A stretch of 64,000 nt of DNA from Winogradskyella sp. PG-2 (lineage in GTDB: Bacteria; Bacteroidota; Bacteroidia; Flavobacteriales; Flavobacteriaceae). The stretch spans positions 2,912,001-2,976,000 of the forward strand of contig NZ_AP014583.1 in NCBI RefSeq assembly GCF_000828715.1, written 5' to 3'. The notes beneath the pieces are model-generated. The model saw only the letters and a program-made list of their open reading frames with translations. It was not told the origin of the DNA and made no database searches. Position numbers and translations under genes: made by a program. Shown piece by piece: positions 1 through 64,000 of the stretch; positions within the stretch are counted from its first letter, which is position 1, and every line of letters starts with the position of its first letter.

Positions 1-1496
1 AATGTAATCTCAGAATCTGTATTTGCCATTTTAAGACTGATAACTTCATCTTTTTCTAAGCGTTGTAATTGCTCTATGATTAACTTCTCAGATAAATTAG
101 TTTTGTTAATGATAAGACTGAGATTGACCTTTGTTTCATAATCAAAAATGCCGCCATAAGTTCTTAACAATACTTTGACCAAAGTGTTTAAATCTAAATG
201 AGTTTCTAGATATGCAAACAACGCTGTATTAGTAATTGTAAATTGAATTTTAGTTCTGAAATTAAAATGTTGAGTAAGAGTAATAATAGCGTTTCTGTCT
301 AATAACAACAGCGCGTTGTATGTAATACTTGTTTTTAATTTATAGGTATTACAGAAAGATTTAAAATCGAATTGATGCGTGCTATTTTCTCCTTCACCAT
401 ATGGGATTTGAAAATAATTACACAACTTATTAAATACAGTTTTAACAAAACTAACAGCTGGTAACGTGCTTAAAAATTGATTACGAAGATGATCCTCATC
501 AATATGTTGTTTTAGAATAATTGCATGCGCTAATTCACCATCTCTACCAGCTCTACCAGCTTCTTGATAATAACTTTCTAAACTTTCAGGTAAATTGAAA
601 TGAATTACTGTTTTTACATTTGCTTTATCAATTCCCATTCCAAAGGCAGTAGTAGCAACAATAATCTGTTTTTGATTATTAGTCCATTCATATAAGCGTT
701 GCTGTTTTTCTTTATTAGTAATGCCGCCATGATAAAATGTAGAAGAAAATCCTTTAGCTGATAAAAAGTTATGAATATCAGAAGTTGCTCTTCTGTTTCT
801 TACATATATGATGGAAGGACCTTGATGCTTCTTTAAAAAATGTTCTAACTGAAATAGCTTGTCATCAGTATGTATAACGCTATATGCAATATTAGATCTT
901 GAAAAGGAAGCTTTAAATATTTTTGGGTTTGCAAAATCTAAGTTTTCAATAATATCATCAACCACCTTATGTTTTGCTGTTGCAGTTAAGGCAATGCAAT
1001 TTACATGTGGATGTATTTGTCTTAATGCATTTATGTGTTTATAGGCTGGTCTAAAATCATTTCCCCATTGACTGATACAGTGCGCTTCGTCTACAACAAT
1101 TAAATTCACTCGCATCTGCTGAATCCTTTCCTTTACTAATGGCTGTTGTAAACGCTCAGGTGAGAGGTACAAAAACTTATAATTGCCATAGATACAATTG
1201 TCCAATTGTGTATCTAAATCTTTGTAAGACATACCTGAGGTCAAAGCAATTGATTTTATACCTTTTACTTTTAAGGTATATACCTGGTCTTTCATTAAAG
1301 CAATCAAAGGAGATATCACAATACAAATACCATCATTAATTAATGCAGGGATTTGAAAGCATATTGATTTTCCACCTCCAGTCGGCAGCAGTGCAAAAGT
1401 ATCTTGCTTGTTTAATATCGAATTTATGATATCTTCTTGAAGAGGTCTAAATGACGTGTGATTCCAATATCGTTCTAATACTTCTAAAGGATGCAT
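1..1496 (-). CDS. recQ: ATP-dependent DNA helicase RecQ (C-terminus beyond left edge)
   Basis: Superfamily 2 DNA helicase that unwinds DNA 3' to 5' in recombination and fork repair. I translated it from the complement; 498 codons are visible from the ATG at 1496, and the frame runs open off the window edge. Helicase motifs appear in order: the Walker A LLPTGGGKS near residues 37-44, the DEAH box at 136-139 followed by CISQWG, the SALTATA-like motif III region (CIALTATA), GMGIDKANV, and motif VI QEAGRAGRDG. Full-length flavobacterial RecQ is about 630-730 residues, so the zinc/winged-helix and HRDC part is only partly present. The upstream ATPase gene stops one base before this start, suggesting co-transcription and coupling. 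Confidence 0.95.
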   Translation of the reverse strand, partial: MHPLEVLERYWNHTSFRPLQEDIINSILNKQDTFALLPTGGGKSICFQIPALINDGICIVISPLIALMKDQVYTLKVKGIKSIALTSGMSYKDLDTQLDNCIYGNYKFLYLSPERLQQPLVKERIQQMRVNLIVVDEAHCISQWGNDFRPAYKHINALRQIHPHVNCIALTATAKHKVVDDIIENLDFANPKIFKASFSRSNIAYSVIHTDDKLFQLEHFLKKHQGPSIIYVRNRRATSDIHNFLSAKGFSSTFYHGGITNKEKQQRLYEWTNNQKQIIVATTAFGMGIDKANVKTVIHFNLPESLESYYQEAGRAGRDGELAHAIILKQHIDEDHLRNQFLSTLPAVSFVKTVFNKLCNYFQIPYGEGENSTHQFDFKSFCNTYKLKTSITYNALLLLDRNAIITLTQHFNFRTKIQFTITNTALFAYLETHLDLNTLVKVLLRTYGGIFDYETKVNLSLIINKTNLSEKLIIEQLQRLEKDEVISLKMANTDSEIT

Positions 1497-1497
1497 A

Positions 1498-2058
1498 TTA
1501 TAGATTTAGTTGCTCTATAATAAATTGGGTTCTATCTTCAATTGTTCCAAAAGGAACTTCAATACAATTGTAACCAAATTGCTGATAAGTTTTCTTTAAT
1601 TGATGATATATGTCTGTTGCTTCTTTAAAAGTTTCAAATCGTTCTGCATCATCCTTGTAAATTGCTTTCCAAGGAGGTAGTATAAATACATAATCATACT
1701 TATGTTTACTACATATATGAATAAAGTTTTCACTAATGTCTTGGTTAAAGTAAGACATATATGCTAATACATCCGGCATACCACGATCAAAAAATGAAAG
1801 CTTTTCATCTAGATGCTTTGCTGACTTAAAATCATCAACTCTTAGATTAATTAGTGTTGTGTTAAATAAAACAGAATCGCTGACTAAAGCTATTGGATTA
1901 GAATGATTTTCGGTAATATCACCTGAGTTTTGAGCCTCAGCTGTTAATTTACGAATAACCTCTTCAAAACATTTATATCCCTTAGAATTTAAGTCGTCAA
2001 TTATGGCTGTTTTTCCTGTGGCTGGACCACCTGTAATAACAATTCTTTTCGGATTCAA
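1498..2058 (-). CDS. AAA_28-type P-loop ATPase/kinase-like protein
   Basis: A 186-residue P-loop protein. The Walker A motif GGPATGKT lies at residues 10-17, right after an N-terminal beta strand, and the aspartate-containing FDRGMPD segment in the middle is typical of the AAA_28 (NadR/Ttd14-like) family. Members bind ATP or GTP, but the substrate is generally unknown; a small-molecule kinase role is plausible. It lies directly upstream of recQ with one base between stop and start, so the two are probably one transcript. The divergent DUF493 gene starts about 80 bases away. The family call is from the motif pattern; the function is not established. Confidence 0.8.
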   Translation of the reverse strand: MNPKRIVITGGPATGKTAIIDDLNSKGYKCFEEVIRKLTAEAQNSGDITENHSNPIALVSDSVLFNTTLINLRVDDFKSAKHLDEKLSFFDRGMPDVLAYMSYFNQDISENFIHICSKHKYDYVFILPPWKAIYKDDAERFETFKEATDIYHQLKKTYQQFGYNCIEVPFGTIEDRTQFIIEQLNL

Positions 2059-2110
2059 ATTGGCAGTATTTTTGCAGTAAATTTAAATATAAAAAATGTA
2101 AAGTTAAATG

Positions 2111-2118
2111 TATCTTTG
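2111..2118 (+). promoter_or_regulatory. -7 promoter element of the DUF493 gene
   Basis: TATCTTTG matches the Bacteroidota -7 consensus TAnnTTTG exactly and sits 18 bases before the ATG at 2137. It overlaps the in-frame TTG at 2116, so that TTG lies upstream of the expected transcription start and cannot be the real start codon. No TTTG was seen at the usual -33 distance. Confidence 0.6.
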
Positions 2119-2136
2119 CATTTGAAAAAAAATAGC

Positions 2137-2430
2137 ATGGATAGTTCTAAAAAAACAGAAGAGTTTTACGACAAACTAAAAACACAATTATACGATACTG
2201 CACTTTGGCCTACAGAATACCTATACAAATTTATAGTGCTTTCTATAGGTACTGGAATTAATGATATTGAAAACCTTTTTAATGGTTTAGGGGCAGTTAT
2301 AAATACCAATGCATCTAAGAATGGTAAATATACAAGTGTTTCCATTAATGTTAGAATGAAAAACCCTGAAGCAGTTATAGCTAAATATAAGGAAGTTGCT
2401 GAAAAGGTTGAAGGTGTAATTTCCCTTTAA
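2137..2430 (+). CDS. DUF493 family protein
   Basis: A 97-residue cytosolic protein of the DUF493 (YbeD-like) family, recognised from the ferredoxin-like fold pattern with the segments WPTEYLYKFIV and KYTSVSINVRMKNPEAV. The family has an ACT-like alpha/beta fold and is suspected to be regulatory; no reaction is known. I chose the ATG at 2137 rather than an upstream TTG at 2116, because the TTG lies inside the -7 promoter element. The gene is followed after about 90 bases by the DUF4290-murA pair, which has its own promoter-like TACTTTGC at 2458-2465. Confidence 0.85.
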   Translation: MDSSKKTEEFYDKLKTQLYDTALWPTEYLYKFIVLSIGTGINDIENLFNGLGAVINTNASKNGKYTSVSINVRMKNPEAVIAKYKEVAEKVEGVISL

Positions 2431-2519
2431 AAAACTATTTAGATTCTTATTTTTTTGTACTTTGCAACAAAACCTAGAGACTACGGGTTTTACAATTATT
2501 TACTACACATTTTACAATT

Positions 2520-3170
2520 TTGATTGACGATTTAGAATACAACACGGAACGCGAACACTTAATTATACCAGAGTATGGACGTCATCTTCAGAAGATGATT
2601 AATCATGCAAAGTCTCGCGAAACCAAAGAAGAACGAAATAAATTAGCTAATGCTATTATTTCTGTAATGGGAAATTTACAGCCACATTTAAGAGATGTGC
2701 CAGATTTTAAGCACAAGCTATGGGATCAGTTATTTATTATGGCTGATTTTGATATAGATGTAGATTCACCTTATGGTGAACCTTCAAAAGAAGAGATTCA
2801 AGCACGACCTGATCCTTTAAAATATCCTCAGAACCACCCAAAGTATCGATTTTATGGAAATAACATAAAGACAATGATTGATGTTGCTGTAAGTTGGGAA
2901 GAAGGTGAACTAAAAGAAGCTTTAAAGTTCACAATTGCGAATCACATGAAAAAGTGTTTCCTTAATTGGAATAAAGATACGGTTGAAGATGCTGTAATTT
3001 TTAATCATTTATTTGAACTTTCCGATGGGAAATTGAATATGAAAGATAGTGATGAAGCATTAAGCGAATCTAGTAGCTTAATGCGAACGAAATCTAAATA
3101 CGGTGGGAAAAACAATTCCAACAAAAAGAATAATAAAAAGAAATATTCCAATAACAGAAAACGTTACTAA
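2520..3170 (+). CDS. DUF4290 domain-containing protein
   Basis: A 216-residue protein of the Bacteroidota-specific DUF4290 family, recognised by the N-terminal segment YNTEREHLIIPEYGRHLQKM and the conserved LWDQLF and HPKYRFYGNN blocks. The reading frame begins with TTG at 2520; the family starts with M-I-D at this point, so the TTG start is supported by conservation. The C-terminus is a low-complexity Lys/Asn/Arg tail (about the last 25 residues), suggestive of nucleic-acid or membrane-surface contact. The function is unknown. murA starts six bases after the stop, a pairing usual in flavobacteria, which hints at a link to envelope synthesis. Confidence 0.85.
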   Translation: MIDDLEYNTEREHLIIPEYGRHLQKMINHAKSRETKEERNKLANAIISVMGNLQPHLRDVPDFKHKLWDQLFIMADFDIDVDSPYGEPSKEEIQARPDPLKYPQNHPKYRFYGNNIKTMIDVAVSWEEGELKEALKFTIANHMKKCFLNWNKDTVEDAVIFNHLFELSDGKLNMKDSDEALSESSSLMRTKSKYGGKNNSNKKNNKKKYSNNRKRY

Positions 3171-3176
3171 CAACGT

Positions 3177-4484
3177 ATGGGGACATTTAAAATAGAGGGA
3201 GGCCACCAATTAAAAGGCGAAATTCAGCCTCAAGGTGCAAAAAACGAAGCCTTACAAATATTATGTGCAGTACTCTTAACTGCTGAAGAAATTAAAATAG
3301 ATAACATTCCTGATATTATCGATGTTAATAAACTCATTGCTTTATTAAAAAAGCTTGGTGTTAAGATTAATAAAGTAAGTAAGGGATCTTATACATTTAA
3401 AGCGGACGAAGTTAATTTAGAATATTTAGAATCTGCTGAATTTAAAGAAGATGGAAAAGGACTAAGAGGTTCTATTATGATTGTTGGACCTTTATTAGGT
3501 CGATTCGGAAAAGGATACATACCAAAACCAGGAGGAGATAAAATTGGTCGTCGTCGTTTAGATACACACTTTGAAGGCTTTATTAATCTAGGAGCAAAGT
3601 TCCGCTATAACAAAGAAGATTTATTTTATGGTGTAGAAGCCGATAAGCTAAAAGGAACATATATGCTTCTAGATGAGGCCTCTGTTACTGGTACTGCAAA
3701 TATAGTTATGGCAGCTGTTTTAGCTAAGGGCACTACAACTATTTATAATGCTGCTTGTGAGCCTTATTTACAACAGCTTTGTAAAATGTTGAATCGTATG
3801 GGAGCTAAAATTTCTGGTGTTGGTTCTAATATGTTGATTATAGAAGGTGTTGATGTATTAGGTGGGACGGAACATAGAATGCTACCCGATATGATAGAAA
3901 TAGGTAGTTGGATAGGTTTAGCTGCAATGACTAAAAGTGAATTAACAATTACCAACGTAAGTTGGGATGATTTAGGTCAAATACCAAACGTATTTAGAAA
4001 AATTGGAATTACAGTAGAACGTCAAGGAGATAATATATATATACCTGCACATACTGATGGTTATGAAGTACAGAGTTATATTGATGGATCAATATTAACT
4101 ATTGCAGATGCTCCATGGCCAGGATTTACTCCAGATTTATTGAGTATCATTTTAACGGTTTTAACACAAGCAAGAGGAAGTGCAGTAGTGCATCAAAAAA
4201 TGTTTGAAAGTCGTTTATTCTTCGTAGACAAGTTGATTGATATGGGTGCAAAGATTATTCTTTGTGATCCACATAGAGCTACAATAATAGGTCATGATTT
4301 TAAGTCAACTTTAAAAGCAACTACTATGACATCTCCAGATATTAGAGCTGGTGTATCTTTGTTAATTGCTGCATTATCTGCAAAAGGGACATCTACAATT
4401 CATAATATTGAACAAATAGATCGTGGTTATGAAAATATAGCAGAGCGTTTAAGAGCAATTGGAGCTAAAATTGAACGGTTATAA
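3177..4484 (+). CDS. murA: UDP-N-acetylglucosamine 1-carboxyvinyltransferase (MurA, Asp-type)
   Basis: Catalyses the first committed step of peptidoglycan synthesis, transfer of enolpyruvate from PEP to UDP-GlcNAc, in the cytoplasm. The 435 residues cover the full EPSP-synthase-like fold. The N-terminal QGAKNEAL carries the PEP-binding Lys22-Asn23, and PGFTPD supplies the catalytic Asp equivalent to Asp305. The flexible active-site loop reads PKPGGDKIGRRRLD, so the residue at the place of the usual Cys115 is Asp121. Cys-to-Asp MurA enzymes are active and intrinsically insensitive to fosfomycin in other bacteria. Co-transcribed with the DUF4290 gene and followed by a clear terminator. Confidence 0.96.
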   Translation: MGTFKIEGGHQLKGEIQPQGAKNEALQILCAVLLTAEEIKIDNIPDIIDVNKLIALLKKLGVKINKVSKGSYTFKADEVNLEYLESAEFKEDGKGLRGSIMIVGPLLGRFGKGYIPKPGGDKIGRRRLDTHFEGFINLGAKFRYNKEDLFYGVEADKLKGTYMLLDEASVTGTANIVMAAVLAKGTTTIYNAACEPYLQQLCKMLNRMGAKISGVGSNMLIIEGVDVLGGTEHRMLPDMIEIGSWIGLAAMTKSELTITNVSWDDLGQIPNVFRKIGITVERQGDNIYIPAHTDGYEVQSYIDGSILTIADAPWPGFTPDLLSIILTVLTQARGSAVVHQKMFESRLFFVDKLIDMGAKIILCDPHRATIIGHDFKSTLKATTMTSPDIRAGVSLLIAALSAKGTSTIHNIEQIDRGYENIAERLRAIGAKIERL

Positions 4485-4519
4485 AGTAATTAGATTCAAC
4501 GATAAAAATTATAAATAAG

Positions 4520-4545
4520 AGCCTCATTCAATGAGGCTTTTTTTG
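4520..4545 (+). terminator. Rho-independent terminator after murA
   Basis: The inverted repeat AGCCTCA / TGAGGCT with a five-base loop is followed by a run of eight T. It lies 35 bases after the murA stop and closes the DUF4290-murA unit. Confidence 0.85.
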
Positions 4546-4747
4546 TAGCTCATATTTATTGCTGTTCTATGATAAAATAGTTCTCAAGCTTTAAATATAA
4601 TTTATGACTATTCTGTTTTTTATATAATGTTATGATTCTGTTGATTTCACCATCTATCGATAATATTGTTGATTATAACTTACAGGTTAAGGATTACATA
4701 TGAATATATCGTATATTACTAATTAGAAGACGTGAATTTTTAACACG

Positions 4748-7700
4748 ATGAATACTATTTTCCCTTTAAAACACTGTATTCTATTTTGTCTTTTTCTAAT
4801 TAGCCAATTTGTATATGCTCAATTAGATGATTTCAATTTTTCAGTGTCAACAACTGATGAATCATGTGCAGGTAATGGTTCTATTTCTATGACAGTTACA
4901 GGAACTACATCTGGTGCTTCTATTAGTTATATTCTTTTTTTATATCCAGATACTGATACACCAATAGCGCAAACTTCAGCTGACACATTCAGTAATCTAG
5001 GAGGTGGGAGTTATTTAGTTCAAGCGATACAGACTTTAGGTGAATTATAAAATACACAAAGCGCTGATGCTAATATTAATGATACAATATCAGTTTTAGA
5101 TTTTGAAGTTAGCCAAGCTTTTTCAGGCGAATGTAATAACGCAAGCTTAATTGTAACCTCATTATCTGGGAATGCGGAATCCTATGAAATTATATCTGGC
5201 CCGATAATTTCCCCACTACAAATGGATAATACTTTTAATGACCTTGTTGAAGGTACATATGTTATTCGTGTTTTTGATGATTGTGGGAATGCATTAACAA
5301 AGACATATACTTTATTGCTTAGTGATGTTACATTTTCAATAGTCGCTTTAGAACAACCTAATTTAGTTAATAGCTGTGAAGAGACAACAATAAGTCATTT
5401 GATTACAGCTCCACCTGAGAGTATACTTTTTTATCCTATAATTGTAGATTATACTATTAGTCTTTTAGATGGTAGTGGTCTAGTCAGTTTCAGTCGGACC
5501 TTTGAAAACGGTCCAGAAATGGTACTAGAATTAAGTGAGATTATACAAAATTACGATGATCAGATTTTTGAAATAGAAATTGTAGTAGAAGATCAATGTG
5601 GAGATATTGTAACTAATACAGAGGAAATAAACCCAAATCCTCAAGTGCTTATGACTCCAATTTCTAGTATATGTGTTAGTAATTTAAATATAACTGTAAC
5701 TAATCTTTTTCCAGCTTATTCCTTAGAATTTGCCGAAGCTCCTGTTGATTTTGACGTTTCAGTTTATACGGATAATACTGATGGAATTTATACAGAGTTG
5801 TCGATTAGTTTTGAACAAGAGGATAGCAGCTTACCATATGGTACATATAGTGTTACTATAGTTGATTCATGTGATAGAATAGGTACAGCTACTATTGATT
5901 TAGTAGAAGAACCAATAGAGCCAGTTATAACAGCATCTAATGGCGGATGCGATCTGCTTGTTGGTTCGCTGACCATTAGTATTCCAGATAGAGAGATTGT
6001 ATCTGCTACATTTACTGAGGCGCCATCAGCTTATGAAAATACTACACCAGACGATATTTCTGAATTTATTAGTGAAGGATTTTTAATAATAGATGAACTT
6101 GTTAAAGGTATTTATATTTTAGAAATGATTGATAATTGTGGTAATACTTATCTCGAAGAAATTCTAATACCAGATCTCGCAGATCTTCCTATTAACGTAG
6201 ATACATCTCCTAATTGTACTTCAGATACTGGTACTCTAAGAATTGCTGGTTCTTATGAAACAGTCGAATCTGTAATTATCACTGATGCACCAGCTGCATT
6301 TTCAATGCCATTACCTTTTGATTATAGTGAAGCGATTTTAGCATTAGGCATTTTCTTTATGGATAATTTACCAGTAGGTAGCTATACAATTGAGTTTACA
6401 GATACTTGTGGTAATGAATTTATGTTCAATCAAAGCATAGAAAGCTATACTAGTAATCCCTTAATTTATAATTTGTAAAGAAATTGTGGGTCTTTTGATT
6501 TAGGTATAGATGATAATGATGATTCAGCAGTTAATCAGACGTATTGGCTTCAAAAGTACAATTCAGAGAATGATAGTTGGGGTCATCCAGATACTGGTAT
6601 TATTTATGCTGAAGGTGAGTTGCCTAATACGTCAAACTCCATTTCCATTCAAAATGGTGAGACGATCTTAAATATTTTCTTTACCAGAACATTTAGATTG
6701 ATTAAGGCATTTCAACCTATTAATACTTTAAATCCTAATGAGTATTGCTTTGACATTTTTGCAGAGTTTGATATTTGTTCAGATTTAATTATAAATGATG
6801 TGTTTAATCTTAATTGTGATGGTGGGTCAGGGCCATCCGATATTTTGGTAGATGTAATAGGTACTCCTCCTTATGATTTTTCTATAATTTCACCTCTAGT
6901 TATAGATAATGGGAATGATAATATTTTTACAAATTTGAGCCCTGGAGTTTATGAAATTAGAGTTGAAGACTTGTGTGGTAGAATTGAAGTTATAAGTATA
7001 AATTCTTTGGATTTACTTCCAGTAGTTAGTATTGGTACACCAACAGATTTGGTTATTTGTAATGAGGTTTCTAGCAACCAGGCTGTTTTTGATTTATCGC
7101 AGCAATATGCTCAACTATTAGGTAATCAAAATCCAGAGAATCTGACCATCACGTATCATTTAACACAAAGTGATGCAGATTCTGGTAATAATCCCATCTC
7201 AGACATATATGAAAGTACACGTAATCCTCAAACAGTTTATGTTAGAATGACTCATAATACTTTAGATATCTGTTATGAAACTGACTCTTTTAATTTAATA
7301 GTAGGTGTTATTCCTCAGCTAGGACCAGATGTGTTTATTACCATTTGTGAAAACAATTCAATTCAGCTTTCAGCAGATTCAGGTTATTCTAGTTATTTAT
7401 GGTCAACTGGTGAGAGTTCTAGAATTATTGAGGTGGATGCTTCTGGAGTTTATTCCGTTATAGTTTCAAATGATTATGGTGATTTTTATTGTGAATCGAC
7501 TAAGATCTATTCCATTGAGGTATCTGGTGAAGCTAATATTGATGCTGTTATAATTGAAGATTTCACTTCTAATAGTAATTCTATTTTTATTGAAGTATCT
7601 GGACTAGGGGACTATGAATATTCATTAGATGGTATAAATTATCAACCAGAGAATTCCTTCACAGATTTGGTATCTGGAGATTATACGATTTTTGTAAGAG

Positions 7701-7997
7701 ACATAAATGGTTGTGGAGTAAGCACAAAAAGTGTTTCTTTAAACTACGTAAAGTTTTTTACGCCCAATGGTGATGGTGATAACGACTATTGGTAAATTTC
7801 TGGATCTCAATTTGAACCATATATGGAAGTTTATATTTACAATAGATATGGGAAATTATTGACAAGTTTTTTTTGGTAATCAAAGAGGTTGGGACGGAAA
7901 TTATAATGGTAAAATTATGCCTACTAGTGATTACTGGTTTGTGGTAGAACGTAATAATGGTTTGACTTATACAGGTCATTTTACTCTAAAACGTTGA
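4748..7997 (+). pseudogene. Interrupted T9SS cargo/adhesin-like gene with gliding-motility-type C-terminal domain
   Basis: One ancestral frame runs from a signal peptide (MNTIFPLKHCILFCLFLISQ, cut after YAQ) to the TGA at 7995-7997, about 1083 codons. It is broken by TAA at 5048-5050, 6476-6478 and 7793-7795, all in the same frame, and by one extra T in a run of eight T at 7867-7874. The product would be secreted by T9SS. It carries about seven repeats of a GxYxxxxxDxCG kind (for example EGTYVIRVFDDCGN, VGSYTIEFTDTCGN, PGVYEIRVEDLCGR), and ends in a type B/CHU_C sorting domain (FFTPNGDGDNDYW, then VYIYNRYGKLL, GWDGNYNG, DYWFVVE, GHFTLKR after the frameshift). Each stop would be CAA (Gln) with one C-to-T change; at the third, flavobacterial homologues usually read NDYWQI. 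Recently inactivated gene, or sequence errors. Confidence 0.8.
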
Positions 7998-8046
7998 AAG
8001 TTATCCATCAGTATTAGTTGTTTCTTATCCAAATCTATAATAAACT

Positions 8047-8078
8047 AAAAAAGCTTCAAGGTTAATTGAGGCTTTTTT
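8047..8078. terminator. Bidirectional terminator between convergent genes
   Basis: An A-rich left arm, stem AAGCTTCAA / TTGAGGCTT (one G-T wobble) and a T-rich right arm form a hairpin that works on both strands. It ends the interrupted adhesin gene on the plus strand and the NTF2-like gene on the minus strand. Confidence 0.8.
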
Positions 8079-8097
8079 AGTTCATATTAATTGGATG

Positions 8098-8460
8098 TTA
8101 TTTCATAGAATACAAAAATTGTTCACTTACAATTTTCCCATCTTTAACTTCAAATACAGCAAGTTCTTCCATTTGTTGTCGTCCTCTATCCTTAAAAGTG
8201 ACATCAAAAGTCATTTTGGAAGTAAAATGATTTCCTGCTACAACAGGTTCACTTATAGTACCTGAATGAAATTCAGTAACGTTACCTAACCACTCTTCAT
8301 TTTTATTCCATACGTTTTGTCTTCTAGAGATTTCCTCGCCAGGCATTCCTGGCATTTCTTTACTTACTACATTATCTGCATAGAGTTCTTTAATACAATC
8401 TAAATTTTGATTTTGGCTACACATCTCATGCTATTTTTTAGCTACGTCCCAAGTATTCAT
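8098..8460 (-). pseudogene. NTF2/SnoaL-like protein with nonsense codon at position 10
   Basis: The protein has a SnoaL/NTF2-like fold: a ~110-residue cone-shaped alpha/beta domain with ELYADNVVSKE, NHFTSKMTFDVTF and KIVSEQF strands. The natural start appears to be the ATG at 8460, reading MNTWDVAKK, then TAG at 8431-8433, then HEMCSQNQN in the same frame. Translation could restart at the ATG at 8424, three codons after the stop, giving a 108-residue product that lacks the first helix. Members of this family bind or isomerise small hydrophobic molecules; the substrate is unknown here. It sits next to the interrupted adhesin gene. A functional short form cannot be excluded. Confidence 0.65.
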
Positions 8461-8550
8461 AATTGTTTTGATTTTAATAATTAGTGAGGTAAAGTTAACT
8501 AAAACCTAATGTATTTATCTTAAAATAATGTTGGGAAAAATTAGGTAAAC

Positions 8551-8580
8551 AAAAAGCTCTGTGACTAATCAGAGCTTTTT
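8551..8580. terminator. Bidirectional terminator at the end of the photolyase operon 1
   Basis: A perfect 11-bp inverted repeat AAAAAGCTCTG / CAGAGCTTTTT with an eight-base loop. On the minus strand it lies 120 bases after the stop of the class I photolyase gene and closes the ten-gene operon; the T-run on that strand follows the stem. Confidence 0.85.
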
Positions 8581-8701
8581 AAAAATTATTTAGTGAAATG
8601 GTTATTTCAGTTAAGATGTTATACATCTTATTTTATTAACGCTCATATTTTTGAATTATTGTATAATTAGTAAAAATAAAATACAAAAAGCAATAAAAAA
8701 G

Positions 8702-10006
8702 TTAATTTAATGCCGATTTATATGTGTTTAAGCAACGTTCCCTAGCTGTTTTATGATCTACAATTGGTTGATGATACGTTAATTTTTCAAAATCAGGAAC
8801 CCATTTTTTTATGTATTCTAACCCTTTATCAAACTTTTGGATTTGCGATGTCGGGTTAAAAATTCTAAAATATGGAGCAGCATCAACACCAGAACCAGCG
8901 ACCCATTGCCAATTACCTATATTACTAGACATTTCATAGTCATGTAATTTCTCAGCAAAGTAGGCTTCTCCCCATCTCCAATCTATTAATAAGTGTTTGC
9001 ACAAAAAGCTACCGACTAACATACGTACTCTATTGTGCATAAAGCCAGTTTCATTTAATTGGCGCATGCCAGCATCTACAAACGGATAACCGGTTTTACC
9101 TTCGCACCAGAGTTTAAATTCTTCTTCGTTATTTCTCCATTCTATTCGATCGTATTTAGACTTAAAGGAATCTTTTGCTGTATATGGGAAATGCCAAAGA
9201 ATTTGCATAAAAAACTCACGCCAAATTAATTCTTGCCAAAAGATTTCGTTTTCTTCAGCAATAGCTTTTTCTACCATTTTGCGCACGCTTACTGTGCCAA
9301 AACGGAGATGAGGGCCTAAACGAGAGGTTGAGTCTTTTGCAGGAAAGTTCCTTGTAGCTTCGTATTCTTGAATTAAAGTTGGTGTTAGTTTATAAGAAAG
9401 GATTTTTTGTGACGATTCTTTGAAACCAATATCTGATAAACTCAAATTTGGTAAATTTATCTTTTTCACAAGATTACCTAGCGCTTTTTCAGATGGATAA
9501 AATTTTAAATCATTGGATTTAAACTTCTCCTTCCATGTGCGCATGTATGGAGTATAAACAACATATGGATTACCATCTTTTTTTACCACGTCATCTTTTT
9601 CGAAAATGACTTGGTCTTTGTAGGTTTTAAAATTAATATTTTGTTCTGCTAAAAAATCTTTAATCTTTGTGTCGCGTTCGTTTGCATAAGGTTCGTAGTC
9701 ATGATTTGTATAAACTTCTGAGATATCATAATCTTTAATTAACTGCTTATATATGTCTTTTGGCTTACCATGAAACATTGCAATACCACTATCATGATTA
9801 TCCTGTAGAATCATCCTCATACTTTGAAGTGTATCATGAATATAATTGACACGCGCATCATTTTCAGGAAGCTTATCTAGAATTTCAGAATCAAAGATAA
9901 ATATTGGTAGTACAGGGTTATCAGATTTCAAAGCATTAAAAAAGCCAACATTATCATCTAATCTTAGATCTCTTCTAAACCAAAAAATATTTAGCGTTTT
10001 ATTCAT
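8702..10006 (-). CDS. phrB: Class I cyclobutane pyrimidine dimer photolyase
   Basis: Repairs UV-induced cyclobutane pyrimidine dimers using blue light and FADH-. The 434 residues comprise the N-terminal Rossmann-like antenna domain (FWFRRDLRLDDN at 8-19) and the C-terminal helical FAD domain. The electron-transfer tryptophans are present at positions matching the E. coli triad: Trp300 (KLWCEGKTGYP), Trp343 (IDWRWGE) and Trp366 (IGNWQWVAG). Asn362, near flavin N5, and the DAAPYFRIFNP block are also intact. It is the most canonical of the four photolyase-family proteins in this window and is the last gene of operon 1, one base after the SRPBCC gene. Confidence 0.95.
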   Translation of the reverse strand: MNKTLNIFWFRRDLRLDDNVGFFNALKSDNPVLPIFIFDSEILDKLPENDARVNYIHDTLQSMRMILQDNHDSGIAMFHGKPKDIYKQLIKDYDISEVYTNHDYEPYANERDTKIKDFLAEQNINFKTYKDQVIFEKDDVVKKDGNPYVVYTPYMRTWKEKFKSNDLKFYPSEKALGNLVKKINLPNLSLSDIGFKESSQKILSYKLTPTLIQEYEATRNFPAKDSTSRLGPHLRFGTVSVRKMVEKAIAEENEIFWQELIWREFFMQILWHFPYTAKDSFKSKYDRIEWRNNEEEFKLWCEGKTGYPFVDAGMRQLNETGFMHNRVRMLVGSFLCKHLLIDWRWGEAYFAEKLHDYEMSSNIGNWQWVAGSGVDAAPYFRIFNPTSQIQKFDKGLEYIKKWVPDFEKLTYHQPIVDHKTARERCLNTYKSALN

Positions 10007-10007
10007 T

Positions 10008-10469
10008 CTAATACTTTCCGAATAATTCTTCGAGTTTTTTAGTTCTATAATTAAAAATCTCTTCTAGTTTTGGTTTTACTAAAAAAGGATGAACCATTTG
10101 CCCAAGAATTCCCATTGGTACTTTATAATCTATTATGTCTTCCATCTCTACACCTCCTTCAATTTCTTTTATAAAATGTTTATGATGCCATAAGGAATAA
10201 GGTCCAAAACGTTGCTCGTCAACAAAGTATTCATAGTCTTTAACATGAGTGATTTCTGTTACCCATTTGGTTTTTATACCTAAAACAGGTGTAACGATGT
10301 ACTGAATAATTTGTCCTGGAAACATTGGTCGATCCGAACCAGAAAGGATATTAAAGCCCATATAATCTGGTGTGATAGTTTTTAAATTCGCAGGACTTGA
10401 TAAAAACTCCCAAGCTGTTTCAACAGAAATTGGTAAATTCTGTTTTTTATGAAGTGTATATATTTTCAT
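10008..10469 (-). CDS. SRPBCC family (START/Bet v1-like) ligand-binding protein
   Basis: A 153-residue cytosolic protein with the SRPBCC helix-grip pattern: an N-terminal strand with the PISVETAWEFLSSPANLKTITP segment, central strands around WVTEITHVKDYEYFVDEQRFGPYSLWHHKH, and a long C-terminal helix ending in the KLEELF motif. Such proteins bind lipids or other hydrophobic ligands; close relatives are commonly encoded beside photolyases in bacteria. It lies two bases after tspO and one base before the photolyase, within operon 1. The ligand is unknown; with TspO next to it, a tetrapyrrole or carotenoid breakdown product is a reasonable but untested idea. Confidence 0.8.
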   Translation of the reverse strand: MKIYTLHKKQNLPISVETAWEFLSSPANLKTITPDYMGFNILSGSDRPMFPGQIIQYIVTPVLGIKTKWVTEITHVKDYEYFVDEQRFGPYSLWHHKHFIKEIEGGVEMEDIIDYKVPMGILGQMVHPFLVKPKLEEIFNYRTKKLEELFGKY

Positions 10470-10471
10470 TT

Positions 10472-10936
10472 CTAATTATTAAAAACGATGTAACCATTTA
10501 AAGATGTCGCTATACAAAGCCATATGATGTAAGGCAATAATAGATATTTCATTTTGCTCAATTTTTCATCACCAAAACTTATAAAAAGGTAAAGAATAGT
10601 TAACGTTAAAGCAATGATAGTTACAAGTGCAATATTTGTTAAGTGTTGATTGAAAAAAATATAATTCCAGCTTACATTAAGCAATACCGCAATACTATAA
10701 ATAGTAATAACAAACTTAGACTTCCTAATAGAAAATAGATAGGTGAGGTAAACAGAAAAGCAGATCATTATTAATGTCCAAGCTGCACCAAAAACCCAAC
10801 CAGGTGGCTCCCATGGTGCTCGATTAAGATTAGTGTACCAACTAGAAATAGGTCCATCATTCATTAAATAACTACCTAGTGCTAGTCCACCAAAATTGAT
10901 AATTAAGAATAATATAAGAAGAAAGATTTTTTTCAA
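10472..10936 (-). CDS. tspO: TspO/MBR family membrane protein
   Basis: Tryptophan-rich outer or inner membrane sensor/transporter related to the mitochondrial translocator protein. The 154 residues form five hydrophobic helices and carry the family signatures RAPWEPPGWVFGAAWT, WNYIFF and LPYIIWLCIATSLNGYIV. TspO proteins bind porphyrins and have light- and stress-dependent roles in bacteria. The frame opens with TTG at 10936 (no ATG is available near the conserved N-terminus), four bases after the stop of the Lacal_2735 gene, which fits translational coupling. Placement in the photolyase operon suggests protection against porphyrin photosensitisation. Confidence 0.93.
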   Translation of the reverse strand: MKKIFLLILFLIINFGGLALGSYLMNDGPISSWYTNLNRAPWEPPGWVFGAAWTLIMICFSVYLTYLFSIRKSKFVITIYSIAVLLNVSWNYIFFNQHLTNIALVTIIALTLTILYLFISFGDEKLSKMKYLLLPYIIWLCIATSLNGYIVFNN

Positions 10937-10940
10937 CTCA

Positions 10941-11108
10941 CTATTGTTTTAAGATTTCAATCTGCTCAATAATTTTTTGAGCTTCGGCATACCTTTTGTC
11001 ACTTTCTGCTCTGTTTGTTGTTGAGAGTTTGTGCCAATCTGCCATTAGCTTTTCGTATTGCTTTTGTAGCTTGTCTAACTCAGAGGTTTTTTTAAATATC
11101 CCGAACAT
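10941..11108 (-). CDS. Lacal_2735 family small protein
   Basis: A 55-residue protein starting MFGIFKKTSELDKLQKQYEK and ending in a helical KIIEQIEILKQ segment. It matches the small flavobacterial family named Lacal_2735 (N-terminal MFG-F-KK, then a charged coiled-coil-like helix). I found it by translating the gap between the glutathione peroxidase and tspO; it is only 56 codons with its stop. It lies four bases downstream of the peroxidase gene and four bases upstream of tspO, so it is a regular member of operon 1. The function is unknown; the length and heptad-like leucines suggest oligomerisation or a binding partner. Confidence 0.8.
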   Translation of the reverse strand: MFGIFKKTSELDKLQKQYEKLMADWHKLSTTNRAESDKRYAEAQKIIEQIEILKQ

Positions 11109-11112
11109 AATG

Positions 11113-11652
11113 TTATTTTAAAAATTTAGTAATCCTAGAATTCATTGGTTTAGTGATAGAGTAGAAGAAATCTAACAACTCACCATTTTCATCTATCATG
11201 TACTTTTGAAAATTCCATTTCACAGTAGAATTTTGCTTTCCATTTATGGCTTTGTTGGTTAGCCAATCGTATAAAGGATGTTTATTATGGCCCTTCACGT
11301 CAATTTTTTCTGTAATAAGGAATGATACTCCATAGTTTATTTCACAAAATTCTTGAATCTCTTCAGAGCTTCCAGGCTCTTGTTTTCCAAATTGATTACA
11401 AGGAACACCTATAAGAACTATGCTATCTTTATAAGTATATTGTAGTTCTTGTAACTCTCTATATTGTGGTGTAAAGCCACATTTAGAAGCTACGTTAACA
11501 AATAGTATCTTCTTTCCTTTATAGTCAGATAAATTAATAGGTTGTCCTTGTAAGTTATTGATATCTATATTGTATATAGATTTTGTTGATTTTTGAAAAA
11601 TATTTCTATCTGTTGCTTGTAAGGTGCTAACGAATGCTTTGAGTGGGTTCAT
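11113..11652 (-). CDS. Glutathione peroxidase family (Cys-type thiol peroxidase)
   Basis: Reduces hydrogen peroxide or lipid peroxides. The 179 residues show the thioredoxin-like GPx fold with NVASKCGFTPQY (peroxidatic Cys58), IGVPCNQFGKQEPG (Gln87 of the catalytic tetrad; Cys85 possible resolving Cys) and KWNFQKY (Trp146, Asn147). Cys replaces the selenocysteine of animal enzymes; bacterial forms usually use thioredoxin, not glutathione. There is no obvious secretion signal. It sits inside operon 1 between an SDR and the Lacal_2735 gene, three to four bases from each, and adds peroxide defence to the light-response set. Confidence 0.93.
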   Translation of the reverse strand: MNPLKAFVSTLQATDRNIFQKSTKSIYNIDINNLQGQPINLSDYKGKKILFVNVASKCGFTPQYRELQELQYTYKDSIVLIGVPCNQFGKQEPGSSEEIQEFCEINYGVSFLITEKIDVKGHNKHPLYDWLTNKAINGKQNSTVKWNFQKYMIDENGELLDFFYSITKPMNSRITKFLK

Positions 11653-11655
11653 TTA

Positions 11656-12342
11656 CTATATTTTAAAACTTACTATTCCACAATCCATTTCAAAAACTTG
11701 TCCTGATAAAGAAGATCCTTTATCTGAAAGAAGAAATCCTGCCATATCTGCAACTTCCTGTGGTTGTAAATATTTTTTTAATGGATGTCGTTCATTCATA
11801 TTCTCAATCATCCTCTCATTACGCAATAATTTTGATGCTAATTCTGTATCTGTAACTGTTGGTGCAATTGCATTTACTCTAATCGTTGGAGCTAATTCTG
11901 CACCCAAAGATTTCGTTAAGCCTTCTACAGCAGATTTTGAAGCTGCTACACTAGCATGGAAAGGCATACCTAACTTAGCTGCCACTGTGCTGAATAATAT
12001 GATAGAAGGTTTATTACCGTTTTTTAAAGCAGGTAAATATTTCTGAATAGCTTTTACAGCACCTAAGACATTAATTTCAAAATCATTTTTAAAATCATCA
12101 ATACTTAATCGATTGATAGGTTTTAAATTGATGCTTCCAGGACAATAGACTAATCCATCAGCACTTTCAATATCTGGTAACTCATCAGAAATCACATCAC
12201 AATCGTAATGTTTTAGATTTGGATGTGAATGTTCTGGCGCAGTTCTACTGATGTTTACAACTTCATCATATGAAGTAAGCAAAGATGAAACAATAGCATT
12301 GCCAATACCTTTGCTTCCTCCAATCACTATTAACCTATTCAT
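11656..12342 (-). CDS. SDR family oxidoreductase lacking the catalytic tyrosine
   Basis: A 228-residue short-chain dehydrogenase with the NAD(P)-binding IGGSKGIGNA motif at 7-16, the active-site Asn (INVLGA, Asn91), Ser118 (FSTVAAK) and Lys136. The tyrosine of the YxxxK motif is replaced: the segment reads HASVAASKSAVEGLT, putting Val132 where Tyr is expected, by the Ser-to-Lys spacing. Relatives beside photolyase genes in Bacteroidota and cyanobacteria often show this HAS/AIAAAK form, so it is probably a natural subfamily, not damage. The reaction is unknown; it may use another proton donor or bind nucleotide only. Operon 1, four bases after the small 75-residue gene. Confidence 0.85.
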   Translation of the reverse strand: MNRLIVIGGSKGIGNAIVSSLLTSYDEVVNISRTAPEHSHPNLKHYDCDVISDELPDIESADGLVYCPGSINLKPINRLSIDDFKNDFEINVLGAVKAIQKYLPALKNGNKPSIILFSTVAAKLGMPFHASVAASKSAVEGLTKSLGAELAPTIRVNAIAPTVTDTELASKLLRNERMIENMNERHPLKKYLQPQEVADMAGFLLSDKGSSLSGQVFEMDCGIVSFKI

Positions 12343-12346
12343 AGTT

Positions 12347-12574
12347 TTATGATGCTGTTAATGGACGTCCTTTTAAACGTTTTTCAATTTTCTGTTTTAT
12401 AACGGTAAGACGTTTCATTAAGTCCATTAATTTAGAATCTTTTTCCTCTTTGTATAATTCGTTTACCTCCAAGATGATATCTTTTGCTTCTCTTGCAGCT
12501 ATAATTCTGTCACTTGTTGTTTTGAATGAAAACTTTCTGTTTTCGAACTCTATAGCTTTTTCTATTGTATCCAT
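12347..12574 (-). CDS. Small uncharacterised helical protein in photolyase operon
   Basis: Not recognised. The 75 residues are highly charged and predicted by eye to be mostly helical (EKAIEFENRKFSF, EAKDIILEVNELYKEEKD, LMDLMKRLTVIKQKIEKRLKGR), with no signal peptide, cysteines or membrane segment. The ATG at 12574 lies three bases after the folE stop and the gene ends four bases before the SDR start, so it is clearly expressed as part of operon 1. A structural or regulatory partner of one of the neighbours is likely, but nothing in the sequence assigns a function. Confidence 0.7.
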   Translation of the reverse strand: MDTIEKAIEFENRKFSFKTTSDRIIAAREAKDIILEVNELYKEEKDSKLMDLMKRLTVIKQKIEKRLKGRPLTAS

Positions 12575-12577
12575 AGC

Positions 12578-13306
12578 TTAATTGTTTATATAATTCTGTA
12601 ATTCTGAAATTTTTGAAGCGGTATTAAACTCACCTCCGTAATATGTTGTTACTGTAGCTGATGTATCATCCTTAACACCTCTTGAAGAGACACATAAATG
12701 CTTTGCATCTATAATTACAGCAACATCTTCGGTTTCTAAAATCGTTTTTAATTCGTTTGCAATTTGATTTGTTAAACGCTCTTGTACCTGAGGACGTTTT
12801 GCATAATATTGAACAATTCTATTTAATTTAGAAAGTCCTATAACTTTGCCTGATGATTTATAGGCTATATGCGCTTTTCCTATGATAGGCACAAAGTGAT
12901 GTTCACAATTAGAGTAGAAGGTAATATTTTTTTCTACTAACATCTGGTTATATTGATATTTATTATCAAATAATGCGATTTTAGGTTTATTCTCTGGGTC
13001 TAATCCAGAAAATATTTCTTCAACATACATCTTTGCTACACGATTTGGTGTCCCTTGCAAAGAATCGTCAGTTAAATCTAATCCAAGCACATCCATTATT
13101 TCTGAAAATAAAATAGAGATGCGTTGTTTCTTTTCGTCATTAGACATTTCAAAAGCGTTTGGCTTCATTGGTGTCTCAAGACTTGTAAATAAGTGGTCGT
13201 CACCAATGTCTTCCGAAGAAAATCCATTAAGTTGGTAACCATTTGTTTTGGAAATTGTTTCTGTATCCATAGAATCTTTTTTATGTGCTGTCTCTAAGTA
13301 CTCCAC
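12578..13306 (-). CDS. folE: GTP cyclohydrolase I with N-terminal extension
   Basis: Converts GTP to 7,8-dihydroneopterin triphosphate, the entry to folate and other pterins. In the longest frame (242 residues) the zinc ligands are Cys134 and His137 (SNCEHHF) and Cys205 (KHLCVSSRG); the VIGLSKLNRIVQYYAKRPQVQERLT block is intact. The first ~50 residues are poorly conserved and hydrophilic. The frame opens with GTG at 13306; an ATG at 13270 (MDTETISK) gives 230 residues and may be the real start. Its place in a photolyase operon suggests it feeds a pterin antenna (methenyltetrahydrofolate) or another pterin cofactor; a genome may carry a second folE for housekeeping. Confidence 0.93.
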   Translation of the reverse strand: MEYLETAHKKDSMDTETISKTNGYQLNGFSSEDIGDDHLFTSLETPMKPNAFEMSNDEKKQRISILFSEIMDVLGLDLTDDSLQGTPNRVAKMYVEEIFSGLDPENKPKIALFDNKYQYNQMLVEKNITFYSNCEHHFVPIIGKAHIAYKSSGKVIGLSKLNRIVQYYAKRPQVQERLTNQIANELKTILETEDVAVIIDAKHLCVSSRGVKDDTSATVTTYYGGEFNTASKISELQNYINN

Positions 13307-13325
13307 ACTTAAATCAAAGCACGAG

Positions 13326-13598
13326 TTAACGTTTTGAAATAGAGTTATTTGTTATTAGACGTTGTCTAGAGCATTTAAATCTGCCTTCGTCAAACGTTCT
13401 TATTTTACTATGTTTTGTAGCTCTGCCTTGTACGCGAGCTCTCCATAATCTAAAGCTCTTTGGTTTTAATTCTCTTCGCATTAGAGTGATGACATCTCGT
13501 TCTTTTAACCCGAATTGGAATGTTATTGCACCAAAAGGTGTCCTATCTTCCCATGCCATTTCTATAATGCGATCGATATCTTTAAGTTTTAAATCCAT
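13326..13598 (-). CDS. TIGR03643/DUF2805 family protein
   Basis: A 90-residue protein of the TIGR03643 (DUF2805) family, recognised by DRIIEMAWEDRTPFGAITFQFGL, ERDVITLMRRELKPKSFRLWRARVQGR and the basic tail. The AFxxIxxQFGLxExxVIxLMR stretch looks like a helix-turn-helix, so nucleic-acid binding is possible. The family is known mainly for being encoded beside cryptochromes and photolyases, in keeping with the context here. It overlaps the end of the preceding gene by 10 bases, which suggests translational coupling. The molecular role is unknown. Confidence 0.88.
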   Translation of the reverse strand: MDLKLKDIDRIIEMAWEDRTPFGAITFQFGLKERDVITLMRRELKPKSFRLWRARVQGRATKHSKIRTFDEGRFKCSRQRLITNNSISKR

Positions 13599-14026
13599 AA
13601 GCTTTGAGGCATTGTATATTCTAAATCATATTTTACTTTTTGATCAAGTAATTTATCAAAGAAATTTTTGTTTTCTCTGAATGTTTTACTGTTTCTAAAG
13701 TGAATAAATCGTCCTTGAGCATGTATGCTAGAGCCATTTGTTTTATATATAACTAATTGATAATAGGGAATAATCCATGTAAAATTTTTTAAACCTTGGT
13801 TAATCATTACTAAAATACCTTTTGGTCTTAATTCAATATTTGCATAGTTAATATCTGACACAGTGTTCATTATCGACCTCATATTCGGACTCACATCATC
13901 AATAATCATCCGTTTAGAGCCTATTCCTCTTAATTTCAATTTCTGTACCAAACTAAAAGAACTGCCAATTAAGTCAGATATAATTTGTTTGTGTTCAGAA
14001 TTGTGATGTGTAGTATTAAGTATCAT
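13589..14026 (-). CDS. Uncharacterised protein, first gene of photolyase operon 1
   Basis: Not recognised. A 145-residue soluble protein with alternating strands and helices (IELRPKGILVMINQG, FTWIIPYYQLVIYKTN, SSIHAQGRFIHFRNS) and no signal peptide, cysteine or membrane span. It is the first gene after the GTTTAAC palindrome and a perfect -7 element, which ends only seven bases before the ATG at 14026, so the mRNA may be nearly leaderless or the real start may lie further in. The next gene, TIGR03643/DUF2805, overlaps its end by 10 bases. Being promoter-proximal, it is probably the most strongly transcribed gene of the operon. Confidence 0.72.
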   Translation of the reverse strand: MILNTTHHNSEHKQIISDLIGSSFSLVQKLKLRGIGSKRMIIDDVSPNMRSIMNTVSDINYANIELRPKGILVMINQGLKNFTWIIPYYQLVIYKTNGSSIHAQGRFIHFRNSKTFRENKNFFDKLLDQKVKYDLEYTMPQSLWI

Positions 14027-14033
14027 AACTACC

Positions 14034-14041
14034 CAAAGTTA
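14034..14041 (-). promoter_or_regulatory. -7 element of photolyase operon 1
   Basis: Read on the minus strand it is TAACTTTG, a perfect TAnnTTTG. It lies six bases downstream of the palindrome at 14048-14075. The usual TTTG at the -33 position is missing: the bases 19 nt upstream are CGTG, inside the palindrome spacer. This points to control by an activator, a repressor blocking the site, or another sigma factor. Confidence 0.65.
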
Positions 14042-14047
14042 CAAAAT

Positions 14048-14075
14048 GTTTAACTTTTTACACGTATAGTTAAAC
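14048..14075 (-). promoter_or_regulatory. 28-bp palindromic operator, copy A
   Basis: GTTTAAC-N14-GTTAAAC, a perfect 7-bp inverted repeat with 21 bp between half-site centres, two helical turns, as expected for a dimeric regulator. Flanks AAAAT on one side and AAAA(A)TTAACA on the other are shared with copy B at 23562-23589, while the 14-bp spacers are unrelated, so conservation is restricted to bases a protein would contact. It stands directly in front of operon 1. Confidence 0.75.
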
Positions 14076-14126
14076 AAAAATTAACAGAGAATTATGAAAG
14101 TAGGGAAATTAGTCATAGATATAACG

Positions 14127-15617
14127 TTATTCATCTCTCAGCATACGATTTCGTTGACTTATAGTATGTCGTTTTAAGATACGAGAACTTTCACGTCGCA
14201 CTTCTGGATCGTCTTTCATATTCCAAAGAATATCACTAGCACGTTTACGATTTTCTTTAATATTTACTATGGGTTGCGGATAATCTTCTCCGAGTTTGAA
14301 ATTATAAAAAGCCTCTTCCATCTCAGTCATAAGGTAAGGTTCGTGCACAAAAGGTGTCTCAAGGGGAGCGAGTTCAGGAACCCATTTTCTAATGAATATA
14401 GCATCAGGGTCGTGTTTTAAACTATTAGTGGTAGGATTATAAATTCTTAAGTTGTTAATACCAGTTTCTCCTGCTTGCATTTGTAGTTGTGGAAAGTGAA
14501 TACCAGGTTCAAAATCTAAAAACTGTTGGGAAAGATGCCTCGTTGCGGACTGCCAAGGTTGCCACAGAATATGGGTAAAGAAGGATGCCAACATGGCACG
14601 CATTCTAAAATTCACATAGCCAGTTTCTATTAAACAACGCATACTAGCATCGACTAAAGGAAAGCCTGTTTTACCTTCAAACCATGCTTGCTGATATGTA
14701 TCGGAAATACTTTTCTTTAGTTTATGATACCCTTTATTAACACTTGCCTCTTCCATGGTATGTTCCATCTCAAACTTTTGAATGAAATGCGCCTGCCAAC
14801 GTAATCGCGATAGAAAAGCACTAATGTGACGCTTATATTTAGATGCGGATTTTACCTTTTTACCAGCTTTGAAAACTTGTCTTATAGAGAGGTTTCCCCA
14901 TGCGATGTAAGGTGAGATACGACTGCAACTGCTTCGAGAAGCTTCTGGTTTTGATATATTAAACATATAATCCTCGTGTCGACTATCAAAAAAGGAATTT
15001 GCATATTTCCAACCTACTGTACTGCCGCCTTTTTGAAATTTAGATTCAGAAGGAGTATCTAAATGCGTTACTGTAAACACTTTTTCCAGATTATCAATAG
15101 CCGTAATACTTAACAATTGATTGTCTTTAGGTTGAAACACTTCGAGATCTTGAGCCATATAAGATTCCCAATTTTCAAACCAATTATCTCTGTTAACTAA
15201 GCCACGTTCAACACCATTATTTTTATTTTCTTGCCATTGAATAAAATTATTTCTACAATAGCGTTTAAACTCTTTGTCTCTATTGTATGTAATCAATAAT
15301 CCTGTTTCTACATGAGAATAAACGGTATCTATCCTGTAAAACTCTTGTAATATATTAAAAGCACTCTGTATATCGCAATCTATTGCTAAAACCTTTGTAT
15401 TATAAGATTCTAATTGTTTGTTTAAATCCGAAATAGATTCTTTAATGAAATTAAAATGTCTTTTACTGTAATGCTCGTCATTTAATAAGATAAATTCAAA
15501 GACATAAATTATTAATGTTGGTTTTCCCGATTTTAAAGCATTCGAAATCGCTTCATTATCTAGAAGGCGTAAATCTCGCTTTAACCATACAATATTAATG
15601 TGCTCTCTCTTAGTCAT
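14127..15617 (-). CDS. Atypical cryptochrome/photolyase family protein
   Basis: A 496-residue member of the photolyase/cryptochrome superfamily, with the N-terminal antenna domain (IVWLKRDLRLLDN at 9-21) and the FAD domain (SRISPYIAWGNLS, EGKTGFPLVDASMRCL, NLRIYNPTTNSLKHD). The flavin pocket is unusual: where class I enzymes have NIGNWQW, it reads HFPQLQM (374-380), so by my alignment the Asn near flavin N5 becomes His374 and the proximal tryptophan becomes Leu378. It may be a photoreceptor or a repair enzyme with a different electron path. It is the last gene of operon 2 and overlaps the preceding gene by eight bases. The subfamily could not be assigned with certainty. Confidence 0.9.
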   Translation of the reverse strand: MTKREHINIVWLKRDLRLLDNEAISNALKSGKPTLIIYVFEFILLNDEHYSKRHFNFIKESISDLNKQLESYNTKVLAIDCDIQSAFNILQEFYRIDTVYSHVETGLLITYNRDKEFKRYCRNNFIQWQENKNNGVERGLVNRDNWFENWESYMAQDLEVFQPKDNQLLSITAIDNLEKVFTVTHLDTPSESKFQKGGSTVGWKYANSFFDSRHEDYMFNISKPEASRSSCSRISPYIAWGNLSIRQVFKAGKKVKSASKYKRHISAFLSRLRWQAHFIQKFEMEHTMEEASVNKGYHKLKKSISDTYQQAWFEGKTGFPLVDASMRCLIETGYVNFRMRAMLASFFTHILWQPWQSATRHLSQQFLDFEPGIHFPQLQMQAGETGINNLRIYNPTTNSLKHDPDAIFIRKWVPELAPLETPFVHEPYLMTEMEEAFYNFKLGEDYPQPIVNIKENRKRASDILWNMKDDPEVRRESSRILKRHTISQRNRMLRDE

Positions 15618-17091
15618 TATCTAATATCTTAAAATATGCTTCTGCATTAGCAAAATGCTTCTCCTGTTTTTCTTTATTCATTTTATCAAATGTTCTTATA
15701 AGCATTCCTAATCGAGGATTACTTAAAAAGAAATCGCGATGCTTATCCATAAATGTCCAGAATAACCCATCCCAAGTTGGTTGCCAATCTCCCTTAGAAT
15801 AATTACTCATTTTCATAATGTAATTACTACTGCTGATATACGGTTTTGTTGACATTAAACCACCATCTGCATATAAACTCATGCCATAGACATTAGGTAC
15901 CATAACCCAATCGTAAGCATCTATAAATAATTCCATAAACCATTTATATACATCGTCCGGATCAAACTCGCATAACACCATAAAGTTTCCTAAAATCATT
16001 AACCGTTCAATGTGGTGTGCGTAACCAGTTTTTAAAACTTTTTTAATGACATCGTCAATAGGCTTTACACCTGTAGAACCATCATAAAATGATTTCGGAA
16101 TCTTTCTACTAAATTTCCAAAAGTTTCTGTTGCGTTCTTCTGTACCCTTCACTTCGTAAACACCTCTGATAAATTCTCTCCAACCCAAAATTTGGCGCAC
16201 AAATCCTTCAGTAGAATTTAATGGAATATCATTTGTTTTGGCATAAGCAATAGCAGTGTCGATTACATATTTTGGTTCTAACAGACCGACATTGATCAAA
16301 GGTGATAATAGACTATGGTTTAAAAAGTGTTCTTCCTTTACGATAGCATCTTCATAGACTCCAAACTCATGAAACCTGATTTCTAAAAATTGTTGAAACC
16401 AATTTTCAGCAGTTTTATAATCTATGGGATAGATTGAAAAACCTGTGAGTTGACCATTATGTTCACCAAAGTTAGAATTGACATAGTTTTCCGCCTCCTG
16501 GTGAAATTTAGTCTTATCAGGAAACTGAATTCTTGGAGGCATTTTATCTTTTGGATATTTCTTTCGGTTATCTGAGTCATATGTTAGTTTACCACCTTCT
16601 GGCTCACCGTTAACCATTAAAATATCTCGCTCTTTTCGTTGCTGTTTGTAAAAAGACGTTTGAAAGAATTTCTTTTTCGTTGGTTTAAAAAATGAGATTA
16701 ATTCTTCTTTAGAATTTATAAAAAGTGGATTTTTATACCATTCTATTTCGATATCCTTTGTTACCAAATTGATATGTTTTTGTAGCCAATTGTCAGTAGG
16801 ATCAATGATATGAAGTTTTTGAATACCATCTTCAATTAGCTTTGGAATCAAATGTCTAACATCGGACTTTTTTGATGTGGCTTCAATGTAATTCACTTTT
16901 TTCCCTGTGCCTTCTAAATAATTTCCATATGCTTTCATGGATCCTCTATGAAACGCAATTTTTTGCTTATGAAACTTATAATGTTTAAAGAATAAAAATT
17001 CTTCAACTAAATAAATAGTATCAATTTGGTTTAAAACTTCAGTTGTTTTAAATAATTGATTTGGAAATATTAGTGTACTTTCTTTTAACAT
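15610..17091 (-). CDS. CryPro/FeS-BCP-type photolyase homologue without Fe-S ligands
   Basis: A 493-residue protein of the bacterial (6-4) photolyase group (FeS-BCP/CryPro), with the N-terminal ILIFPNQLF-like start, EGFVRQILGWREFIRG, GYAHHIERLMILGNF (356-370) and VPNVYGMSLYADGGLMSTKPY (398-418). Members of this group normally hold a [4Fe-4S] cluster with four cysteines: one in an MNC segment before GYAHH, two in a DYCxxC segment, and one before the PF-LYW motif. Here these places read VKPID (342-346), SNYSKGD (429-435) and WQPTWDGLFW (436-445). The only cysteine of the whole protein is Cys374, elsewhere. The cluster must be absent. Likely still FAD-binding; repair activity is open. Operon 2, between a membrane protein and the atypical photolyase. 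Confidence 0.9.
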   Translation of the reverse strand: MLKESTLIFPNQLFKTTEVLNQIDTIYLVEEFLFFKHYKFHKQKIAFHRGSMKAYGNYLEGTGKKVNYIEATSKKSDVRHLIPKLIEDGIQKLHIIDPTDNWLQKHINLVTKDIEIEWYKNPLFINSKEELISFFKPTKKKFFQTSFYKQQRKERDILMVNGEPEGGKLTYDSDNRKKYPKDKMPPRIQFPDKTKFHQEAENYVNSNFGEHNGQLTGFSIYPIDYKTAENWFQQFLEIRFHEFGVYEDAIVKEEHFLNHSLLSPLINVGLLEPKYVIDTAIAYAKTNDIPLNSTEGFVRQILGWREFIRGVYEVKGTEERNRNFWKFSRKIPKSFYDGSTGVKPIDDVIKKVLKTGYAHHIERLMILGNFMVLCEFDPDDVYKWFMELFIDAYDWVMVPNVYGMSLYADGGLMSTKPYISSSNYIMKMSNYSKGDWQPTWDGLFWTFMDKHRDFFLSNPRLGMLIRTFDKMNKEKQEKHFANAEAYFKILDND

Positions 17092-17111
17092 GTTTATTCC
17101 TTTGTACTTAT

Positions 17112-17999
17112 TTATGTATGATCGGTCAAAGTGCTTTTTTCAAACTTATTATGAATTAGTATAATAGCTAATCCGAATAAAACTGCTGATATTATTAATA
17201 CGGTACTGACCAATCCATTTACTCCAAATGACATTCTGATTAAGATGGTTGATACTACAAAACCCGAGTTTCTAATTATTTTGTGAAACTTATCGGTGTA
17301 AAAGAAGGAAATCAAAAGTAAAACAACATCAACTAAAATTAGTACTGTAAAGAATTCGTCGAAAAATAGATTATTGATGGTTTCAAAATCAGGTATTGTA
17401 TTCGAAGCTAAGGAAATATTTGACATCCAGCTAAATAATGTTATTAAAGCCATTATTAGAAATATTGGAACTAGAGCAACGGCTATTATTTTTTTTCTAT
17501 TAATGAATCGTTCAATTTTAGTTTCTTTATTTTTTGGTTTCTTCACTTTTATCATCCCTTGTTTTTGAAATTGAAAAATCAAGTAAAATAAAATTATTGA
17601 TGCAAGAATATCATATGTGAATTGTAAATCTCCTTTTACTTCAAACCAATTTGACGTGAGTTCAAGACCAGATAAATCTTTGAATAATTTTCTAATAATT
17701 ATAAGTGTTATAATTTCATACTGTTTAGTTATGTAGGTTGTAAACGATTTTGGTAAATAATAGATTAACAAATAAACCTCATAAATAAGGATAAATGAAA
17801 ATGGTGTATAAATTGATGATATCGAGTTATTAAATAGCTCTGATTCTAAATGAATATTTATAATATTAATCTTAGATAAATAGATTAGAGTCAAATGAAC
17901 GAATAACCCAATTAGAGCTATATATAAGATTATTTTCTCAATCTTCTTTTTGCTAATTTCAGAGAAAAAAATAGCATAGATTTTATTTAAAATTATCAT
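17112..17999 (-). CDS. Uncharacterised multi-pass membrane protein in photolyase operon
   Basis: Not recognised. The 295 residues contain about seven to eight hydrophobic segments (for example IILYIALIGLFVHLTLIYL, IYTPFSFILIYEVYLLIYYL, ILASIILFYLIFQF, IIAVALVPIFLIMALITLF, FTVLILVDVVLLLISFF, and a long C-terminal pair), with a basic loop IKVKKPKNKETKIERFINRKK in the middle. No signal motif, heme or metal ligand pattern stands out. It sits between CRY-DASH (61-base gap) and the CryPro homologue (20-base gap) in operon 2. It could anchor or signal for one of the flavoproteins, but this is only suggested by position. Confidence 0.75.
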   Translation of the reverse strand: MIILNKIYAIFFSEISKKKIEKIILYIALIGLFVHLTLIYLSKINIINIHLESELFNNSISSIYTPFSFILIYEVYLLIYYLPKSFTTYITKQYEIITLIIIRKLFKDLSGLELTSNWFEVKGDLQFTYDILASIILFYLIFQFQKQGMIKVKKPKNKETKIERFINRKKIIAVALVPIFLIMALITLFSWMSNISLASNTIPDFETINNLFFDEFFTVLILVDVVLLLISFFYTDKFHKIIRNSGFVVSTILIRMSFGVNGLVSTVLIISAVLFGLAIILIHNKFEKSTLTDHT

Positions 18000-18060
18000 T
18001 ATTTATATGTTCTTAAAATTTAAATTATTCTTAATGCTGCTATAAAATATTATCATGCAT

Positions 18061-19368
18061 TTAAAACAAACTTTGTTGTAACCAAAGGTTCCTGAACTTA
18101 CCAGTAGTATCGTAACGTTCTGCTTGCAATTGCACATTAAACTTTCTATCTCTAGGATCGTTGCCAACTCCAGCGACATACATCCAATTACCATAGTTAC
18201 TATGGACATCATAATCGATTAGCATAGACTCAAAATAGGCTGCGCCAATTCGCCAATCTAGTTGTAGTTCTTTTGCGAAATAGGAAGCTACATTTTGTCT
18301 TCCTCTATTGCTCATCCAACCTGTTTGTTTTAATTCTATCATGTTAGCATTAACAAAGTCAGATTCTGTCTCTCCTTTAATCCATTTGTCGATTTGAGTT
18401 TTAGCGGTACTCCAATTATAGTCTTTACCTAATATACCTTCAAGTTTAAATATTTGGCTGCCATATTTCATAGAGACATACTTAAAGTAGTCTCTCCATA
18501 TTAATTCGAATATAAGCCAGTAGGTCGATTGGTTTTTATAATGCTCCGTTTCAAATTGTTTTACTTTCCAATAAATGGTTCTTGCAGATATAGATCCATT
18601 TGCTAACCAAGATGAAAACTTAGAACTATAGTCTTTACCTACTAATCCATTTCTGGTTTTTTTATAAAAGCCTAGTTTTTTAGTTTCAAAAAAGTAATCG
18701 TTTAATCTATTTAAAGCTTCAGTTTCTCCACCTTTAAATGGGAATGCAGATTGCGGATGTGTTTTAAAATCTTCAAATCCTAAATCTTGAAGTGTTGGTA
18801 TTACAGTTTTATTTTCAATTCGATTTTCTTTCGAACGTTTTTCAAAACTTACGGCTTCTCTTATAAAAACATACTTTTCTAACTTTTTCCTGAAGACTGT
18901 GAATACTTGTGGTAATTTTTCAATTTCAAAACTTATATCTTCAGGATGAAATAAGAATTGATTGTATTCTTTGTGAAAAGTTATGTTTTCTAGCTTAGAT
19001 TTTACAGCGTTTTCTGTAGCCATTTCATCCTTTGTCCAATCGTTCTGAATATAGATATCAGCAACATTATAATCTGTACAAACTTTTGGAATGACCCTTT
19101 CTGGTAGGTCATAATAGATTAATAAATCAATATTTAATTCAGCTAATTGCTGTTTTAAATCATTTATAGTTTCAATAAGAAAATTTGCTCTATACTTTTC
19201 TGTTATTTTAAAGCCACGTTTATTAATGGTAAAATATTTTGGGTCGAAACAATAAATACCTATAACACTATTTTTAGCTTTACAAGCTGATGCTAAAACA
19301 GCATTATCGATGGTTCGTAAATCGTTTCTAAACCAAACTAAATTTGTGTGTTCTTGTTTTTTCTGCAT
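18061..19368 (-). CDS. Cryptochrome DASH
   Basis: Blue-light flavoprotein of the CRY-DASH family, which repairs pyrimidine dimers in single-stranded or looped DNA and may also signal. The 435 residues have the antenna domain ([13 protein letters not shown] at 10-22) and a complete FAD domain with the DASH signatures [23 protein letters not shown] and [16 protein letters not shown] (Asn391 and Trp395 match the flavin N5 Asn and proximal Trp), followed by [10 protein letters not shown]. The start at 19368 lies 31 bases inside the DUF2256 gene in another frame. The pair DUF2256 plus CRY-DASH is common in bacteria and marine groups. Operon 2. Confidence 0.95.
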
Positions 19369-19487
19369 TTATCACTACAATATTTTACGTTGTCCCAATC
19401 TTTCTGCCATTTTTTTCTCCATGTAAATGGTCTATCACAAACGAGACATATTTTTTGAGGTAGATGTTGTTTTTTAGCACCTCTCAT
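19338..19487 (-). CDS. DUF2256 domain-containing zinc-ribbon-like small protein
   Basis: A 49-residue protein of family DUF2256, found by translating the gap between the SDR and CRY-DASH. It has the whole signature: [15 protein letters not shown], then [13 protein letters not shown], with four cysteines in two CxxC-like pairs that probably bind zinc. Its start overlaps the upstream SDR stop by four bases (ATGA), and its last 31 bases overlap the cryptochrome start in another frame, so the three genes are translationally coupled. DUF2256 is known for genetic association with cryptochromes/photolyases; the molecular role is unknown. Confidence 0.88.
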
Positions 19488-20911
19488 GTATTTTTTTCTA
19501 CTAAAGCGTTTATCATACCATTAAAAACAAAAGCATGAAATGGTAAAACGGAATACCAATACAAGCGTCCCCAAACCCCTTTTGGCCTAAAAACGGCGCG
19601 TTGGTATAGTTTGTCTTTAACTATTTTAAACTCTAACCAAGCTTCGCCAGGAAGTTTCATTTCTGCAAACAGTAATAATCTTTTTTCTTTTTTGTCAGCT
19701 AATAGTACACGCCAAAAATCTAAAGGATCTCCAGCTTCTAAATAGGTGTCATGAGTTCTTCCTCTCCTCAAGCCTACGCCTCCAAATAATTTATCCATAT
19801 ATCCACGAAGTTTCCATAGTCTGTTAAAACTATACCAGCCATTACGTCCGCCAATACTCCAAATTTTATCTATGGTAAAATTTTCATCTTGAATAATGCG
19901 ATGTCTTACATCTTTAAAACAACCATATTGTGGTAGCTCTATATGCTTAGATAATTGGTCCTTAAAAACACCACTACTTACGGCATCTTTCCAACTAGAA
20001 ATCACAGCATTCTGCTGAATTTTTTGAAATGCTAAATTCACTGCAGTTTTGTAAGTCATTGGTTCAATATCAATATGCGTATTGATATCACTGGGTTTGC
20101 CTATAACTTCAACTTTCATGCTGTCTACTAGAGCCTGTGCTAATTGAAAGGATGTAGATGTTACAAAGTATAACCAGAAGGATGAAAGTTTTGGTGATAA
20201 AACAGGAAGTGTATAAATGTAGCGTTTCAAACCACGAACTTCACCAAATTGCAAGAGCATCTCTTTATAAGTTAATATCTCTGGTCCAAAAATATCGTAA
20301 GCATTATTGTATAATTCTGTTTTTTCAAGTGCACCAGATAAATAGGTGAGAACGTCTCTAATACCAAGCGGTTGTGTTTTAGTATTCAACCATTTAGGTG
20401 TTACCATTATTGGTAGCTTTTCTACAATATCTCTAATTATTTCAAAAGAAGCACTACCACTTCCTACAATGATGCCTGCTCTAAATGTTGTAAGCGCATA
20501 GGCATCAGATTTTAATGTATGCTCTACTTGAAGTCTTGATTTTAAGTGTTTCGATAGAGAGTCATCGTTTACAATTCCACTTAAATAAATAACTTGTTTA
20601 CATTCTGTTTTTGATACTAAAGTTTTAAAATTTGCAGAACATTCTTTTTCTAAAGTTTCAAAATCATTATCAGATGTTGTTGACATCGAATGAATTAGGT
20701 AATACGCAGCATTAATATTTTTAGGAATTTGAGCAGTTTCTGGCTCTAAGAAATCTACTTTGATAAAAGTACAATTGGGATGTTCTTCGATTTCATCCGG
20801 AATACGGTTCATATCTCGAACGCAACAAACCAATTCGTGGTCATCTTCTATCAATTGAAGCGCTAGTCGTTTAGCAATATAGCCAGTTGTGCCTGTTATA
20901 AGAATTCGCAT
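19484..20911 (-). CDS. SDR family protein with C-terminal DUF2867 domain
   Basis: A 475-residue two-domain protein. Residues 1 to about 300 form an atypical (extended) SDR Rossmann domain beginning [18 protein letters not shown], with an NmrA-like layout ([25 protein letters not shown]). The last ~150 residues match DUF2867 ([65 protein letters not shown]). Such fusions are often encoded near photolyases and carotenoid genes; the substrate is unknown. It begins at the stop of the flavin reductase gene (one shared base) and ends overlapping DUF2256 by four bases. Operon 2. Confidence 0.88.
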
Positions 20912-21549
20912 TAGTCATTGGTTTTTGCAAATTCTGGTTTAGGTCTTTGATAGGCTTGACGCATTTTTAAATTAGGAATAGAATAACCATCTAAACCATT
21001 GATGGTTGCTACTTTTCCTTTTGATAAATCGATAAAACCATCTTTATCTAAGAGTGCATCGGGAACATATAATTTCTCAATCTTGCCAATAACCAAGATC
21101 GTATTATTTGCTTTGATCGGATATTCTTCAACAAAACGCATCGCCATTTGTATAGGAGAACCTTTTACAAATGGAGCATGAAAATCAGATTTGTAATCTT
21201 CTTCTAAATTTGTGACATCGAACTCAGAAATAGTTTCATCGTATTTAGCAGATGTATGATGTGCATCTTCTAAAATATCCTCGTAAATATGGTTGATCGT
21301 ATATACACCAGTTGTTTTAAGATTGTAATATGTATTTCGCATTACTGTCGTAGGGCGCAGAAAGAAACCTAGTAATGCTGGATTAGAACCTAAGTGTGTT
21401 ACAGAGCTAAATACTGCAACATTTGTTACATTATCTTCGCTTTTGGTACCAATAAGATTTGCAGATTTGTAACCAGAACAACTATTCATAAGATTAATTC
21501 TGTATAAATGATGCATTTGGTCAATATCATCTCGACTAAATTCTACCAT
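20911..21549 (-). CDS. Flavin reductase family (FMN-binding split-barrel) protein
   Basis: A 212-residue flavin-reductase-like protein with the FMN-binding split-barrel pattern: NSCSGYKSANLIGT, NVAVFSSVTHLGSNPALLGFFLRP and TTGVYTINHI. These proteins bind FMN and reduce flavin with NAD(P)H, or act as FMN-dependent oxidoreductases. In this operon, with three FAD-dependent photolyase homologues downstream, supplying reduced flavin is a tempting role but is inferred only from context. Its start directly abuts the ABC1 kinase stop and its stop shares one base with the SDR start, so translation is coupled on both sides. Confidence 0.88.
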   Translation of the reverse strand: MVEFSRDDIDQMHHLYRINLMNSCSGYKSANLIGTKSEDNVTNVAVFSSVTHLGSNPALLGFFLRPTTVMRNTYYNLKTTGVYTINHIYEDILEDAHHTSAKYDETISEFDVTNLEEDYKSDFHAPFVKGSPIQMAMRFVEEYPIKANNTILVIGKIEKLYVPDALLDKDGFIDLSKGKVATINGLDGYSIPNLKMRQAYQRPKPEFAKTND

Positions 21550-22860
21550 TTATAAATTGATGTAATTATTGATTTTTATGTGCTGTGCTTTTAAATCGAA
21601 CATCAAATTATAAAGTCCAAAGAAGGTTCTGTTGATGTAAATGAAATGTGTTGATCCGCGATTACCATTCATGTTACGCAGTTCAGTACTTTTTGAATAT
21701 TTTTGTCCCATTTCAGTAATCTGATTAAAAAATTCTGGATTTGAAAAATCAAATTCTTCAGAGTGAAAAGGCTTCGTGAAAATACGAAGTAATTCATGAA
21801 ACATAGCACTAAAGAATTCAATTTCTTCTGTAGAATCATCTTTTCTCAATATTTCTAGCTCAAACATTTTTTCAGCAAAAGCATCAGGATTATTTATGCA
21901 ATCTTTATCAGCTAATTCAAAATATGGTGTATAGAAGTCTTCAGGAATAGTCTTCATACAACCAAAATCTAATGCAATTAAGTCATCTTCTTTTGAAACT
22001 AAAAAGTTTCCAGGATGCGGATCTGCATGTACTTTCTTTAATTTATGGATTTGAAACATATAAAAATTCCATAAGGCTTGTCCTAATTGATTCGATTTTT
22101 CTCGATCGTCATTATGAGCTACAAATTCAGAAAGATGTTCGCCTTTCATGTAATCCATAGCTATTATACGCTCAGAAGAATATTCCTCGTAATAATTTGG
22201 GAACTTTAAATTAGGGATATGTTTACAAGCCTCAACTACTGCTTTACTTTGTTCTATTTCTAAGATATAATTAGTCTCTTCGGTAAGCTTATTTTCAACT
22301 TCTTTAAAATACTTATCGGAATCTTTCCCTTTAATGTTAAACATCTTTATGGCGATTGGTTTTACCAATGCTAAGTCTGATGCAATACTTTCCGCAACTC
22401 CAGGATATTGGATTTTCACAGCAAATTTTTTCCCATCCTTCTCTGCAATATGGACTTGTCCTATACTAGCAGCATTAACTGAAGTTGCGTTGAAAGTATC
22501 AAAAAGGTCTTCGGGATGTTGCCCGAAATATTTTTTAAATGTTTTTATGACTAATGGCGGCGAAAGTGGTGGAACAGAAAATTGAGACAAAGAAAATTTT
22601 TCCACATAAGCTTGTGGTAAAATACTTTTCTCCATACTCAGCATCTGTGCTACCTTAAGCGCACTGCCTTTTAATTTTTTGAGGCTATCATAAATATCCT
22701 CTGCATTATTTTGATTGAGACGTTCCTTGGCATCTTCTTTAGAATTTACCATCTTATCTCCATAATATTTTATATAATTAACACCAACCTTAGCTCCTGT
22801 AGATACTAATTTAGAGGCTCGAGAAATTTTAGAAATGGGTATACTGTCTATGGTCTTCAT
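21550..22860 (-). CDS. ABC1/UbiB (AarF) family atypical kinase
   Basis: A 436-residue ABC1/ADCK/UbiB protein-kinase-like protein. Family motifs are all visible: the KxGQ-like segment LKGSALKVAQMLSMEKS, AASIGQVH (the Ala-rich nucleotide loop), VKIQYPGV, HADPHPGNFLV (catalytic loop) and ALDFGCMK (metal-binding DFG). Such proteins bind ATP and act on isoprenoid lipid or quinone metabolism; plastid members respond to light stress. The ATG shares one base with the stop of the TetR-like gene (TAATG), showing tight coupling. The role here is uncertain, but quinone or carotenoid handling under light stress fits the operon. Confidence 0.92.
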   Translation of the reverse strand: MKTIDSIPISKISRASKLVSTGAKVGVNYIKYYGDKMVNSKEDAKERLNQNNAEDIYDSLKKLKGSALKVAQMLSMEKSILPQAYVEKFSLSQFSVPPLSPPLVIKTFKKYFGQHPEDLFDTFNATSVNAASIGQVHIAEKDGKKFAVKIQYPGVAESIASDLALVKPIAIKMFNIKGKDSDKYFKEVENKLTEETNYILEIEQSKAVVEACKHIPNLKFPNYYEEYSSERIIAMDYMKGEHLSEFVAHNDDREKSNQLGQALWNFYMFQIHKLKKVHADPHPGNFLVSKEDDLIALDFGCMKTIPEDFYTPYFELADKDCINNPDAFAEKMFELEILRKDDSTEEIEFFSAMFHELLRIFTKPFHSEEFDFSNPEFFNQITEMGQKYSKSTELRNMNGNRGSTHFIYINRTFFGLYNLMFDLKAQHIKINNYINL

Positions 22861-23522
22861 TAATAATTCATTTGCATTTTTTCCTTGTATAAAAACTTTC
22901 CAAGGTCAATAATACTTTTAAGTGGTGTTGTATCAATTAAATCGAAACTTGCTCTGACCGATTTCTCTATAAATAAATCAGTTTTTTCAAAAGAAGGCGA
23001 GGTATCATCCATCCAGAACTTCATCGTAATTAATAACTGAAGCCAGGCAGACTCTTTTAAACTTCTTTTTTGTATCCTAGAAATCTGCTCTTGCTTAAGA
23101 TCAATAGTCTTTATATTTAGGTGCTCTATGTAATTGGTATAACGTTGTTTAAGATGCACTAGAGTTTTCAAGGATTTCATCGATGATTTACTATGGTTTC
23201 CTAATGCGTAATTGACATAGCTTCTATTAGCTGTTAGAATTTCAAAAAATGTATAATAAAAACTAAGCAGTTTATTTTTGGAGTCAAATGTTAAATAGTC
23301 TTTACTCTTTTCGAGAACAGCGTGAGCATTGTCAAAAAATATCTTAAAAATGGATTGTTCTAGAACATCAAAAGATGTAAAGAATTCATAGAATTTTTGT
23401 TCTTCGATATTGTTGTCTTTTGCAAACGCATATACCGTTTTAGGGTATTCATTATGAATTAATACATAATCCATGTAAAACCCTATGATGTCTTCCTGTG
23501 ATAATGATTTCTTTTTAGCCAT
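22860..23522 (-). CDS. TetR-like transcriptional regulator
   Basis: A 220-residue helical protein. The first ~50 residues follow the TetR helix-turn-helix layout (EDIIGFYMDYVLIHNEYPKTVYAFAKDNNIEEQKFYEFFTSFDVLEQ by position: helix 1, then the recognition-helix KFYEFF, in place of the usual YxHF). The rest is an all-helical ligand/dimer domain. I placed the start at the ATG at 23522 (MAKKKSLSQED); an in-frame upstream ATG would put the promoter inside the coding region. It is the first gene of operon 2, with the 28-bp palindrome 40 bases upstream, so it is the best candidate to bind that palindrome and regulate itself and both photolyase operons. Confidence 0.82.
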   Translation of the reverse strand: MAKKKSLSQEDIIGFYMDYVLIHNEYPKTVYAFAKDNNIEEQKFYEFFTSFDVLEQSIFKIFFDNAHAVLEKSKDYLTFDSKNKLLSFYYTFFEILTANRSYVNYALGNHSKSSMKSLKTLVHLKQRYTNYIEHLNIKTIDLKQEQISRIQKRSLKESAWLQLLITMKFWMDDTSPSFEKTDLFIEKSVRASFDLIDTTPLKSIIDLGKFLYKEKMQMNY

Positions 23523-23547
23523 TGTATCGTAATTTTTAATTACAATG

Positions 23548-23555
23548 TAAAGATA
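23548..23555 (-). promoter_or_regulatory. -7 element of photolyase operon 2
   Basis: Minus-strand TATCTTTA, one mismatch from TAnnTTTG, six bases downstream of operator copy B and 25 bases before the ATG at 23522. As at copy A, no TTTG stands at the normal -33 distance. The identical spacing of operator and -7 element at both promoters supports a shared mode of control. Confidence 0.6.
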
Positions 23556-23561
23556 TAAAAT

Positions 23562-23589
23562 GTTTAACGATATGATTATAACGTTAAAC
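23562..23589 (-). promoter_or_regulatory. 28-bp palindromic operator, copy B
   Basis: GTTTAAC-N14-GTTAAAC, the same inverted repeat, spacing and flanks as copy A at 14048-14075 (AAAAT before, AAAAT-TTAACA after). The spacer sequence is different. It precedes the TetR-like gene of operon 2. I found no third complete copy in the window, only single half-sites. Confidence 0.75.
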
Positions 23590-23639
23590 AAAATTTAACA
23601 AGAATATATGAATGCGGAATTAAGTATTGAGAATTTTAA

Positions 23640-24308
23640 TTAACAATCAGTATCACAACATTGATCATCTTTTACCAATTTACAGCTTAGAACTGCAAGT
23701 AAAGCACCGATAAAAGGGGCTGTAAGATATAACCATAAATGTTGAAGGTTACCAGAAATAATTGCCGGAGCTAATGATCTGGCTGGATTCATTGACGCTT
23801 TAGTCATAGGTCCTGCAAACATAGCCTCTAACAGAATAACTGCACCAACAGCAATTGCTGCCATAGTGCCTATTTCTTTACTTCCTGTAGAGACATTGAT
23901 AATGACTACCATTAAAAAGAAGGTTAGTATTAGTTCAAAAATAAAAGCTTTATAAGGGTCGAAACCTTCTGCTGGATAGGTGTGTCCAAAACTTTGACTC
24001 TCAGGAAATAAAACCCAAAGGATTGCTATGGCTAAAAATGCGCCAGCAGTTTGAAATAAAATATATTTGGGAACATCTTTCCAGTTAAATTTTTTGGCAA
24101 AAGCAAATGCGACTGTCACAGCAGGATTAAAATGTGCACCAGAAATTTCACCAAACGCATAAATCATTGCCATTACTATTAATCCCCAAGTTATAGCAAC
24201 ACCAACATGTGTAATACTTCCATTTGTAATTTCATTTACTGTCATAGCACCACAGCCACAAAAAACCATGGCGAATGTACCAACAAGTTCTCCTATCTCT
24301 CTTTTCAT
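23640..24308 (-). CDS. Aquaporin/aquaglyceroporin (AqpS-like, arsenic operon)
   Basis: A 222-residue major intrinsic protein with six hydrophobic helices and the two pore motifs NPA at 61-63 (GAHFNPAVTV) and 174-176 (ASMNPARSLA). In Sinorhizobium, an aquaglyceroporin (AqpS) in an arsR-arsC operon lets arsenite leave the cell after arsenate reduction; the same arrangement is seen here, one base after the ArsC-like gene. The protein ends in KDDQCCDTDC, a cysteine-rich cytosolic tail that is not a normal aquaporin feature and could bind arsenite. No ArsB/Acr3 pump is encoded in this operon. Confidence 0.9.
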   Translation of the reverse strand: MKREIGELVGTFAMVFCGCGAMTVNEITNGSITHVGVAITWGLIVMAMIYAFGEISGAHFNPAVTVAFAFAKKFNWKDVPKYILFQTAGAFLAIAILWVLFPESQSFGHTYPAEGFDPYKAFIFELILTFFLMVVIINVSTGSKEIGTMAAIAVGAVILLEAMFAGPMTKASMNPARSLAPAIISGNLQHLWLYLTAPFIGALLAVLSCKLVKDDQCCDTDC

Positions 24309-24309
24309 G

Positions 24310-24918
24310 TTATTTTATTTTTGAAAACACATACTTCAACTCTGTAGCAATTTGAAGACTACGTTCTAAATATTTTTCTGCCTGTTGAGGTGTATTATCA
24401 AAAGCTTTTGGATCTTCGAATGTGATTGGAATACGTTTTTCTGCTCCAGCAATAAATGGACAACCTTTATCTGCACTAGAACAGGTCATTATTGCAGCAA
24501 ATGTTTTTGAAGGATTAAATGGTGCATCAAATGTTTTTGAAAACCCAATAATAGGATGCGCAATTTCTGAGAATTTAATAGCATAAACGGGATTGGTTTC
24601 ATTTGAAAGCTTTTCAATTTTAAATCCTGAGGTTTCTAGTGCTTCAGCAGCCGAAGGAAATAAGGCAGTAGCTTCAGTTCCACCAGAATAACAAAATACG
24701 TTTTTGATATTAAAATAATTTGCCATTGTCTGAGCCCAAACTTGCGATAAATGACTTCGACGTGAATTGTGAGTACAAATAAAATTGAGATTTATAATCC
24801 TATTTGATTCGGTTTTCAATTGAATAAAATCAATTAAAGATTGAAGTAGTTCTTTACGATTATTTGCAATTGAATTGACGTCTAAGTCTTCGATTTGATC
24901 TGTTATTTTTGTAAGCAT
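24310..24918 (-). CDS. arsC: ArsC-type arsenate reductase / low-molecular-weight phosphatase family
   Basis: Reduces arsenate to arsenite by a tyrosine-phosphatase-like mechanism. The 202 residues contain the P-loop FICTHNSRRS with Cys48 and Arg54 (CX5R), a downstream Cys pair in MTCSSADKGCPF (the redox relay region), and the acidic EDPKAFDNTP motif that carries the general-acid Asp-Pro. The N-terminal ~40 residues are a helical extension often seen in Bacteroidota members (annotated as protein-tyrosine-phosphatase). It lies between DUF6428 and the aquaporin in the arsR operon. Confidence 0.9.
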   Translation of the reverse strand: MLTKITDQIEDLDVNSIANNRKELLQSLIDFIQLKTESNRIINLNFICTHNSRRSHLSQVWAQTMANYFNIKNVFCYSGGTEATALFPSAAEALETSGFKIEKLSNETNPVYAIKFSEIAHPIIGFSKTFDAPFNPSKTFAAIMTCSSADKGCPFIAGAEKRIPITFEDPKAFDNTPQQAEKYLERSLQIATELKYVFSKIK

Positions 24919-24937
24919 AGTTGGTCTTTATTAATGG

Positions 24938-25408
24938 TTAACAACAACCAGAGTCTGGTGTGCAATAAGCTGTTGAATTTTGTAATTCTGATAATTTTAT
25001 TCTAGGTTTTTCCTTTGGAATTACACAGGCTTCTTGCGCTAAACAAGCGGTTTGTTTAGTAGTTAACAAAAAATTATTCCCATCAAAATCTAAGCTATAT
25101 TTGCCTATTGTATCACCTTGGTATTCTACTTCAATTTCCAAATCATCAATTTTGAGGATCTTTTCAGAAAGCTCAATAATGTTTACTAGTTTTTCAGGAT
25201 GCAATCTGTGATCATAATCATTAGCTTCCCAAAGCTGAAAATTGGCAACTTCTTCTTGTCTTACAGTTCCACCACAATCGATGAAGTGTTTTGAAATCTT
25301 TCCGACTTCTGTAACATGAAAGTGACTAGGTACTAATGTGCCATTTGGTAATTGAAACGCTATAGTTTTTAATTGATTTAGCTTTGATTTTATTTCTGAT
25401 AGTTTCAT
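24938..25408 (-). CDS. DUF6428 family protein
   Basis: A 156-residue soluble protein starting MKLSEIKSKLNQL at the ATG at 25408, chosen because it matches the conserved family start and lies 11 bases after the arsR stop; an upstream TTG-type frame opening would overlap arsR. The family (DUF6428) is found in arsenic-resistance clusters of Bacteroidota and Proteobacteria. Visible features are VPSHFHVTEVG (a His pair), FIDCGGTVRQE, LWEANDYDHRLHPEKL, a CLAQEAC pair and a cysteine tail CTPDSGCC. Metalloid binding is plausible from the His and Cys content but is not established. Confidence 0.85.
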   Translation of the reverse strand: MKLSEIKSKLNQLKTIAFQLPNGTLVPSHFHVTEVGKISKHFIDCGGTVRQEEVANFQLWEANDYDHRLHPEKLVNIIELSEKILKIDDLEIEVEYQGDTIGKYSLDFDGNNFLLTTKQTACLAQEACVIPKEKPRIKLSELQNSTAYCTPDSGCC

Positions 25409-25419
25409 AGTTTTTAATT

Positions 25420-25746
25420 TTAGCAACAATTCATATTAATATCTTGATCTAAAAATTCTGATATTACAGACTTCATTTTAGACCATTTTTCTTGATTTAT
25501 ACAGTAATATACACTAGTACCTTCAATATTTCCTTGTATTAGATTTAAATTTTTGAGTTCTCTAAGGTGTTGAGAGATAGTTGCTTGAGCTAGCCCAATT
25601 TCTTCTACTAAATCTCCACAAATACAAGTGTTAGCTTTAAATAGATGATGCAATATAGCTACTCTAGCAGGATGAGCGAAAGCTTTAGCAAGTGTTGCTA
25701 TTTCATTCTGTGTATCCGAAAAAATCTCACTTTTTGTTAGTCCCAT
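25420..25746 (-). CDS. arsR: ArsR/SmtB family metalloregulatory repressor
   Basis: A 108-residue winged-helix repressor that releases DNA when arsenite or another thiophilic metalloid binds. The HTH is FAHPARVAILHHL followed by DLVEEIGLAQATISQHLRELKNLNLI; the metal site TCICGDL (two cysteines in the alpha-3 region, like the CVC of classical ArsR) is present. The C-terminus ends MNCC, adding another possible thiol site. It is first in the operon arsR-DUF6428-arsC-aquaporin and follows a 12-bp palindrome, a likely operator. Confidence 0.93.
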   Translation of the reverse strand: MGLTKSEIFSDTQNEIATLAKAFAHPARVAILHHLFKANTCICGDLVEEIGLAQATISQHLRELKNLNLIQGNIEGTSVYYCINQEKWSKMKSVISEFLDQDINMNCC

Positions 25747-25763
25747 TTAGTACAAACATTATT

Positions 25764-25775
25764 ATATTGCAATAT
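25764..25775. promoter_or_regulatory. Probable ArsR operator
   Basis: A perfect 12-bp palindrome, ATATTGCAATAT, 18 bases upstream of the arsR start. AT-rich ATA..TAT palindromes in this position are usual binding sites of ArsR/SmtB repressors. It lies where the arsR promoter must be. Confidence 0.5.
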
Positions 25776-25914
25776 TACGATTAATAAATTGTATTTGCCA
25801 GATATTTTTTTTAAAAAGTATCATTTTTTCTTTTAAGGATTCCTTAACATATATCACTTTTGTTAAAGCTTAACTTTACATCACTTTAAAACAAACACTA
25901 AACACTATACAAAA

Positions 25915-26763
25915 ATGAAGAAATTAGTACTTTTTGCATTTGCTTTAACTTTAATGTTTTCGGTTAATGCACAATTAGAAACACCACAACCAAGTCCTTA
26001 TAGCAAAGTAGAGCAGAAGGTTGGTTTAACTGACATTACTATCGAATATTCACGCCCTGGAGTAAAAGGAAGAAAAATATTTGGTGGATTAGAAGCTTAT
26101 GGAACAATTTGGAGAACTGGAGCTAATGCAAACACGACTATAGAATTTAGTGATGAAGTTACGATAGGAGACGAAACTTTAAAAGCAGGTAAATATGCAA
26201 TATTTACAAAATTAGAAGAGAAAGCTTGGACAATTATGTTTTATACAGATACAAATAATTGGGGAACGCCAAGAGAGTGGGATGACAATAAGGTAGCAGC
26301 AAGTATTAAAGTAGATCTTATAGAAATTCCTTTTAGTGTTGAGACCTTTACAATAGATATCAATAATATTACAAATAATGGTGGTACTATTGATATGATT
26401 TGGGAGAAGAGCTATGTTGCTGTTCCATTTTCAGTACCAACTGATACTAAAGTTTCTGCTGGTATAGAAAAAATTATGGCTGGACCTTTAGCTAATGATT
26501 ATTATTCTGCTGCTGTATACACTTTAGCTACAGAGAAAAATTTAGACAAAGCTATGGAGTGGATTGATAAAGCTGTTGACATGACAAAAGATCAACCTCG
26601 TTTTTGGTATTTAAGACAACAGTCTTTAATACATGCCGCTAATGGAGATAAAAAGGGGGCTATTACAGCAGCTAAAGCTTCACTTGCAGGTGCTAAAGAG
26701 GCAAATAATAATGGATATATTAAAATGAATACTGACTCTCTTAAGGAATGGGGCGCAATGTAA
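25915..26763 (+). CDS. Secreted DUF2911 domain-containing protein
   Basis: A 282-residue secreted protein: signal peptide MKKLVLFAFALTLMFSVNAQ, then the DUF2911 domain (DITIEYSRPGVKGRKIFGGL, YGTIWRTGANANTTIEFS, LKAGKYAIFT) to about residue 180. The C-terminal ~90 residues look like a helical TPR-type part (DYYSAAVYTLATEKNLDKAMEWIDKAVDM). DUF2911 is widespread in Bacteroidota; its function is unknown. It is monocistronic, divergent from arsR, and ends at a strong bidirectional terminator. Confidence 0.9.
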   Translation: MKKLVLFAFALTLMFSVNAQLETPQPSPYSKVEQKVGLTDITIEYSRPGVKGRKIFGGLEAYGTIWRTGANANTTIEFSDEVTIGDETLKAGKYAIFTKLEEKAWTIMFYTDTNNWGTPREWDDNKVAASIKVDLIEIPFSVETFTIDINNITNNGGTIDMIWEKSYVAVPFSVPTDTKVSAGIEKIMAGPLANDYYSAAVYTLATEKNLDKAMEWIDKAVDMTKDQPRFWYLRQQSLIHAANGDKKGAITAAKASLAGAKEANNNGYIKMNTDSLKEWGAM

Positions 26764-26800
26764 AATAAATTATTTGAGAGCTTTGCTCACTAATAAGAAT

Positions 26801-26836
26801 AAAAAAAAAGCAACTCATTGAGTTGCTTTTTTTTTA
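26801..26836. terminator. Bidirectional terminator between convergent genes
   Basis: GCAACT / AGTTGC with a five-base loop, flanked by nine A on the left and ten T on the right. It serves the DUF2911 gene on the plus strand and the symporter gene on the minus strand. Confidence 0.88.
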
Positions 26837-26839
26837 TTC

Positions 26840-28654
26840 TTATTCTTCTAGCTTATTAGGTAATATAAGCTGTAGAATATGTGCAACAACTATAACTACT
26901 GCACAGCCAAAAAGATTTAACCACAAGTATGGCATCCAATCAAACCACCAACCGTTTACTACAATACACTGAGTAATTAATGCTCCTAAAAAAACAGAAT
27001 TACCTTTTATATGTTTGAAGAAGAATGCTAATAAAAATATACCTAGAACATTTCCATAGAAAATAGAACCAATGATATTAACCAACTGAATTAGGTTTTC
27101 GGCGAGATTAGCGAAGCAGGCAATAATAATGGCAATGATTCCCCAACCAAAAGTAAACCATTTTGTCATTTTTACCATGTGAGCATCACCTTTATCTTCT
27201 TTTTGGTTTCTACCATACAAATCAATAGAAGTAATTGTTGCCAAAGCATTTATTTCTGAAGCTGTGGATGACATTGCGGCAGATAAAATAACCGCTAATA
27301 AAAGACCGATAAGTCCAGTTGGTAGGTTATTTAATATAAACCGAATGAACATATAATCTCTGTCATTAGTTTGTGTGTCTTTTGCAGAATCCTTATATAA
27401 TGTTCTTAGCTCTGCAGATTTTAGCAGATACGCTTCGTTTTCAGGATTAGATTTTAGTTCATTAACTTCTTTTTGAAGGGCATTATATTCTGAAGTGTAT
27501 TCTGGATCTACTGCTTTTTTAATTAAAAATTTAGACTTTTGTCTATATGATTTTTCAACTATATCTAATGCTGCCAATTGTGTTATTGTGGCTTCTTTAT
27601 TATCTTTAGAATTCGACATCTCTAAAGAAATTTTCTTTTTAAGTTCAAATAAATCTTTTTGATCTTCTTGAAGTTTTTTGTATTCAATACCATATTCAGA
27701 AGCTAAGACAGTTTGTGTAGAAGCGTCAATAAAATTTAAAGGTGATGGATTAAATTGATAAAACACAAATACCATAACACCTACAAGTAAAATGAAGAAT
27801 TGCATTGGTACTTTTAGCAAACCATTAAAGAGTAAACCCATTTGCATTTCTTTTATGGATTTACCAGAAAGGTAACGTTGTACTTGGCTTTGGTCCGTAC
27901 CGAAATACGATAACATTAAAAAAGTACCTCCAATAAGACCTGTCCAAACAGTATATCTATTTTCTAAGTCAAATGAAAAATCTAAGACTTGCATTTTACC
28001 TGTAGCTCCAGCAATATCAATAGCATCTCTAAAGGAAACTTCATCTGGAATTAAATTAATTATAATCACCAAAGCTGCAATCATTCCTGCAAAAATGACG
28101 AACATCTGCTGCTTTTGGGTAACTGTTACAGCTTTTGTACCACCAGAAACTGTATAAATGATAACTAAGACTCCAATAACTATGTTTAAAGTAACTATAT
28201 TCCAGCCTAATACAACGGAAAGAATAATAGCTGGAGCAAATATGGTTATTCCAGCTGCTAATCCACGTTGGATTAAAAATAAAATAGCGGTTAAACTTCG
28301 TGTTTTTAAATCGAATCGATTTTCCAAAAACTCGTATGCTGTATAAACTTTAAGGCGATGATAAAGCGGAATAAATACCAAGCAAATAATCACCATGGCG
28401 ATTGGAAGCCCAAAGTAGAATTGAACAAAGCCCATACCATCTGAAAATGCCTGACCAGTAGTAGACAAAAATGTAATAGCACTGGCTTGAGTTGCCATTA
28501 CGGATAAACCAATGGTCCACCATTTTGTAGAATTTCCACCTTTTATATAGTCTTGAGCACTATTTCGACCTCTAGTTTTCCAGGTTCCATAACCTACAAT
28601 TACTAAAAGTGTAGCAATTAGAACTAACCAATCTATCCAATCTAAAGTTTGCAT
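26840..28654 (-). CDS. Sodium:solute symporter (SSS family) with a large soluble insert
   Basis: An inner-membrane Na+-driven transporter of the SSS (SGLT-like) family. The 604 residues begin with the usual extracellular N-terminus and the IDWLVLIATLLVIVGYG helix, and carry the family blocks SVMATQASAITFLSTTGQAF, TVSGGTKAVTVTQKQQ and LSYFGTDQSQVQRYLSGKS. Between helices near residues 300 and 435 there is a ~115-residue charged, coiled-coil-like insertion (about 318-432), rich in Lys/Glu. The substrate cannot be read from sequence; the neighbouring secreted PIG-L deacetylase suggests a sugar or amino-sugar. Third gene of a PIG-L - small membrane protein - SSS operon. Confidence 0.9.
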   Translation of the reverse strand: MQTLDWIDWLVLIATLLVIVGYGTWKTRGRNSAQDYIKGGNSTKWWTIGLSVMATQASAITFLSTTGQAFSDGMGFVQFYFGLPIAMVIICLVFIPLYHRLKVYTAYEFLENRFDLKTRSLTAILFLIQRGLAAGITIFAPAIILSVVLGWNIVTLNIVIGVLVIIYTVSGGTKAVTVTQKQQMFVIFAGMIAALVIIINLIPDEVSFRDAIDIAGATGKMQVLDFSFDLENRYTVWTGLIGGTFLMLSYFGTDQSQVQRYLSGKSIKEMQMGLLFNGLLKVPMQFFILLVGVMVFVFYQFNPSPLNFIDASTQTVLASEYGIEYKKLQEDQKDLFELKKKISLEMSNSKDNKEATITQLAALDIVEKSYRQKSKFLIKKAVDPEYTSEYNALQKEVNELKSNPENEAYLLKSAELRTLYKDSAKDTQTNDRDYMFIRFILNNLPTGLIGLLLAVILSAAMSSTASEINALATITSIDLYGRNQKEDKGDAHMVKMTKWFTFGWGIIAIIIACFANLAENLIQLVNIIGSIFYGNVLGIFLLAFFFKHIKGNSVFLGALITQCIVVNGWWFDWMPYLWLNLFGCAVVIVVAHILQLILPNKLEE

Positions 28655-28660
28655 ATAAAT

Positions 28661-28780
28661 TTAAGCGAATGAGGCTGTTATAAAATAAAATAAAACAATG
28701 TATAAGGCATTAGCTACTAATACTATGGTATACATTTTATTCCATTTTTGTTTTTCTTGGGGTTGGTCTTGGTTGTTCAT
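28661..28780 (-). CDS. Small single-span membrane protein upstream of the symporter
   Basis: A 39-residue protein that I found between the PIG-L gene and the symporter: a hydrophilic N-terminus (MNNQDQPQEKQKWNKM) and one hydrophobic helix (YTIVLVANALYIVLFYFIT). It starts 13 bases after the PIG-L stop and ends six bases before the symporter start, so it is well placed to be translated with both. Small accessory subunits of this kind exist for several secondary transporters. It could belong to the symporter, but the sequence alone does not show it. Confidence 0.65.
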   Translation of the reverse strand: MNNQDQPQEKQKWNKMYTIVLVANALYIVLFYFITASFA

Positions 28781-28793
28781 TTTTAGCTTGTTG

Positions 28794-31313
28794 TTAGTTT
28801 TTTAGTTTGATTTTATCTTCCTTACCAGCGGAAAGTAAATTGGCAAATAATCGGTAAGCTCCAGAAACTCCAGCAGGAAATTCTCTAAAAAAGCTTAAAC
28901 CCGTATAAATGTAATTTCCCTTTCCATAATTAGCTACTAATAAAGCACCTTCTTTAGAGGTTTCTCCTTTATCGTTTGACGCTAACAATGGTGTGAATTC
29001 ATCTGACCATTCATTTGGGAAATATAGACCACGCTCTTGCACCCAACCTTCAAAATCTATGGATGTAATTTTGTTTGGAAAATTTAGAACTGAATGCTGA
29101 GGATTTAAAATTCTAATTTCGGCATTCTCATCTGTAACTCGATCTCTTGATAGTTTTAAATCATAAGGCGCCAAATTATCAACTTTTAATCTTCTGTTAG
29201 TATTATATTGAATGACAAGATTTCCACCTTCATTAACATAATCTAGCAGAAATTTTTGTTTAAATTTTAATTCATCTACAATATTATAAGCTCTAATACC
29301 AACAACAATAGCATCAAAGTTTGAAAGATTTTCTGGTGAAATTTGCTCTGGTTTTATAATAGTAACATTATAGCCAATTTGTCTTAAACTTTCAGGTACT
29401 ACATCACCTGCACCTTCTATATAACCAATATTATTGCCACGTTTTTTAATATCTAAGCGTACCAATTTACTCTCACTTGGCATTAAAACCGTTTGATAAG
29501 GAATGTGAGCATAGTCGATTTCAATCAGTTCGTCTGTGAAAAACTCTCCATTTACATTTACCATTGGTGTAACTAAACCTTCACTCTGACCTTTTGGTGG
29601 AATAACTGTAAACACCACTTTTTGTATATCACCTTTATTAATGATTTCAATTTTTTGTTTTTGTGGATATACACTCCAATCTTTTGGATATCCCATCTGT
29701 ACATAGCCTTCAATAGCATCTCTACCTGCCTTTACAGTCACTTCAATTTCTTTTTGTTGATCATTTTCAAAAATGAAGACCTTATCACTTATGCTTGCAG
29801 ACACCATTGGAATAATTTCAAAAGGTCTATACAATTCACCTTTATCTGGTTTAGAGTAGCGATACACCAATGGCTTTGTAATCGTTATTGGTGTACCTTC
29901 GATATTTAAATTAAAATCTACAAAAACTGCTCTTGGTGTTTCTGGTAAGCCAATCAGTTCTTGATTTTTTACACTATACATGCCTAGTGTACTTTGTTTA
30001 TTCAACCAATATGGTGTTGTGTAATTAAAATCACTTGGTATTGTTATACCTTCCTCAAAATCTAATCTCTGATTCTCTAGTAATTCCATGTTTTTTGAAA
30101 TACCATTCTGTAGCGTAGAAAGATTATAGGATACTAAATTTATATTTGCATTACTTCGATTTAAAACTTCCATACGAAGTTGAACATTAGCACTTGGAGC
30201 AGCATTTGGTGTATTAGCTGAAACTTCAAGGTACAAACCAGTACAAGCTTCTATAATAGACTTTAGTTCTTTAGTTTTTATAGATTTCCAATGCTTATCT
30301 TTTACATTTTGAAGCAGTTTATAAGCCTCGATAAGTTGAGGTAAATGAGACGAAGGATTCACAAAATTGAAGTCAGTTTCTATCTTAGATAAAATATTAC
30401 CTAAAGCTAGACCACCTTCAATTCTATTCCATGAGGTATCAATACCAGCAAAAACATCGTTACTATCGTCCAATGGTTCTCCTTTTAGAAATTCAATATA
30501 TTCTTGTTGCTCTCCGCGTGTTGTTACTCGTCCAAATCCTTGACATAAATGTTGACTACTAGCTAAAGAAGCTACTTCATTATTAGACATCCCTTTACTT
30601 GGGTAATAAACTCCAATATCAAAATTGATCATATTGCTTTTGTCAATTTTATCAAATGCTTCTCTGCTTCCGTAGCGCCACCAAGAGGTGTTGTAAAATA
30701 ATCGTTTGGGTTGCCATGTGTCGGTTAATTCTAATTGAGAAGAATATTTTGAAGGGTCATTAGCTAAATCAAAAGCTTCTAAACTTAGCATTGCAGAAGT
30801 TGTATGATGCCCATGTGTTCTTCCAGCTCTCCTATGGTCGAAACGATTAATGATTACATCTGGTTTAAATTCTCGGATTGCCCAAACAACATCAGATAGG
30901 ACTTCATCTTTATTCCAAATTTCTAAAGTTTCGTCGGGATGTTTAGAATAGCCAAAGTCATTGGCTCTACTAAAAAGTTGTTCACCACCATCAATACCTC
31001 TTGCTGCTAATAGTTCTTGAGTTCTTATAACTCCTAGCAATTCTCTAATCTCTGGACCAATTAAGTTTTGACCGCCATCACCTCGGGTTAAAGACAAATA
31101 TGCTGTACGTGCCTTAACTTCGTTAGACATGTAGGAAATTAAACGTGTATTTTCATCATCAGGATGTGCAGCTATATAGAGCACGGAGCCTAAAACATTT
31201 AGTTTTTGAACGGCTTCATATATCTCAGAAGAATTTAGTTTTTTTGGTTGCTGTGCTTGTAAGGAAAATATCGTGCTTAAAAAAAGCAAAAGACAAAGTC
31301 TAATTGGGCGCAT
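28794..31313 (-). CDS. Secreted PIG-L family (LmbE-like) deacetylase
   Basis: An 839-residue exported protein: signal peptide MRPIRLCLLLFLSTIFSLQAQ, then an N-terminal PIG-L/LmbE zinc deacetylase domain with AAHPDDEN (zinc ligands His and Asp-Asp) and THGHHTTSAM (third ligand). The middle has NEW3/Ig-like strands (DAIEGYVQMGYPKDWSVYP), and the C-terminal part resembles a class I glutamine-amidotransferase-like fold (NFDAIVVGIRAYN, GGNLVIQYNTNR). Such proteins remove N-acetyl groups from sugars; the substrate is unknown. A minus-strand -7 element TATATTTG lies at 31337-31344. First gene of the PIG-L - small protein - symporter operon. Confidence 0.9.
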   Translation of the reverse strand: MRPIRLCLLLFLSTIFSLQAQQPKKLNSSEIYEAVQKLNVLGSVLYIAAHPDDENTRLISYMSNEVKARTAYLSLTRGDGGQNLIGPEIRELLGVIRTQELLAARGIDGGEQLFSRANDFGYSKHPDETLEIWNKDEVLSDVVWAIREFKPDVIINRFDHRRAGRTHGHHTTSAMLSLEAFDLANDPSKYSSQLELTDTWQPKRLFYNTSWWRYGSREAFDKIDKSNMINFDIGVYYPSKGMSNNEVASLASSQHLCQGFGRVTTRGEQQEYIEFLKGEPLDDSNDVFAGIDTSWNRIEGGLALGNILSKIETDFNFVNPSSHLPQLIEAYKLLQNVKDKHWKSIKTKELKSIIEACTGLYLEVSANTPNAAPSANVQLRMEVLNRSNANINLVSYNLSTLQNGISKNMELLENQRLDFEEGITIPSDFNYTTPYWLNKQSTLGMYSVKNQELIGLPETPRAVFVDFNLNIEGTPITITKPLVYRYSKPDKGELYRPFEIIPMVSASISDKVFIFENDQQKEIEVTVKAGRDAIEGYVQMGYPKDWSVYPQKQKIEIINKGDIQKVVFTVIPPKGQSEGLVTPMVNVNGEFFTDELIEIDYAHIPYQTVLMPSESKLVRLDIKKRGNNIGYIEGAGDVVPESLRQIGYNVTIIKPEQISPENLSNFDAIVVGIRAYNIVDELKFKQKFLLDYVNEGGNLVIQYNTNRRLKVDNLAPYDLKLSRDRVTDENAEIRILNPQHSVLNFPNKITSIDFEGWVQERGLYFPNEWSDEFTPLLASNDKGETSKEGALLVANYGKGNYIYTGLSFFREFPAGVSGAYRLFANLLSAGKEDKIKLKN

Positions 31314-31399
31314 GAGGTTGTTAGTTTGTTGCTTTTCAAATATATGAAAGATACCTTCTTATGTGCTTTTTTTAGGTTTTGTTTAACGGTTTATTTTAC

Positions 31400-32071
31400 T
31401 TAATTTTCTTTCTCTAATTTATACAAATCTTTTTGAGTAAATTGTCTAAAAGAAAATTTATAGCCTTCAAATGCTGCAATAGCATAAAAAATTAGATTCA
31501 TAGGACTGGCTATTTCAGACATAATGCTAAACATTTGAGAATAATCAAACCGAGTCAAAGCCTCAAAATATCCTAATTGTGCTTCGTTAGCTGCAAATCC
31601 TACAATACTCAAAATGTCTCCAAAAAAGGAACTAATAATAGCTATTATTGCTCCGCAAATACCATAAATTGGATCTAAACCTTTACCGAAATAACGCATT
31701 CCCAATCCTACTGCGGCACCAATTGCTATAGCAACTAGTCCTATTTTCATGTTAGTGGCGACTGTGATTGCCGCCCAAGTAATGGCAGCTAAAAAACCGA
31801 TAAATATTCCCGCAAAAATTGCAGCAGGTAAGCTTTGTTCTGACTTAAGTTTTTCTAGTGTTTCATTAGAAATTTGAGCTGTTATTTCTGAGCCTTCCAT
31901 TTCAATATCATCATTCATTTTTGCAATAGCGACCTTGTCATGATTGTATGATTTACATTCATCTTCAAAATCAGCAATGTTACCTGTGAGTTTACAAATT
32001 AGCCCTAGTTTTAAATCCATGTCTCTATTAGTACATGTTTTACAAAACTTGAGATGTTCTTGTCTAGTCAT
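31400..32071 (-). CDS. Membrane protein with N-terminal cysteine (zinc) motif
   Basis: A 223-residue protein. The N-terminal ~45 residues hold a four-cysteine set, FCKTCTNR...LICKLTG...DECKSY, a form found in Bacteroidota membrane proteins and likely binding zinc. After a charged linker come four hydrophobic helices (AAIFAGIFIGFLAAITWAAI, IGLVAIAIGAAVGLGMRYF, YGICGAIIAIISSFFGDILS and a C-terminal span). The start was set at the ATG at 32071 (MTRQEHLKFC), which puts the cysteine motif right at the N-terminus. The function is unknown. Confidence 0.8.
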   Translation of the reverse strand: MTRQEHLKFCKTCTNRDMDLKLGLICKLTGNIADFEDECKSYNHDKVAIAKMNDDIEMEGSEITAQISNETLEKLKSEQSLPAAIFAGIFIGFLAAITWAAITVATNMKIGLVAIAIGAAVGLGMRYFGKGLDPIYGICGAIIAIISSFFGDILSIVGFAANEAQLGYFEALTRFDYSQMFSIMSEIASPMNLIFYAIAAFEGYKFSFRQFTQKDLYKLEKEN

Positions 32072-32164
32072 AAAAATGATAAATTTTAACAATTATAAGG
32101 ATTTATAAATACTTTTCAGGGTTTAAAATTGTAACTCATGTATTTAGAACTACTTATAGAGTTT

Positions 32165-32701
32165 TTATTGCATTGTATTATTGTCATCTAAGGCATCTTT
32201 TTCTATTAAGGTGACCGCTTTTTGTAAAACTAGATTATTAGGATAAGTCACTAAATCTCCATTGTCTTCTCTTAGAATGAGTTGAAAGGCTCTTATATCT
32301 TCAATAATTGCTTCTATGGGATAATCCTTATCGTGGATTTTTATTTTGTCACCAACCTTATAAGGAAATGAAAAGAACATTATAACTCCAGATGTTACGT
32401 TACTCAAAATAGACCATATCGCAAATAGTGCAATTCCTATAACGGCAAAAACTGAAGAAAAGACCAAAGTAATGTCATGAACTTCTACACCAAAAATAAA
32501 GGCTTCGATGAGCAATGCTATTAAAACTAATGTTACTGTAACATAACGACCTATTAAGTTAGCACGAGCTTCTGTAGTGCCACTTTTGTGACCTATTTTT
32601 TTTACTGTGATAACAATGATGGCTCTAATTATCATTAAGATAATTAGAAGAATTCCTGTGTTAATTATTGCATCTTTATATGTGTTATAGAATTCACTCA
32701 T
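32165..32701 (-). CDS. Small mechanosensitive channel (MscS family)
   Basis: A 178-residue short MscS-like channel in the inner membrane. Two or three N-terminal hydrophobic helices (NTGILLIILMIIRAIIVITV, RYVTVTLVLIALLIEAFIF) precede the pore-lining helix TM3 region (VFAVIGIALFAIWSILSNVTSGVIMF), and then the beta domain (FPYKVGDKIKI, GDLVTYPNNLVL). It lacks the long C-terminal alpha/beta domain of E. coli MscS (286 residues). Such channels open on osmotic downshock. It stands alone, 43 bases after the lipoprotein gene. Confidence 0.88.
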   Translation of the reverse strand: MSEFYNTYKDAIINTGILLIILMIIRAIIVITVKKIGHKSGTTEARANLIGRYVTVTLVLIALLIEAFIFGVEVHDITLVFSSVFAVIGIALFAIWSILSNVTSGVIMFFSFPYKVGDKIKIHDKDYPIEAIIEDIRAFQLILREDNGDLVTYPNNLVLQKAVTLIEKDALDDNNTMQ

Positions 32702-32744
32702 GTTAGGCTGATTTTGCTTAACAAAGATAGGATTCTATAAACAA

Positions 32745-33692
32745 CTACTGTAATTTTAAAGTTTCTCTTAGAATTTCATCCGAGTTATTGTTTTTACCCC
32801 AATATGCAGACTTAATTGATTCTAGCTTTGTGGCTTTTGTAGTTAAGGTTTTTGCAGAGGCACCATAACCACTTAAACTCGTTTCTTCCCAACCTAAAAT
32901 ATCATAAGGAAAATCAATGTTGAAATTAATTTTTAGAGTTCTGTTTAGCTCTGGATATGACAGCACATATGTGTTTTTTTCTAGTCTAGCGATAGCACTG
33001 TAGGCTTTAATTGATTTATGACTTAATCTGGTGTATTCTATTGAAGGAATAATCTCTATGTCACCTATTGGAAGACTTTTTGGGTCGATACGAAGCTTTG
33101 TCCAAAGTTCATTTTCAGTCCAAACTTTTTCTACTTTAAACGTTTGATCAGCTTCACTCTGAAAATAGGAATGTGACATGATTTCAAAGTCATCACGATT
33201 ATTAAGTTGAGTATACACATGTCCACACCATTCTTGCACAGATGCTGAAATCTTAACAGCATGTTGATTATTAGAGACAGGATAAAATGTACTCTGCATT
33301 ATAGAGTATGGATAAATACCTGTGTTAAAATTCTTAGTGGCATTCAATTTTAAAACAGGTGTATTTGCTTTATTGTAGTTATCTGCTTTAACCTGCTTTT
33401 CTGGCAAGAAGTCTTCAGTGACATATACTAGAACTGCATTTCCTTCACGTATTTCGCCATATCGTGCTTGTTCTAATTTATAAGATGTTATTTCAGCTTC
33501 ACCTGCATACCAGTAGTTATTAAATTCTTTTGTTAGGGTTACCTTTGTAGCTAAGGCTTTTGTTGCAGTTTTAGATTCTGAAATAGCTAGAGTTTCAGAG
33601 ACCTCAGAGGTTTTATCTTTACAAGAAAAAACAACTATAAGTAAACACAATAGGCATACGAAAACGTAAAGCCCTTTTATGGAATTCTTCAT
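32745..33692 (-). CDS. Lipoprotein of unknown function next to maf
   Basis: A 315-residue lipoprotein: signal MKNSIKGLYVFVCLLCLLIV, then the lipobox FSC with Cys24 followed by KDK. The mature part is mostly beta (WYAGEAEITSYKLEQARYGE, VQEWCGHVYTQLNNRDDFEI). Bacteroidota relatives are often labelled as septum formation inhibitor Maf in databases; that label probably came from the adjacent true maf gene, since no Maf motif is present. The function is unknown. It lies 29 bases after maf on the same strand, probably in one transcript. Confidence 0.82.
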   Translation of the reverse strand: MKNSIKGLYVFVCLLCLLIVVFSCKDKTSEVSETLAISESKTATKALATKVTLTKEFNNYWYAGEAEITSYKLEQARYGEIREGNAVLVYVTEDFLPEKQVKADNYNKANTPVLKLNATKNFNTGIYPYSIMQSTFYPVSNNQHAVKISASVQEWCGHVYTQLNNRDDFEIMSHSYFQSEADQTFKVEKVWTENELWTKLRIDPKSLPIGDIEIIPSIEYTRLSHKSIKAYSAIARLEKNTYVLSYPELNRTLKINFNIDFPYDILGWEETSLSGYGASAKTLTTKATKLESIKSAYWGKNNNSDEILRETLKLQ

Positions 33693-33721
33693 TTTTGATT
33701 TTTTGTTTTAAAAATACGAAG

Positions 33722-34315
33722 TTATTCTGCCTTTACCATGTTAATTAACGTTTCGTAAAGCAAATGTGTAGGTAAGCCAACGACATTATTATAGGAACCT
33801 TCTACGCTTGTGATGGCTATAGCTCCAATCCACTCTTGTATGCCATAAGCACCAGCTTTATCTAGTGGTTTGTAGTTATTAACATAGTACCAAATTTCTT
33901 CATCAGTAAGCTTTTTAAAGGTTACTTTGGTGATGGTATTTACTACGTTTTGTTCAGATTTTTTAGTAAAACAGATAGATGTTACGACTTCGTGCGTTGT
34001 ATTACTCAAGGACTTAATCATTCTAAATGCATGGTCATTATCTCTTGGTTTTTCTACAGGTTTGTCTTCTAACCAAACAATCGTATCGCTAGTAATTAAA
34101 ATATCATTGGTTTTGAGATCACTTAGAAAAGGTTCAGCTTTTAGTTTCGCTAAAAAATCTGTGATTTCTTCTCGTTTTAAGTCCTTAGAATAGGTTTCTT
34201 CAACAGGTTTTAGTCGAATTTCAAAATCTAAATCCATGATTTTAAAAAACGCATGTCGACGAGGTGAAGCGGATGCTAGAATAATATTAAAATCTTTGAG
34301 CTTTTCTTTTAGCAT
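33722..34315 (-). CDS. maf: Maf family nucleoside triphosphate pyrophosphatase
   Basis: Hydrolyses dTTP/UTP or modified nucleotides to monophosphates, cleaning the nucleotide pool. The 197 residues show the full signature: ILASASPRRHAFF at 11-23, the SDTIVWLEDKP motif, and DKAGAYGIQEWIGA with the conserved Asp and Lys. The length is normal. It begins one base after the stop of the UbiA-family gene and belongs to the DUF2520 - KdsC - UbiA - Maf - lipoprotein series, all on the minus strand. Confidence 0.95.
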   Translation of the reverse strand: MLKEKLKDFNIILASASPRRHAFFKIMDLDFEIRLKPVEETYSKDLKREEITDFLAKLKAEPFLSDLKTNDILITSDTIVWLEDKPVEKPRDNDHAFRMIKSLSNTTHEVVTSICFTKKSEQNVVNTITKVTFKKLTDEEIWYYVNNYKPLDKAGAYGIQEWIGAIAITSVEGSYNNVVGLPTHLLYETLINMVKAE

Positions 34316-34316
34316 A

Positions 34317-35246
34317 TTATTTAAAGTAAATATATTTATAAAGAAACATAGAAAGCATTCCGGTGAGCATAATTAATTTTAAGATTAAGCTAATATGTTT
34401 GTAATGTGGTTTTTGTTCTGCGCTGAATAATTTGATCGACACATAAATTAATGGTGCAATGACTAAAACTAAAAAATAACCAACAATTTCGGTTTGCTTA
34501 AATAAATTAATAACTACATAATAAATCACAGAAAGTAACGGAATCAATGACAATACAAATACAATTTTGTTAGCACGCTCTCTACCTAATACGATAGGAA
34601 GTGTTTGCATACCTGCTTTATGATCTCCATCAATATCTTGAATATCTTTTACAAGTTCTCTGATAAAGTTGATCATAAAAGCAAAAATGGCATAATCGAG
34701 AATAATTTTAAAGAATGTTATTTGAACTGCTCTATTGGTTTCGGTTATTGCGGGTAATAATTCAAAAATGCCAACCATTAGCATGCTTAAAGCGACTACT
34801 AATGAAACAACGACGTTTCCTACTAAAAGCATTTGTTTTAGGTAGGATGAATAAATGTAAAGTAGGGCAGAGGCTATAATAAATATGACGAAAAATTCAG
34901 ATTTACCAATCCCATTAGATAAATAGTAACCTAAGCCTACACCAATAACATTAAGAATAATAAAAAGTGTTAATGCATTTTTCTCAGTAATATGTTCACC
35001 AATGATTAGTTGATCTGGTTTATTGACTTTATCGGTTTCAATATCATAAATATCGTTGATAACATAACCTCCAGCTGCGATTAAAACTGTTGCAATCACT
35101 AATATTGAAAAACCTAAAGGTTTTAATGTTGTAATAACACCATGAGATTCGAAAAAGGGTAGAAGTAAAGCGTATTTAATTAAGTATTGCACAAGGGCAA
35201 TCATAATTAGGTTTTTCCAACGGATTAAATTTAGAAAATACATCAT
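34317..35246 (-). CDS. UbiA family prenyltransferase (geranylgeranylglycerol-phosphate synthase type)
   Basis: A 309-residue inner-membrane prenyltransferase with about nine hydrophobic helices. The two aspartate-rich motifs are intact: NDIYDIETDKVNKPD (near residue 65) and KDIQDIDGDHKAGMQTLP (near residue 205). In Bacteroidota this branch is usually annotated as geranylgeranylglycerol-phosphate geranylgeranyltransferase, but the acceptor has not been proven widely; a quinone or other polar acceptor is possible. It follows the KdsC-like gene by about 30 bases and precedes maf by one base. Confidence 0.87.
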   Translation of the reverse strand: MMYFLNLIRWKNLIMIALVQYLIKYALLLPFFESHGVITTLKPLGFSILVIATVLIAAGGYVINDIYDIETDKVNKPDQLIIGEHITEKNALTLFIILNVIGVGLGYYLSNGIGKSEFFVIFIIASALLYIYSSYLKQMLLVGNVVVSLVVALSMLMVGIFELLPAITETNRAVQITFFKIILDYAIFAFMINFIRELVKDIQDIDGDHKAGMQTLPIVLGRERANKIVFVLSLIPLLSVIYYVVINLFKQTEIVGYFLVLVIAPLIYVSIKLFSAEQKPHYKHISLILKLIMLTGMLSMFLYKYIYFK

Positions 35247-35279
35247 TTTATAACGAAAGGGATTTTTATATTAAATATC

Positions 35280-35813
35280 TTAATCGTATTTAGCATTAAA
35301 ATTACCATTCCATTTAAATTGTACTTTAAGCACTTGTTCAATGACATCTCTTACAGCACCTTTTCCACCATTTTTATGAGAAATATATTTAGAAACCGAC
35401 TTTATTTCTTGTACTGCATCTTGCGGACAACATGGTAAACCAACTAACTTCATTACAGGGTAATCTGGAATATCATCTCCCATATATAACACATGAGTTT
35501 TTGTGATATTGTGTTTAATCATGTACTCATTAAGTTGCTCAATTTTATTATGAGCACCTAGATAAATGTCTTTTATTCCCAAACCAGCTAAACGTTTCCG
35601 AACACCTTCATTAGAGCCTCCAGAAATAATACAAACATTAAATCCAGCATCTACAGCAGTTTTTAAAGCAAAACCATCTTTAATATTCATAGTCCTTAAC
35701 ATTTCACCATCAGTGGTTACAGTAATGGTTCCATCAGTGAGTACTCCATCAACATCAAAAATGAAAGTATTAATATTTGCTAAAAGTTCTTTGTAGCTCT
35801 TATCGGTGTCCAT
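35280..35813 (-). CDS. kdsC: KdsC-like 3-deoxy-D-manno-octulosonate 8-phosphate phosphatase (HAD family)
   Basis: Releases phosphate from KDO-8-phosphate in lipopolysaccharide core synthesis. The 177-residue single-domain HAD (type C0, no cap) has FDVDGVLTDG (nucleophile Asp and acid Asp), IISGG, and YMGDDIPDYPVM. The length matches KdsC (about 170-188). It overlaps the end of the DUF2520 gene by 14 bases, so translation is coupled. N-acylneuraminate-9-phosphatase-type relatives share this fold, but KdsC is the usual function in Gram-negative bacteria. Confidence 0.9.
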   Translation of the reverse strand: MDTDKSYKELLANINTFIFDVDGVLTDGTITVTTDGEMLRTMNIKDGFALKTAVDAGFNVCIISGGSNEGVRKRLAGLGIKDIYLGAHNKIEQLNEYMIKHNITKTHVLYMGDDIPDYPVMKLVGLPCCPQDAVQEIKSVSKYISHKNGGKGAVRDVIEQVLKVQFKWNGNFNAKYD

Positions 35814-36561
35814 GTGTTTTTTTAATTGAATTGGTTAGTAATTCATAGATTTTTTTATGCTCATCTTTTTCAATTTGTTTAAGATGGCGTTTAATAGTTT
35901 TTTTGTCATTGCGTTTTGCAGGTCCAGTCTGCGCCATATACGGAGAAATATGTTGCACTTTTCTAGCAGTTTCTAATAGTAATGGCTTTAGAAGATTAAA
36001 ATCAACATTTTCAGTTTCTCCTATTTCATGAGCAATTCTGTACATCTGATTGGTGAAATTATTTACAAAAACAGCAGCTAAATGCATTGTTTGTCTTTGT
36101 TCTGTATATACCTTATAGGCTTTGCAACCAATTGCTTCGGCTAAATCTTTTAAAAGTTTAAGATTCTTTTTTTCTATAATTTCTATACAGATTGGGACTT
36201 CACTAAAATCTAATTCTGTATTTTTAGAAAACGTCTGAAGTGGATAAAAAACTCCAAGTTTATTTTTCTTATTCATGTCGTGTATAGAAACACTACCAGA
36301 TGTATGTGCTACTAATCGGTTCGAAAATGGTAAATCTTCAGATAATTGTGCAATACTATCATCACTGACTGCGATAATATAAATATCTGCTTTTTTTAAG
36401 TCTTTTAAACTATCAGTAATATCTACCTCGTTCACATAAGATGAAATTGATGAACGTGTACGATTATACCACTGTGTAACCGAGACATTTTCAGCTTTAG
36501 AAAATGCTTTATATAGATGTGTAGCAACGTTGCCAGCACCAATTAATACAACTGATATCAT
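35800..36561 (-). CDS. Rossmann-like and DUF2520 domain-containing protein
   Basis: A 253-residue two-domain protein. Residues 1-120 form a Rossmann-like NAD(P)-binding domain (VVLIGAGNVATHLYKAF, IYIIAVSDDSI, LVAHTSGSV); the rest matches DUF2520 (GVFYPLQTFSK, AAVFVNNFTNQMY, QTGPAKRNDKKTI). It resembles the 6-phosphogluconate dehydrogenase-like superfamily and is presumed to be an oxidoreductase. The substrate is unknown. First gene of the minus-strand series leading to kdsC; the divergent haemoglobin gene starts 70 bases away. Confidence 0.9.
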   Translation of the reverse strand: MISVVLIGAGNVATHLYKAFSKAENVSVTQWYNRTRSSISSYVNEVDITDSLKDLKKADIYIIAVSDDSIAQLSEDLPFSNRLVAHTSGSVSIHDMNKKNKLGVFYPLQTFSKNTELDFSEVPICIEIIEKKNLKLLKDLAEAIGCKAYKVYTEQRQTMHLAAVFVNNFTNQMYRIAHEIGETENVDFNLLKPLLLETARKVQHISPYMAQTGPAKRNDKKTIKRHLKQIEKDEHKKIYELLTNSIKKTHGHR

Positions 36562-36617
36562 AGCGTAAAAATACTAAGATTTCTTATTCTAAGATAACAA
36601 GAATGAGATTAAAAAAA

Positions 36618-36625
36618 TAACTTTG
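36618..36625 (+). promoter_or_regulatory. -7 element of the truncated haemoglobin gene
   Basis: TAACTTTG, a perfect TAnnTTTG. It ends six bases before the ATG at 36632, so the transcript should begin at or next to the start codon: a possible leaderless mRNA. The in-frame TTG at 36623 lies inside the element and is not a start. Confidence 0.5.
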
Positions 36626-36631
36626 AGGTAT

Positions 36632-37024
36632 ATGATTAAAAAAGACATAAAGAATAGAGAAGACATCTTTCAATTAGTTTCTAAATTTTACGAAAAAGTA
36701 AGAAACGATAATGTCTTAGGTCCATTTTTTAATAAAACCATTAATGATTGGGATGCACATTTACAGCATTTAACTACGTTTTGGGAATCTAGTTTGTTCT
36801 TAAAGACGAAGTATAATGGGAACCCTCTAGAAGCTCATGTAAAAGTAGATGCAGAACGTAATAATAATATCAACGAATTACATTTTGGCCTTTGGTTAAA
36901 CCTATGGTTTCAAACGATAGATGAATTATTTGAAGGCGATTATGCCGAAAATGCCAAACGTCGTGCTCGTAAAATGGGTACATTTTTATATTTAAAAATT
37001 TTTGAGGCTAGAACCTCTAATTAA
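36632..37024 (+). CDS. Group III truncated haemoglobin
   Basis: A 130-residue 2-over-2 globin binding haem, with a suspected role in oxygen, nitric oxide or peroxide chemistry. It starts at the ATG at 36632 (MIKKDIKNREDIFQLV). Visible motifs are YEKVRNDNVLGPFFN, DWDAHLQHLTTFWESSLF and NELHFGLWLNLWFQTIDELF; the proximal His is expected in the HFGLW segment. These fit group III (TrHbP). An NO-detoxifying or redox-sensing role is usual but not proven. It is followed after 15 bases by the DUF2306 gene, so the two are likely co-transcribed. Confidence 0.9.
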   Translation: MIKKDIKNREDIFQLVSKFYEKVRNDNVLGPFFNKTINDWDAHLQHLTTFWESSLFLKTKYNGNPLEAHVKVDAERNNNINELHFGLWLNLWFQTIDELFEGDYAENAKRRARKMGTFLYLKIFEARTSN

Positions 37025-37039
37025 ATTAATATCATAATT

Positions 37040-37669
37040 ATGAATTCTAATATAAAAAAAGTAGGATTTTATTTTTTTGGATTGTTGTGTGTTGCGGTCG
37101 GTCTTTATCCAATAATCTATTTTGTTTTAGATAGACGATTTGGTTTATTAGGATCAAAAACTGCTGATTTATTAACTAATACATTTTGGAATATTGGTTT
37201 TTATGGACATATCATTTTAGGTGGATTAGCTTTACTCATAGGATGGTTGCAATTCAATAAAAATTTAAGATCCAAAAATTTGAAATTACATAAACGAATA
37301 GGTAAGCTTTATGTGATTACCGTCTTAATTAGTGGTTTTTGTGGTCTATACATTGCGTTTTTTGCAACAGGAGGCTTAATAAGTAAATTAGGATTTATGT
37401 CTTTAGCCTTAATCTGGCTCTACAGCACAATTCAAGGATATAGATTTGCTAAGAATGCTGAAATTATAAAGCATCAGTATATGATGATCTATAGTTATGC
37501 TGCTTGCTTTGCTGCTGTAACTTTAAGAATATGGTTACCTATTTTAGGAGAACTATTTGGCGCTTTTATTCCAGCATACAGAATTGTAGCTTGGCTTTGT
37601 TGGATGCCAAATATTATTGTCGCTTTTTTTATTGTAAATAACCTTAAGAAGAAAAGTCTATCTGTTTAA
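37040..37669 (+). CDS. DUF2306 domain-containing membrane protein
   Basis: A 209-residue inner-membrane protein with about six hydrophobic helices: VGFYFFGLLCVAVGLYPIIYF, GFYGHIILGGLALLIGWLQF, VITVLISGFCGLYIAFFA, ALIWLYSTIQGY, and two C-terminal spans. The KLHKRIGKLYV segment and HQYMMIYSYAAC are typical of DUF2306, which has conserved histidines possibly for haem. The function is unknown. Co-transcription with the truncated haemoglobin is likely from the 15-base gap, which would fit a haem-linked role. Confidence 0.85.
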   Translation: MNSNIKKVGFYFFGLLCVAVGLYPIIYFVLDRRFGLLGSKTADLLTNTFWNIGFYGHIILGGLALLIGWLQFNKNLRSKNLKLHKRIGKLYVITVLISGFCGLYIAFFATGGLISKLGFMSLALIWLYSTIQGYRFAKNAEIIKHQYMMIYSYAACFAAVTLRIWLPILGELFGAFIPAYRIVAWLCWMPNIIVAFFIVNNLKKKSLSV

Positions 37670-37674
37670 CTTTG
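37667..37674 (+). promoter_or_regulatory. -7 element upstream of mscL
   Basis: TAACTTTG, a perfect match to TAnnTTTG, which overlaps the stop codon of the DUF2306 gene and lies 33 bases before the mscL ATG. It could give mscL its own promoter. No -33 TTTG at the standard distance. Confidence 0.4.
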
Positions 37675-37707
37675 TGTCTTTATAGAATATAAAAATCATA
37701 AAGACAT

Positions 37708-38157
37708 ATGAAACTACTTAAAGAATTTAAAGAATTTGCTGTAAAAGGTAACATGATGGATATGGCAATAGGTATCATTATAGGTGCTGCATTCAATAAA
37801 GTGATTGATGTTTTAGCAAAACAAGTGATTCTACCGCCATTATCATTATTGTCTGACGGTGTTAATTTTGAAAATAAGCGACTAATACTTAGAGATGTCG
37901 TTACTGATGCTACAGGAACAGTAACAACTGCTGAAGTAGCTATTGCTTATGGTAAGCTATCGGAAGTCTTTTTAGACTTTCTTATCATTGGGTTTACAGT
38001 TTTTGTAGTTGTAAAAGCAATGAATAAATTGCGTAATAAAGCTCAAGATACTAAAGATGAAACTGTGGTAACTCCAAAGGATATTGAATTATTATCTGAT
38101 CTAAAGAGTTTAATGGAAGAGCAAAACAAACTGCTTAAGGCAAATGGTTCTAAATAG
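37708..38157 (+). CDS. mscL: Large-conductance mechanosensitive channel MscL
   Basis: Pentameric emergency release channel of the inner membrane, opened by membrane tension on hypo-osmotic shock. The 149 residues have the amphipathic N-terminal helix (LLKEFKEFAVKGN), TM1 (MMDMAIGIIIGAAFNKVIDVLA) with the VKGN-MDMAIG signature, the periplasmic loop, TM2 (VFLDFLIIGFTVFVVVKAMN) and the C-terminal helical bundle. The length is near the usual 130-150. It is followed by ccsBA, which has its own -7 element. Confidence 0.95.
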   Translation: MKLLKEFKEFAVKGNMMDMAIGIIIGAAFNKVIDVLAKQVILPPLSLLSDGVNFENKRLILRDVVTDATGTVTTAEVAIAYGKLSEVFLDFLIIGFTVFVVVKAMNKLRNKAQDTKDETVVTPKDIELLSDLKSLMEEQNKLLKANGSK

Positions 38158-38212
38158 AAATATTTAACTTTTTTGGTCTTTGTAAATGGTCTTCTAAATC
38201 AACAAAAAGGCT

Positions 38213-38220
38213 TATCTTTG
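38213..38220 (+). promoter_or_regulatory. -7 element upstream of ccsBA
   Basis: TATCTTTG, a perfect TAnnTTTG followed by CAC, 26 bases upstream of the ccsBA ATG, which gives a leader of about 20 bases. Confidence 0.55.
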
Positions 38221-38246
38221 CACGTGCTTAAAACTAGCCTGTAATT

Positions 38247-41200
38247 ATGCAAAAGAAAATCGCTAATTTCCTATTCTCCACTAGACTTACTGCCGTTTTA
38301 TTTATTGTTTACGCTGCTGCAATGGCAACAGGAACAATTTTAGACAGAAACATGGAGACTTCACCAACGCCATATACGAGAGAATTGATTTATAATGCAT
38401 GGTGGTTCGAAGCGATTATGGTGTTTTTTATTATCAATTTTATTGGTAATATCTTTAGGTTTAGATTACATAAAAAGGAAAAGTGGGCAACACTTATTTT
38501 ACATCTAGCATTTATTTTTATCCTTTTTGGCGCTTTTGTAACTAGGTATATTGGTTATGAAGGTATGATGGCGATTAGAGAAGGAGAAACTGAGAGTCAA
38601 TTTAGATCGTTAAAGACTTATGTTTCGGCATATGTAGTTGGTGATTATAAAGTCAATGGTGTACTACAGCGTTATAATTTTCAGCGTGAAGTAGATTTTT
38701 CCCCTAGATTAGATAACGATTTTGATGAAACGATTTCTTATGATGAAACTCCTGTAAATTTTAAACTTCAAAAATATATTAAAGGAGCTGAGAAGGATAT
38801 TATTCCTGATGAAAATGGTGAAAGCTATTTAAAAATTGTCGAAGCTGGTGATGGCAGACCACATAATCATTTTTTGAAAGAAGGTGAAGTTACCAACATG
38901 CATAACGTTCTTATTTCCTTGAATAAGGAACAAGAAGGTGCCATAAATATTACGAATACAGAAGAAGGAATTTTTATAAAGTCTCCTTATGAAGGTGAGT
39001 ACATGACAATGGCGACTAGAGCCACAGGTAAATTAGTTAAAGACAGTCTACAACCTTTAGCATTACGTTCTCGTTATCTTATAGGTAATATGCAATTAGT
39101 GTTTCCTAAACCTGTGATCAAAGGAGTTTTTGATATTGTAAAAAAGCCAACTATTTTAAAGAATGATGAAGACGGTATTGTCATGGATGTTTCTGTTAAT
39201 GGAGAAACCAAAAGTGTAAACATTTTAGGTGGTAAAGGAACATATGTTAATTTTGAAGAAGTCGAGGTTGGTGGTTTAGATGTGGCCTTACGTTATGGTT
39301 CGAGATTAGAACAGTTGCCTTTTCAAATAAAGCTGAATGATTTTATAGCAGAAAAATATCCAGGAACTGAAAAAGCATATTCGTCTTACGAAAGTAAAGT
39401 GACCGTTTTAGATAAAAACAAAGGTGATTTTGATTATCATATTTACATGAATCATATATTGGATCATGGTGGTTATCGTTTTTTTCAGGCAAGTTTTGAT
39501 CCAGATGAAAAAGGAACTATCCTTTCTGTAAACAATGATCGTTGGGGGACATATATTACTTATGCAGGTTATATGTTGTTGTACTTTGGCTTAATGGCTA
39601 TTTTATTTGCTAAGAACACACGTTTTGATGATATAAGAAAACGCCTTAACAAATTAAAAGATAAAAAAGCTAAGATGATGAGTATGATTCTCATCATGTT
39701 TAGTCTTTCTGGTTTTGCACAAGAGCACTCTGCAAATGACGGTCATGACCATGCACCAGAGAAACCAGCAAAAGCGCAGTTAGATTCTTTACTCAAAGCC
39801 AATATAACACCAAAAGCGCATACTGATAAGTTTGCAGAGATGGTGATTCAAGATTATAGTGGTCGTATGATGCCTGTTCATACATATGCATCAGAAATGC
39901 TAAGAAAAATTAGTAAGAGTGATGTGTATGAAGATATGGACGCGACTCAGATATTCTTGTCCATTCAAGAAAGTCGAATGCTTTGGTACAATATGCCAGT
40001 AATTTATCTTACACCTAGGAAAGCAGATTCTATAAGAACAATAATTGGTGTAGATAAAGATGAGAAATACGTAAGCTTACTCGATTTTTTTACAGGAACC
40101 GGGAGAAACAAATTAGGACCTTACATAGAAGACGCATTTAAAGCACAAATACCAAGCGGTTTTCAAAAGGAAGTTAAAGATACTTACGGACGTCTTAGTT
40201 TATTATCTGATGCTATCGAAGGTAGATCTATTAAGATATTTCCCGTGCCGGAAGATGAAAACAATAAATGGATTTCTTCTTTTGAATATAAGCAAGAGGG
40301 TTATAAAAATATTTTAAAAGACTCATTATATGCTGGTTTTGTAGATAAAGGTTTTAGTTATTACCTCATGACTCTGAATAAAGCAAAGCAAACAGGTGAT
40401 TTTACTAATGCGAATAAATTATTAGATGATTTTAAACGTACCCAACAAAAATTGGGAGGAGATGTTATGCTAACTGAGGATAAAATAAAGACTGAAATAC
40501 TATACAATAAGTACGATATTTTTAAAAAGTTGTTTAGTTGGTACATGTATGCAGGTGCTTTACTTTTTGTTTTAATCATAGTACAGATTTTCTGGTCATA
40601 TAACAAAATTTTAAACCTTATCATTAAGATATTAGTTGGTATTATAGTTGGTTTATTTTTATTACATACTGCAGGCTTAATTGCGAGATGGTATTTATCT
40701 GGTCATGCACCTTGGAGTGATGCCTATGAATCTATGATTTATGTAGCTTGGGCAACTATGTTATTTGGGTTGCTTTTAGCTCGAAACAAAAGAAACAAAA
40801 AGGCTAATGAATCTAGTGTAGGTAAATCAATAGCAGGAATGGTTATTCCTTTATATGGTTTATTTGGTAAAACATCGTCAGACATTACAGTTGGTGCAGC
40901 TGCTTTTGTTACCTCAATGATTTTAATGATTGCGCATTGGAATTGGATGGATCCTGCAATAGCTAATTTAGAACCTGTTTTACAAGGTTATTGGTTAATG
41001 ATTCATGTGTCTGTTATTGTTGGTAGTTATGGTCCTTTTACTTTAGGAATGATTTTAGGTTTCGTCGCTTTAATACTTATGATTTTTACCAATAAGAAGA
41101 ATAAAGCTAAAATGGATATTAACATCAAAGAGCTTACAATTATTAATGAAATGGCTTTGACTGTTGGATTAGTAATGCTAACTATTGGTAATTTCCTCGG

Positions 41201-41534
41201 AGGTATGTGGGCCAATGAAAGTTGGGGACGTTATTGGGGTTGGGACCCAAAAGAGACTTGGGCTTTGATAAGTATAATGATATATGCATTTGTAATACAT
41301 ATGAGATTGGTACCAGGTTTGCGAGGACGTTGGTTATTTAACCTAATGTCTATTTTAGCTTATGGAAGTATTTTGATGACCTATTTTGGAGTTAACTTTT
41401 ATTTAGCAGGACTACACTCTTATGCAAGTGGTGACCAAATATTGAGTTTTGAAATTATTGCTAAAACACTAGTTTTTGTTACTATAATAGGCTCTTTAGC
41501 CTATTGGAAATATAAACTCTTTTACAAAAAATAA
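38247..41534 (+). CDS. ccsBA: Cytochrome c biogenesis protein CcsBA (fused CcsB/ResB and CcsA/ResC)
   Basis: System II cytochrome c synthase that brings haem to the periplasm and attaches it to apocytochrome c. The 1095 residues fuse an N-terminal ResB-like half (first helices FLFSTRLTAVLFIVYAAAMATG and GNIFRFRLHKKEKWATLILHLAFIFILFGA with a conserved His) to a C-terminal CcsA half. The WWD haem-handling domain is seen in GGMWANESWGRYWGWDPKETW. Flanking histidines for haem lie in the surrounding helices (for example MIHVSVIVGSYG and FYLAGLHSYASGD). A large periplasmic region separates the halves. The fused form is normal for Bacteroidota. Two tiny membrane protein genes follow. Confidence 0.95.
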   Translation: MQKKIANFLFSTRLTAVLFIVYAAAMATGTILDRNMETSPTPYTRELIYNAWWFEAIMVFFIINFIGNIFRFRLHKKEKWATLILHLAFIFILFGAFVTRYIGYEGMMAIREGETESQFRSLKTYVSAYVVGDYKVNGVLQRYNFQREVDFSPRLDNDFDETISYDETPVNFKLQKYIKGAEKDIIPDENGESYLKIVEAGDGRPHNHFLKEGEVTNMHNVLISLNKEQEGAINITNTEEGIFIKSPYEGEYMTMATRATGKLVKDSLQPLALRSRYLIGNMQLVFPKPVIKGVFDIVKKPTILKNDEDGIVMDVSVNGETKSVNILGGKGTYVNFEEVEVGGLDVALRYGSRLEQLPFQIKLNDFIAEKYPGTEKAYSSYESKVTVLDKNKGDFDYHIYMNHILDHGGYRFFQASFDPDEKGTILSVNNDRWGTYITYAGYMLLYFGLMAILFAKNTRFDDIRKRLNKLKDKKAKMMSMILIMFSLSGFAQEHSANDGHDHAPEKPAKAQLDSLLKANITPKAHTDKFAEMVIQDYSGRMMPVHTYASEMLRKISKSDVYEDMDATQIFLSIQESRMLWYNMPVIYLTPRKADSIRTIIGVDKDEKYVSLLDFFTGTGRNKLGPYIEDAFKAQIPSGFQKEVKDTYGRLSLLSDAIEGRSIKIFPVPEDENNKWISSFEYKQEGYKNILKDSLYAGFVDKGFSYYLMTLNKAKQTGDFTNANKLLDDFKRTQQKLGGDVMLTEDKIKTEILYNKYDIFKKLFSWYMYAGALLFVLIIVQIFWSYNKILNLIIKILVGIIVGLFLLHTAGLIARWYLSGHAPWSDAYESMIYVAWATMLFGLLLARNKRNKKANESSVGKSIAGMVIPLYGLFGKTSSDITVGAAAFVTSMILMIAHWNWMDPAIANLEPVLQGYWLMIHVSVIVGSYGPFTLGMILGFVALILMIFTNKKNKAKMDINIKELTIINEMALTVGLVMLTIGNFLGGMWANESWGRYWGWDPKETWALISIMIYAFVIHMRLVPGLRGRWLFNLMSILAYGSILMTYFGVNFYLAGLHSYASGDQILSFEIIAKTLVFVTIIGSLAYWKYKLFYKK

Positions 41535-41604
41535 GTTTTATACTAATTTAGATAATACCAATTAGTATTTTTATTAACTTGGGTTTCTAAACTAACCCTA
41601 AAAA

Positions 41605-41793
41605 ATGAATTACTTCAAAAAATTAGGAACTGCAAATTTGTTCATGCTCTTATTGTGCGCAGTTATAATTATTGTCGCAGAATACTTATTTCTAACAGGA
41701 GATCAGTTACATGGAATATTTGTTGGCCTTTGGGCGCCAACACTATTAGGTGTAATGATCTATTTAAAACTCGTAGACCATGGTAGCAAATGA
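41605..41793 (+). CDS. Small membrane protein, unknown (62 aa)
   Basis: A 62-residue protein with two hydrophobic helices (ANLFMLLLCAVIIIVAEYLFL and GIFVGLWAPTLLGVMIYL) joined by a short TGDQLH loop, and a basic N-terminus (MNYFKKLGT). Not assigned to a known family, but it looks like a genuine conserved flavobacterial gene: a normal ATG, 70 bases after ccsBA, and an overlap of 14 bases with the next tiny gene. The pair may be subunits of one complex. Function not visible. Confidence 0.65.
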   Translation: MNYFKKLGTANLFMLLLCAVIIIVAEYLFLTGDQLHGIFVGLWAPTLLGVMIYLKLVDHGSK

Positions 41794-41890
41794 TATCGTA
41801 TTGTGGTTTTCTGTTATAGTAATTGCTCTTGTAGCTTTATGGGCTTTATTAATGATTAGAGCTTATAATAAAGTTGAAAAGAACGACTAA
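41780..41890 (+). CDS. Small single-span membrane protein, unknown (36 aa)
   Basis: A 36-residue protein that I found by translating past the preceding gene: MVANDIVLWFSVIVIALVAL, then a short basic/acidic tail ending KVEKND. It starts 14 bases before the end of the 62-residue gene in another frame, a sign of translational coupling. One hydrophobic helix with the N-terminus short and acidic. Its small size means that it could be a chance frame, but the hydrophobic composition and the tight overlap argue for a real gene. Confidence 0.5.
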   Translation: MVANDIVLWFSVIVIALVALWALLMIRAYNKVEKND

Positions 41891-41907
41891 TTGCATTTTA
41901 TTTTATA

Positions 41908-42750
41908 ATGAAAAGTCTATTTAGGTACTTTTTTTTCTTATTATTTTTCTCATCAATATATGCTCAAATTCCTATTGAGAAATATAAAGAGGACATTTCT
42001 GATTTAAAATCTAAAAAAGAAATTGAAAAGTACTGGGCAGATTTATATAAAACTGACCAAGACACACTCTTAAAATTGCCAAAAGATAATCTTATAGTTT
42101 TTGATTCACTATCTACAAGTTTAATGATACGGACAGCTTTAATGTATAAAGTGCATGGTAAAAAGGCGCATACATTGAATAATTTTACTCCGACATTAAA
42201 TCAGGCTCATAATTATATAGCCACAGCAAGCCTACTGCTATGGAAAATAATATATGAGCGTATATCCTTAAGAAATAAAGGCGACCTCTTAACTGATGTG
42301 AACTTAGGTTACGAATTAGAACATATTTCCTCATCGTTTTATTATTATTCTTTAGTGGGAAAAGAAAGTCGTTATGAAGATTTAGTAGAAAAATTAAATC
42401 GTATTGATACTTCAGAAACAGTTAAAAGATTAAATACTATTTATGAAAATCAAAAAAAGTTTAAAATACTCAAATCTAATGATATAATTGGTCAATGGTA
42501 TTTACAACCTTTTAGTAATATGAAAGAAGAAGGTAGTTTTGAATTTGTAAAAATGTCGGATGGCCTTATATATTATAAAAAAGGCGGCTACCTTCAAGAG
42601 TTGATTTTAATAGGAACTATAGAAAATAAAAAATTATACAGAATTAAAGGAGAGCCATTTGGTTGGTATTATGAACTTTCTGATAAAAATCAATTGACAC
42701 TATTAGATGATCATAAAGAAGAATTAATTAAATATACTCTTTTTGACTAA
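41908..42750 (+). CDS. Secreted protein of unknown function
   Basis: Not recognised. The 280 residues begin with a signal peptide (MKSLFRYFFFLLFFSSIYAQ), and the mature protein is mostly helical in the first two thirds (KYKEDISDLKSKKEIEKYWADLYKTDQDTLL by position 20-50; HTLNNFTPTLNQAHNYIATASLLLW), then has a C-terminal beta part from about residue 195 (DIIGQWYLQPF, EEGSFEFVKMSDGLIYYKKGG) that resembles a lipocalin-like/DUF-type barrel fragment. It has no T9SS sorting domain, so it probably stays in the periplasm. It follows the two tiny membrane genes by 17 bases. Confidence 0.75.
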   Translation: MKSLFRYFFFLLFFSSIYAQIPIEKYKEDISDLKSKKEIEKYWADLYKTDQDTLLKLPKDNLIVFDSLSTSLMIRTALMYKVHGKKAHTLNNFTPTLNQAHNYIATASLLLWKIIYERISLRNKGDLLTDVNLGYELEHISSSFYYYSLVGKESRYEDLVEKLNRIDTSETVKRLNTIYENQKKFKILKSNDIIGQWYLQPFSNMKEEGSFEFVKMSDGLIYYKKGGYLQELILIGTIENKKLYRIKGEPFGWYYELSDKNQLTLLDDHKEELIKYTLFD

Positions 42751-42778
42751 GACGCTTTAAAATCTTACTATTCAAAAA

Positions 42779-42802
42779 ATAATACGCATATTTGTGTATT
42801 AT
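42779..42802. terminator. Weak hairpin after the secreted protein gene
   Basis: A 9-bp stem ATAATACGC / GTGTATTAT (one G-T pair) with a six-base loop, 28 bases after the stop. It has no T-run after the stem, so its terminator role is doubtful; it may be an mRNA 3' end stabiliser. Confidence 0.3.
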
Positions 42803-42906
42803 GATTGCTTAATAATATTACCCAGAAATAAATATCGCTTCTTCAAGCGGATTAAAACGCCAACAATTTTTTGCTTGCCTAGTTATTATATTAAATATTT
42901 AAACTA

Positions 42907-44313
42907 ATGCAACCCAATAAAATTTCAATTAAACAATTTTTCAAATATTTTAAAATTGCCGTTTCTGGTAAGGAAAAAGATTTCACATCTGGCAGTATTA
43001 GAAGGGCAGTTTTTATGCTTTCAATTCCAATGATATTGGAAATGCTGATGGAATCAATTTTTGCTATTGTAGATATATTCTATGTATCTAGAGTTAGTGT
43101 AAATGCAGTCGCAACTATAGGTCTTACAGAGTCAGTTATTACATTAGTATATGCAGTAGCAATTGGTTTAAGTATGGCAGCTACAGCCATTGTAGCTAGG
43201 AGAATTGGTGAACAAGATAAAGACGGAGCATCTCAAGCAGCAGTTCAGGTTATAGGATTAGGTATTGTCGTAGCATCATTAATTAGTATTATTGGGATAC
43301 TTTATCCAAAAGAGATTCTTCAACTAATGGGAGGTGAGCCAGATCTTATTGCCGAAGGCTATGGCTATACACAAATATTACTTGAAGGAAACGTAACTAT
43401 AATGTTACTGTTCTTAATTAATGCTATTTTTAGAGGTGCTGGTGATGCTTCAATTGCAATGTGGGCTTTAATAGTATCTAATGGACTGAATATTATTTTA
43501 GATCCTATATTTATTTTTGGTATCGGTCCCGTTCCTGCCTATGGTGTTAAGGGGGCAGCAGTAGCTACAACTATAGGTAGGGGTACGGCAGTAATATTTC
43601 AATTATTAATTTTATTCTATGGTTGGAGTAAAATAAAAATAACTTTTAAAGATTTAGTATTTAGGGCTGCTGTAATGCTTAATCTTATAAAAGTATCGTT
43701 AGGTGGTATTTTTCAGTTTTTTATTGGGACATCATCTTGGGTCTTTTTAATGCGTATAATGAGTGAATTTGGAAGTGAGGTACTTGCAGGTTATACTATT
43801 GCTATTAGAGTAATGATGTTTACTTTAATGCCAGCTTGGGGAATGAGTAATGCAGCTGCGACTTTAGTGGGACAAAACTTAGGAGCTAAAAAGCCTGAGC
43901 GTGCAGAAGATTCAGTCTGGAAAACAGGGAAGTTTAGTGCTATTTTTATGGGATTGGTTTCTGTTGTTTATCTAATTTTAGCACCTCAAATCATTTCTTG
44001 GTTTACACCAGAAATAGAAGTTATTAAAAATGGGGCTCTATGTTTAAGAGTTTTTGCATCAGGATATATATTCTATGGCTATGGTATGGTAATTACTAAT
44101 TCATTTAATGGGGCAGGAGATACTTATACACCAACAATAATTAACTCATTTTGTTATTGGTTATTCCAATTACCTTTTGCTTATCTAATGGCAATCTATT
44201 ATGATTTTGGACCGATTGGTGTTTTTATTGCTATTACATTGGCTCAAGTTATTTTAACTATTGTAAGTATTATATGGTTTAAAAAAGGGCATTGGAAATC
44301 CGTAAATGTTTAA
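42907..44313 (+). CDS. MATE family efflux transporter
   Basis: A 468-residue cation/drug antiporter of the MATE (NorM/DinF) family in the inner membrane, with twelve hydrophobic helices in two halves. Typical blocks are RRAVFMLSIPMILEMLMESIFAIVDIFYVSRV at the start of half one, TAIVARRIGEQD, and NAIFRGAGDASIAMW and PAWGMSNAAATLVGQNLGAKKPERAED in half two, then NSFNGAGDTYTPT. Exports cationic drugs or toxic metabolites in exchange for Na+ or H+. It is monocistronic as far as visible, with gaps of about 155 bases on each side. Confidence 0.93.
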   Translation: MQPNKISIKQFFKYFKIAVSGKEKDFTSGSIRRAVFMLSIPMILEMLMESIFAIVDIFYVSRVSVNAVATIGLTESVITLVYAVAIGLSMAATAIVARRIGEQDKDGASQAAVQVIGLGIVVASLISIIGILYPKEILQLMGGEPDLIAEGYGYTQILLEGNVTIMLLFLINAIFRGAGDASIAMWALIVSNGLNIILDPIFIFGIGPVPAYGVKGAAVATTIGRGTAVIFQLLILFYGWSKIKITFKDLVFRAAVMLNLIKVSLGGIFQFFIGTSSWVFLMRIMSEFGSEVLAGYTIAIRVMMFTLMPAWGMSNAAATLVGQNLGAKKPERAEDSVWKTGKFSAIFMGLVSVVYLILAPQIISWFTPEIEVIKNGALCLRVFASGYIFYGYGMVITNSFNGAGDTYTPTIINSFCYWLFQLPFAYLMAIYYDFGPIGVFIAITLAQVILTIVSIIWFKKGHWKSVNV

Positions 44314-44487
44314 ATTTTATTCAAATTAATATACCTAAAGAATTTATTTTTTTGAAGTTAAGTTTATTGAAAATTAGACTAAATGTTAATTTTAAGTGTA
44401 TTTCATCTTAAAAATATGCTTTTTGTAGATATTTATATCTTTTTTATTTAGTTTCCCACACATAGTTCAATAAACCGCCCAAATCTT

Positions 44488-45261
44488 ATGAGAACTTTTA
44501 TTAAATTTCAATGTGTACTATTGTTCGCATTTTGTTTTAGCTTTTCTTTTGCCCAATCCGAAACACAAATTGTTCGTATTGACTTTCAAAATACTGAAGG
44601 GTATACACGTCATTTAGCATTAGGTTTTGTTCCAGATAACTCTGCTACTGATGGTGTAGATTATGGATATGATGCACCTTATGTAGAAGATTTGCAAGAT
44701 GATTTAAATTGGATGATTGAAGACAACCGTTATATTATACAAGGTGTTGGTGCATTTGATACAAATAAATATTATCCATTAGGAATGTTCTTATCAAACG
44801 GAGGTGATATATCTATCTCTCTTAACGCATTAGAAAACTTTGATGAAGACATAGACGTTTATCTTTATGATTTAGAATTAGATACTTATACACTTTTAAA
44901 TAATTCTGATTTTAATAAAAATTTATTTGCAGATAATTATCTTAATCGTTTTTATATAGCGTTTTCCACTTCTGCTCACTTAGATATAAATAGTGACAAC
45001 TTATTATCAAATAATGATAATGATCATTTAAAAAGTTTAAAAATTTGGCATTCAAATAATAATTTATATGTTAAAGGTGTTGAGCCTAGTATAGATAATT
45101 CAATAGCTATATATAATTTTGAGGGTAAAATACTATCTGAAGAAAAAATGTATCGAGAAAGTCATGTGATTAATACTTCAGAAATGACTACTGGTATTTA
45201 TATGGTCAGAATTAAATCTGATCAATTTTCTCACACTGCAAAAGTTTGTATAACTAATTAG
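44488..45261 (+). CDS. Secreted protein with T9SS type A sorting domain
   Basis: A 257-residue exported protein. It has an N-terminal signal peptide (MRTFIKFQCVLLFAFCFSFS, cut after FAQ), a central beta domain of unknown kind (TRHLALGFVPDN, YYPLGMFLSNGGDISISLN, IDVYLYDLELDTYTLL), and a C-terminal T9SS type A domain of about 75 residues (SIAIYNFEGKILSEEK, INTSEMTTGIYMVRIKSD, TAKVCITN). The last part directs passage across the outer membrane and attachment. The central part resembles hypothetical Bacteroidota domains seen in large adhesins; here it stands alone. Function unknown. Confidence 0.85.
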   Translation: MRTFIKFQCVLLFAFCFSFSFAQSETQIVRIDFQNTEGYTRHLALGFVPDNSATDGVDYGYDAPYVEDLQDDLNWMIEDNRYIIQGVGAFDTNKYYPLGMFLSNGGDISISLNALENFDEDIDVYLYDLELDTYTLLNNSDFNKNLFADNYLNRFYIAFSTSAHLDINSDNLLSNNDNDHLKSLKIWHSNNNLYVKGVEPSIDNSIAIYNFEGKILSEEKMYRESHVINTSEMTTGIYMVRIKSDQFSHTAKVCITN

Positions 45262-45311
45262 GTGTATAAGTAAGGCAATTTCATTAATTTTATGTCATAA
45301 AATATATTGAA

Positions 45312-46466
45312 ATGTCAAAGAAGAAATTAGGCCTTAATACTATTTGCACGCATATTGGCGAAGTAAAAGACGAACAATTTAAAGGTGCCGTATCACCTAT
45401 GTATCTCAGTTCCTCTTATGAATTTTTAGATGTAGATGTAAAACGATATCCGAGATATTTTAATACTCCAAATCAGGAGTATTTGTCAAAAAAAATAGCG
45501 GCTTTAGAGCATACTGAATCAGCGATGATATTTGGTTCAGGTATGGCAGCAATTAGCACCATGTTTCTGGCATTTTTACAAAAGGGAGATCATTTGGTAG
45601 TGCAAAATACGTTATATGGTGGTACAGTAAATTTTATAAAAGAAGAATTGCCTAAATATGGTATAGAATATACTTTTACAAATGGTTACACTATTAAAGA
45701 TTTTGAAGCAGCTACACAGCCAAACACAAAATTAATTCATATAGAAACACCTTCAAATCCTTTAATGACCATTACAAATATTGAGGCTATTGCCAAATTA
45801 GGTAAATCGAAAAAAATTATAACTTCAATAGATAACACATTTGCTTCTCCAGTAAATCAAAACCCTATAGATTTTGGTATTGATATGGTGATGCATTCCG
45901 CAACAAAATATTTTGGGGGTCATAGTGATATATGTGCAGGTGCAGTAGCTAGTTCTGAAGAACATATACAACGCATATGGAATGTTGGAAAAAACCTAGG
46001 AGGAAGTCTAAGTGATATGACGGTCTGGATGCTTGAGCGGAGTATGAAAACATTAGGACTTAGAGTAAAAGCACAGACTAGTAATGCAATGAAAATGGCA
46101 AAATGGTTGAATAAGCATCCTAAAGTTTCTAAAGTGTATTATCCTGGACTGAAATCACACCCAGAATATAAATTAGCTAAATCTCAAATGAGTGGTTTTG
46201 GTGCGATGCTGTCTTTTGAGTTAACGGATGACTTAGATTCATGTCAATTTCAAAAGCAATTAAAGCTCATAAAATCGTCTATGAGCTTGGCCGGTATTGA
46301 AAGTACTGTCATCTCACCACATCTAACATCTCATGCATTATTAACTCAAGAAGAGCGAGATAACATAGGAATAAGTGACCAGTTAATTCGTTTTTCTGTT
46401 GGTATTGAGGCTATTAAAGATTTAAAACGCGATATAGATAACGCAATTAAAAATATTTCAAATTAG
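45312..46466 (+). CDS. Trans-sulfuration family PLP enzyme (cystathionine synthase/lyase type)
   Basis: A 384-residue Cys/Met-metabolism PLP-dependent enzyme. The Schiff-base lysine is Lys199 in MHSATKYFGGHSD, and the usual blocks are present: FGSGMAAIST, QNTLYGGTVNF, IETPSNPLM, SIDNTFASP and RFSVGIEA. The family includes cystathionine gamma-synthase, cystathionine beta/gamma-lyase and methionine gamma-lyase, which cannot be told apart by eye. Cystathionine or homocysteine handling is most likely. It lies six bases before bshB1, so cysteine metabolism and bacillithiol synthesis may be co-transcribed. Confidence 0.9.
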   Translation: MSKKKLGLNTICTHIGEVKDEQFKGAVSPMYLSSSYEFLDVDVKRYPRYFNTPNQEYLSKKIAALEHTESAMIFGSGMAAISTMFLAFLQKGDHLVVQNTLYGGTVNFIKEELPKYGIEYTFTNGYTIKDFEAATQPNTKLIHIETPSNPLMTITNIEAIAKLGKSKKIITSIDNTFASPVNQNPIDFGIDMVMHSATKYFGGHSDICAGAVASSEEHIQRIWNVGKNLGGSLSDMTVWMLERSMKTLGLRVKAQTSNAMKMAKWLNKHPKVSKVYYPGLKSHPEYKLAKSQMSGFGAMLSFELTDDLDSCQFQKQLKLIKSSMSLAGIESTVISPHLTSHALLTQEERDNIGISDQLIRFSVGIEAIKDLKRDIDNAIKNISN

Positions 46467-46472
46467 ATATTT

Positions 46473-47195
46473 ATGAAACTAGATATATTAGCAATAGGAG
46501 CGCATCCTGATGATGTAGAATTGGGTTGCGGAGCTATGATAGCCAAAGAAGTTTTTAATGGTAAAAAAGTTGGAATTATTGATCTTACAAGAGGAGAATT
46601 GGGTACAAGAGGTACGGCTGAAACTAGAGATGAAGAGGCATTTAATTCTGCAAAAATTTTGGGTGTACACGCTAGAGTTAATATGCGTTTTGCTGATGGT
46701 TTTTTTATAAACGATAAGGAGCATCAATTAGAGATTATAAAAATGATACGTTACTATCAACCCGAACTCGTTATTTGTAACGCTATTGATGATAGACATA
46801 TTGATCATGGAAAAGGGAGTCAGTTGGTAAGTGATGCTTGCTTTTTAAGTGGTCTTAGAAAAATTGAAACAGTCCATAAAGACGAAAATACCATACAAGA
46901 GTCTTGGAGACCAAAAGCGGTATATCATTATATACAATGGAAAGATTTAGAACCTGATATAGCTGTTGATGTTTCTGGTTTTATGGATAAAAAAATGGAA
47001 TCTGTATTGGCTTATAAAACTCAATTTTTTGATCCTAATAGCGATGAGCCAGAAACTCCTATATCTAGTAAAAATTTTACCGATAGTATTGAGTATAGGG
47101 CAAGAAATTTAGGACGTTTAATAGGTGTAGAGTATGCTGAAGGGTTTACGGTAGAACGTTACCCAGCCTTAGACTCATTGTTTGATTTAAAATAG
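46473..47195 (+). CDS. bshB1: Bacillithiol biosynthesis deacetylase BshB1
   Basis: Removes the acetyl group from GlcNAc-malate in the synthesis of bacillithiol, the low-molecular-weight thiol of many Bacteroidota and Firmicutes. The 240 residues carry the PIG-L/LmbE zinc site (IGAHPDDVELGCGAMI at 8-23; RHIDHGKGSQLV for the third ligand) and BshB1-specific blocks (DLTRGELGTRGTAETRDEEA, YYQPELVICNAIDDRH, AEGFTVERYP). It follows the trans-sulfuration gene with six bases between. A terminator lies 10 bases after the stop. It suggests the cell uses bacillithiol, useful in view of the thiol-dependent arsenic genes. Confidence 0.94.
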   Translation: MKLDILAIGAHPDDVELGCGAMIAKEVFNGKKVGIIDLTRGELGTRGTAETRDEEAFNSAKILGVHARVNMRFADGFFINDKEHQLEIIKMIRYYQPELVICNAIDDRHIDHGKGSQLVSDACFLSGLRKIETVHKDENTIQESWRPKAVYHYIQWKDLEPDIAVDVSGFMDKKMESVLAYKTQFFDPNSDEPETPISSKNFTDSIEYRARNLGRLIGVEYAEGFTVERYPALDSLFDLK

Positions 47196-47205
47196 AATAA
47201 CAAAA

Positions 47206-47229
47206 AAGCCTTTCATTTCTGAAAGGCTT
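47206..47229 (+). terminator. Terminator after bshB1
   Basis: A perfect 10-bp stem AAGCCTTTCA / TGAAAGGCTT with a TTTC loop. The left side is A-rich (a T-run for the minus strand, where it can end the tRNA-His transcript); on the plus strand it is followed by only a short T-poor tail. Confidence 0.75.
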
Positions 47230-47239
47230 ACTAATTTAG

Positions 47240-47314
47240 GGTGGAAGACCGGGTTCGAACCGGCGACTTTCGGTACCACAAACCGACGCTCTAACCAGCT
47301 GAGCTACAACCACC
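47240..47314 (-). tRNA. tRNA-His (GTG)
   Basis: Read on the minus strand, the cloverleaf has the D stem GCTC/GAGC, the anticodon stem TCGGT/ACCGA with loop TTGTGGT (anticodon GTG, histidine), and the T arm GCCGG-TTCGAAC-CCGGT. The extra 5' G (-1) opposite C73, diagnostic of histidine tRNA, is present. CCA is not encoded. In the acceptor stem, GTGGTTG faces CTTCCAC, leaving two T-T mismatches at 5-68 and 6-67. Confidence 0.95.
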
Positions 47315-47330
47315 ATTTTAATTAGGACTG

Positions 47331-47361
47331 CAAATGTAAATTATTTCCTATTTTCTGCAAA
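47331..47361 (-). promoter_or_regulatory. Promoter of tRNA-His
   Basis: On the minus strand it is TTTG (47361-47358), 19 bases, then TACATTTG (47338-47331): a complete Bacteroidota promoter TTTG-N19-TAnnTTTG, 16 bases upstream of the tRNA 5' end. Confidence 0.8.
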
Positions 47362-47440
47362 ACCTTTTTAAAACTTATTTAAAAAATAAAAACCTTTCAA
47401 AATAAAGTATTGAGAGGTTGTTGTATATCACTTTATTATA

Positions 47441-49015
47441 CTAATCAGTAGCTTTGTCTACTACAATTCTCTCATCTCTATTAGCAATTTCCCAAGCTGT
47501 ATGAAACACTAAGCGTGTTCTGTTTTCTAATAAGTCATATTCAATCTTATCTGCTGTGTCAGTTGGTTTATGATAATCGTCATGTGTACCATTAAAGTAA
47601 AAAATTACTGGGACATTATTCTTTGCAAAATTGTAATGATCTGAACGGTAGTAGTAGCGATTAGGATCATTTTCATCATTATAGGTATAGTCTAACTCAA
47701 CATTAGTATATTTTTTATTTACATCCTCAGAAAGATTGTGCAAATCTGTACTTAACTTATCACTTCCTATTAAGTAAATATAGTTTCTATCACCTTCTTT
47801 TCGCTTAGGATCTGTTCTGCCTATCATATCAATATTAAGATCTGCTACTGTATTTTCTAAAGGAAATATTGGGTCATTATCTGTATAATGTCTAGAACCT
47901 AAAAGTCCTTTTTCTTCACCTGTTACATGCAAAAATAGAATTGAGCGTTTTGGGCCACTACCTGCTTTTTCAGCCATTTTAAATGCTTCTGCAATTTCTA
48001 ATATTGCAATAGTACCCGAACCATCATCGTCAGCGCCATTATATACTTGACCATCTTTAACACCTTCGTGATCTAAGTGTGCAGAAATCACCAAAATTTC
48101 ATCAGGTTTTTCTGAACCTTTAATAAATGCAACAACATTTTCGGATGTAACAGCTTCTGATTTATTTTCTATGGATAATTCCATTTTAGTTTTTATAGAT
48201 TTAGAGGTATCATCTTCTGCAATGGGTGGATGTAAAGCTTTTGCGAAATTCTTATTGACCATAAGCATTGTCAATCCAGGTTTGTTACTTACTAATGATA
48301 AACGTCCAGAACTTCCAGCTGCAGCCAATCTTTGATAGTATGGTGCATATCTAGCAAATAAATTATCATCCATGTAAATTAATCCAGATGCACCGTTTTC
48401 TGTTGCGGCATCTCTTTTACTCGATAAAGATTGTCTTCCATTAGTCCATTTAGTATCCTCAGAATTACCAGAAGTTACATAATTGCCTGATTCATCTTTT
48501 GGTTCCCCTGCTTTTGCTAAAACAATTTTACCCTTTACATCGATGTTTTTGTAGTCTGAATAGTTATCAGCGTCAATACCATAACCAACATATATAATTT
48601 CGTCTAAAGAAACGTCGATACTACCAGAGGCTCTTAAAACTATATGGTCTTCAAAACTTTTGAAATTCGCCCCATTAATTGAAATTACTGCTTCTGAGAC
48701 ACTTTGCTTTTTTAATGGCACTTCTTGAAAATAATCGTCATTACCTAAAGGTGTTTCAATACCAAGAGCTTTGTACTGAGATTTTAAATACTCAACAGCC
48801 ATTTTCTGACCTTTTTCTCCAGTTTCTCTCCCTTCAAATTCATCAGAAGCATACTTATAAAGCATTGTTTTTAATTCTTCAATTGTAATTGAAGATGCAA
48901 ACTCTGACGCGTCTACCATTTCTGTTTTTTGAGCAGAAGATGTATTACTTTTAGAAGATGTTCCGCAACTTATAATTAATGCGGTTATAAAAAAGGTGAA
49001 TACTAGTTTTTTCAT
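47441..49015 (-). CDS. M28 family metallopeptidase lipoprotein with PA domain
   Basis: A 524-residue zinc aminopeptidase-like lipoprotein: signal MKKLVFTFFITALIIS, lipobox Cys17 (ISCGTS). After a helical N-terminal part comes a PA (protease-associated) insert (about 130-260: IDVKGKIVLAKAGEPKDE, GASGLIYMDDN), then the M28 catalytic domain. The zinc ligands are visible in ISAHLDHEG, NGADDDGSGT, TGEEKGLLGS, LNIDMIGR and THDDYHKPTDTAD. It is probably anchored in the outer membrane and acts on peptides outside or in the periplasm. The neighbour at 49139 is a shorter paralogue. Confidence 0.92.
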   Translation of the reverse strand: MKKLVFTFFITALIISCGTSSKSNTSSAQKTEMVDASEFASSITIEELKTMLYKYASDEFEGRETGEKGQKMAVEYLKSQYKALGIETPLGNDDYFQEVPLKKQSVSEAVISINGANFKSFEDHIVLRASGSIDVSLDEIIYVGYGIDADNYSDYKNIDVKGKIVLAKAGEPKDESGNYVTSGNSEDTKWTNGRQSLSSKRDAATENGASGLIYMDDNLFARYAPYYQRLAAAGSSGRLSLVSNKPGLTMLMVNKNFAKALHPPIAEDDTSKSIKTKMELSIENKSEAVTSENVVAFIKGSEKPDEILVISAHLDHEGVKDGQVYNGADDDGSGTIAILEIAEAFKMAEKAGSGPKRSILFLHVTGEEKGLLGSRHYTDNDPIFPLENTVADLNIDMIGRTDPKRKEGDRNYIYLIGSDKLSTDLHNLSEDVNKKYTNVELDYTYNDENDPNRYYYRSDHYNFAKNNVPVIFYFNGTHDDYHKPTDTADKIEYDLLENRTRLVFHTAWEIANRDERIVVDKATD

Positions 49016-49042
49016 TTCAATTAAAATTAGAGTTTTAGTTTT

Positions 49043-49070
49043 TAAATTAAGTTATTGCTAACTTAATTTA
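49043..49070. repeat. Perfect 12-bp inverted repeat between the M28 paralogues
   Basis: TAAATTAAGTTA, a four-base spacer TTGC, and the exact complement TAACTTAATTTA. It is 27 bases before the start of the peptidase at 49015 and 68 bases past the stop of the other one. It has no GC core or T-run, so it is a better candidate operator or mRNA hairpin than a terminator. Confidence 0.55.
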
Positions 49071-49138
49071 ATAGGTTGTGAAGTTAAAAAAAATAGGGGA
49101 GGTATAGATTTATAATAATTCTCTTTTGACAAAAAAAA

Positions 49139-50170
49139 CTAAATAATTTCAACTTTCAAGCGGTTTGGTGCATTTGCTAAGTACCAAGCAGTCGCAAATA
49201 TTAATTTTGTACGTTTTGCAAGTAAAGGGTAATTTATTTTGTCTGCTGTATCTGTCGGTTTGGTATAATCCTCGTGCTCTCCATTGAAAAAGAAAATCAC
49301 AGGTACTCCTTTTGTTGCAAAATTATAATGGTCAGACCTATAATAATATCCATTATGATCATTATCTGCATTATAAGTATAGTCCAATTCTAAATTTGTG
49401 AATGTTGAATTAGCTTCTTGAGCAATAAAGTGCAATTCGGTACTCATTTTGTCTGCGCCAATAAGATAAATGTAATTTTCATTTTCCTTATGGCGCTCAT
49501 CAACTCTGCCAATCATATCAATATTTAATGTTGAAACTGTAGTTTCTAAAGGAAAAATTGGATGATCTGTGTAATAACGTGATCCATGAAGACCTACTTC
49601 CTCTGCAGTTACATGTAAGAATACAATACTTCTTTTTGGACGATATCCATCTTCAATTGCCATACTAAATGCTTCAGCAATTTCAAAAACTGCTGCAGTA
49701 CCAGATCCGTTATCATCTGCACCATTATATATTTCCCCGTCAATTACACCTTCATGATCTGAATGGGCAGTTATATAAACATATTCATCCGGAAATTCAG
49801 ATCCTTCTATATATGCAATAATGTTTTGAGAATCTTTTAAATCATTAGGAAGTTCTTCTTTTGGTACTTTTTGATAGTAATTTGGATGAGATTCAGGAGC
49901 CTTAATGTTTTGTGACTTGTAATAATTTCTGATATAGTCACATACTTGATTATGACCTTCTTCACCAGTTAATCTCCCATTATATTTGTCTGAAGATACT
50001 TCTTCGACATATATTTTTAATTCTTCTTTACTGATTGTATTTAAGTACTGTTTTACAATAGCTTCATCATCGTATTCAATACTTTCTTTTAAGTTGTCAA
50101 TTTTTTCACTGTGTCTTAATGTTGAACAAGAACCAACAAGAATAAGTGCTGACGCAACTAATACTTTCAT
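49139..50170 (-). CDS. M28 family metallopeptidase lipoprotein without PA domain
   Basis: A 343-residue paralogue of the neighbouring peptidase, also a probable lipoprotein (lipobox GSCS, Cys15). It has the same catalytic blocks with all zinc-binding residues (TAHSDHEG, NGADDNGSGT, TAEEVGLHGS, LNIDMIGR, HEDYTKPTDTAD), but the PA insert of about 130 residues is missing, with the segment YYQKVP joined by a short linker to SQNIIAYIEGSE. The two genes are in tandem with 123 bases between them, which fits duplication followed by loss of the PA domain, or its reverse. Confidence 0.9.
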   Translation of the reverse strand: MKVLVASALILVGSCSTLRHSEKIDNLKESIEYDDEAIVKQYLNTISKEELKIYVEEVSSDKYNGRLTGEEGHNQVCDYIRNYYKSQNIKAPESHPNYYQKVPKEELPNDLKDSQNIIAYIEGSEFPDEYVYITAHSDHEGVIDGEIYNGADDNGSGTAAVFEIAEAFSMAIEDGYRPKRSIVFLHVTAEEVGLHGSRYYTDHPIFPLETTVSTLNIDMIGRVDERHKENENYIYLIGADKMSTELHFIAQEANSTFTNLELDYTYNADNDHNGYYYRSDHYNFATKGVPVIFFFNGEHEDYTKPTDTADKINYPLLAKRTKLIFATAWYLANAPNRLKVEII

Positions 50171-50313
50171 ACGTTTATGTCTATCGTTTTTTTATTGTTA
50201 GATATTAATTACTTAAAGACTATAATTTTGAATTTATTCTCTTATCTAACTATTTGATTTCCTCAAAAATAAGCTAAATTGATGACATGTTTTCTTACAA
50301 TCAGATTGAAGCT

Positions 50314-50649
50314 TTAAAAATCTTCATCAAACTCAACATCTCTAAGGACTTCCCTTGAATCTTCTAGATTTTCTTTATCACGTTCTTCGAGGCCTTCAGT
50401 ATTTCCAACTTTTGTTGTTTGAATGACATTTTTATATATAGTTAAGCTTAATGATATAATAACCAATAGGAAGATATACTGTATGGTTTTCGTTTTTGCT
50501 TTCTTTTTTTTAGAAATAAGTAATACTATTAAGCCACAAATAAAAGCAACACTAATTGGTATTACTGATAAATTTGATAATGGGGTTACTGCAAGTATTA
50601 CAGCCACTATAGCAGTTAAAAAACCTAAAATGATAAATAATTTTTTCAT
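50314..50649 (-). CDS. Small membrane protein, unknown (111 aa)
   Basis: Not recognised. It has three hydrophobic segments (LFIILGFLTAIVAVILAVTPL, SVAFICGLIVLLISKKKKA, IQYIFLLVIISLSLTIYKNV) and an acidic C-terminal tail (about 30 residues, GLEERDKENLEDSREVL...EFDEDF). It begins 11 bases after the DUF3108 stop, so the two are likely co-transcribed. It is similar in layout to many Flavobacteriaceae hypothetical proteins, and no function is visible. Confidence 0.7.
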   Translation of the reverse strand: MKKLFIILGFLTAIVAVILAVTPLSNLSVIPISVAFICGLIVLLISKKKKAKTKTIQYIFLLVIISLSLTIYKNVIQTTKVGNTEGLEERDKENLEDSREVLRDVEFDEDF

Positions 50650-50660
50650 AACTATTAATT

Positions 50661-51434
50661 TTACTGCTCAGTTGCTGATACAATTTTAAACTCTCCATTT
50701 CCTAAAGAAGTTTTGATTTTTGCGTATACCGGGATTTTTTTAGCATCAGCTGTTAACCACAGAAAGTTATCATTATTATCTTTTAGTATATCGCTACCTT
50801 TAATTGATAAGGCAAGTTTATGACATTCAGTATTACCAATTTCTGTAGAAACAGTTTCTTTTTTATGATACTTTACAGTTAGAGTGGTTTCTATATTATC
50901 ATATATAATAGGGAGGTTTTCTTCATCTCCAGGACTAAAAATATCTAAGTCCATATTTCTAATACTATATAATGTACTCACTAAGTCCTTTGTGGCGGAA
51001 CTAACTCTAACTGATTTATTTTCGTCTAAAGTTTCTCCTTTTTTATTCTTTGTGCGTTTTAAGCTTTTTACAAGTTTGGATTTATGATTATACTTATATT
51101 GCATAAATTTGTACACACCACCTTCATTAACATCTCTTTTATATAAATAAGGTGTTAATGTCTTTGGGTTGACATAACTTTCATAAAGATCTCTTATTCT
51201 AAAAAAATCATCCCATTTTTCATATGTAGTTACAGTGCACTTTAAACGCAATAAAATACTTTTATTAGCCTTTACTTCGCTTGTTTCCATTTTTACTTGT
51301 GCAATGTCTGTTAATAAGCCAAAGACATTATAAGAAGCATTATAAACCAATTTCTCACCAGCTCTAATAGTCTTATTTTGAGAAAAACTATTTAAGCTTA
51401 TTAAAATGATTACTACTAAAGCAATTGGTTTCAT
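50661..51434 (-). CDS. DUF3108 domain-containing exported protein
   Basis: A 257-residue exported protein with the signal peptide MKPIALVVIILISLNSFSQ. The mature part is a beta-rich DUF3108 domain (RAGEKLVYNASYNVFGLLTDIAQVKM by position 25-50; YESYVNPKTLTPYLYKRDVNEGG; NTECHKLAL; LWLTADAKKIPVYAKIK). DUF3108 proteins are periplasmic, related in fold to LolA/RseB-like lipid-binding half barrels; the function is not established. The small membrane protein gene follows 11 bases downstream. Confidence 0.88.
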   Translation of the reverse strand: MKPIALVVIILISLNSFSQNKTIRAGEKLVYNASYNVFGLLTDIAQVKMETSEVKANKSILLRLKCTVTTYEKWDDFFRIRDLYESYVNPKTLTPYLYKRDVNEGGVYKFMQYKYNHKSKLVKSLKRTKNKKGETLDENKSVRVSSATKDLVSTLYSIRNMDLDIFSPGDEENLPIIYDNIETTLTVKYHKKETVSTEIGNTECHKLALSIKGSDILKDNNDNFLWLTADAKKIPVYAKIKTSLGNGEFKIVSATEQ

Positions 51435-51568
51435 AAAAATTGAGTTTTTTGATAGCTACCATTTAATTAACACATATTGTGCCGAAAAATACAATGCTTT
51501 ATTAAATGATGCTAATAATTGTTTTATAAATCAATTTATGAATTTTAATAAAAAAACTACAAAATAGC

Positions 51569-51599
51569 TTTGGCTACAATAAAAAGGATTTTATATTTG
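51569..51599 (+). promoter_or_regulatory. Promoter of tRNA-Ser
   Basis: TTTG at 51569-51572, 19 bases, then TATATTTG at 51592-51599: a perfect Bacteroidota promoter 11 bases before the tRNA. It has the same spacing as the tRNA-His promoter. Confidence 0.85.
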
Positions 51600-51610
51600 C
51601 ACCCGCTAAA

Positions 51611-51695
51611 GGAGAAATGGCAGAGTGGTCGAATGCGGCAGTCTTGAAAACTGTTGAGGGTCACACCTCCGGGGGTTCGAATCCCTCTTTCTCCG
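51611..51695 (+). tRNA. tRNA-Ser (TGA)
   Basis: An 85-base class II tRNA: acceptor GGAGAAA/TTTCTCC with discriminator G, anticodon arm GGCAGTCTTGAAAACTG with anticodon TGA (serine), a long variable arm (TTGAGGGTCACACCTCC), and the T arm GGGGGTTCGAATCCCTC. CCA is not encoded. It stands between its own promoter and a strong terminator. Confidence 0.96.
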
Positions 51696-51696
51696 C

Positions 51697-51731
51697 AAAA
51701 AGGCTTTATCATATATGATAAAGCCTTTTTT
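51697..51731. terminator. Bidirectional terminator after tRNA-Ser
   Basis: A perfect 15-bp inverted repeat AAAAAGGCTTTATCA / TGATAAAGCCTTTTT with a TATA loop. It ends tRNA-Ser on the plus strand and the molybdenum hydroxylase operon on the minus strand. Confidence 0.9.
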
Positions 51732-51739
51732 ATTTGAGA

Positions 51740-53974
51740 TTATATTGTTAAATCCGTTTTTCGTTTATTTAGTTCTTTTACAAAAGGTTGTTTAGTAATG
51801 ATTTGACCAGTAGCTGCCTTTATAGCATTCGCTAAAGCGCCACCAGCTGGTGGTAACCCAGGCTCTCCGAGCCCTGTTGGTGATAATTCACTTTCGACAA
51901 AATAGGTTTCGACAATGGGAGTTTCGTTCATTCTAATTAGACGATAGGTGTTAAAGTTGACGTCATCTGGTTTTCCATTTTTGAAAGAAAAATCTGCAAA
52001 CATTGCATGCCCTATGCCATCAAGAACACCTCCTTCAATTTGATTTTTTGCACCAGTTGGATTAATAACAATGCCACAATCTACTGCAACCGTAACCTTA
52101 TCTATTGAAGGTAAACCATTTTTTAACGTTATATCAACAACTTCTGCTACATGTGTATTATGACTGTAATACGCTGCAAATCCCTGAAATACTTCATTAT
52201 TAGTTTTTTTCCATTTACCTTTTTCAGCAGCTAATTTTATAGTCTCGGTCATTCGCTTTGCTGAATACTGAATGTTTGGATCTTCTCCGTCTTTTACGTT
52301 TTTTAATAAATCTAAGCGAAGTTGAACTGAATCAACATTTAACTCATCAGCGATTTCATCAATAAAACTTTGCTCAGCATAAGCTAAAAAATTAGTGTAA
52401 GGAGCTCTCCATGCACCTGTGGTTATATTACTTTGAAAGTTTGCAGTGTCAACCTGGTAATTTTCAATTGCACCTGCAGGGAAAAAGTGTGGAATTAATC
52501 CATACATATTACTATTAATAGCTGCTTCCTTGAGATGATATCCTGAGATTTTATTATCTTTTATAGATGCCGCTATTTTGTATTTAATGGCTGGACGATA
52601 TACACCTAGGGTCATATCATCTTCTCTAGTGCAAATTAGTTTAATTGGCTTTTTGATTTTATCAGAAATTTCAGCAGCTTCATAAACAAAATCCCCATAT
52701 AGGCGTCTTCCAAAACCTCCACCCATTCTTGTCATTTCTACATGAACATTTTCAAGATCTCTATTTAATAGGGAAGCAACAACCTTAGATGCAGCTTCTG
52801 GTGTCTGTACGGGACCAACTAAATGTACTTTGTCCTTTGTAACATCAGCAAAAAAGTTCATCGGCTCCATACAATTATGAGGTAAAAAAGGAGACTCGTA
52901 AATACGCTCAATAATTTTATCAGCATTGGCAAATGCTTTTTTTACATTACCATCTGACCTTCTTGTATTAAAATCATTTCCATTAAGTAAATCATTCAAT
53001 TTTTTATCATGTAAATCTGTGCTCTCAGCTAATGACTTATTTTTCCATACAACATTAATCGTTTTTTTAGCTTTTATAACGTCCCAAGTGGTTTTGCCAA
53101 TAATTACTATCTTGTCTGTTTCACTTAAACGAACACTCCAATGTGCTGATCCATCAAAATTTTCTTGATTTAAATAATTCCTTGCCTTTTCTCCAATAAC
53201 AAAGACATCTATAATGCCTGGCAAGCCTTTAGCCTCAGAAGCATCATATGATTCTAAAATTTGCCCAAAAGCTGGAGGTCTCAAAACTGAAGCATACAAC
53301 ATTCCATCTACTTTATAATCTAATCCAAATAGTGGTTTACCTGTAATAATATTATCGATATCTACATTAATAGCATCTTTACCGATTATCTTATAGTCTT
53401 TAGGTGATTTTAAAGTAATGTCTTCAGGCACTTCTAATAAAGCCGCCTCATTAACAACATCTCCATAACCTAATTTATCACCTTTGGCATTTTTTATAAT
53501 TCCATCCGAAGCGGCACAAGTTGATGCATCTACATTCCATTTTACGGCAGCAGCATTAATTAACATTTGCTTTGTTGTAGCACCTGTTTGTCTTAATGCA
53601 TCCCATCCAAAACGGATAGACTGACTACCACCTGCGACTTGCCTTTGAAAATTCTTTGTATCTAGAGCACCTTGTTCTACAGTAACATGTTCCCAAGGCA
53701 CATCTAGTTCTTCTGCAATTAACATTGGCATTGAAGTTTTAACTCCTTGTCCTATTTCTGGGTTAGGTGAAAAAATAGTAACATAGCCATTATCTGCAAT
53801 TTTTATAAATGCATTAAAGTCATTAAAGTTTAATTTTGAGACATCAATAGGAGGAACAACAGCTTCTTTGCAAGAATTTAAAAAGTTGAATCCAATTAAA
53901 AGCCCACCACTTGCAAGTGCAGAAGTTCTAATAAAATTCCGTCTACTAAAAGTTATTTTGTTTTGATTTTCCAT
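51740..53974 (-). CDS. Xanthine dehydrogenase family molybdenum subunit (IorB-like), Tat-exported
   Basis: Large subunit of a two-subunit molybdenum hydroxylase of the isoquinoline 1-oxidoreductase/aldehyde oxidoreductase type. The 744 residues start with a Tat signal (SRRNFIRTSALASGG), placing the enzyme in the periplasm. Molybdopterin-binding motifs are present: NPEIGQGVKTSM, GGGFGRR, TGAWRAP and GEPGLPPAGGA with the catalytic Glu. It oxidises an aldehyde or N-heterocycle; the substrate is unknown. It is third in the operon after the MocA-like gene and the 2Fe-2S subunit (10 bases upstream). Confidence 0.92.
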   Translation of the reverse strand: MENQNKITFSRRNFIRTSALASGGLLIGFNFLNSCKEAVVPPIDVSKLNFNDFNAFIKIADNGYVTIFSPNPEIGQGVKTSMPMLIAEELDVPWEHVTVEQGALDTKNFQRQVAGGSQSIRFGWDALRQTGATTKQMLINAAAVKWNVDASTCAASDGIIKNAKGDKLGYGDVVNEAALLEVPEDITLKSPKDYKIIGKDAINVDIDNIITGKPLFGLDYKVDGMLYASVLRPPAFGQILESYDASEAKGLPGIIDVFVIGEKARNYLNQENFDGSAHWSVRLSETDKIVIIGKTTWDVIKAKKTINVVWKNKSLAESTDLHDKKLNDLLNGNDFNTRRSDGNVKKAFANADKIIERIYESPFLPHNCMEPMNFFADVTKDKVHLVGPVQTPEAASKVVASLLNRDLENVHVEMTRMGGGFGRRLYGDFVYEAAEISDKIKKPIKLICTREDDMTLGVYRPAIKYKIAASIKDNKISGYHLKEAAINSNMYGLIPHFFPAGAIENYQVDTANFQSNITTGAWRAPYTNFLAYAEQSFIDEIADELNVDSVQLRLDLLKNVKDGEDPNIQYSAKRMTETIKLAAEKGKWKKTNNEVFQGFAAYYSHNTHVAEVVDITLKNGLPSIDKVTVAVDCGIVINPTGAKNQIEGGVLDGIGHAMFADFSFKNGKPDDVNFNTYRLIRMNETPIVETYFVESELSPTGLGEPGLPPAGGALANAIKAATGQIITKQPFVKELNKRKTDLTI

Positions 53975-53984
53975 AATATTTAGT

Positions 53985-54446
53985 TTAAGACATTTTTTTA
54001 GCGGCTAATGCTACTGCTTTTTCTATTCTATTATAACTTGCACATCTACATAGGTTACCGTGCATAGCATTTCTTATTTCTTGATTAGTTGGGCTAGGAT
54101 TTTCCTTTAAAAAAGAAGAAGCGGTCATTATTTGACCAGCTTGGCAGTAACCACATTGTGGTACATCTAATTCTTTCCAGGCATCTTGCACAGGGTGTAA
54201 TTTATCATCAGATAAACCCTCAATAGTTGTTATTTCTGAATCTTCTAAGCGAGATGCAGGTAAAAGACAACTTCTAGTTGCCACTCCATCTACGTGAACC
54301 GTACACACTCCACATTGACCTATTCCGCAACCAAATTTAGTACCCACTAAATTAAGCTCATCTCTGAGTACCCAAAGTAATGGGGTATCAGAATCTACAT
54401 AAATACTGACTCTTTTTCCGTTGATTTTTAAATTATAACTTGCCAT
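53985..54446 (-). CDS. 2Fe-2S subunit of the molybdenum hydroxylase (IorA-like)
   Basis: A 153-residue small subunit carrying two [2Fe-2S] clusters. The plant-ferredoxin-type site is KFGCGIGQCGVCTVHVDGVATRSC by position 37-60 (cysteines at C-x4-C-x2-C-x11-C), and the second cluster is PQCGYCQAGQIM and NLCRCASYNRI. It has no signal of its own, so it should be carried through the Tat pore together with the large subunit. It passes electrons from the Mo centre to an acceptor that is not encoded here. 32 bases downstream of the MocA-like gene. Confidence 0.95.
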   Translation of the reverse strand: MASYNLKINGKRVSIYVDSDTPLLWVLRDELNLVGTKFGCGIGQCGVCTVHVDGVATRSCLLPASRLEDSEITTIEGLSDDKLHPVQDAWKELDVPQCGYCQAGQIMTASSFLKENPSPTNQEIRNAMHGNLCRCASYNRIEKAVALAAKKMS

Positions 54447-54478
54447 GAGTTTAATATTTCCTTTAAAGTTAATCTATT

Positions 54479-55096
54479 TTATTCAGAATTTGAAGAATTT
54501 ATAAAGTCTTGGTATTGCTCTTTGGTGTCTATATCCATCAACTTTCCATTTTTTATTGAAATTATATTTTCTTTCTGAGTCTTAAAAAAGCTTTTAGCTC
54601 CATTATCCCCTTTTAGTTTTAATAAATCATTAAAATATTTTTTAGGAATAAGAGCTGGTACACCCAAAGATGTTTTGTATAAAGACGCTATTATAGTTTT
54701 ATCATGTTTTGTGTAAGCATCTATAATCTCATTTATATATATACTTTCAATAAATGGCTGATCACCTAACAAAATTAAAACAGCGTCTAAGTTTTCCTCT
54801 TCTATATGTTCAATTCCTTTAACTATACTAGAACTTAAGCCCGATTTATATTTTGAATTGAATATAGTATCAACATTATAATTAGAAATAGATTCAGTAA
54901 TGATTTTTGCATTTGCACCAAGAACGCAATAGACTTTATTAGCGTTAGACAGTAATGCATTTTCTATAGTTACTCCTAAAAGAGTCGTTTTACCAACAGG
55001 TAAAAGTTGTTTGCTGGTTCCCATTCGGTTTGAATTACCAGCAGCAAGGATAAGAATTGAAATATTCTGCTTCACGTTAAAATTATAATTACTCAT
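54479..55096 (-). CDS. MocA-like molybdenum cofactor nucleotidyltransferase
   Basis: A 205-residue NTP transferase. The signature LAAGNSNRMGTSKQLLPVGKTTLL (residues 17-40) with GXXRM...SKQL is that of MocA/MobA-like enzymes, and LILLGDQPFI holds the metal-binding Asp. MocA adds CMP to molybdopterin to give the cytosine dinucleotide form used by xanthine dehydrogenase-type enzymes, exactly the type encoded downstream. The substrate (CTP) is inferred from the operon. No XdhC/CoxI-type maturation factor is present in the window. Confidence 0.88.
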   Translation of the reverse strand: MSNYNFNVKQNISILILAAGNSNRMGTSKQLLPVGKTTLLGVTIENALLSNANKVYCVLGANAKIITESISNYNVDTIFNSKYKSGLSSSIVKGIEHIEEENLDAVLILLGDQPFIESIYINEIIDAYTKHDKTIIASLYKTSLGVPALIPKKYFNDLLKLKGDNGAKSFFKTQKENIISIKNGKLMDIDTKEQYQDFINSSNSE

Positions 55097-55158
55097 GTTA
55101 AAGTTATTTAAAATAATTAGTCTTTGATGAATAAAAATTAAGCAATAGCTTTATTCCG

Positions 55159-55166
55159 TATTTTTG
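55159..55166 (+). promoter_or_regulatory. -7 element of the nitroreductase gene
   Basis: TATTTTTG, a match to TAnnTTTG 15 bases upstream of the ATG at 55182. Confidence 0.45.
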
Positions 55167-55181
55167 AAAAAAAAAGATTGA

Positions 55182-55811
55182 ATGTCTATAATTAAAAAAT
55201 TGCAATGGCGCTATGCTACTAAAAAGTTTGATGCAAATAAGAAGTTATCAAATGAAAAGTTATCAATTATAAAAGAAGCTTTTAATTTAACAGCTTTATC
55301 TTATGGTTTACAGACCCTTAAACTAGTTATTGTTGAAAACAAATCAGTTAGAGAGGATTTGGTAAAATTGTCTTATGGACAACGTCAGGTTGTTGATTCA
55401 TCACATTTATTAGTGCTTTGTATTCAGACAAGAATTGATGAGAATGATGTGAATGAGCATTTTGAAAATATAAAAGACATTAGAAATACACCTGATTCTG
55501 TATTAGAAGGCTTCAAATCGCAAATGAAGTCTACTATTGAAAACATGCCGGCAGATAAAAAGGAAGCTTGGGCTACTAAACAAGCATACATAGCATTAGG
55601 TAATTTGATGACAGTTTGTGCAGCAGAGAGTATTGATAGTTGTCCGATGGAGGGCTTTATCTCATCAGAATATGATAAAGCATTAAATTTAGAATCTCAT
55701 GGTTTAAATTCAGTATTGTTACTTCCTGTTGGTTATAGAGCAAATGACGATATGTTTTCTGAATTTAAAAAAGTAAGAAAACAACTTTCTGAAACGATTA
55801 TAGAATTATAA
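55182..55811 (+). CDS. Nitroreductase family NAD(P)H-dependent oxidoreductase
   Basis: A 209-residue FMN-containing nitroreductase (NfsB/NfnB-like). Visible motifs are WRYATKKFDANKKLS (the FMN phosphate-binding RxxTxxF start), LTALSYGLQTLKLVIVE, and the C-terminal ESIDSCPMEGFISSEYDKALNL and LLLPVGYRA. Members reduce nitroaromatics or quinones using NAD(P)H. Physiological substrates are unclear. It is single or in a pair with the DegT aminotransferase 36 bases downstream. Confidence 0.92.
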   Translation: MSIIKKLQWRYATKKFDANKKLSNEKLSIIKEAFNLTALSYGLQTLKLVIVENKSVREDLVKLSYGQRQVVDSSHLLVLCIQTRIDENDVNEHFENIKDIRNTPDSVLEGFKSQMKSTIENMPADKKEAWATKQAYIALGNLMTVCAAESIDSCPMEGFISSEYDKALNLESHGLNSVLLLPVGYRANDDMFSEFKKVRKQLSETIIEL

Positions 55812-55847
55812 CAATAAAGAACAAACACTTAATTATTACAGTAATTT

Positions 55848-57047
55848 ATGCCAGGATTCGAATTATTTAGTGATTTAGAACGAAAAGAAGTTAATGACGT
55901 CTTAGACAATGGTGTTTTAATGCGTTACGGTTTTGATGGAATGCGCAAGGGCCATTGGAAGGCGAAAGAGCTAGAAGCAGAATTGGAAAAAACATTTGAT
56001 TCTGAGTACGTTCAACTAGTGTCTAGTGGAACTGCAGCAGTTTCAGTCGCTTTAGCATCTGCTGGAGTAGGTGCTGGTGATGAAGTCATTATGCCAACAT
56101 TCACATTTGTGGCAAGTTTTGAAGCTATAATGATGTTAGGTGCAATTCCTGTTTTAGTAGATATTGATGATACTTTAACATTAGACCCTAAAGCCGTTGA
56201 AGCATCTATTTCACCAAAAACAAAAGCTGTTATGGTGGTGCAAATGTGTGGTAGTATGGCAAATATGGATGCATTAAGAACTATTTGTGATAGTCATAAT
56301 TTGATTTTTGTTGAAGATGCTTGTCAAGCCATTGGAGGAACTTACAAAGGGAAACCACTTGGTAGTATTGCAGATTTAGGTTGTTTTTCATTCGATTTTG
56401 TAAAGACTATCACTTGTGGAGAAGGTGGAGCTGTGGTTACAAATAATAGAGACTATTATATTAATGCGGATCATTACAGTGATCATGGTCATGATCATAT
56501 AGGAAATGATAGAGGAACAGAATCACATCCATTTTTAGGCTATAACTTTAGAATTTCTGAATTGAATGCCGCTGTTGGTTTGGCACAAGTTAGACGTTTG
56601 CCAGAGTTTATAGGAATTCAGAAAAGAAACTATACTATTATAAGAGATTCATTATCTAAAATTCCTGAGGTTACTTTTAGAACTGTTCCTATAGGTGGTG
56701 AAGAAAGCTATGCGTTTTTAAATTTCTTTTTACCAGATGCTGAATTTGCTCAAAAAGTTTCAACAGCATTTAAAGAAAATGGAGTTGATGTGTGCTGGAA
56801 TTACTATCAAAACAATTGGCATTACATTAGAAAATGGGATCACCTTAAAGATTTAAAATCTTTGTTTCCAATATCAAAAGAGGTAAAGGAAGGGTTAAAA
56901 TATTTGCAGACTAAAAAGTTTGAACAATCTGATTATTATATTTCTCGCAATATCTCTTGTTTAATAAAAATGTCTTGGACAGAAGAAGAAGTTAAGTCTC
57001 GTTCTGAGAAGATGCTTAAATGCATCAAAAAAATTATCAATGAATAA
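55848..57047 (+). CDS. DegT/DnrJ/EryC1/StrS family PLP aminotransferase
   Basis: A 399-residue sugar aminotransferase-like enzyme. The PLP lysine is Lys186 in SFDFVKTITCGEGGAV, and other family motifs are SSGTAAVSVAL, MPTFTFVAS and VEDACQAIGGTYKGKP. NFRISELNAAVGLAQ is the usual interface block. Members transaminate keto-sugars for surface polysaccharides or antibiotics. The other genes of such a pathway are absent nearby, so the substrate cannot be inferred. The gene follows the nitroreductase by 36 bases and may be co-transcribed. Confidence 0.9.
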   Translation: MPGFELFSDLERKEVNDVLDNGVLMRYGFDGMRKGHWKAKELEAELEKTFDSEYVQLVSSGTAAVSVALASAGVGAGDEVIMPTFTFVASFEAIMMLGAIPVLVDIDDTLTLDPKAVEASISPKTKAVMVVQMCGSMANMDALRTICDSHNLIFVEDACQAIGGTYKGKPLGSIADLGCFSFDFVKTITCGEGGAVVTNNRDYYINADHYSDHGHDHIGNDRGTESHPFLGYNFRISELNAAVGLAQVRRLPEFIGIQKRNYTIIRDSLSKIPEVTFRTVPIGGEESYAFLNFFLPDAEFAQKVSTAFKENGVDVCWNYYQNNWHYIRKWDHLKDLKSLFPISKEVKEGLKYLQTKKFEQSDYYISRNISCLIKMSWTEEEVKSRSEKMLKCIKKIINE

Positions 57048-57134
57048 ATGATTTTATGATTGTACAGGTTTTGTATAGGTCTAAAATTATTAGTTATTCT
57101 CAATACTTTATAGTTTTATAAAAAATTATTTTTT

Positions 57135-58694
57135 ATGAAACTAAGCTATACTTTATTTAAATTATTTTTAATTTTTAGCCTTTTGATGTTTTCCCAGCAA
57201 ACTCCAATTGACTTCTCTAGTAGTAATCATAATTTCACAACTTTTAGTAATAGTGGTTTTGCATTCAATGTAAACCCTCAAGATCCAAGCGATGATGTAG
57301 GTCAGTTTTTTAATGATGGATCTGAGAATTGGCAAGGTTTTTATATTGATTTAGTTGAACCATTAGATTTAGATACACAAAACCAAATCACATTATCGTT
57401 TTATCAGTTTGATCCTAATAATCATGCAATAACGATAAAATTGGAAAATGGGACTAACCCAGATGTTGAAGTTGTTCAAAATAATTCTGGTTCGGGTTGG
57501 TCTAATGATATGGTGTTTGATTTCTCTAGCGCGATTTTAAGTGGTGTAGGAACTAATATAAATGCTACTGGTTCTTATAGCAGAATGACTGTTTTTATAG
57601 ATGGTGGCATAGCGTTATCTGGAACATACTTGATTGACGATATTAATGATGGATCTGCAGCAGTGGATTCCAACGCATTAGATATAATTTACTCAGATTT
57701 AGTATGGTCCGATGAATTTGATACAAATGGAGTATTAGATTCAAATAAATGGTTCCACCAAACTCAATTACCTTCTGGTGGAAACTGGTTTAATGGTGAA
57801 GAACAACACTATACCAATCGTATTGAAAATTCTTATGTAGATAATGGTTTTTTAAATATTGTAGCTATAAAAGAGAATTTTACAGATCAAGGAGAAACAA
57901 AACAATATACTTCTGCAAGACTGAATTCTAAGTTTGCTTTTACACATGGTAGAGTAGATGTTAGAGCACGATTACCTGAAGGTGATGGGACATGGCCAGC
58001 TATATGGACATTGGGTAAAAATATTAATGAAGCCGGTGCGTATTGGCAAACACAAGGATTTGGCACTACAGGTTGGCCTGCATGTGGTGAGATAGATATA
58101 ATGGAGCATGGTTTAGGAGCGACAAATCACGTCAGTAGTGCTTTGCACACACCTTCTAGTTTTGGAAACACTATGAATTTTCAATCATATACACTAAACG
58201 ATGTAGCTAATGAATTTCATATATACTCCGTTAATTGGTCACCAAATCAAATTACTTTTTTAATTGATAACGTTGGTTTTTACACCTATAATCCTGCTGT
58301 TAAAGATAGTAGTACTTGGCCTTTTGATAACGACCAATATTTACTACTCAATATTGCAATGGGAGGTGTTTCGGGAACAATAGATCCGAATTTTACTCAG
58401 AGTAGTATGGTTATAGATTATGTAAGAGTCTATCAGAATTCAGTTTTAGGTATTGATGATGAATTTGCAAATAAATTTAGTGTCTATCCAAATCCGGTTA
58501 ATTCTTTTATTAATATTAAATCTGAAGAACTAGTTGATAGTATTGAACTTTTCAATTCTATAGGTCAATTGGTCAAAGAGAACAGAAAAGAAAACATTAA
58601 CCAGATAAATGTTGAAGATTTAGAGATTGGATTTTACGTGTTGAAAATATACTCTGGAAACTCTACAATTATCAAAAAAGTTATTATCAATTAG
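57135..58694 (+). CDS. GH16 family glycoside hydrolase (laminarinase-like) with T9SS sorting domain
   Basis: A 519-residue secreted beta-glucanase. It has an N-terminal signal peptide (MKLSYTLFKLFLIFSLLMFS), a carbohydrate-binding-like beta domain (about 22-180), then the GH16 catalytic domain (about 185-440) with the active-site motif CGEIDIMEHG (Glu319, Asp321, Glu324) and the aromatic subsite TWPAIWTLG. Tryptophans and the DYVRVYQ end are typical of laminarinases. The last ~75 residues are a T9SS type A domain (FSVYPNPVNSFINIK, IELFNSIGQLVKEN, VLKIYSG). It probably hydrolyses beta-1,3-glucans such as algal laminarin outside the cell. Confidence 0.93.
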   Translation: MKLSYTLFKLFLIFSLLMFSQQTPIDFSSSNHNFTTFSNSGFAFNVNPQDPSDDVGQFFNDGSENWQGFYIDLVEPLDLDTQNQITLSFYQFDPNNHAITIKLENGTNPDVEVVQNNSGSGWSNDMVFDFSSAILSGVGTNINATGSYSRMTVFIDGGIALSGTYLIDDINDGSAAVDSNALDIIYSDLVWSDEFDTNGVLDSNKWFHQTQLPSGGNWFNGEEQHYTNRIENSYVDNGFLNIVAIKENFTDQGETKQYTSARLNSKFAFTHGRVDVRARLPEGDGTWPAIWTLGKNINEAGAYWQTQGFGTTGWPACGEIDIMEHGLGATNHVSSALHTPSSFGNTMNFQSYTLNDVANEFHIYSVNWSPNQITFLIDNVGFYTYNPAVKDSSTWPFDNDQYLLLNIAMGGVSGTIDPNFTQSSMVIDYVRVYQNSVLGIDDEFANKFSVYPNPVNSFINIKSEELVDSIELFNSIGQLVKENRKENINQINVEDLEIGFYVLKIYSGNSTIIKKVIIN

Positions 58695-59839
58695 TAATTT
58701 CTGTATTCAACTATTTCTAAACCATATCCAATCATACCAACTCGTTTGGTCTGAAGACTGTTAGAAATTAATTTTAGTTTACTGATTTTTAAATCGTGAA
58801 GAATTTGTGCTCCAATTCCAAAATCTTTGGTGTCCATACCTAAGCTTGGTGCTTTAACAAGTTTTCCTTCAACTTGATTATCTTTAAGGATAGATAATCT
58901 TGTTAATAAGTTCATGGCTTGCGATTGTTGATTAATAAAAATTACAGCACCCTTGCCTTCTTTATTAATAACGTTGAACATGTCGTCTAACTTCTGGTCT
59001 GCATTATTAGTTAAAGTTCCTAAAATGTCATTATTAACTAATGTAGCATTAACTCTAGTTAAAATGGCTTCATCAGATTTCCAAGTCCCTTTAGTAAGTG
59101 CTATATGTACTTGGTTATTTGTAGTTTGTAAATATGCTCTTAATCTAAACCTACCAAATCGGGTTTCAATATCAAAATCTTCTTTCCTTTCAATTAAAGA
59201 ATCATATTCCATTCGATAAGCCACAAGGTCTTCTATAGAAACTATTTTTAAATCAAACTTTTTGGCTACTTCTAAAAGCTCAGGTAAACGCGCCATAGTA
59301 CCATCTTCGTTCATGATTTCAACTATGACTCCTGCAGGTTCAAATCCTGCTAAACGTGCAAAATCAATAGCAGCTTCAGTATGGCCTGTACGTCTTAATA
59401 CACCACCTTCTTTAGCTATTAACGGGAAAATGTGTCCAGGTCTTCCTAATTCAAAGGCTCTTGTATCTTTATTTACTAATGCCTTAACTGTTTTTGCTCT
59501 ATCACTGGCAGAAATTCCTGTACTAACACCATTACCTCTAAGATCAACAGAAACAGTAAATGCTGTTTCCATTGGGTCTGTGTTATTCCTAACCATAACA
59601 TTAAGGTCTAATTCTTTGCAACGGTGCTCTGTAAGCGGAGCACAAATTAAACCACGACCATGAGTTGCCATAAAGTTGATCATCTCTGGTGTTACCATTT
59701 CAGCAGCAGCCAAGAAATCACCCTCGTTTTCTCTGTTCTCATCATCTACAACAATTATGATTTTACCTTGACGAATATCTTCAATGGCTTCTTCAATTGT
59801 ATTTAAACTTGTTGTTTGTTTTAAATTATTGGTAGTCAT
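58691..59839 (-). CDS. ribBA: RibBA: DHBP synthase with degenerate GTP cyclohydrolase II domain
   Basis: The N-terminal half (about 1-210) is 3,4-dihydroxy-2-butanone-4-phosphate synthase, which makes the four-carbon precursor of riboflavin: VVDDENRENEGDFLAAAE, ATHGRGLICAPL, GISASDRAKTV and RTGHTEAAIDF are intact. The C-terminal half (215-382) aligns with GTP cyclohydrolase II, but has no cysteine at all, lacks the zinc site and the EGRGIGL motif; it reads ILTRVNATLVNNDILGTL in that region. This seems to be a conserved Flavobacteriaceae form, so the domain may be structural or regulatory. It overlaps the GH16 stop by four bases on the opposite strand. Confidence 0.92.
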   Translation of the reverse strand: MTTNNLKQTTSLNTIEEAIEDIRQGKIIIVVDDENRENEGDFLAAAEMVTPEMINFMATHGRGLICAPLTEHRCKELDLNVMVRNNTDPMETAFTVSVDLRGNGVSTGISASDRAKTVKALVNKDTRAFELGRPGHIFPLIAKEGGVLRRTGHTEAAIDFARLAGFEPAGVIVEIMNEDGTMARLPELLEVAKKFDLKIVSIEDLVAYRMEYDSLIERKEDFDIETRFGRFRLRAYLQTTNNQVHIALTKGTWKSDEAILTRVNATLVNNDILGTLTNNADQKLDDMFNVINKEGKGAVIFINQQSQAMNLLTRLSILKDNQVEGKLVKAPSLGMDTKDFGIGAQILHDLKISKLKLISNSLQTKRVGMIGYGLEIVEYRNY

Positions 59840-59869
59840 AACAATAGGTTTGGTTATACAAAGGTACGC

Positions 59870-61855
59870 TTATTTTATATTCTGAATACAACTCTGATAG
59901 AAGTCTTGCCCTATTTTACTTCTCAGAAAAATATATTTTAGAGGATAGAGTGGAAGTGTAAGAAGTAGAATTAAAATATTATTTCCTTTGGCTTTTTGTT
60001 CTATAGTCTTATAAAATTTAGAGTAAACAATAGCGTCTACAATCAGATAGATAATAAAGAATATGAAAGCAACAATACTAAGACTTAAAGAGGTTTCTGA
60101 TAGTGCAGGTAACTTATTGTTTTTAAATACAAAATGTAATCCTAACAGAATGGCACCAATACAAAAAGTGACTAAACTAGTTTTAGAATAGTCTTTATAA
60201 TCTTTAAGTAATTTTTTAGCTTTAATGAGTTTATCTGGAACATCTAAACCTTCAGTTTTTAAACCTTCAAGTGGGATCTTTCTATGTAATAAATTATGAA
60301 GTGCAATTTCTTTTGGTTTTTTATTTATATCGTATTCATCTTGCTTTTTAATAATACTGACCAATTCTTCAACTGAATATTTTTTGTAAAAATTATAAGA
60401 TTTAGTATCACTTTCTGAAAGTTGAATCTTGCTTTTTGATGCAAATAATCTTTTAAATGGAACTAGTAAAGCATCAAATTGAAATACTCCTTTATCATTA
60501 GTAGCTCTTGTAGTTAAATAAATACTTAAAGGAAACATTATTGCAGTAGAAAGCCATGAACCGATTATTGGGTCAAAGCTTCCTTTTTCTGCACTGTTTC
60601 TAGCAAAAATACCAAAGAAATGATAGGTTAAGAATAAAACTATGGCTATGACCATTGGTAATCCAAGACCGCCTTTTCTAATTAAAGCTCCAAGTGGTGC
60701 ACCAACAAAAAATAGAATGATACATGCAAATGCTAATACAAATTTATCATGTAAAGCTATAATGTGTTTATTAAGCCATATGGATTTTGTTTCAAATGAT
60801 GATTTGTTAGAATCTATAATTTGGAGTGTACTGTTTGCATTATTAATAGCTAAGTTTATAATTTGAGTTTTACTGCCAGTATTAAATAAATCCATGACAT
60901 TTTCGCCTGTGTAAAGCGTGTCTACGTTTGTGGTATCAATATTTAGGTTTAATGCGGAATATGTACTTCTATTATACAACGTATTAGATAATGCTTTATA
61001 ATCATCTTTCTTTTCATTATTAAGTGTATCTAGAGCTCTGACTAATTGATTAACATTTAGCATGTTATATCGTCCGCTATGGTTTTTTTCTTCTAATTCA
61101 TCAGAGTTTAATATTTCTAAATCAACATTTATAATATAATTATCAAAATAGCTTTTTACATGCGGTTTATTTACATTTTTGCGCGCATCCCTATTTACAA
61201 TTTCTTCGTAATAATTTCCGTTGATTAACTCGAGTTGAAGTATATTAGAATCTGGACTACTCTTAAGCTCACCTTTTTCTGAGGAAATAACTTTATAATT
61301 ACCAGTTCGTGCTGAACTTTTTTGGTGGATGATTACTTTTTTAAGAAACTGACCTCTATCACCAGTCTTTTCATCTACTTTAATATTGATATTTCCTATC
61401 TCATTAAATTGACCTTCTGCAATAGCTAATGCAGGCTTTACTTTAGCAATATTTCGTCTTAAATTATAAAAATTGTATTCTCCCCATGGAATTACATTAT
61501 TAGCGAAAAAGAAACAGCCGATACCAAGAGCAACAATAAAGACGCTTAGACTTCGCATAGCACGTTGTAGAGAAATACCTGTGGATTTCATGGCAGCAAA
61601 CTCATAGTTTTCTGCAAAATTCCCAAATACCATTATAGAAGATAAAAGTATGGTTAATGGTACAACCAAAGGAATAAGCTTTGGCATGTAATACAGAATA
61701 AATTTTGCAGTAACAGAAACATCTAAGTCTTTACCAGCAAGTTCAGCGATGTACAGCCATATACCTTGCAAAACGAAGATAAACATGAATATAATAAAGA
61801 CGCTAAAAAACGTCTTTAAGAATGTGATAAGTATGTACCTATCTAATATTTTCAA
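59870..61855 (-). CDS. LptF/LptG family lipopolysaccharide export permease with C-terminal membrane extension
   Basis: Part of the Lpt bridge that pulls lipopolysaccharide from the inner membrane. The 661 residues start with MKILDRYILITFLKTFFSVFIIF, the canonical LptF/G TM1, followed by the cytosolic coupling segment NYEFAAMKSTGISLQR, the periplasmic jellyroll (about 115-370) and TM4-6 (LAFACIILFFVGAPLGALIRKGGLGLP, the family motif). Residues beyond about 460 form an extension with a charged linker and three more hydrophobic segments, absent from the proteobacterial proteins (360-370 residues). It lies five bases after lolA, in an FtsK-LolA-LptF/G cluster. Confidence 0.92.
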   Translation of the reverse strand: MKILDRYILITFLKTFFSVFIIFMFIFVLQGIWLYIAELAGKDLDVSVTAKFILYYMPKLIPLVVPLTILLSSIMVFGNFAENYEFAAMKSTGISLQRAMRSLSVFIVALGIGCFFFANNVIPWGEYNFYNLRRNIAKVKPALAIAEGQFNEIGNINIKVDEKTGDRGQFLKKVIIHQKSSARTGNYKVISSEKGELKSSPDSNILQLELINGNYYEEIVNRDARKNVNKPHVKSYFDNYIINVDLEILNSDELEEKNHSGRYNMLNVNQLVRALDTLNNEKKDDYKALSNTLYNRSTYSALNLNIDTTNVDTLYTGENVMDLFNTGSKTQIINLAINNANSTLQIIDSNKSSFETKSIWLNKHIIALHDKFVLAFACIILFFVGAPLGALIRKGGLGLPMVIAIVLFLTYHFFGIFARNSAEKGSFDPIIGSWLSTAIMFPLSIYLTTRATNDKGVFQFDALLVPFKRLFASKSKIQLSESDTKSYNFYKKYSVEELVSIIKKQDEYDINKKPKEIALHNLLHRKIPLEGLKTEGLDVPDKLIKAKKLLKDYKDYSKTSLVTFCIGAILLGLHFVFKNNKLPALSETSLSLSIVAFIFFIIYLIVDAIVYSKFYKTIEQKAKGNNILILLLTLPLYPLKYIFLRSKIGQDFYQSCIQNIK

Positions 61856-61860
61856 AATCC

Positions 61861-62502
61861 TTAGTCAATTTTATTGATAAAGTAATCACTGTATTTACTT
61901 TCGTCAAATGTAAATAAGGTTTTTGAAATAGGCTCATCTGTTTTAAAAGAATTAACGGTTAATGTTGTTTTAGTTCCGTTTTTACCTACCTCAATTAAAT
62001 TGTAGATGTGTTTTGTTGTTGCATCTATACCTAATAATACATGCTTAATTTCAGAATTAGTATCAATAGGGCTCAATTTTACATATTGAATTTTCCTCCC
62101 CTTAACATTCTGTATAATATCCATTTTATAAGTATAGCCATCCTCGTAAAAGGATAACATCTTACTAGGTGTAATTGTACTTTCGTCTTCTGTATTATCA
62201 GAAGAAATAGTAACCTCTTCATCTTCTGGACTAATAGTATATAAAGTTTTGCCATTAAAAATACGAGTGATACCAAGAATATTAAGTTTATACTTTTCTC
62301 CTTCAATGACAACATCACCTCGCGTTTCTTGACTAATATTTTCACTTGTATTACTTAGTTCGTATTTAAAATCTAAGCTGATATTTTTATACGCTTTTAT
62401 TTTCTCACTTACTTCTGTTAATAAGCCTTCAGCTTTTGCATCACTTTGTGCAAAACCTATAGCTCCAAATGTAAAAAATGCTATTACAATTAATTTTTTC
62501 AT
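61861..62502 (-). CDS. lolA: LolA-like outer-membrane lipoprotein carrier
   Basis: Periplasmic chaperone that carries lipoproteins from the inner to the outer membrane. The 213 residues have a signal peptide (MKKLIVIAFFTFGAIGFAQ), then the half-barrel strand pattern of LolA (ISLDFKYELSNTSEN, RGDVVIEGEKYKLNILG, RIFNGKTLYTISPEDEE, KTTLTVNSFKTDEPI, LFTFDESKY). It sits 19 bases after ftsK and five bases before the LptF/G gene, forming an envelope-biogenesis operon, as is common in Bacteroidota. Confidence 0.9.
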   Translation of the reverse strand: MKKLIVIAFFTFGAIGFAQSDAKAEGLLTEVSEKIKAYKNISLDFKYELSNTSENISQETRGDVVIEGEKYKLNILGITRIFNGKTLYTISPEDEEVTISSDNTEDESTITPSKMLSFYEDGYTYKMDIIQNVKGRKIQYVKLSPIDTNSEIKHVLLGIDATTKHIYNLIEVGKNGTKTTLTVNSFKTDEPISKTLFTFDESKYSDYFINKID

Positions 62503-62521
62503 CTTATTTCGTATAATCTTT

Positions 62522-64000
62522 TTATTGTTTTTCGTTTTCTAATAATTGATCTAAAGCTAATAAATCTGGTACTAATACCTGCCTTGCTTTACTACCTTCA
62601 AAAGAACCAACAATTCCTGCAGCTTCTAACTGATCAATAATTCTACCAGCTCTATTATAGCCTAATTTCAATTTTCGTTGCAATAAGGAAGCGGAACCTT
62701 GTTGTGCAGTCACAATAATTGTTGCTGCGTCCTTAAACAACTTATCTCTGTCTGAAATATCTATATCAAGATTTGTGCCACCTTCCTCACCAACATATTC
62801 TGGCAGTAAATGTGCATCTGGATAAGCTTTTTGTGAACCTATAAATTCTGTAATTTTTTCTACTTCTGGAGTATCAACAAATGCACACTGAATTCGTATT
62901 AATTCATTGCCTTGAGTATAAAGCATATCACCACGACCAATAAGTTGGTCTGCGCCAGATCCATCTAGAATAGTACGAGAATCTATCTTACTTGTGACTC
63001 TAAATGCAATTCGTGCTGGGAAGTTTGCTTTAATAATACCAGTTATTACATTAACAGAGGGGCGTTGTGTAGCGATAATTAAATGTATACCAATGGCACG
63101 TGCTAATTGTGCTAGTCTTGCAATAGGCGTTTCTACCTCCTTACCTGCAGTCATTATTAAATCTGCAAACTCATCAACAACCAAAACAATATATGGTAAG
63201 AAGGCGTGACCGTCATTTGGGTTTAACTTTCTTGCTTTAAATTTAGCGTTGTATTCTGCAATATTTCTACAAAATGCATTCTTTAGCATTTCGTAACGAT
63301 TGTCCATTTCTATACAAAGTGAATTTAATGTGTTTATAACCTTTGTATTGTCTGTAATAATAGCATCTTCACTATCCGGAAGTTTTGCCAAATAATGACG
63401 TTCTATTTTATTAAATAAAGTCAGTTCAACCTTTTTAGGATCCACTAATACAAACTTAACTTCTGCAGGATGTTTTTTGTAAAGTAAAGACGTTAAGACA
63501 GCATTTAAACCAACAGATTTACCTTGTCCAGTAGCACCAGCCATAAGCATATGTGGCATTTTTGCTAAATCAACCACAAAGGTTTCATTACTAATAGTTT
63601 TACCAAATGCTATAGGTAATTGCATTTCAGATTTCTGAAACTTCTGTGAAGCAATTACAGAACGCATAGATACTATTGTAGAGTTTTTATTTGGTACTTC
63701 TATACCGATAGTTCCTTTTCCTGGGATTGGTGCAATAATACGTATACCAAGTGCAGCTAATGACAGAGCAATATCGTCTTCTAAGTTTTTGATTTTTGAA
63801 ATTCTAATACCAGCTTCTGGTACAATTTCATAAAGGGTTACTGTTGGTCCTATAGTTGCCTTTATGCTACTAATACCAATTTTATAATTACTTAATGTCT
63901 CAACAATTTTGTTTTTATTCTCTTCAAGCTCTTCCTGATCTATAGAAATTCCTTCATTATCATATTTCTTTAATAAATCTAATGGTGGAAATTGATATTT
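62522..64000 (-). CDS. ftsK: DNA translocase FtsK/SpoIIIE family (N-terminus beyond right edge)
   Basis: Hexameric ATPase that pumps DNA toward the division site to resolve chromosome dimers. I extended it past the internal ATG at 63667: the same frame stays open to the edge (codon phase begins at 64000), and this part holds the alpha domain (GPTVTLYEIVPEAG, IRIIAPIPGKGTIGIEVPN). The visible 492 residues also contain Walker A GATGQGKSVGLN, Walker B VLVVDEFADLI-like residues, QRPSVNVITG, and the C-terminal winged-helix gamma domain (QGSASLLQRKLKLGYNRAGRIIDQL) that reads polarity sequences. Only the membrane domain and linker should be missing on the right. Confidence 0.95.
   Translation of the reverse strand, partial: KYQFPPLDLLKKYDNEGISIDQEELEENKNKIVETLSNYKIGISSIKATIGPTVTLYEIVPEAGIRISKIKNLEDDIALSLAALGIRIIAPIPGKGTIGIEVPNKNSTIVSMRSVIASQKFQKSEMQLPIAFGKTISNETFVVDLAKMPHMLMAGATGQGKSVGLNAVLTSLLYKKHPAEVKFVLVDPKKVELTLFNKIERHYLAKLPDSEDAIITDNTKVINTLNSLCIEMDNRYEMLKNAFCRNIAEYNAKFKARKLNPNDGHAFLPYIVLVVDEFADLIMTAGKEVETPIARLAQLARAIGIHLIIATQRPSVNVITGIIKANFPARIAFRVTSKIDSRTILDGSGADQLIGRGDMLYTQGNELIRIQCAFVDTPEVEKITEFIGSQKAYPDAHLLPEYVGEEGGTNLDIDISDRDKLFKDAATIIVTAQQGSASLLQRKLKLGYNRAGRIIDQLEAAGIVGSFEGSKARQVLVPDLLALDQLLENEKQ

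Follow-up and report, generated by a model that had tools for sequence, protein, structure and literature searches.

A conserved inverted-repeat sequence before photolyase and cryptochrome operons of Winogradskyella sp. PG-2 as the candidate operator of a LitR/CarH-like regulator

The window analysed here is a stretch of 64,000 nucleotides from Winogradskyella sp. PG-2, in which two groups of closely packed genes on the minus strand each follow a copy of the same palindrome, also read on the minus strand. Behind operator 1 (TGTTTAAC-N14-GTTAAACA, 23561..23590) the first gene encodes a TetR-fold protein with the Pfam domain TetR_C_23 (22860..23522). It is followed by genes for an ABC1-type kinase-like protein (21550..22860; Pfam ABC1, E 2e-52), a flavin reductase-like protein (20911..21549), an NAD(P)-binding/DUF2867 protein (19484..20911), a small DUF2256 protein of 49 aa (19338..19487; E 3e-23), a DASH-family cryptochrome/photolyase (18061..19368; above the cut-off of TIGR02765), a 295-aa protein of unknown function with only a weak DUF1673 match below cut-off (17112..17999), a photolyase-related protein of the DPRP type (15610..17091; PF04244, E 2e-50) and a cryptochrome/photolyase-family protein (14127..15617). 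Operator 2, with the same half-sites (14047..14076), precedes unk145, which encodes a 145-aa protein with no family match (13589..14026) and stays behind the operator in relatives. Next come genes for a DUF2805/TIGR03643 protein (13326..13598), GTP cyclohydrolase I (folE, 12578..13306), a 75-aa small ORF with no family match (12347..12574), a short-chain dehydrogenase (11656..12342), a glutathione peroxidase (11113..11652), a 55-aa small ORF with a weak DUF6435 match below cut-off (10941..11108), a TspO/MBR family protein (10472..10936), a product that matched no family and that we take to be SRPBCC-like (10008..10469), and a DNA photolyase (8702..10006; PF03441, E 1e-73). A preliminary description of this DNA had placed 18-19 genes under the twin operators; we count 9 + 10 = 19 when three small ORFs are included, and infer the extent of the operons, including their ends, from gene spacing alone. 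As had been proposed, the gene families of both operons are those of photoprotection and photorepair.

Both palindromes contain the exact 28-bp motif GTTTAAC-N14-GTTAAAC (14048-14075 and 23562-23589). Their half-site centres are 21 bp apart and their spacers are unrelated to each other, just as the preliminary description had it. In the whole 3.81-Mb genome the exact motif occurs twice, only at these two promoters, and its reversed control not at all. The form TGTTTAA-N16-TTAAACA has three genome sites (control 0), the third of which (G000:208874) lies about 47 bp upstream of a gene for a fasciclin-domain protein. When mismatches were allowed, no enrichment was seen, either in the genome (36 sites at 2 mismatches vs 68 in the control) or in the window (4 matches at 3 mismatches vs 7.5 expected). 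Since these mismatch scans look like chance, the strength of the operator lies in its exact core and its conservation. In relatives, 77 of 79 readable promoters of the TetR-like gene and 66 of 68 unk145-gene promoters carry the operator with no more than 2 mismatches, as against none of 1580 shuffled TetR upstream regions. The twin operators are therefore real and kept upstream of orthologous operons; a chance coincidence of AT-rich DNA, which would agree with the unenriched mismatch scans, is already refuted by the shuffled regions and by the exact genome counts, and we give it virtually no credence.

Sites elsewhere enlarge this picture. Among 30 loci returned with the exact motif, 12 were crtI beside LitR, 7 TetR-like, 6 unk145, 2 fasciclin and 1 folE, with 2 unassigned. 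The idea of a two-operon regulon thus stands in that both operons share a conserved operator, but the regulon is wider, with the fasciclin gene here and crtI in relatives. Across 145 sites, a matrix gave 98-100% conservation for every position of the half-site TAAACA; the spacer is conserved only as a T-rich and then an A-rich stretch, and a third repeat is not conserved. Changes at position 7 in these sites were paired in 14 cases, double but unpaired in 6 and one-sided in 53, so that symmetric covariation of the halves is weak evidence and is left out of the argument. A tally of half-site spacings peaked at 16 and 18, but because windows overlapping on one and the same palindrome were each scored, its figures are not taken as counts. 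Conservation also has its edges. Of 60 further TetR promoters, 58 of them from genomes that lack an exact site, 40 matched the operator with up to 2 mismatches, 8 with 3 and 12 with more; these 12 include the LitR-positive genomes G153, G127, G080, G086, G124 and G160. In one set of 30 TetR loci, two (G014 and G084) had no operator, and among further exact sites that were fetched, L057, L063 and L064 lie away from regulon genes, L064 within a coding frame.

On the minus strand, -7-like elements lie 6 bp past operator 1 (TATCTTTA, 23548..23555) and operator 2 (TAACTTTG, 14034..14041), and the -33 positions read CGTG and TAAT in place of TTTG; both features had been noted before. The gap in relatives is 6 bp at 70 of 77 operator 1 sites (5 bp at the other 7) and at 52 of 66 operator 2 sites. 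The crtI operator of relatives, by contrast, lies between LitR and crtI and overlaps the -7 element: TAnnTTTG starts at operator position 15 in all 21 distinct crtI sites read, whereas at most TetR/unk145 promoters it lies 6 bp beyond the operator, a shift of 20 bp. This geometry is repressor-like, with the -33 region covered in the window and the -7 element and start covered at crtI in relatives; either placement would allow a repressor to block RNA polymerase. An alternative sigma factor, one of the readers considered earlier, or an activator could in principle read the palindrome as a promoter element in place of the TTTG missing from both window promoters. A fixed promoter element, however, could not stand at two different distances from the -7 element, and the presence of the operator tracks LitR (below), which makes this reading highly improbable and leaves an alternative sigma factor unsupported.

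Which protein reads the operator can be addressed by co-occurrence. Of 199 Flavobacteriaceae genomes, 76 contain the exact 28-bp motif. LitR is found in 75 of these 76 vs 87 of the 123 others, and the TetR-like gene in 64 of 76 vs 67 of 123; when Flavobacteriaceae were limited to genomes with the TetR-like gene or to those with LitR, neither gene predicted the motif significantly. Across 149 genomes of the class, where a match at E 1e-20 or better counted as LitR-positive, TGTTTAA-N16-TTAAACA occurs in 67 of 87 genomes with LitR vs 6 of 62 without (Fisher p 5e-17) and is absent from the other 20 LitR-positive ones. The former hold 119 sites and the latter 6, against 10 and 4 for the reversed pattern, so the count in LitR-negative genomes is about the control rate.

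The preliminary description had favoured the promoter-proximal TetR-like protein as the one that binds the palindrome; in that role it would repress both operons. Its gene is indeed the first behind operator 1, TetR_C_23 was found in 30 of 30 members scanned, and it co-occurs with the motif in Flavobacteriaceae. The distribution nevertheless argues against it: the gene is missing from 12 of the 76 motif-positive Flavobacteriaceae, 10 of these 12 at least 99% complete, and from 53 of 73 motif-positive class genomes. LitR-positive class genomes without it carry the motif in 48 of 63 cases. Among class genomes with the TetR-like gene, the exact site is present in 19 of 24 that have LitR but in only 1 of 11 that lack it; given LitR, the site is about as frequent without the TetR-like gene as with it. 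In G059 and G158 the gene's own promoter carries no site; in G079 (81% complete), where LitR was not found, that promoter keeps a site at 2 mismatches. No TetR N-terminal helix-turn-helix family was among the 17 Pfam families matched by 30 members at E 1, and a PDB profile search with the alignment of the TetR-like proteins gave nothing significant. Weak matches to PF08511 (COQ9) were seen in 20 of 30 members (best E 0.017), the window protein scoring 12.3 bits, below the cut-off of 20.5. Judging from these matches and the ABC1 neighbour, the protein is perhaps COQ9-like. It is probably not the operator-binding protein, and we see very little chance for the reading in which it represses both operons.

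The best candidate is the alternative that had been mentioned second, a LitR-type regulator encoded elsewhere, as the operator tracks LitR across genomes. In the genome of the window, LitR is encoded at G000:C1:27862-28758, directly before crtI. The protein has a MerR N-terminal winged helix (MerR_1, PF13411, E 1.7e-15) and a B12-binding_2 domain; Pfam's second B12 domain gave no match. CarH is among its relatives of solved structure (5c8d, E 8e-14), and the alignment with CarH extends to residue 256, beyond the four-helix bundle. We compared 114 LitR loci, a chosen set made up of the 30 best matches in the family, 16 from family genomes whose LitR was divergent or whose TetR promoters were odd, and 28 best plus 40 further of about 90 class matches found. 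Wx9EH (WQTDTISPAHEH in the window genome) is kept in 114 of 114 proteins, and ExHx2G (EIHELG) has its E in 113, its H in 114 and its G in 94. Two other motifs are not kept: SxV/T reads SYF in the window genome, with V at the third position in 6 of 114, and GG reads GH, the first G being present in 110 of 114 and the second mostly replaced. Because of these two motifs the protein is classed only as LitR/CarH-like. Next to the Trp, where Thermus CarH has a His, 73 of 114 proteins carry Gln. A cobalamin adenosyltransferase is also encoded in the genome. Taken with the genome comparison, which strongly supports binding of the operator by LitR, the palindrome is very likely the operator of this MerR protein. 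In the window genome itself, no N14 site with 2 or fewer mismatches lies in the LitR-crtI region. At a number of loci a single half-site GTTTAAC lies about 22 bp upstream of the LitR ATG, a possible sign of autoregulation.

The recognition helix provides a further line of comparison. With Ile after the invariant Arg (six proteins outside the residue pattern were set to Ile by alignment), an exact T-type operator lies beside 54 of 99 loci and a C-type operator (GTCTAA/TTAGAC) beside none, the remaining 45 having no adjacent exact T-type operator. With Lys at this position, the C-type lies beside 5 of 9 loci and the T-type beside none. At the Lys-type loci L197, L199 and L201 the C-type was found only at 1 mismatch, and L200 has none near LitR; some of these four are also 1 mismatch from the T-type. 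Two Lys-type genomes have TetR promoters with GTCTAA/TTAGAC, and in G025, whose LitR falls within the Lys clade but carries Ile, the TetR gene has an exact T-type site. These data suggest that the Ile/Lys swap is a specificity switch; as the Lys proteins fall in one clade, the link between residue and operator rests on few events.

Comparison with known systems, drawn from excerpts of the literature, places the regulator near the CarH/LitR proteins of Thermus, Bacillus and Myxococcales, which are AdoCbl photoreceptor-repressors. Shared features are the MerR winged helix, the four-helix bundle with Wx9EH, an operator over the -35 or -10 region, adjacent carotenoid genes (here in relatives) and the half-site, TAAACA agreeing with the CarH core TnnACA given in an excerpt of PMC9304148. 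CarH operators, as excerpted, are tandem 11-bp direct repeats, whereas the window operators consist of inverted half-sites whose spacer holds no conserved third repeat; the protein here has also lost part of the B12 motif. The class II LitR regulators PplR/PmlR of Pseudomonas offer a second parallel. According to an excerpt of PMC9758184, the P. putida regulon of this type comprises photolyase, cryptochrome and folE genes; two spaced half-sites with TnnACA are likewise present there, as TGTACA-N12-TGTACA, though the core differs from TAAACA and the centre spacing is 18 rather than 21 bp. The MerR-like regulator MliR of Bizionia argentinensis, also from marine Bacteroidetes and concerned with iron, was rejected as the same regulator: it has 109 residues and no effector domain (PMC9478572, excerpt). 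Separately, the L203 match in G180 resembles this short type. In Chryseobacterium lacus, another Bacteroidetes member, crt genes are light-induced, but neither a car nor a lit operon was reported by the authors (excerpt of PMC7064467). Among the titles and abstracts listed on LitR, CarH or light in flavobacteria, Bacteroidetes or Dokdonia, none described the operator; subscription papers lay outside the scope of this survey, and it may be in print there.

By analogy with CarH/LitR, LitR in the dark probably represses the photolyase/cryptochrome, folE and fasciclin genes and, in relatives, carotenoid genes. Two LitR subunits, which might be the outermost two of a larger oligomer, would each contact an outward-facing half-site GTTAAACA about two turns from the other. 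Bound in the dark, they would cover the -33 region at the two window promoters and the -7 element and start at crtI in relatives. Release in light would then jointly induce photolyases, cryptochromes, folE, antioxidant and TspO genes, the TetR-fold/ABC1 pair and the fasciclin gene. We infer control of the regulon by light and coenzyme B12 from the same analogy, coenzyme B12 as the LitR chromophore being the least certain element. It is possible, if the less probable course, that LitR binds the operator without sensing light through B12 and that a partner photoreceptor (LOV, BLUF or an operon cryptochrome) or another signal is in control. Class II LitR, with the four-helix bundle only, acts with a LOV partner, whose gene adjoins it in P. 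mendocina (excerpt of PMC9758184). The loss, in most proteins, of SxV/T and the second G of GG, the frequent Gln beside the Trp and the single detected Pfam B12 domain would fit this reading; against it stand the invariant Wx9EH and His of ExHx2G, the CarH alignment past the four-helix bundle and the adenosyltransferase.

The putative LitR-like dark repressor is widespread in the class, to judge by the genome sequences. With LitR as the likely repressor, we consider it rather probable that a class-wide Bacteroidota sunlight regulon exists, in which LitR-like repressors would act on a previously undescribed operator built as an inverted repeat, in contrast to the direct repeats of CarH. A one-residue code (Ile reading TAAACA, Lys TAGACA) would govern recognition, and these repressors would jointly control not only carotenoids and photolyases/cryptochromes but also folate, fasciclin and a COQ9/COQ8-like lipid module. 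Two questions become testable: in what way inverted sites, rather than direct repeats, are used by a CarH-like protein, and whether light is still sensed through a partly degenerate B12 fold. For a large group of bacteria that are common in sunlit water, the operator is a readable DNA tag for probably light-controlled genes, which allows the regulon to be listed genome by genome, including such unknowns as the 145-aa protein, DUF2805, fasciclin and the TetR-fold/ABC1 pair.

Both palindromes lie where the preliminary description had placed them and are read on the minus strand, operator 1 (23561..23590 of the window) before the TetR-like/ABC1 operon and operator 2 (14047..14076) before the operon that begins with unk145. 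On this strand a -7-like element follows each of them after 6 bp, as described, and TTTG is absent at -33 from both promoters. A scan of the whole 3.81-Mb genome, as had been proposed, returned the exact motif GTTTAAC-N14-GTTAAAC at these two promoters only, and the reversed control pattern not at all. With up to two mismatches, 36 genomic sites were found vs 68 for the control. Since the exact signal is swamped at this level, the information resides in TGTTTAA and TTAAACA. This core form (TGTTTAA-N16-TTAAACA) has three sites in the host genome and none in the control; two are the window sites and the third is located about 47 bp upstream of a fasciclin-domain gene.

Operon 1 encodes, in order, the TetR-fold protein (22860..23522, minus strand), an ABC1-type kinase, a flavin reductase, a DUF2867 protein, DUF2256, a DASH cryptochrome, a 295-aa protein of unknown function, a DPRP-type photolyase relative and a cryptochrome/photolyase. 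Operon 2 follows immediately and comprises unk145 (145 aa, function unknown), DUF2805, folE, a 75-aa ORF, an SDR, glutathione peroxidase, a 55-aa ORF, TspO, a penultimate gene whose product we take to be SRPBCC-like, and a photolyase. Behind both operators we counted 19 ORFs, in agreement with the 18-19 genes claimed earlier, the putative operon ends being set by gene spacing. Four photolyase/cryptochrome-family genes of differing types fall within one 11-kb stretch (window 8702-19368). A minus-strand cluster reading toward operator 1 (window 23640-25746) resembles an arsenic-type operon; it holds ArsR, DUF6428 and aquaporin-type genes and one for a weakly phosphatase-like protein.

Among 199 genomes (198 genera) of the Flavobacteriaceae, the family that includes Winogradskyella, 76 contain the exact motif and 23 the reversed control. 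The twin arrangement recurs, about 8.5 kb apart, in four other genera (genomes G044, G107, G140 and G175); the host spacing is 9.5 kb. Promoter conservation was measured on 80 named loci; the nearest named records for the TetR-like protein are W. luteola (84% identity) and 'Flavobacteriales bacterium ALC-1' (83%). An operator within two mismatches precedes the TetR-like gene in 77 of 79 readable loci and unk145 in 66 of 68, and TAnnTT follows it after 6 bp in 70/77 and 52/66 of these promoters, respectively; shuffled TetR upstream regions never reach two mismatches (0/1580). The matrix from 145 sites reads TGTTTAAC-N14-GTTAAACA, with a spacer that is first T-rich, then A-rich. At the TetR promoter of one Winogradskyella species (locus L276) both halves of a single operator are altered together, to GTTCAA and TTGAAC, a paired change.

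The preliminary description had proposed a two-operon regulon with the TetR-like protein as the natural candidate regulator. The regulon is supported and enlarged, by the fasciclin-gene site in the host and by crtI sites in relatives; the candidate regulator is replaced, on class-wide co-occurrence, by a LitR-like protein. Of 30 exact-motif loci returned, 12 sit between a MerR-type gene and crtI (phytoene desaturase, checked in one of the 12 and in the host genome). This MerR-type protein, LitR, has MerR_1 and B12-binding_2 domains and matches the solved structures of CarH (5c8d) and 3whp, presumably Thermus LitR, with E about 1e-13. One copy was found in the host genome, outside the window, directly upstream of crtI and a phytoene synthase gene. 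LitR occurs in 75 of the 76 motif-positive family genomes, the exception (G079) being 81% complete. The TetR-like gene is absent from 12 of them, 10 at least 99% complete; one of these 12 genomes, G098, has its site inside a coding frame. Within TetR+ or within LitR+ family genomes alone, neither gene significantly predicts the motif. The two associations are separated by a class-wide sample (GTDB sense, presumably Bacteroidia) of 149 genomes, 4 of them from the host's family, with LitR in 87, the TetR-like gene in 35 and the operator in 73. The 87 LitR+ genomes hold 119 sites vs 6 in the 62 LitR- genomes (control 10 vs 4). The operator is present in 19/24 LitR+TetR+, 48/63 LitR+TetR-, 1/11 LitR-TetR+ and 5/51 LitR-TetR- genomes. 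The LitR effect within TetR+ genomes has p 1.5e-4 and the TetR effect within LitR+ genomes p 1.0, which argues against the TetR-like protein as the binder. TetR_C_23 matched in all 30 TetR-like members scanned, a TetR N-terminal Pfam family in none, and COQ9 weakly in 20 (best E 0.017; window protein below cut-off). As a lead, this protein and the neighbouring ABC1-type kinase may form a COQ9/COQ8-like lipid or quinone module.

Some results fit a LitR-like regulator less well. The host lacks an N14 site within two mismatches in its LitR-crtI region, 20 of the 87 LitR+ class genomes have no exact operator anywhere, the operator at the TetR gene is lost in several LitR+ genomes, and three further exact sites (loci L057, L063 and L064) lie away from regulon genes. 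A second type of LitR occurs in some family genomes; it carries Lys in place of Ile at the recognition-helix position flanked by the invariant Arg and Trp (TLRKWE vs TIRIWE) and adjoins a fasciclin gene in 8/9 cases. Most Lys-type genes lie near a C-form palindrome, GTCTAA-N16/17-TTAGAC, exact or with one mismatch. The exact palindrome described so far (T-form) is adjacent to 54 of 99 Ile-type genes, with no adjacent exact site in 45, likewise a less neat fit, and the C-form to none; Lys-type genes have the exact C-form in 5/9 (one as GTCCAA/TTGGAC) and the T-form in 0/9. Among six LitR proteins with Val, Met or Ala at this residue, the T-form is adjacent in one. TetR promoters of Lys-type genomes carry the C-form (G038, G040), a mixed form (G066) or neither (G014, G168); in G025, whose LitR is an Ile protein inside an otherwise Lys clade of the tree, the site at the TetR gene is an exact T-form. 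The independent events are few, but the residue and the operator base change together. Loci L193, L195 and L197-L202, with a Lys-type LitR beside a fasciclin gene, show 0-2 C-type palindromes (within one mismatch) near LitR.

Each half-site reads outward as GTTAAACA, with T-AA-ACA within it. At window-type promoters the -7 begins 6 bp past the operator; at crtI it begins at operator position 15 in 21/21 distinct sites, drawn from 29 chosen loci, and the ATG follows 1-3 nt past the operator. This 20-bp difference speaks against a fixed promoter element and suits steric repression; at about two turns, it leaves the protein facing the same side of the DNA. A bound LitR-like protein would repress sterically and, judging from the LitR family, would be released by light; B12 involvement is less certain. 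All 114 LitR proteins retain Wx9EH and the ligand His, but SxV/T and the second G of GG are absent from most, and the host encodes a cobalamin adenosyltransferase. In a number of loci (L067-L096, around position 1479) a single GTTTAAC about 22 bp upstream of the LitR start codon possibly reflects autoregulation. In G079 an operator of LitR type (locus L025, 1486-1528), with TATGTTTG at operator position 15 as at crtI, lies just upstream of a Porph_ging (GLPGLI-type) domain gene, possibly a further target or a chance match.

CarH repeats (nnnnTnnACAn) described in the literature are tandem and overlie the -35 or -10 (PMC8156234, PMC9304148), whereas the half-sites here are inverted and 21 bp apart. 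Searches of the open-access literature listed nothing that describes this operator. For Chryseobacterium lacus, light-induced crt genes are on record, in a study that reports no car or lit operon (PMC7064467). We regard the operator system as a variant of known LitR/CarH-type regulation.
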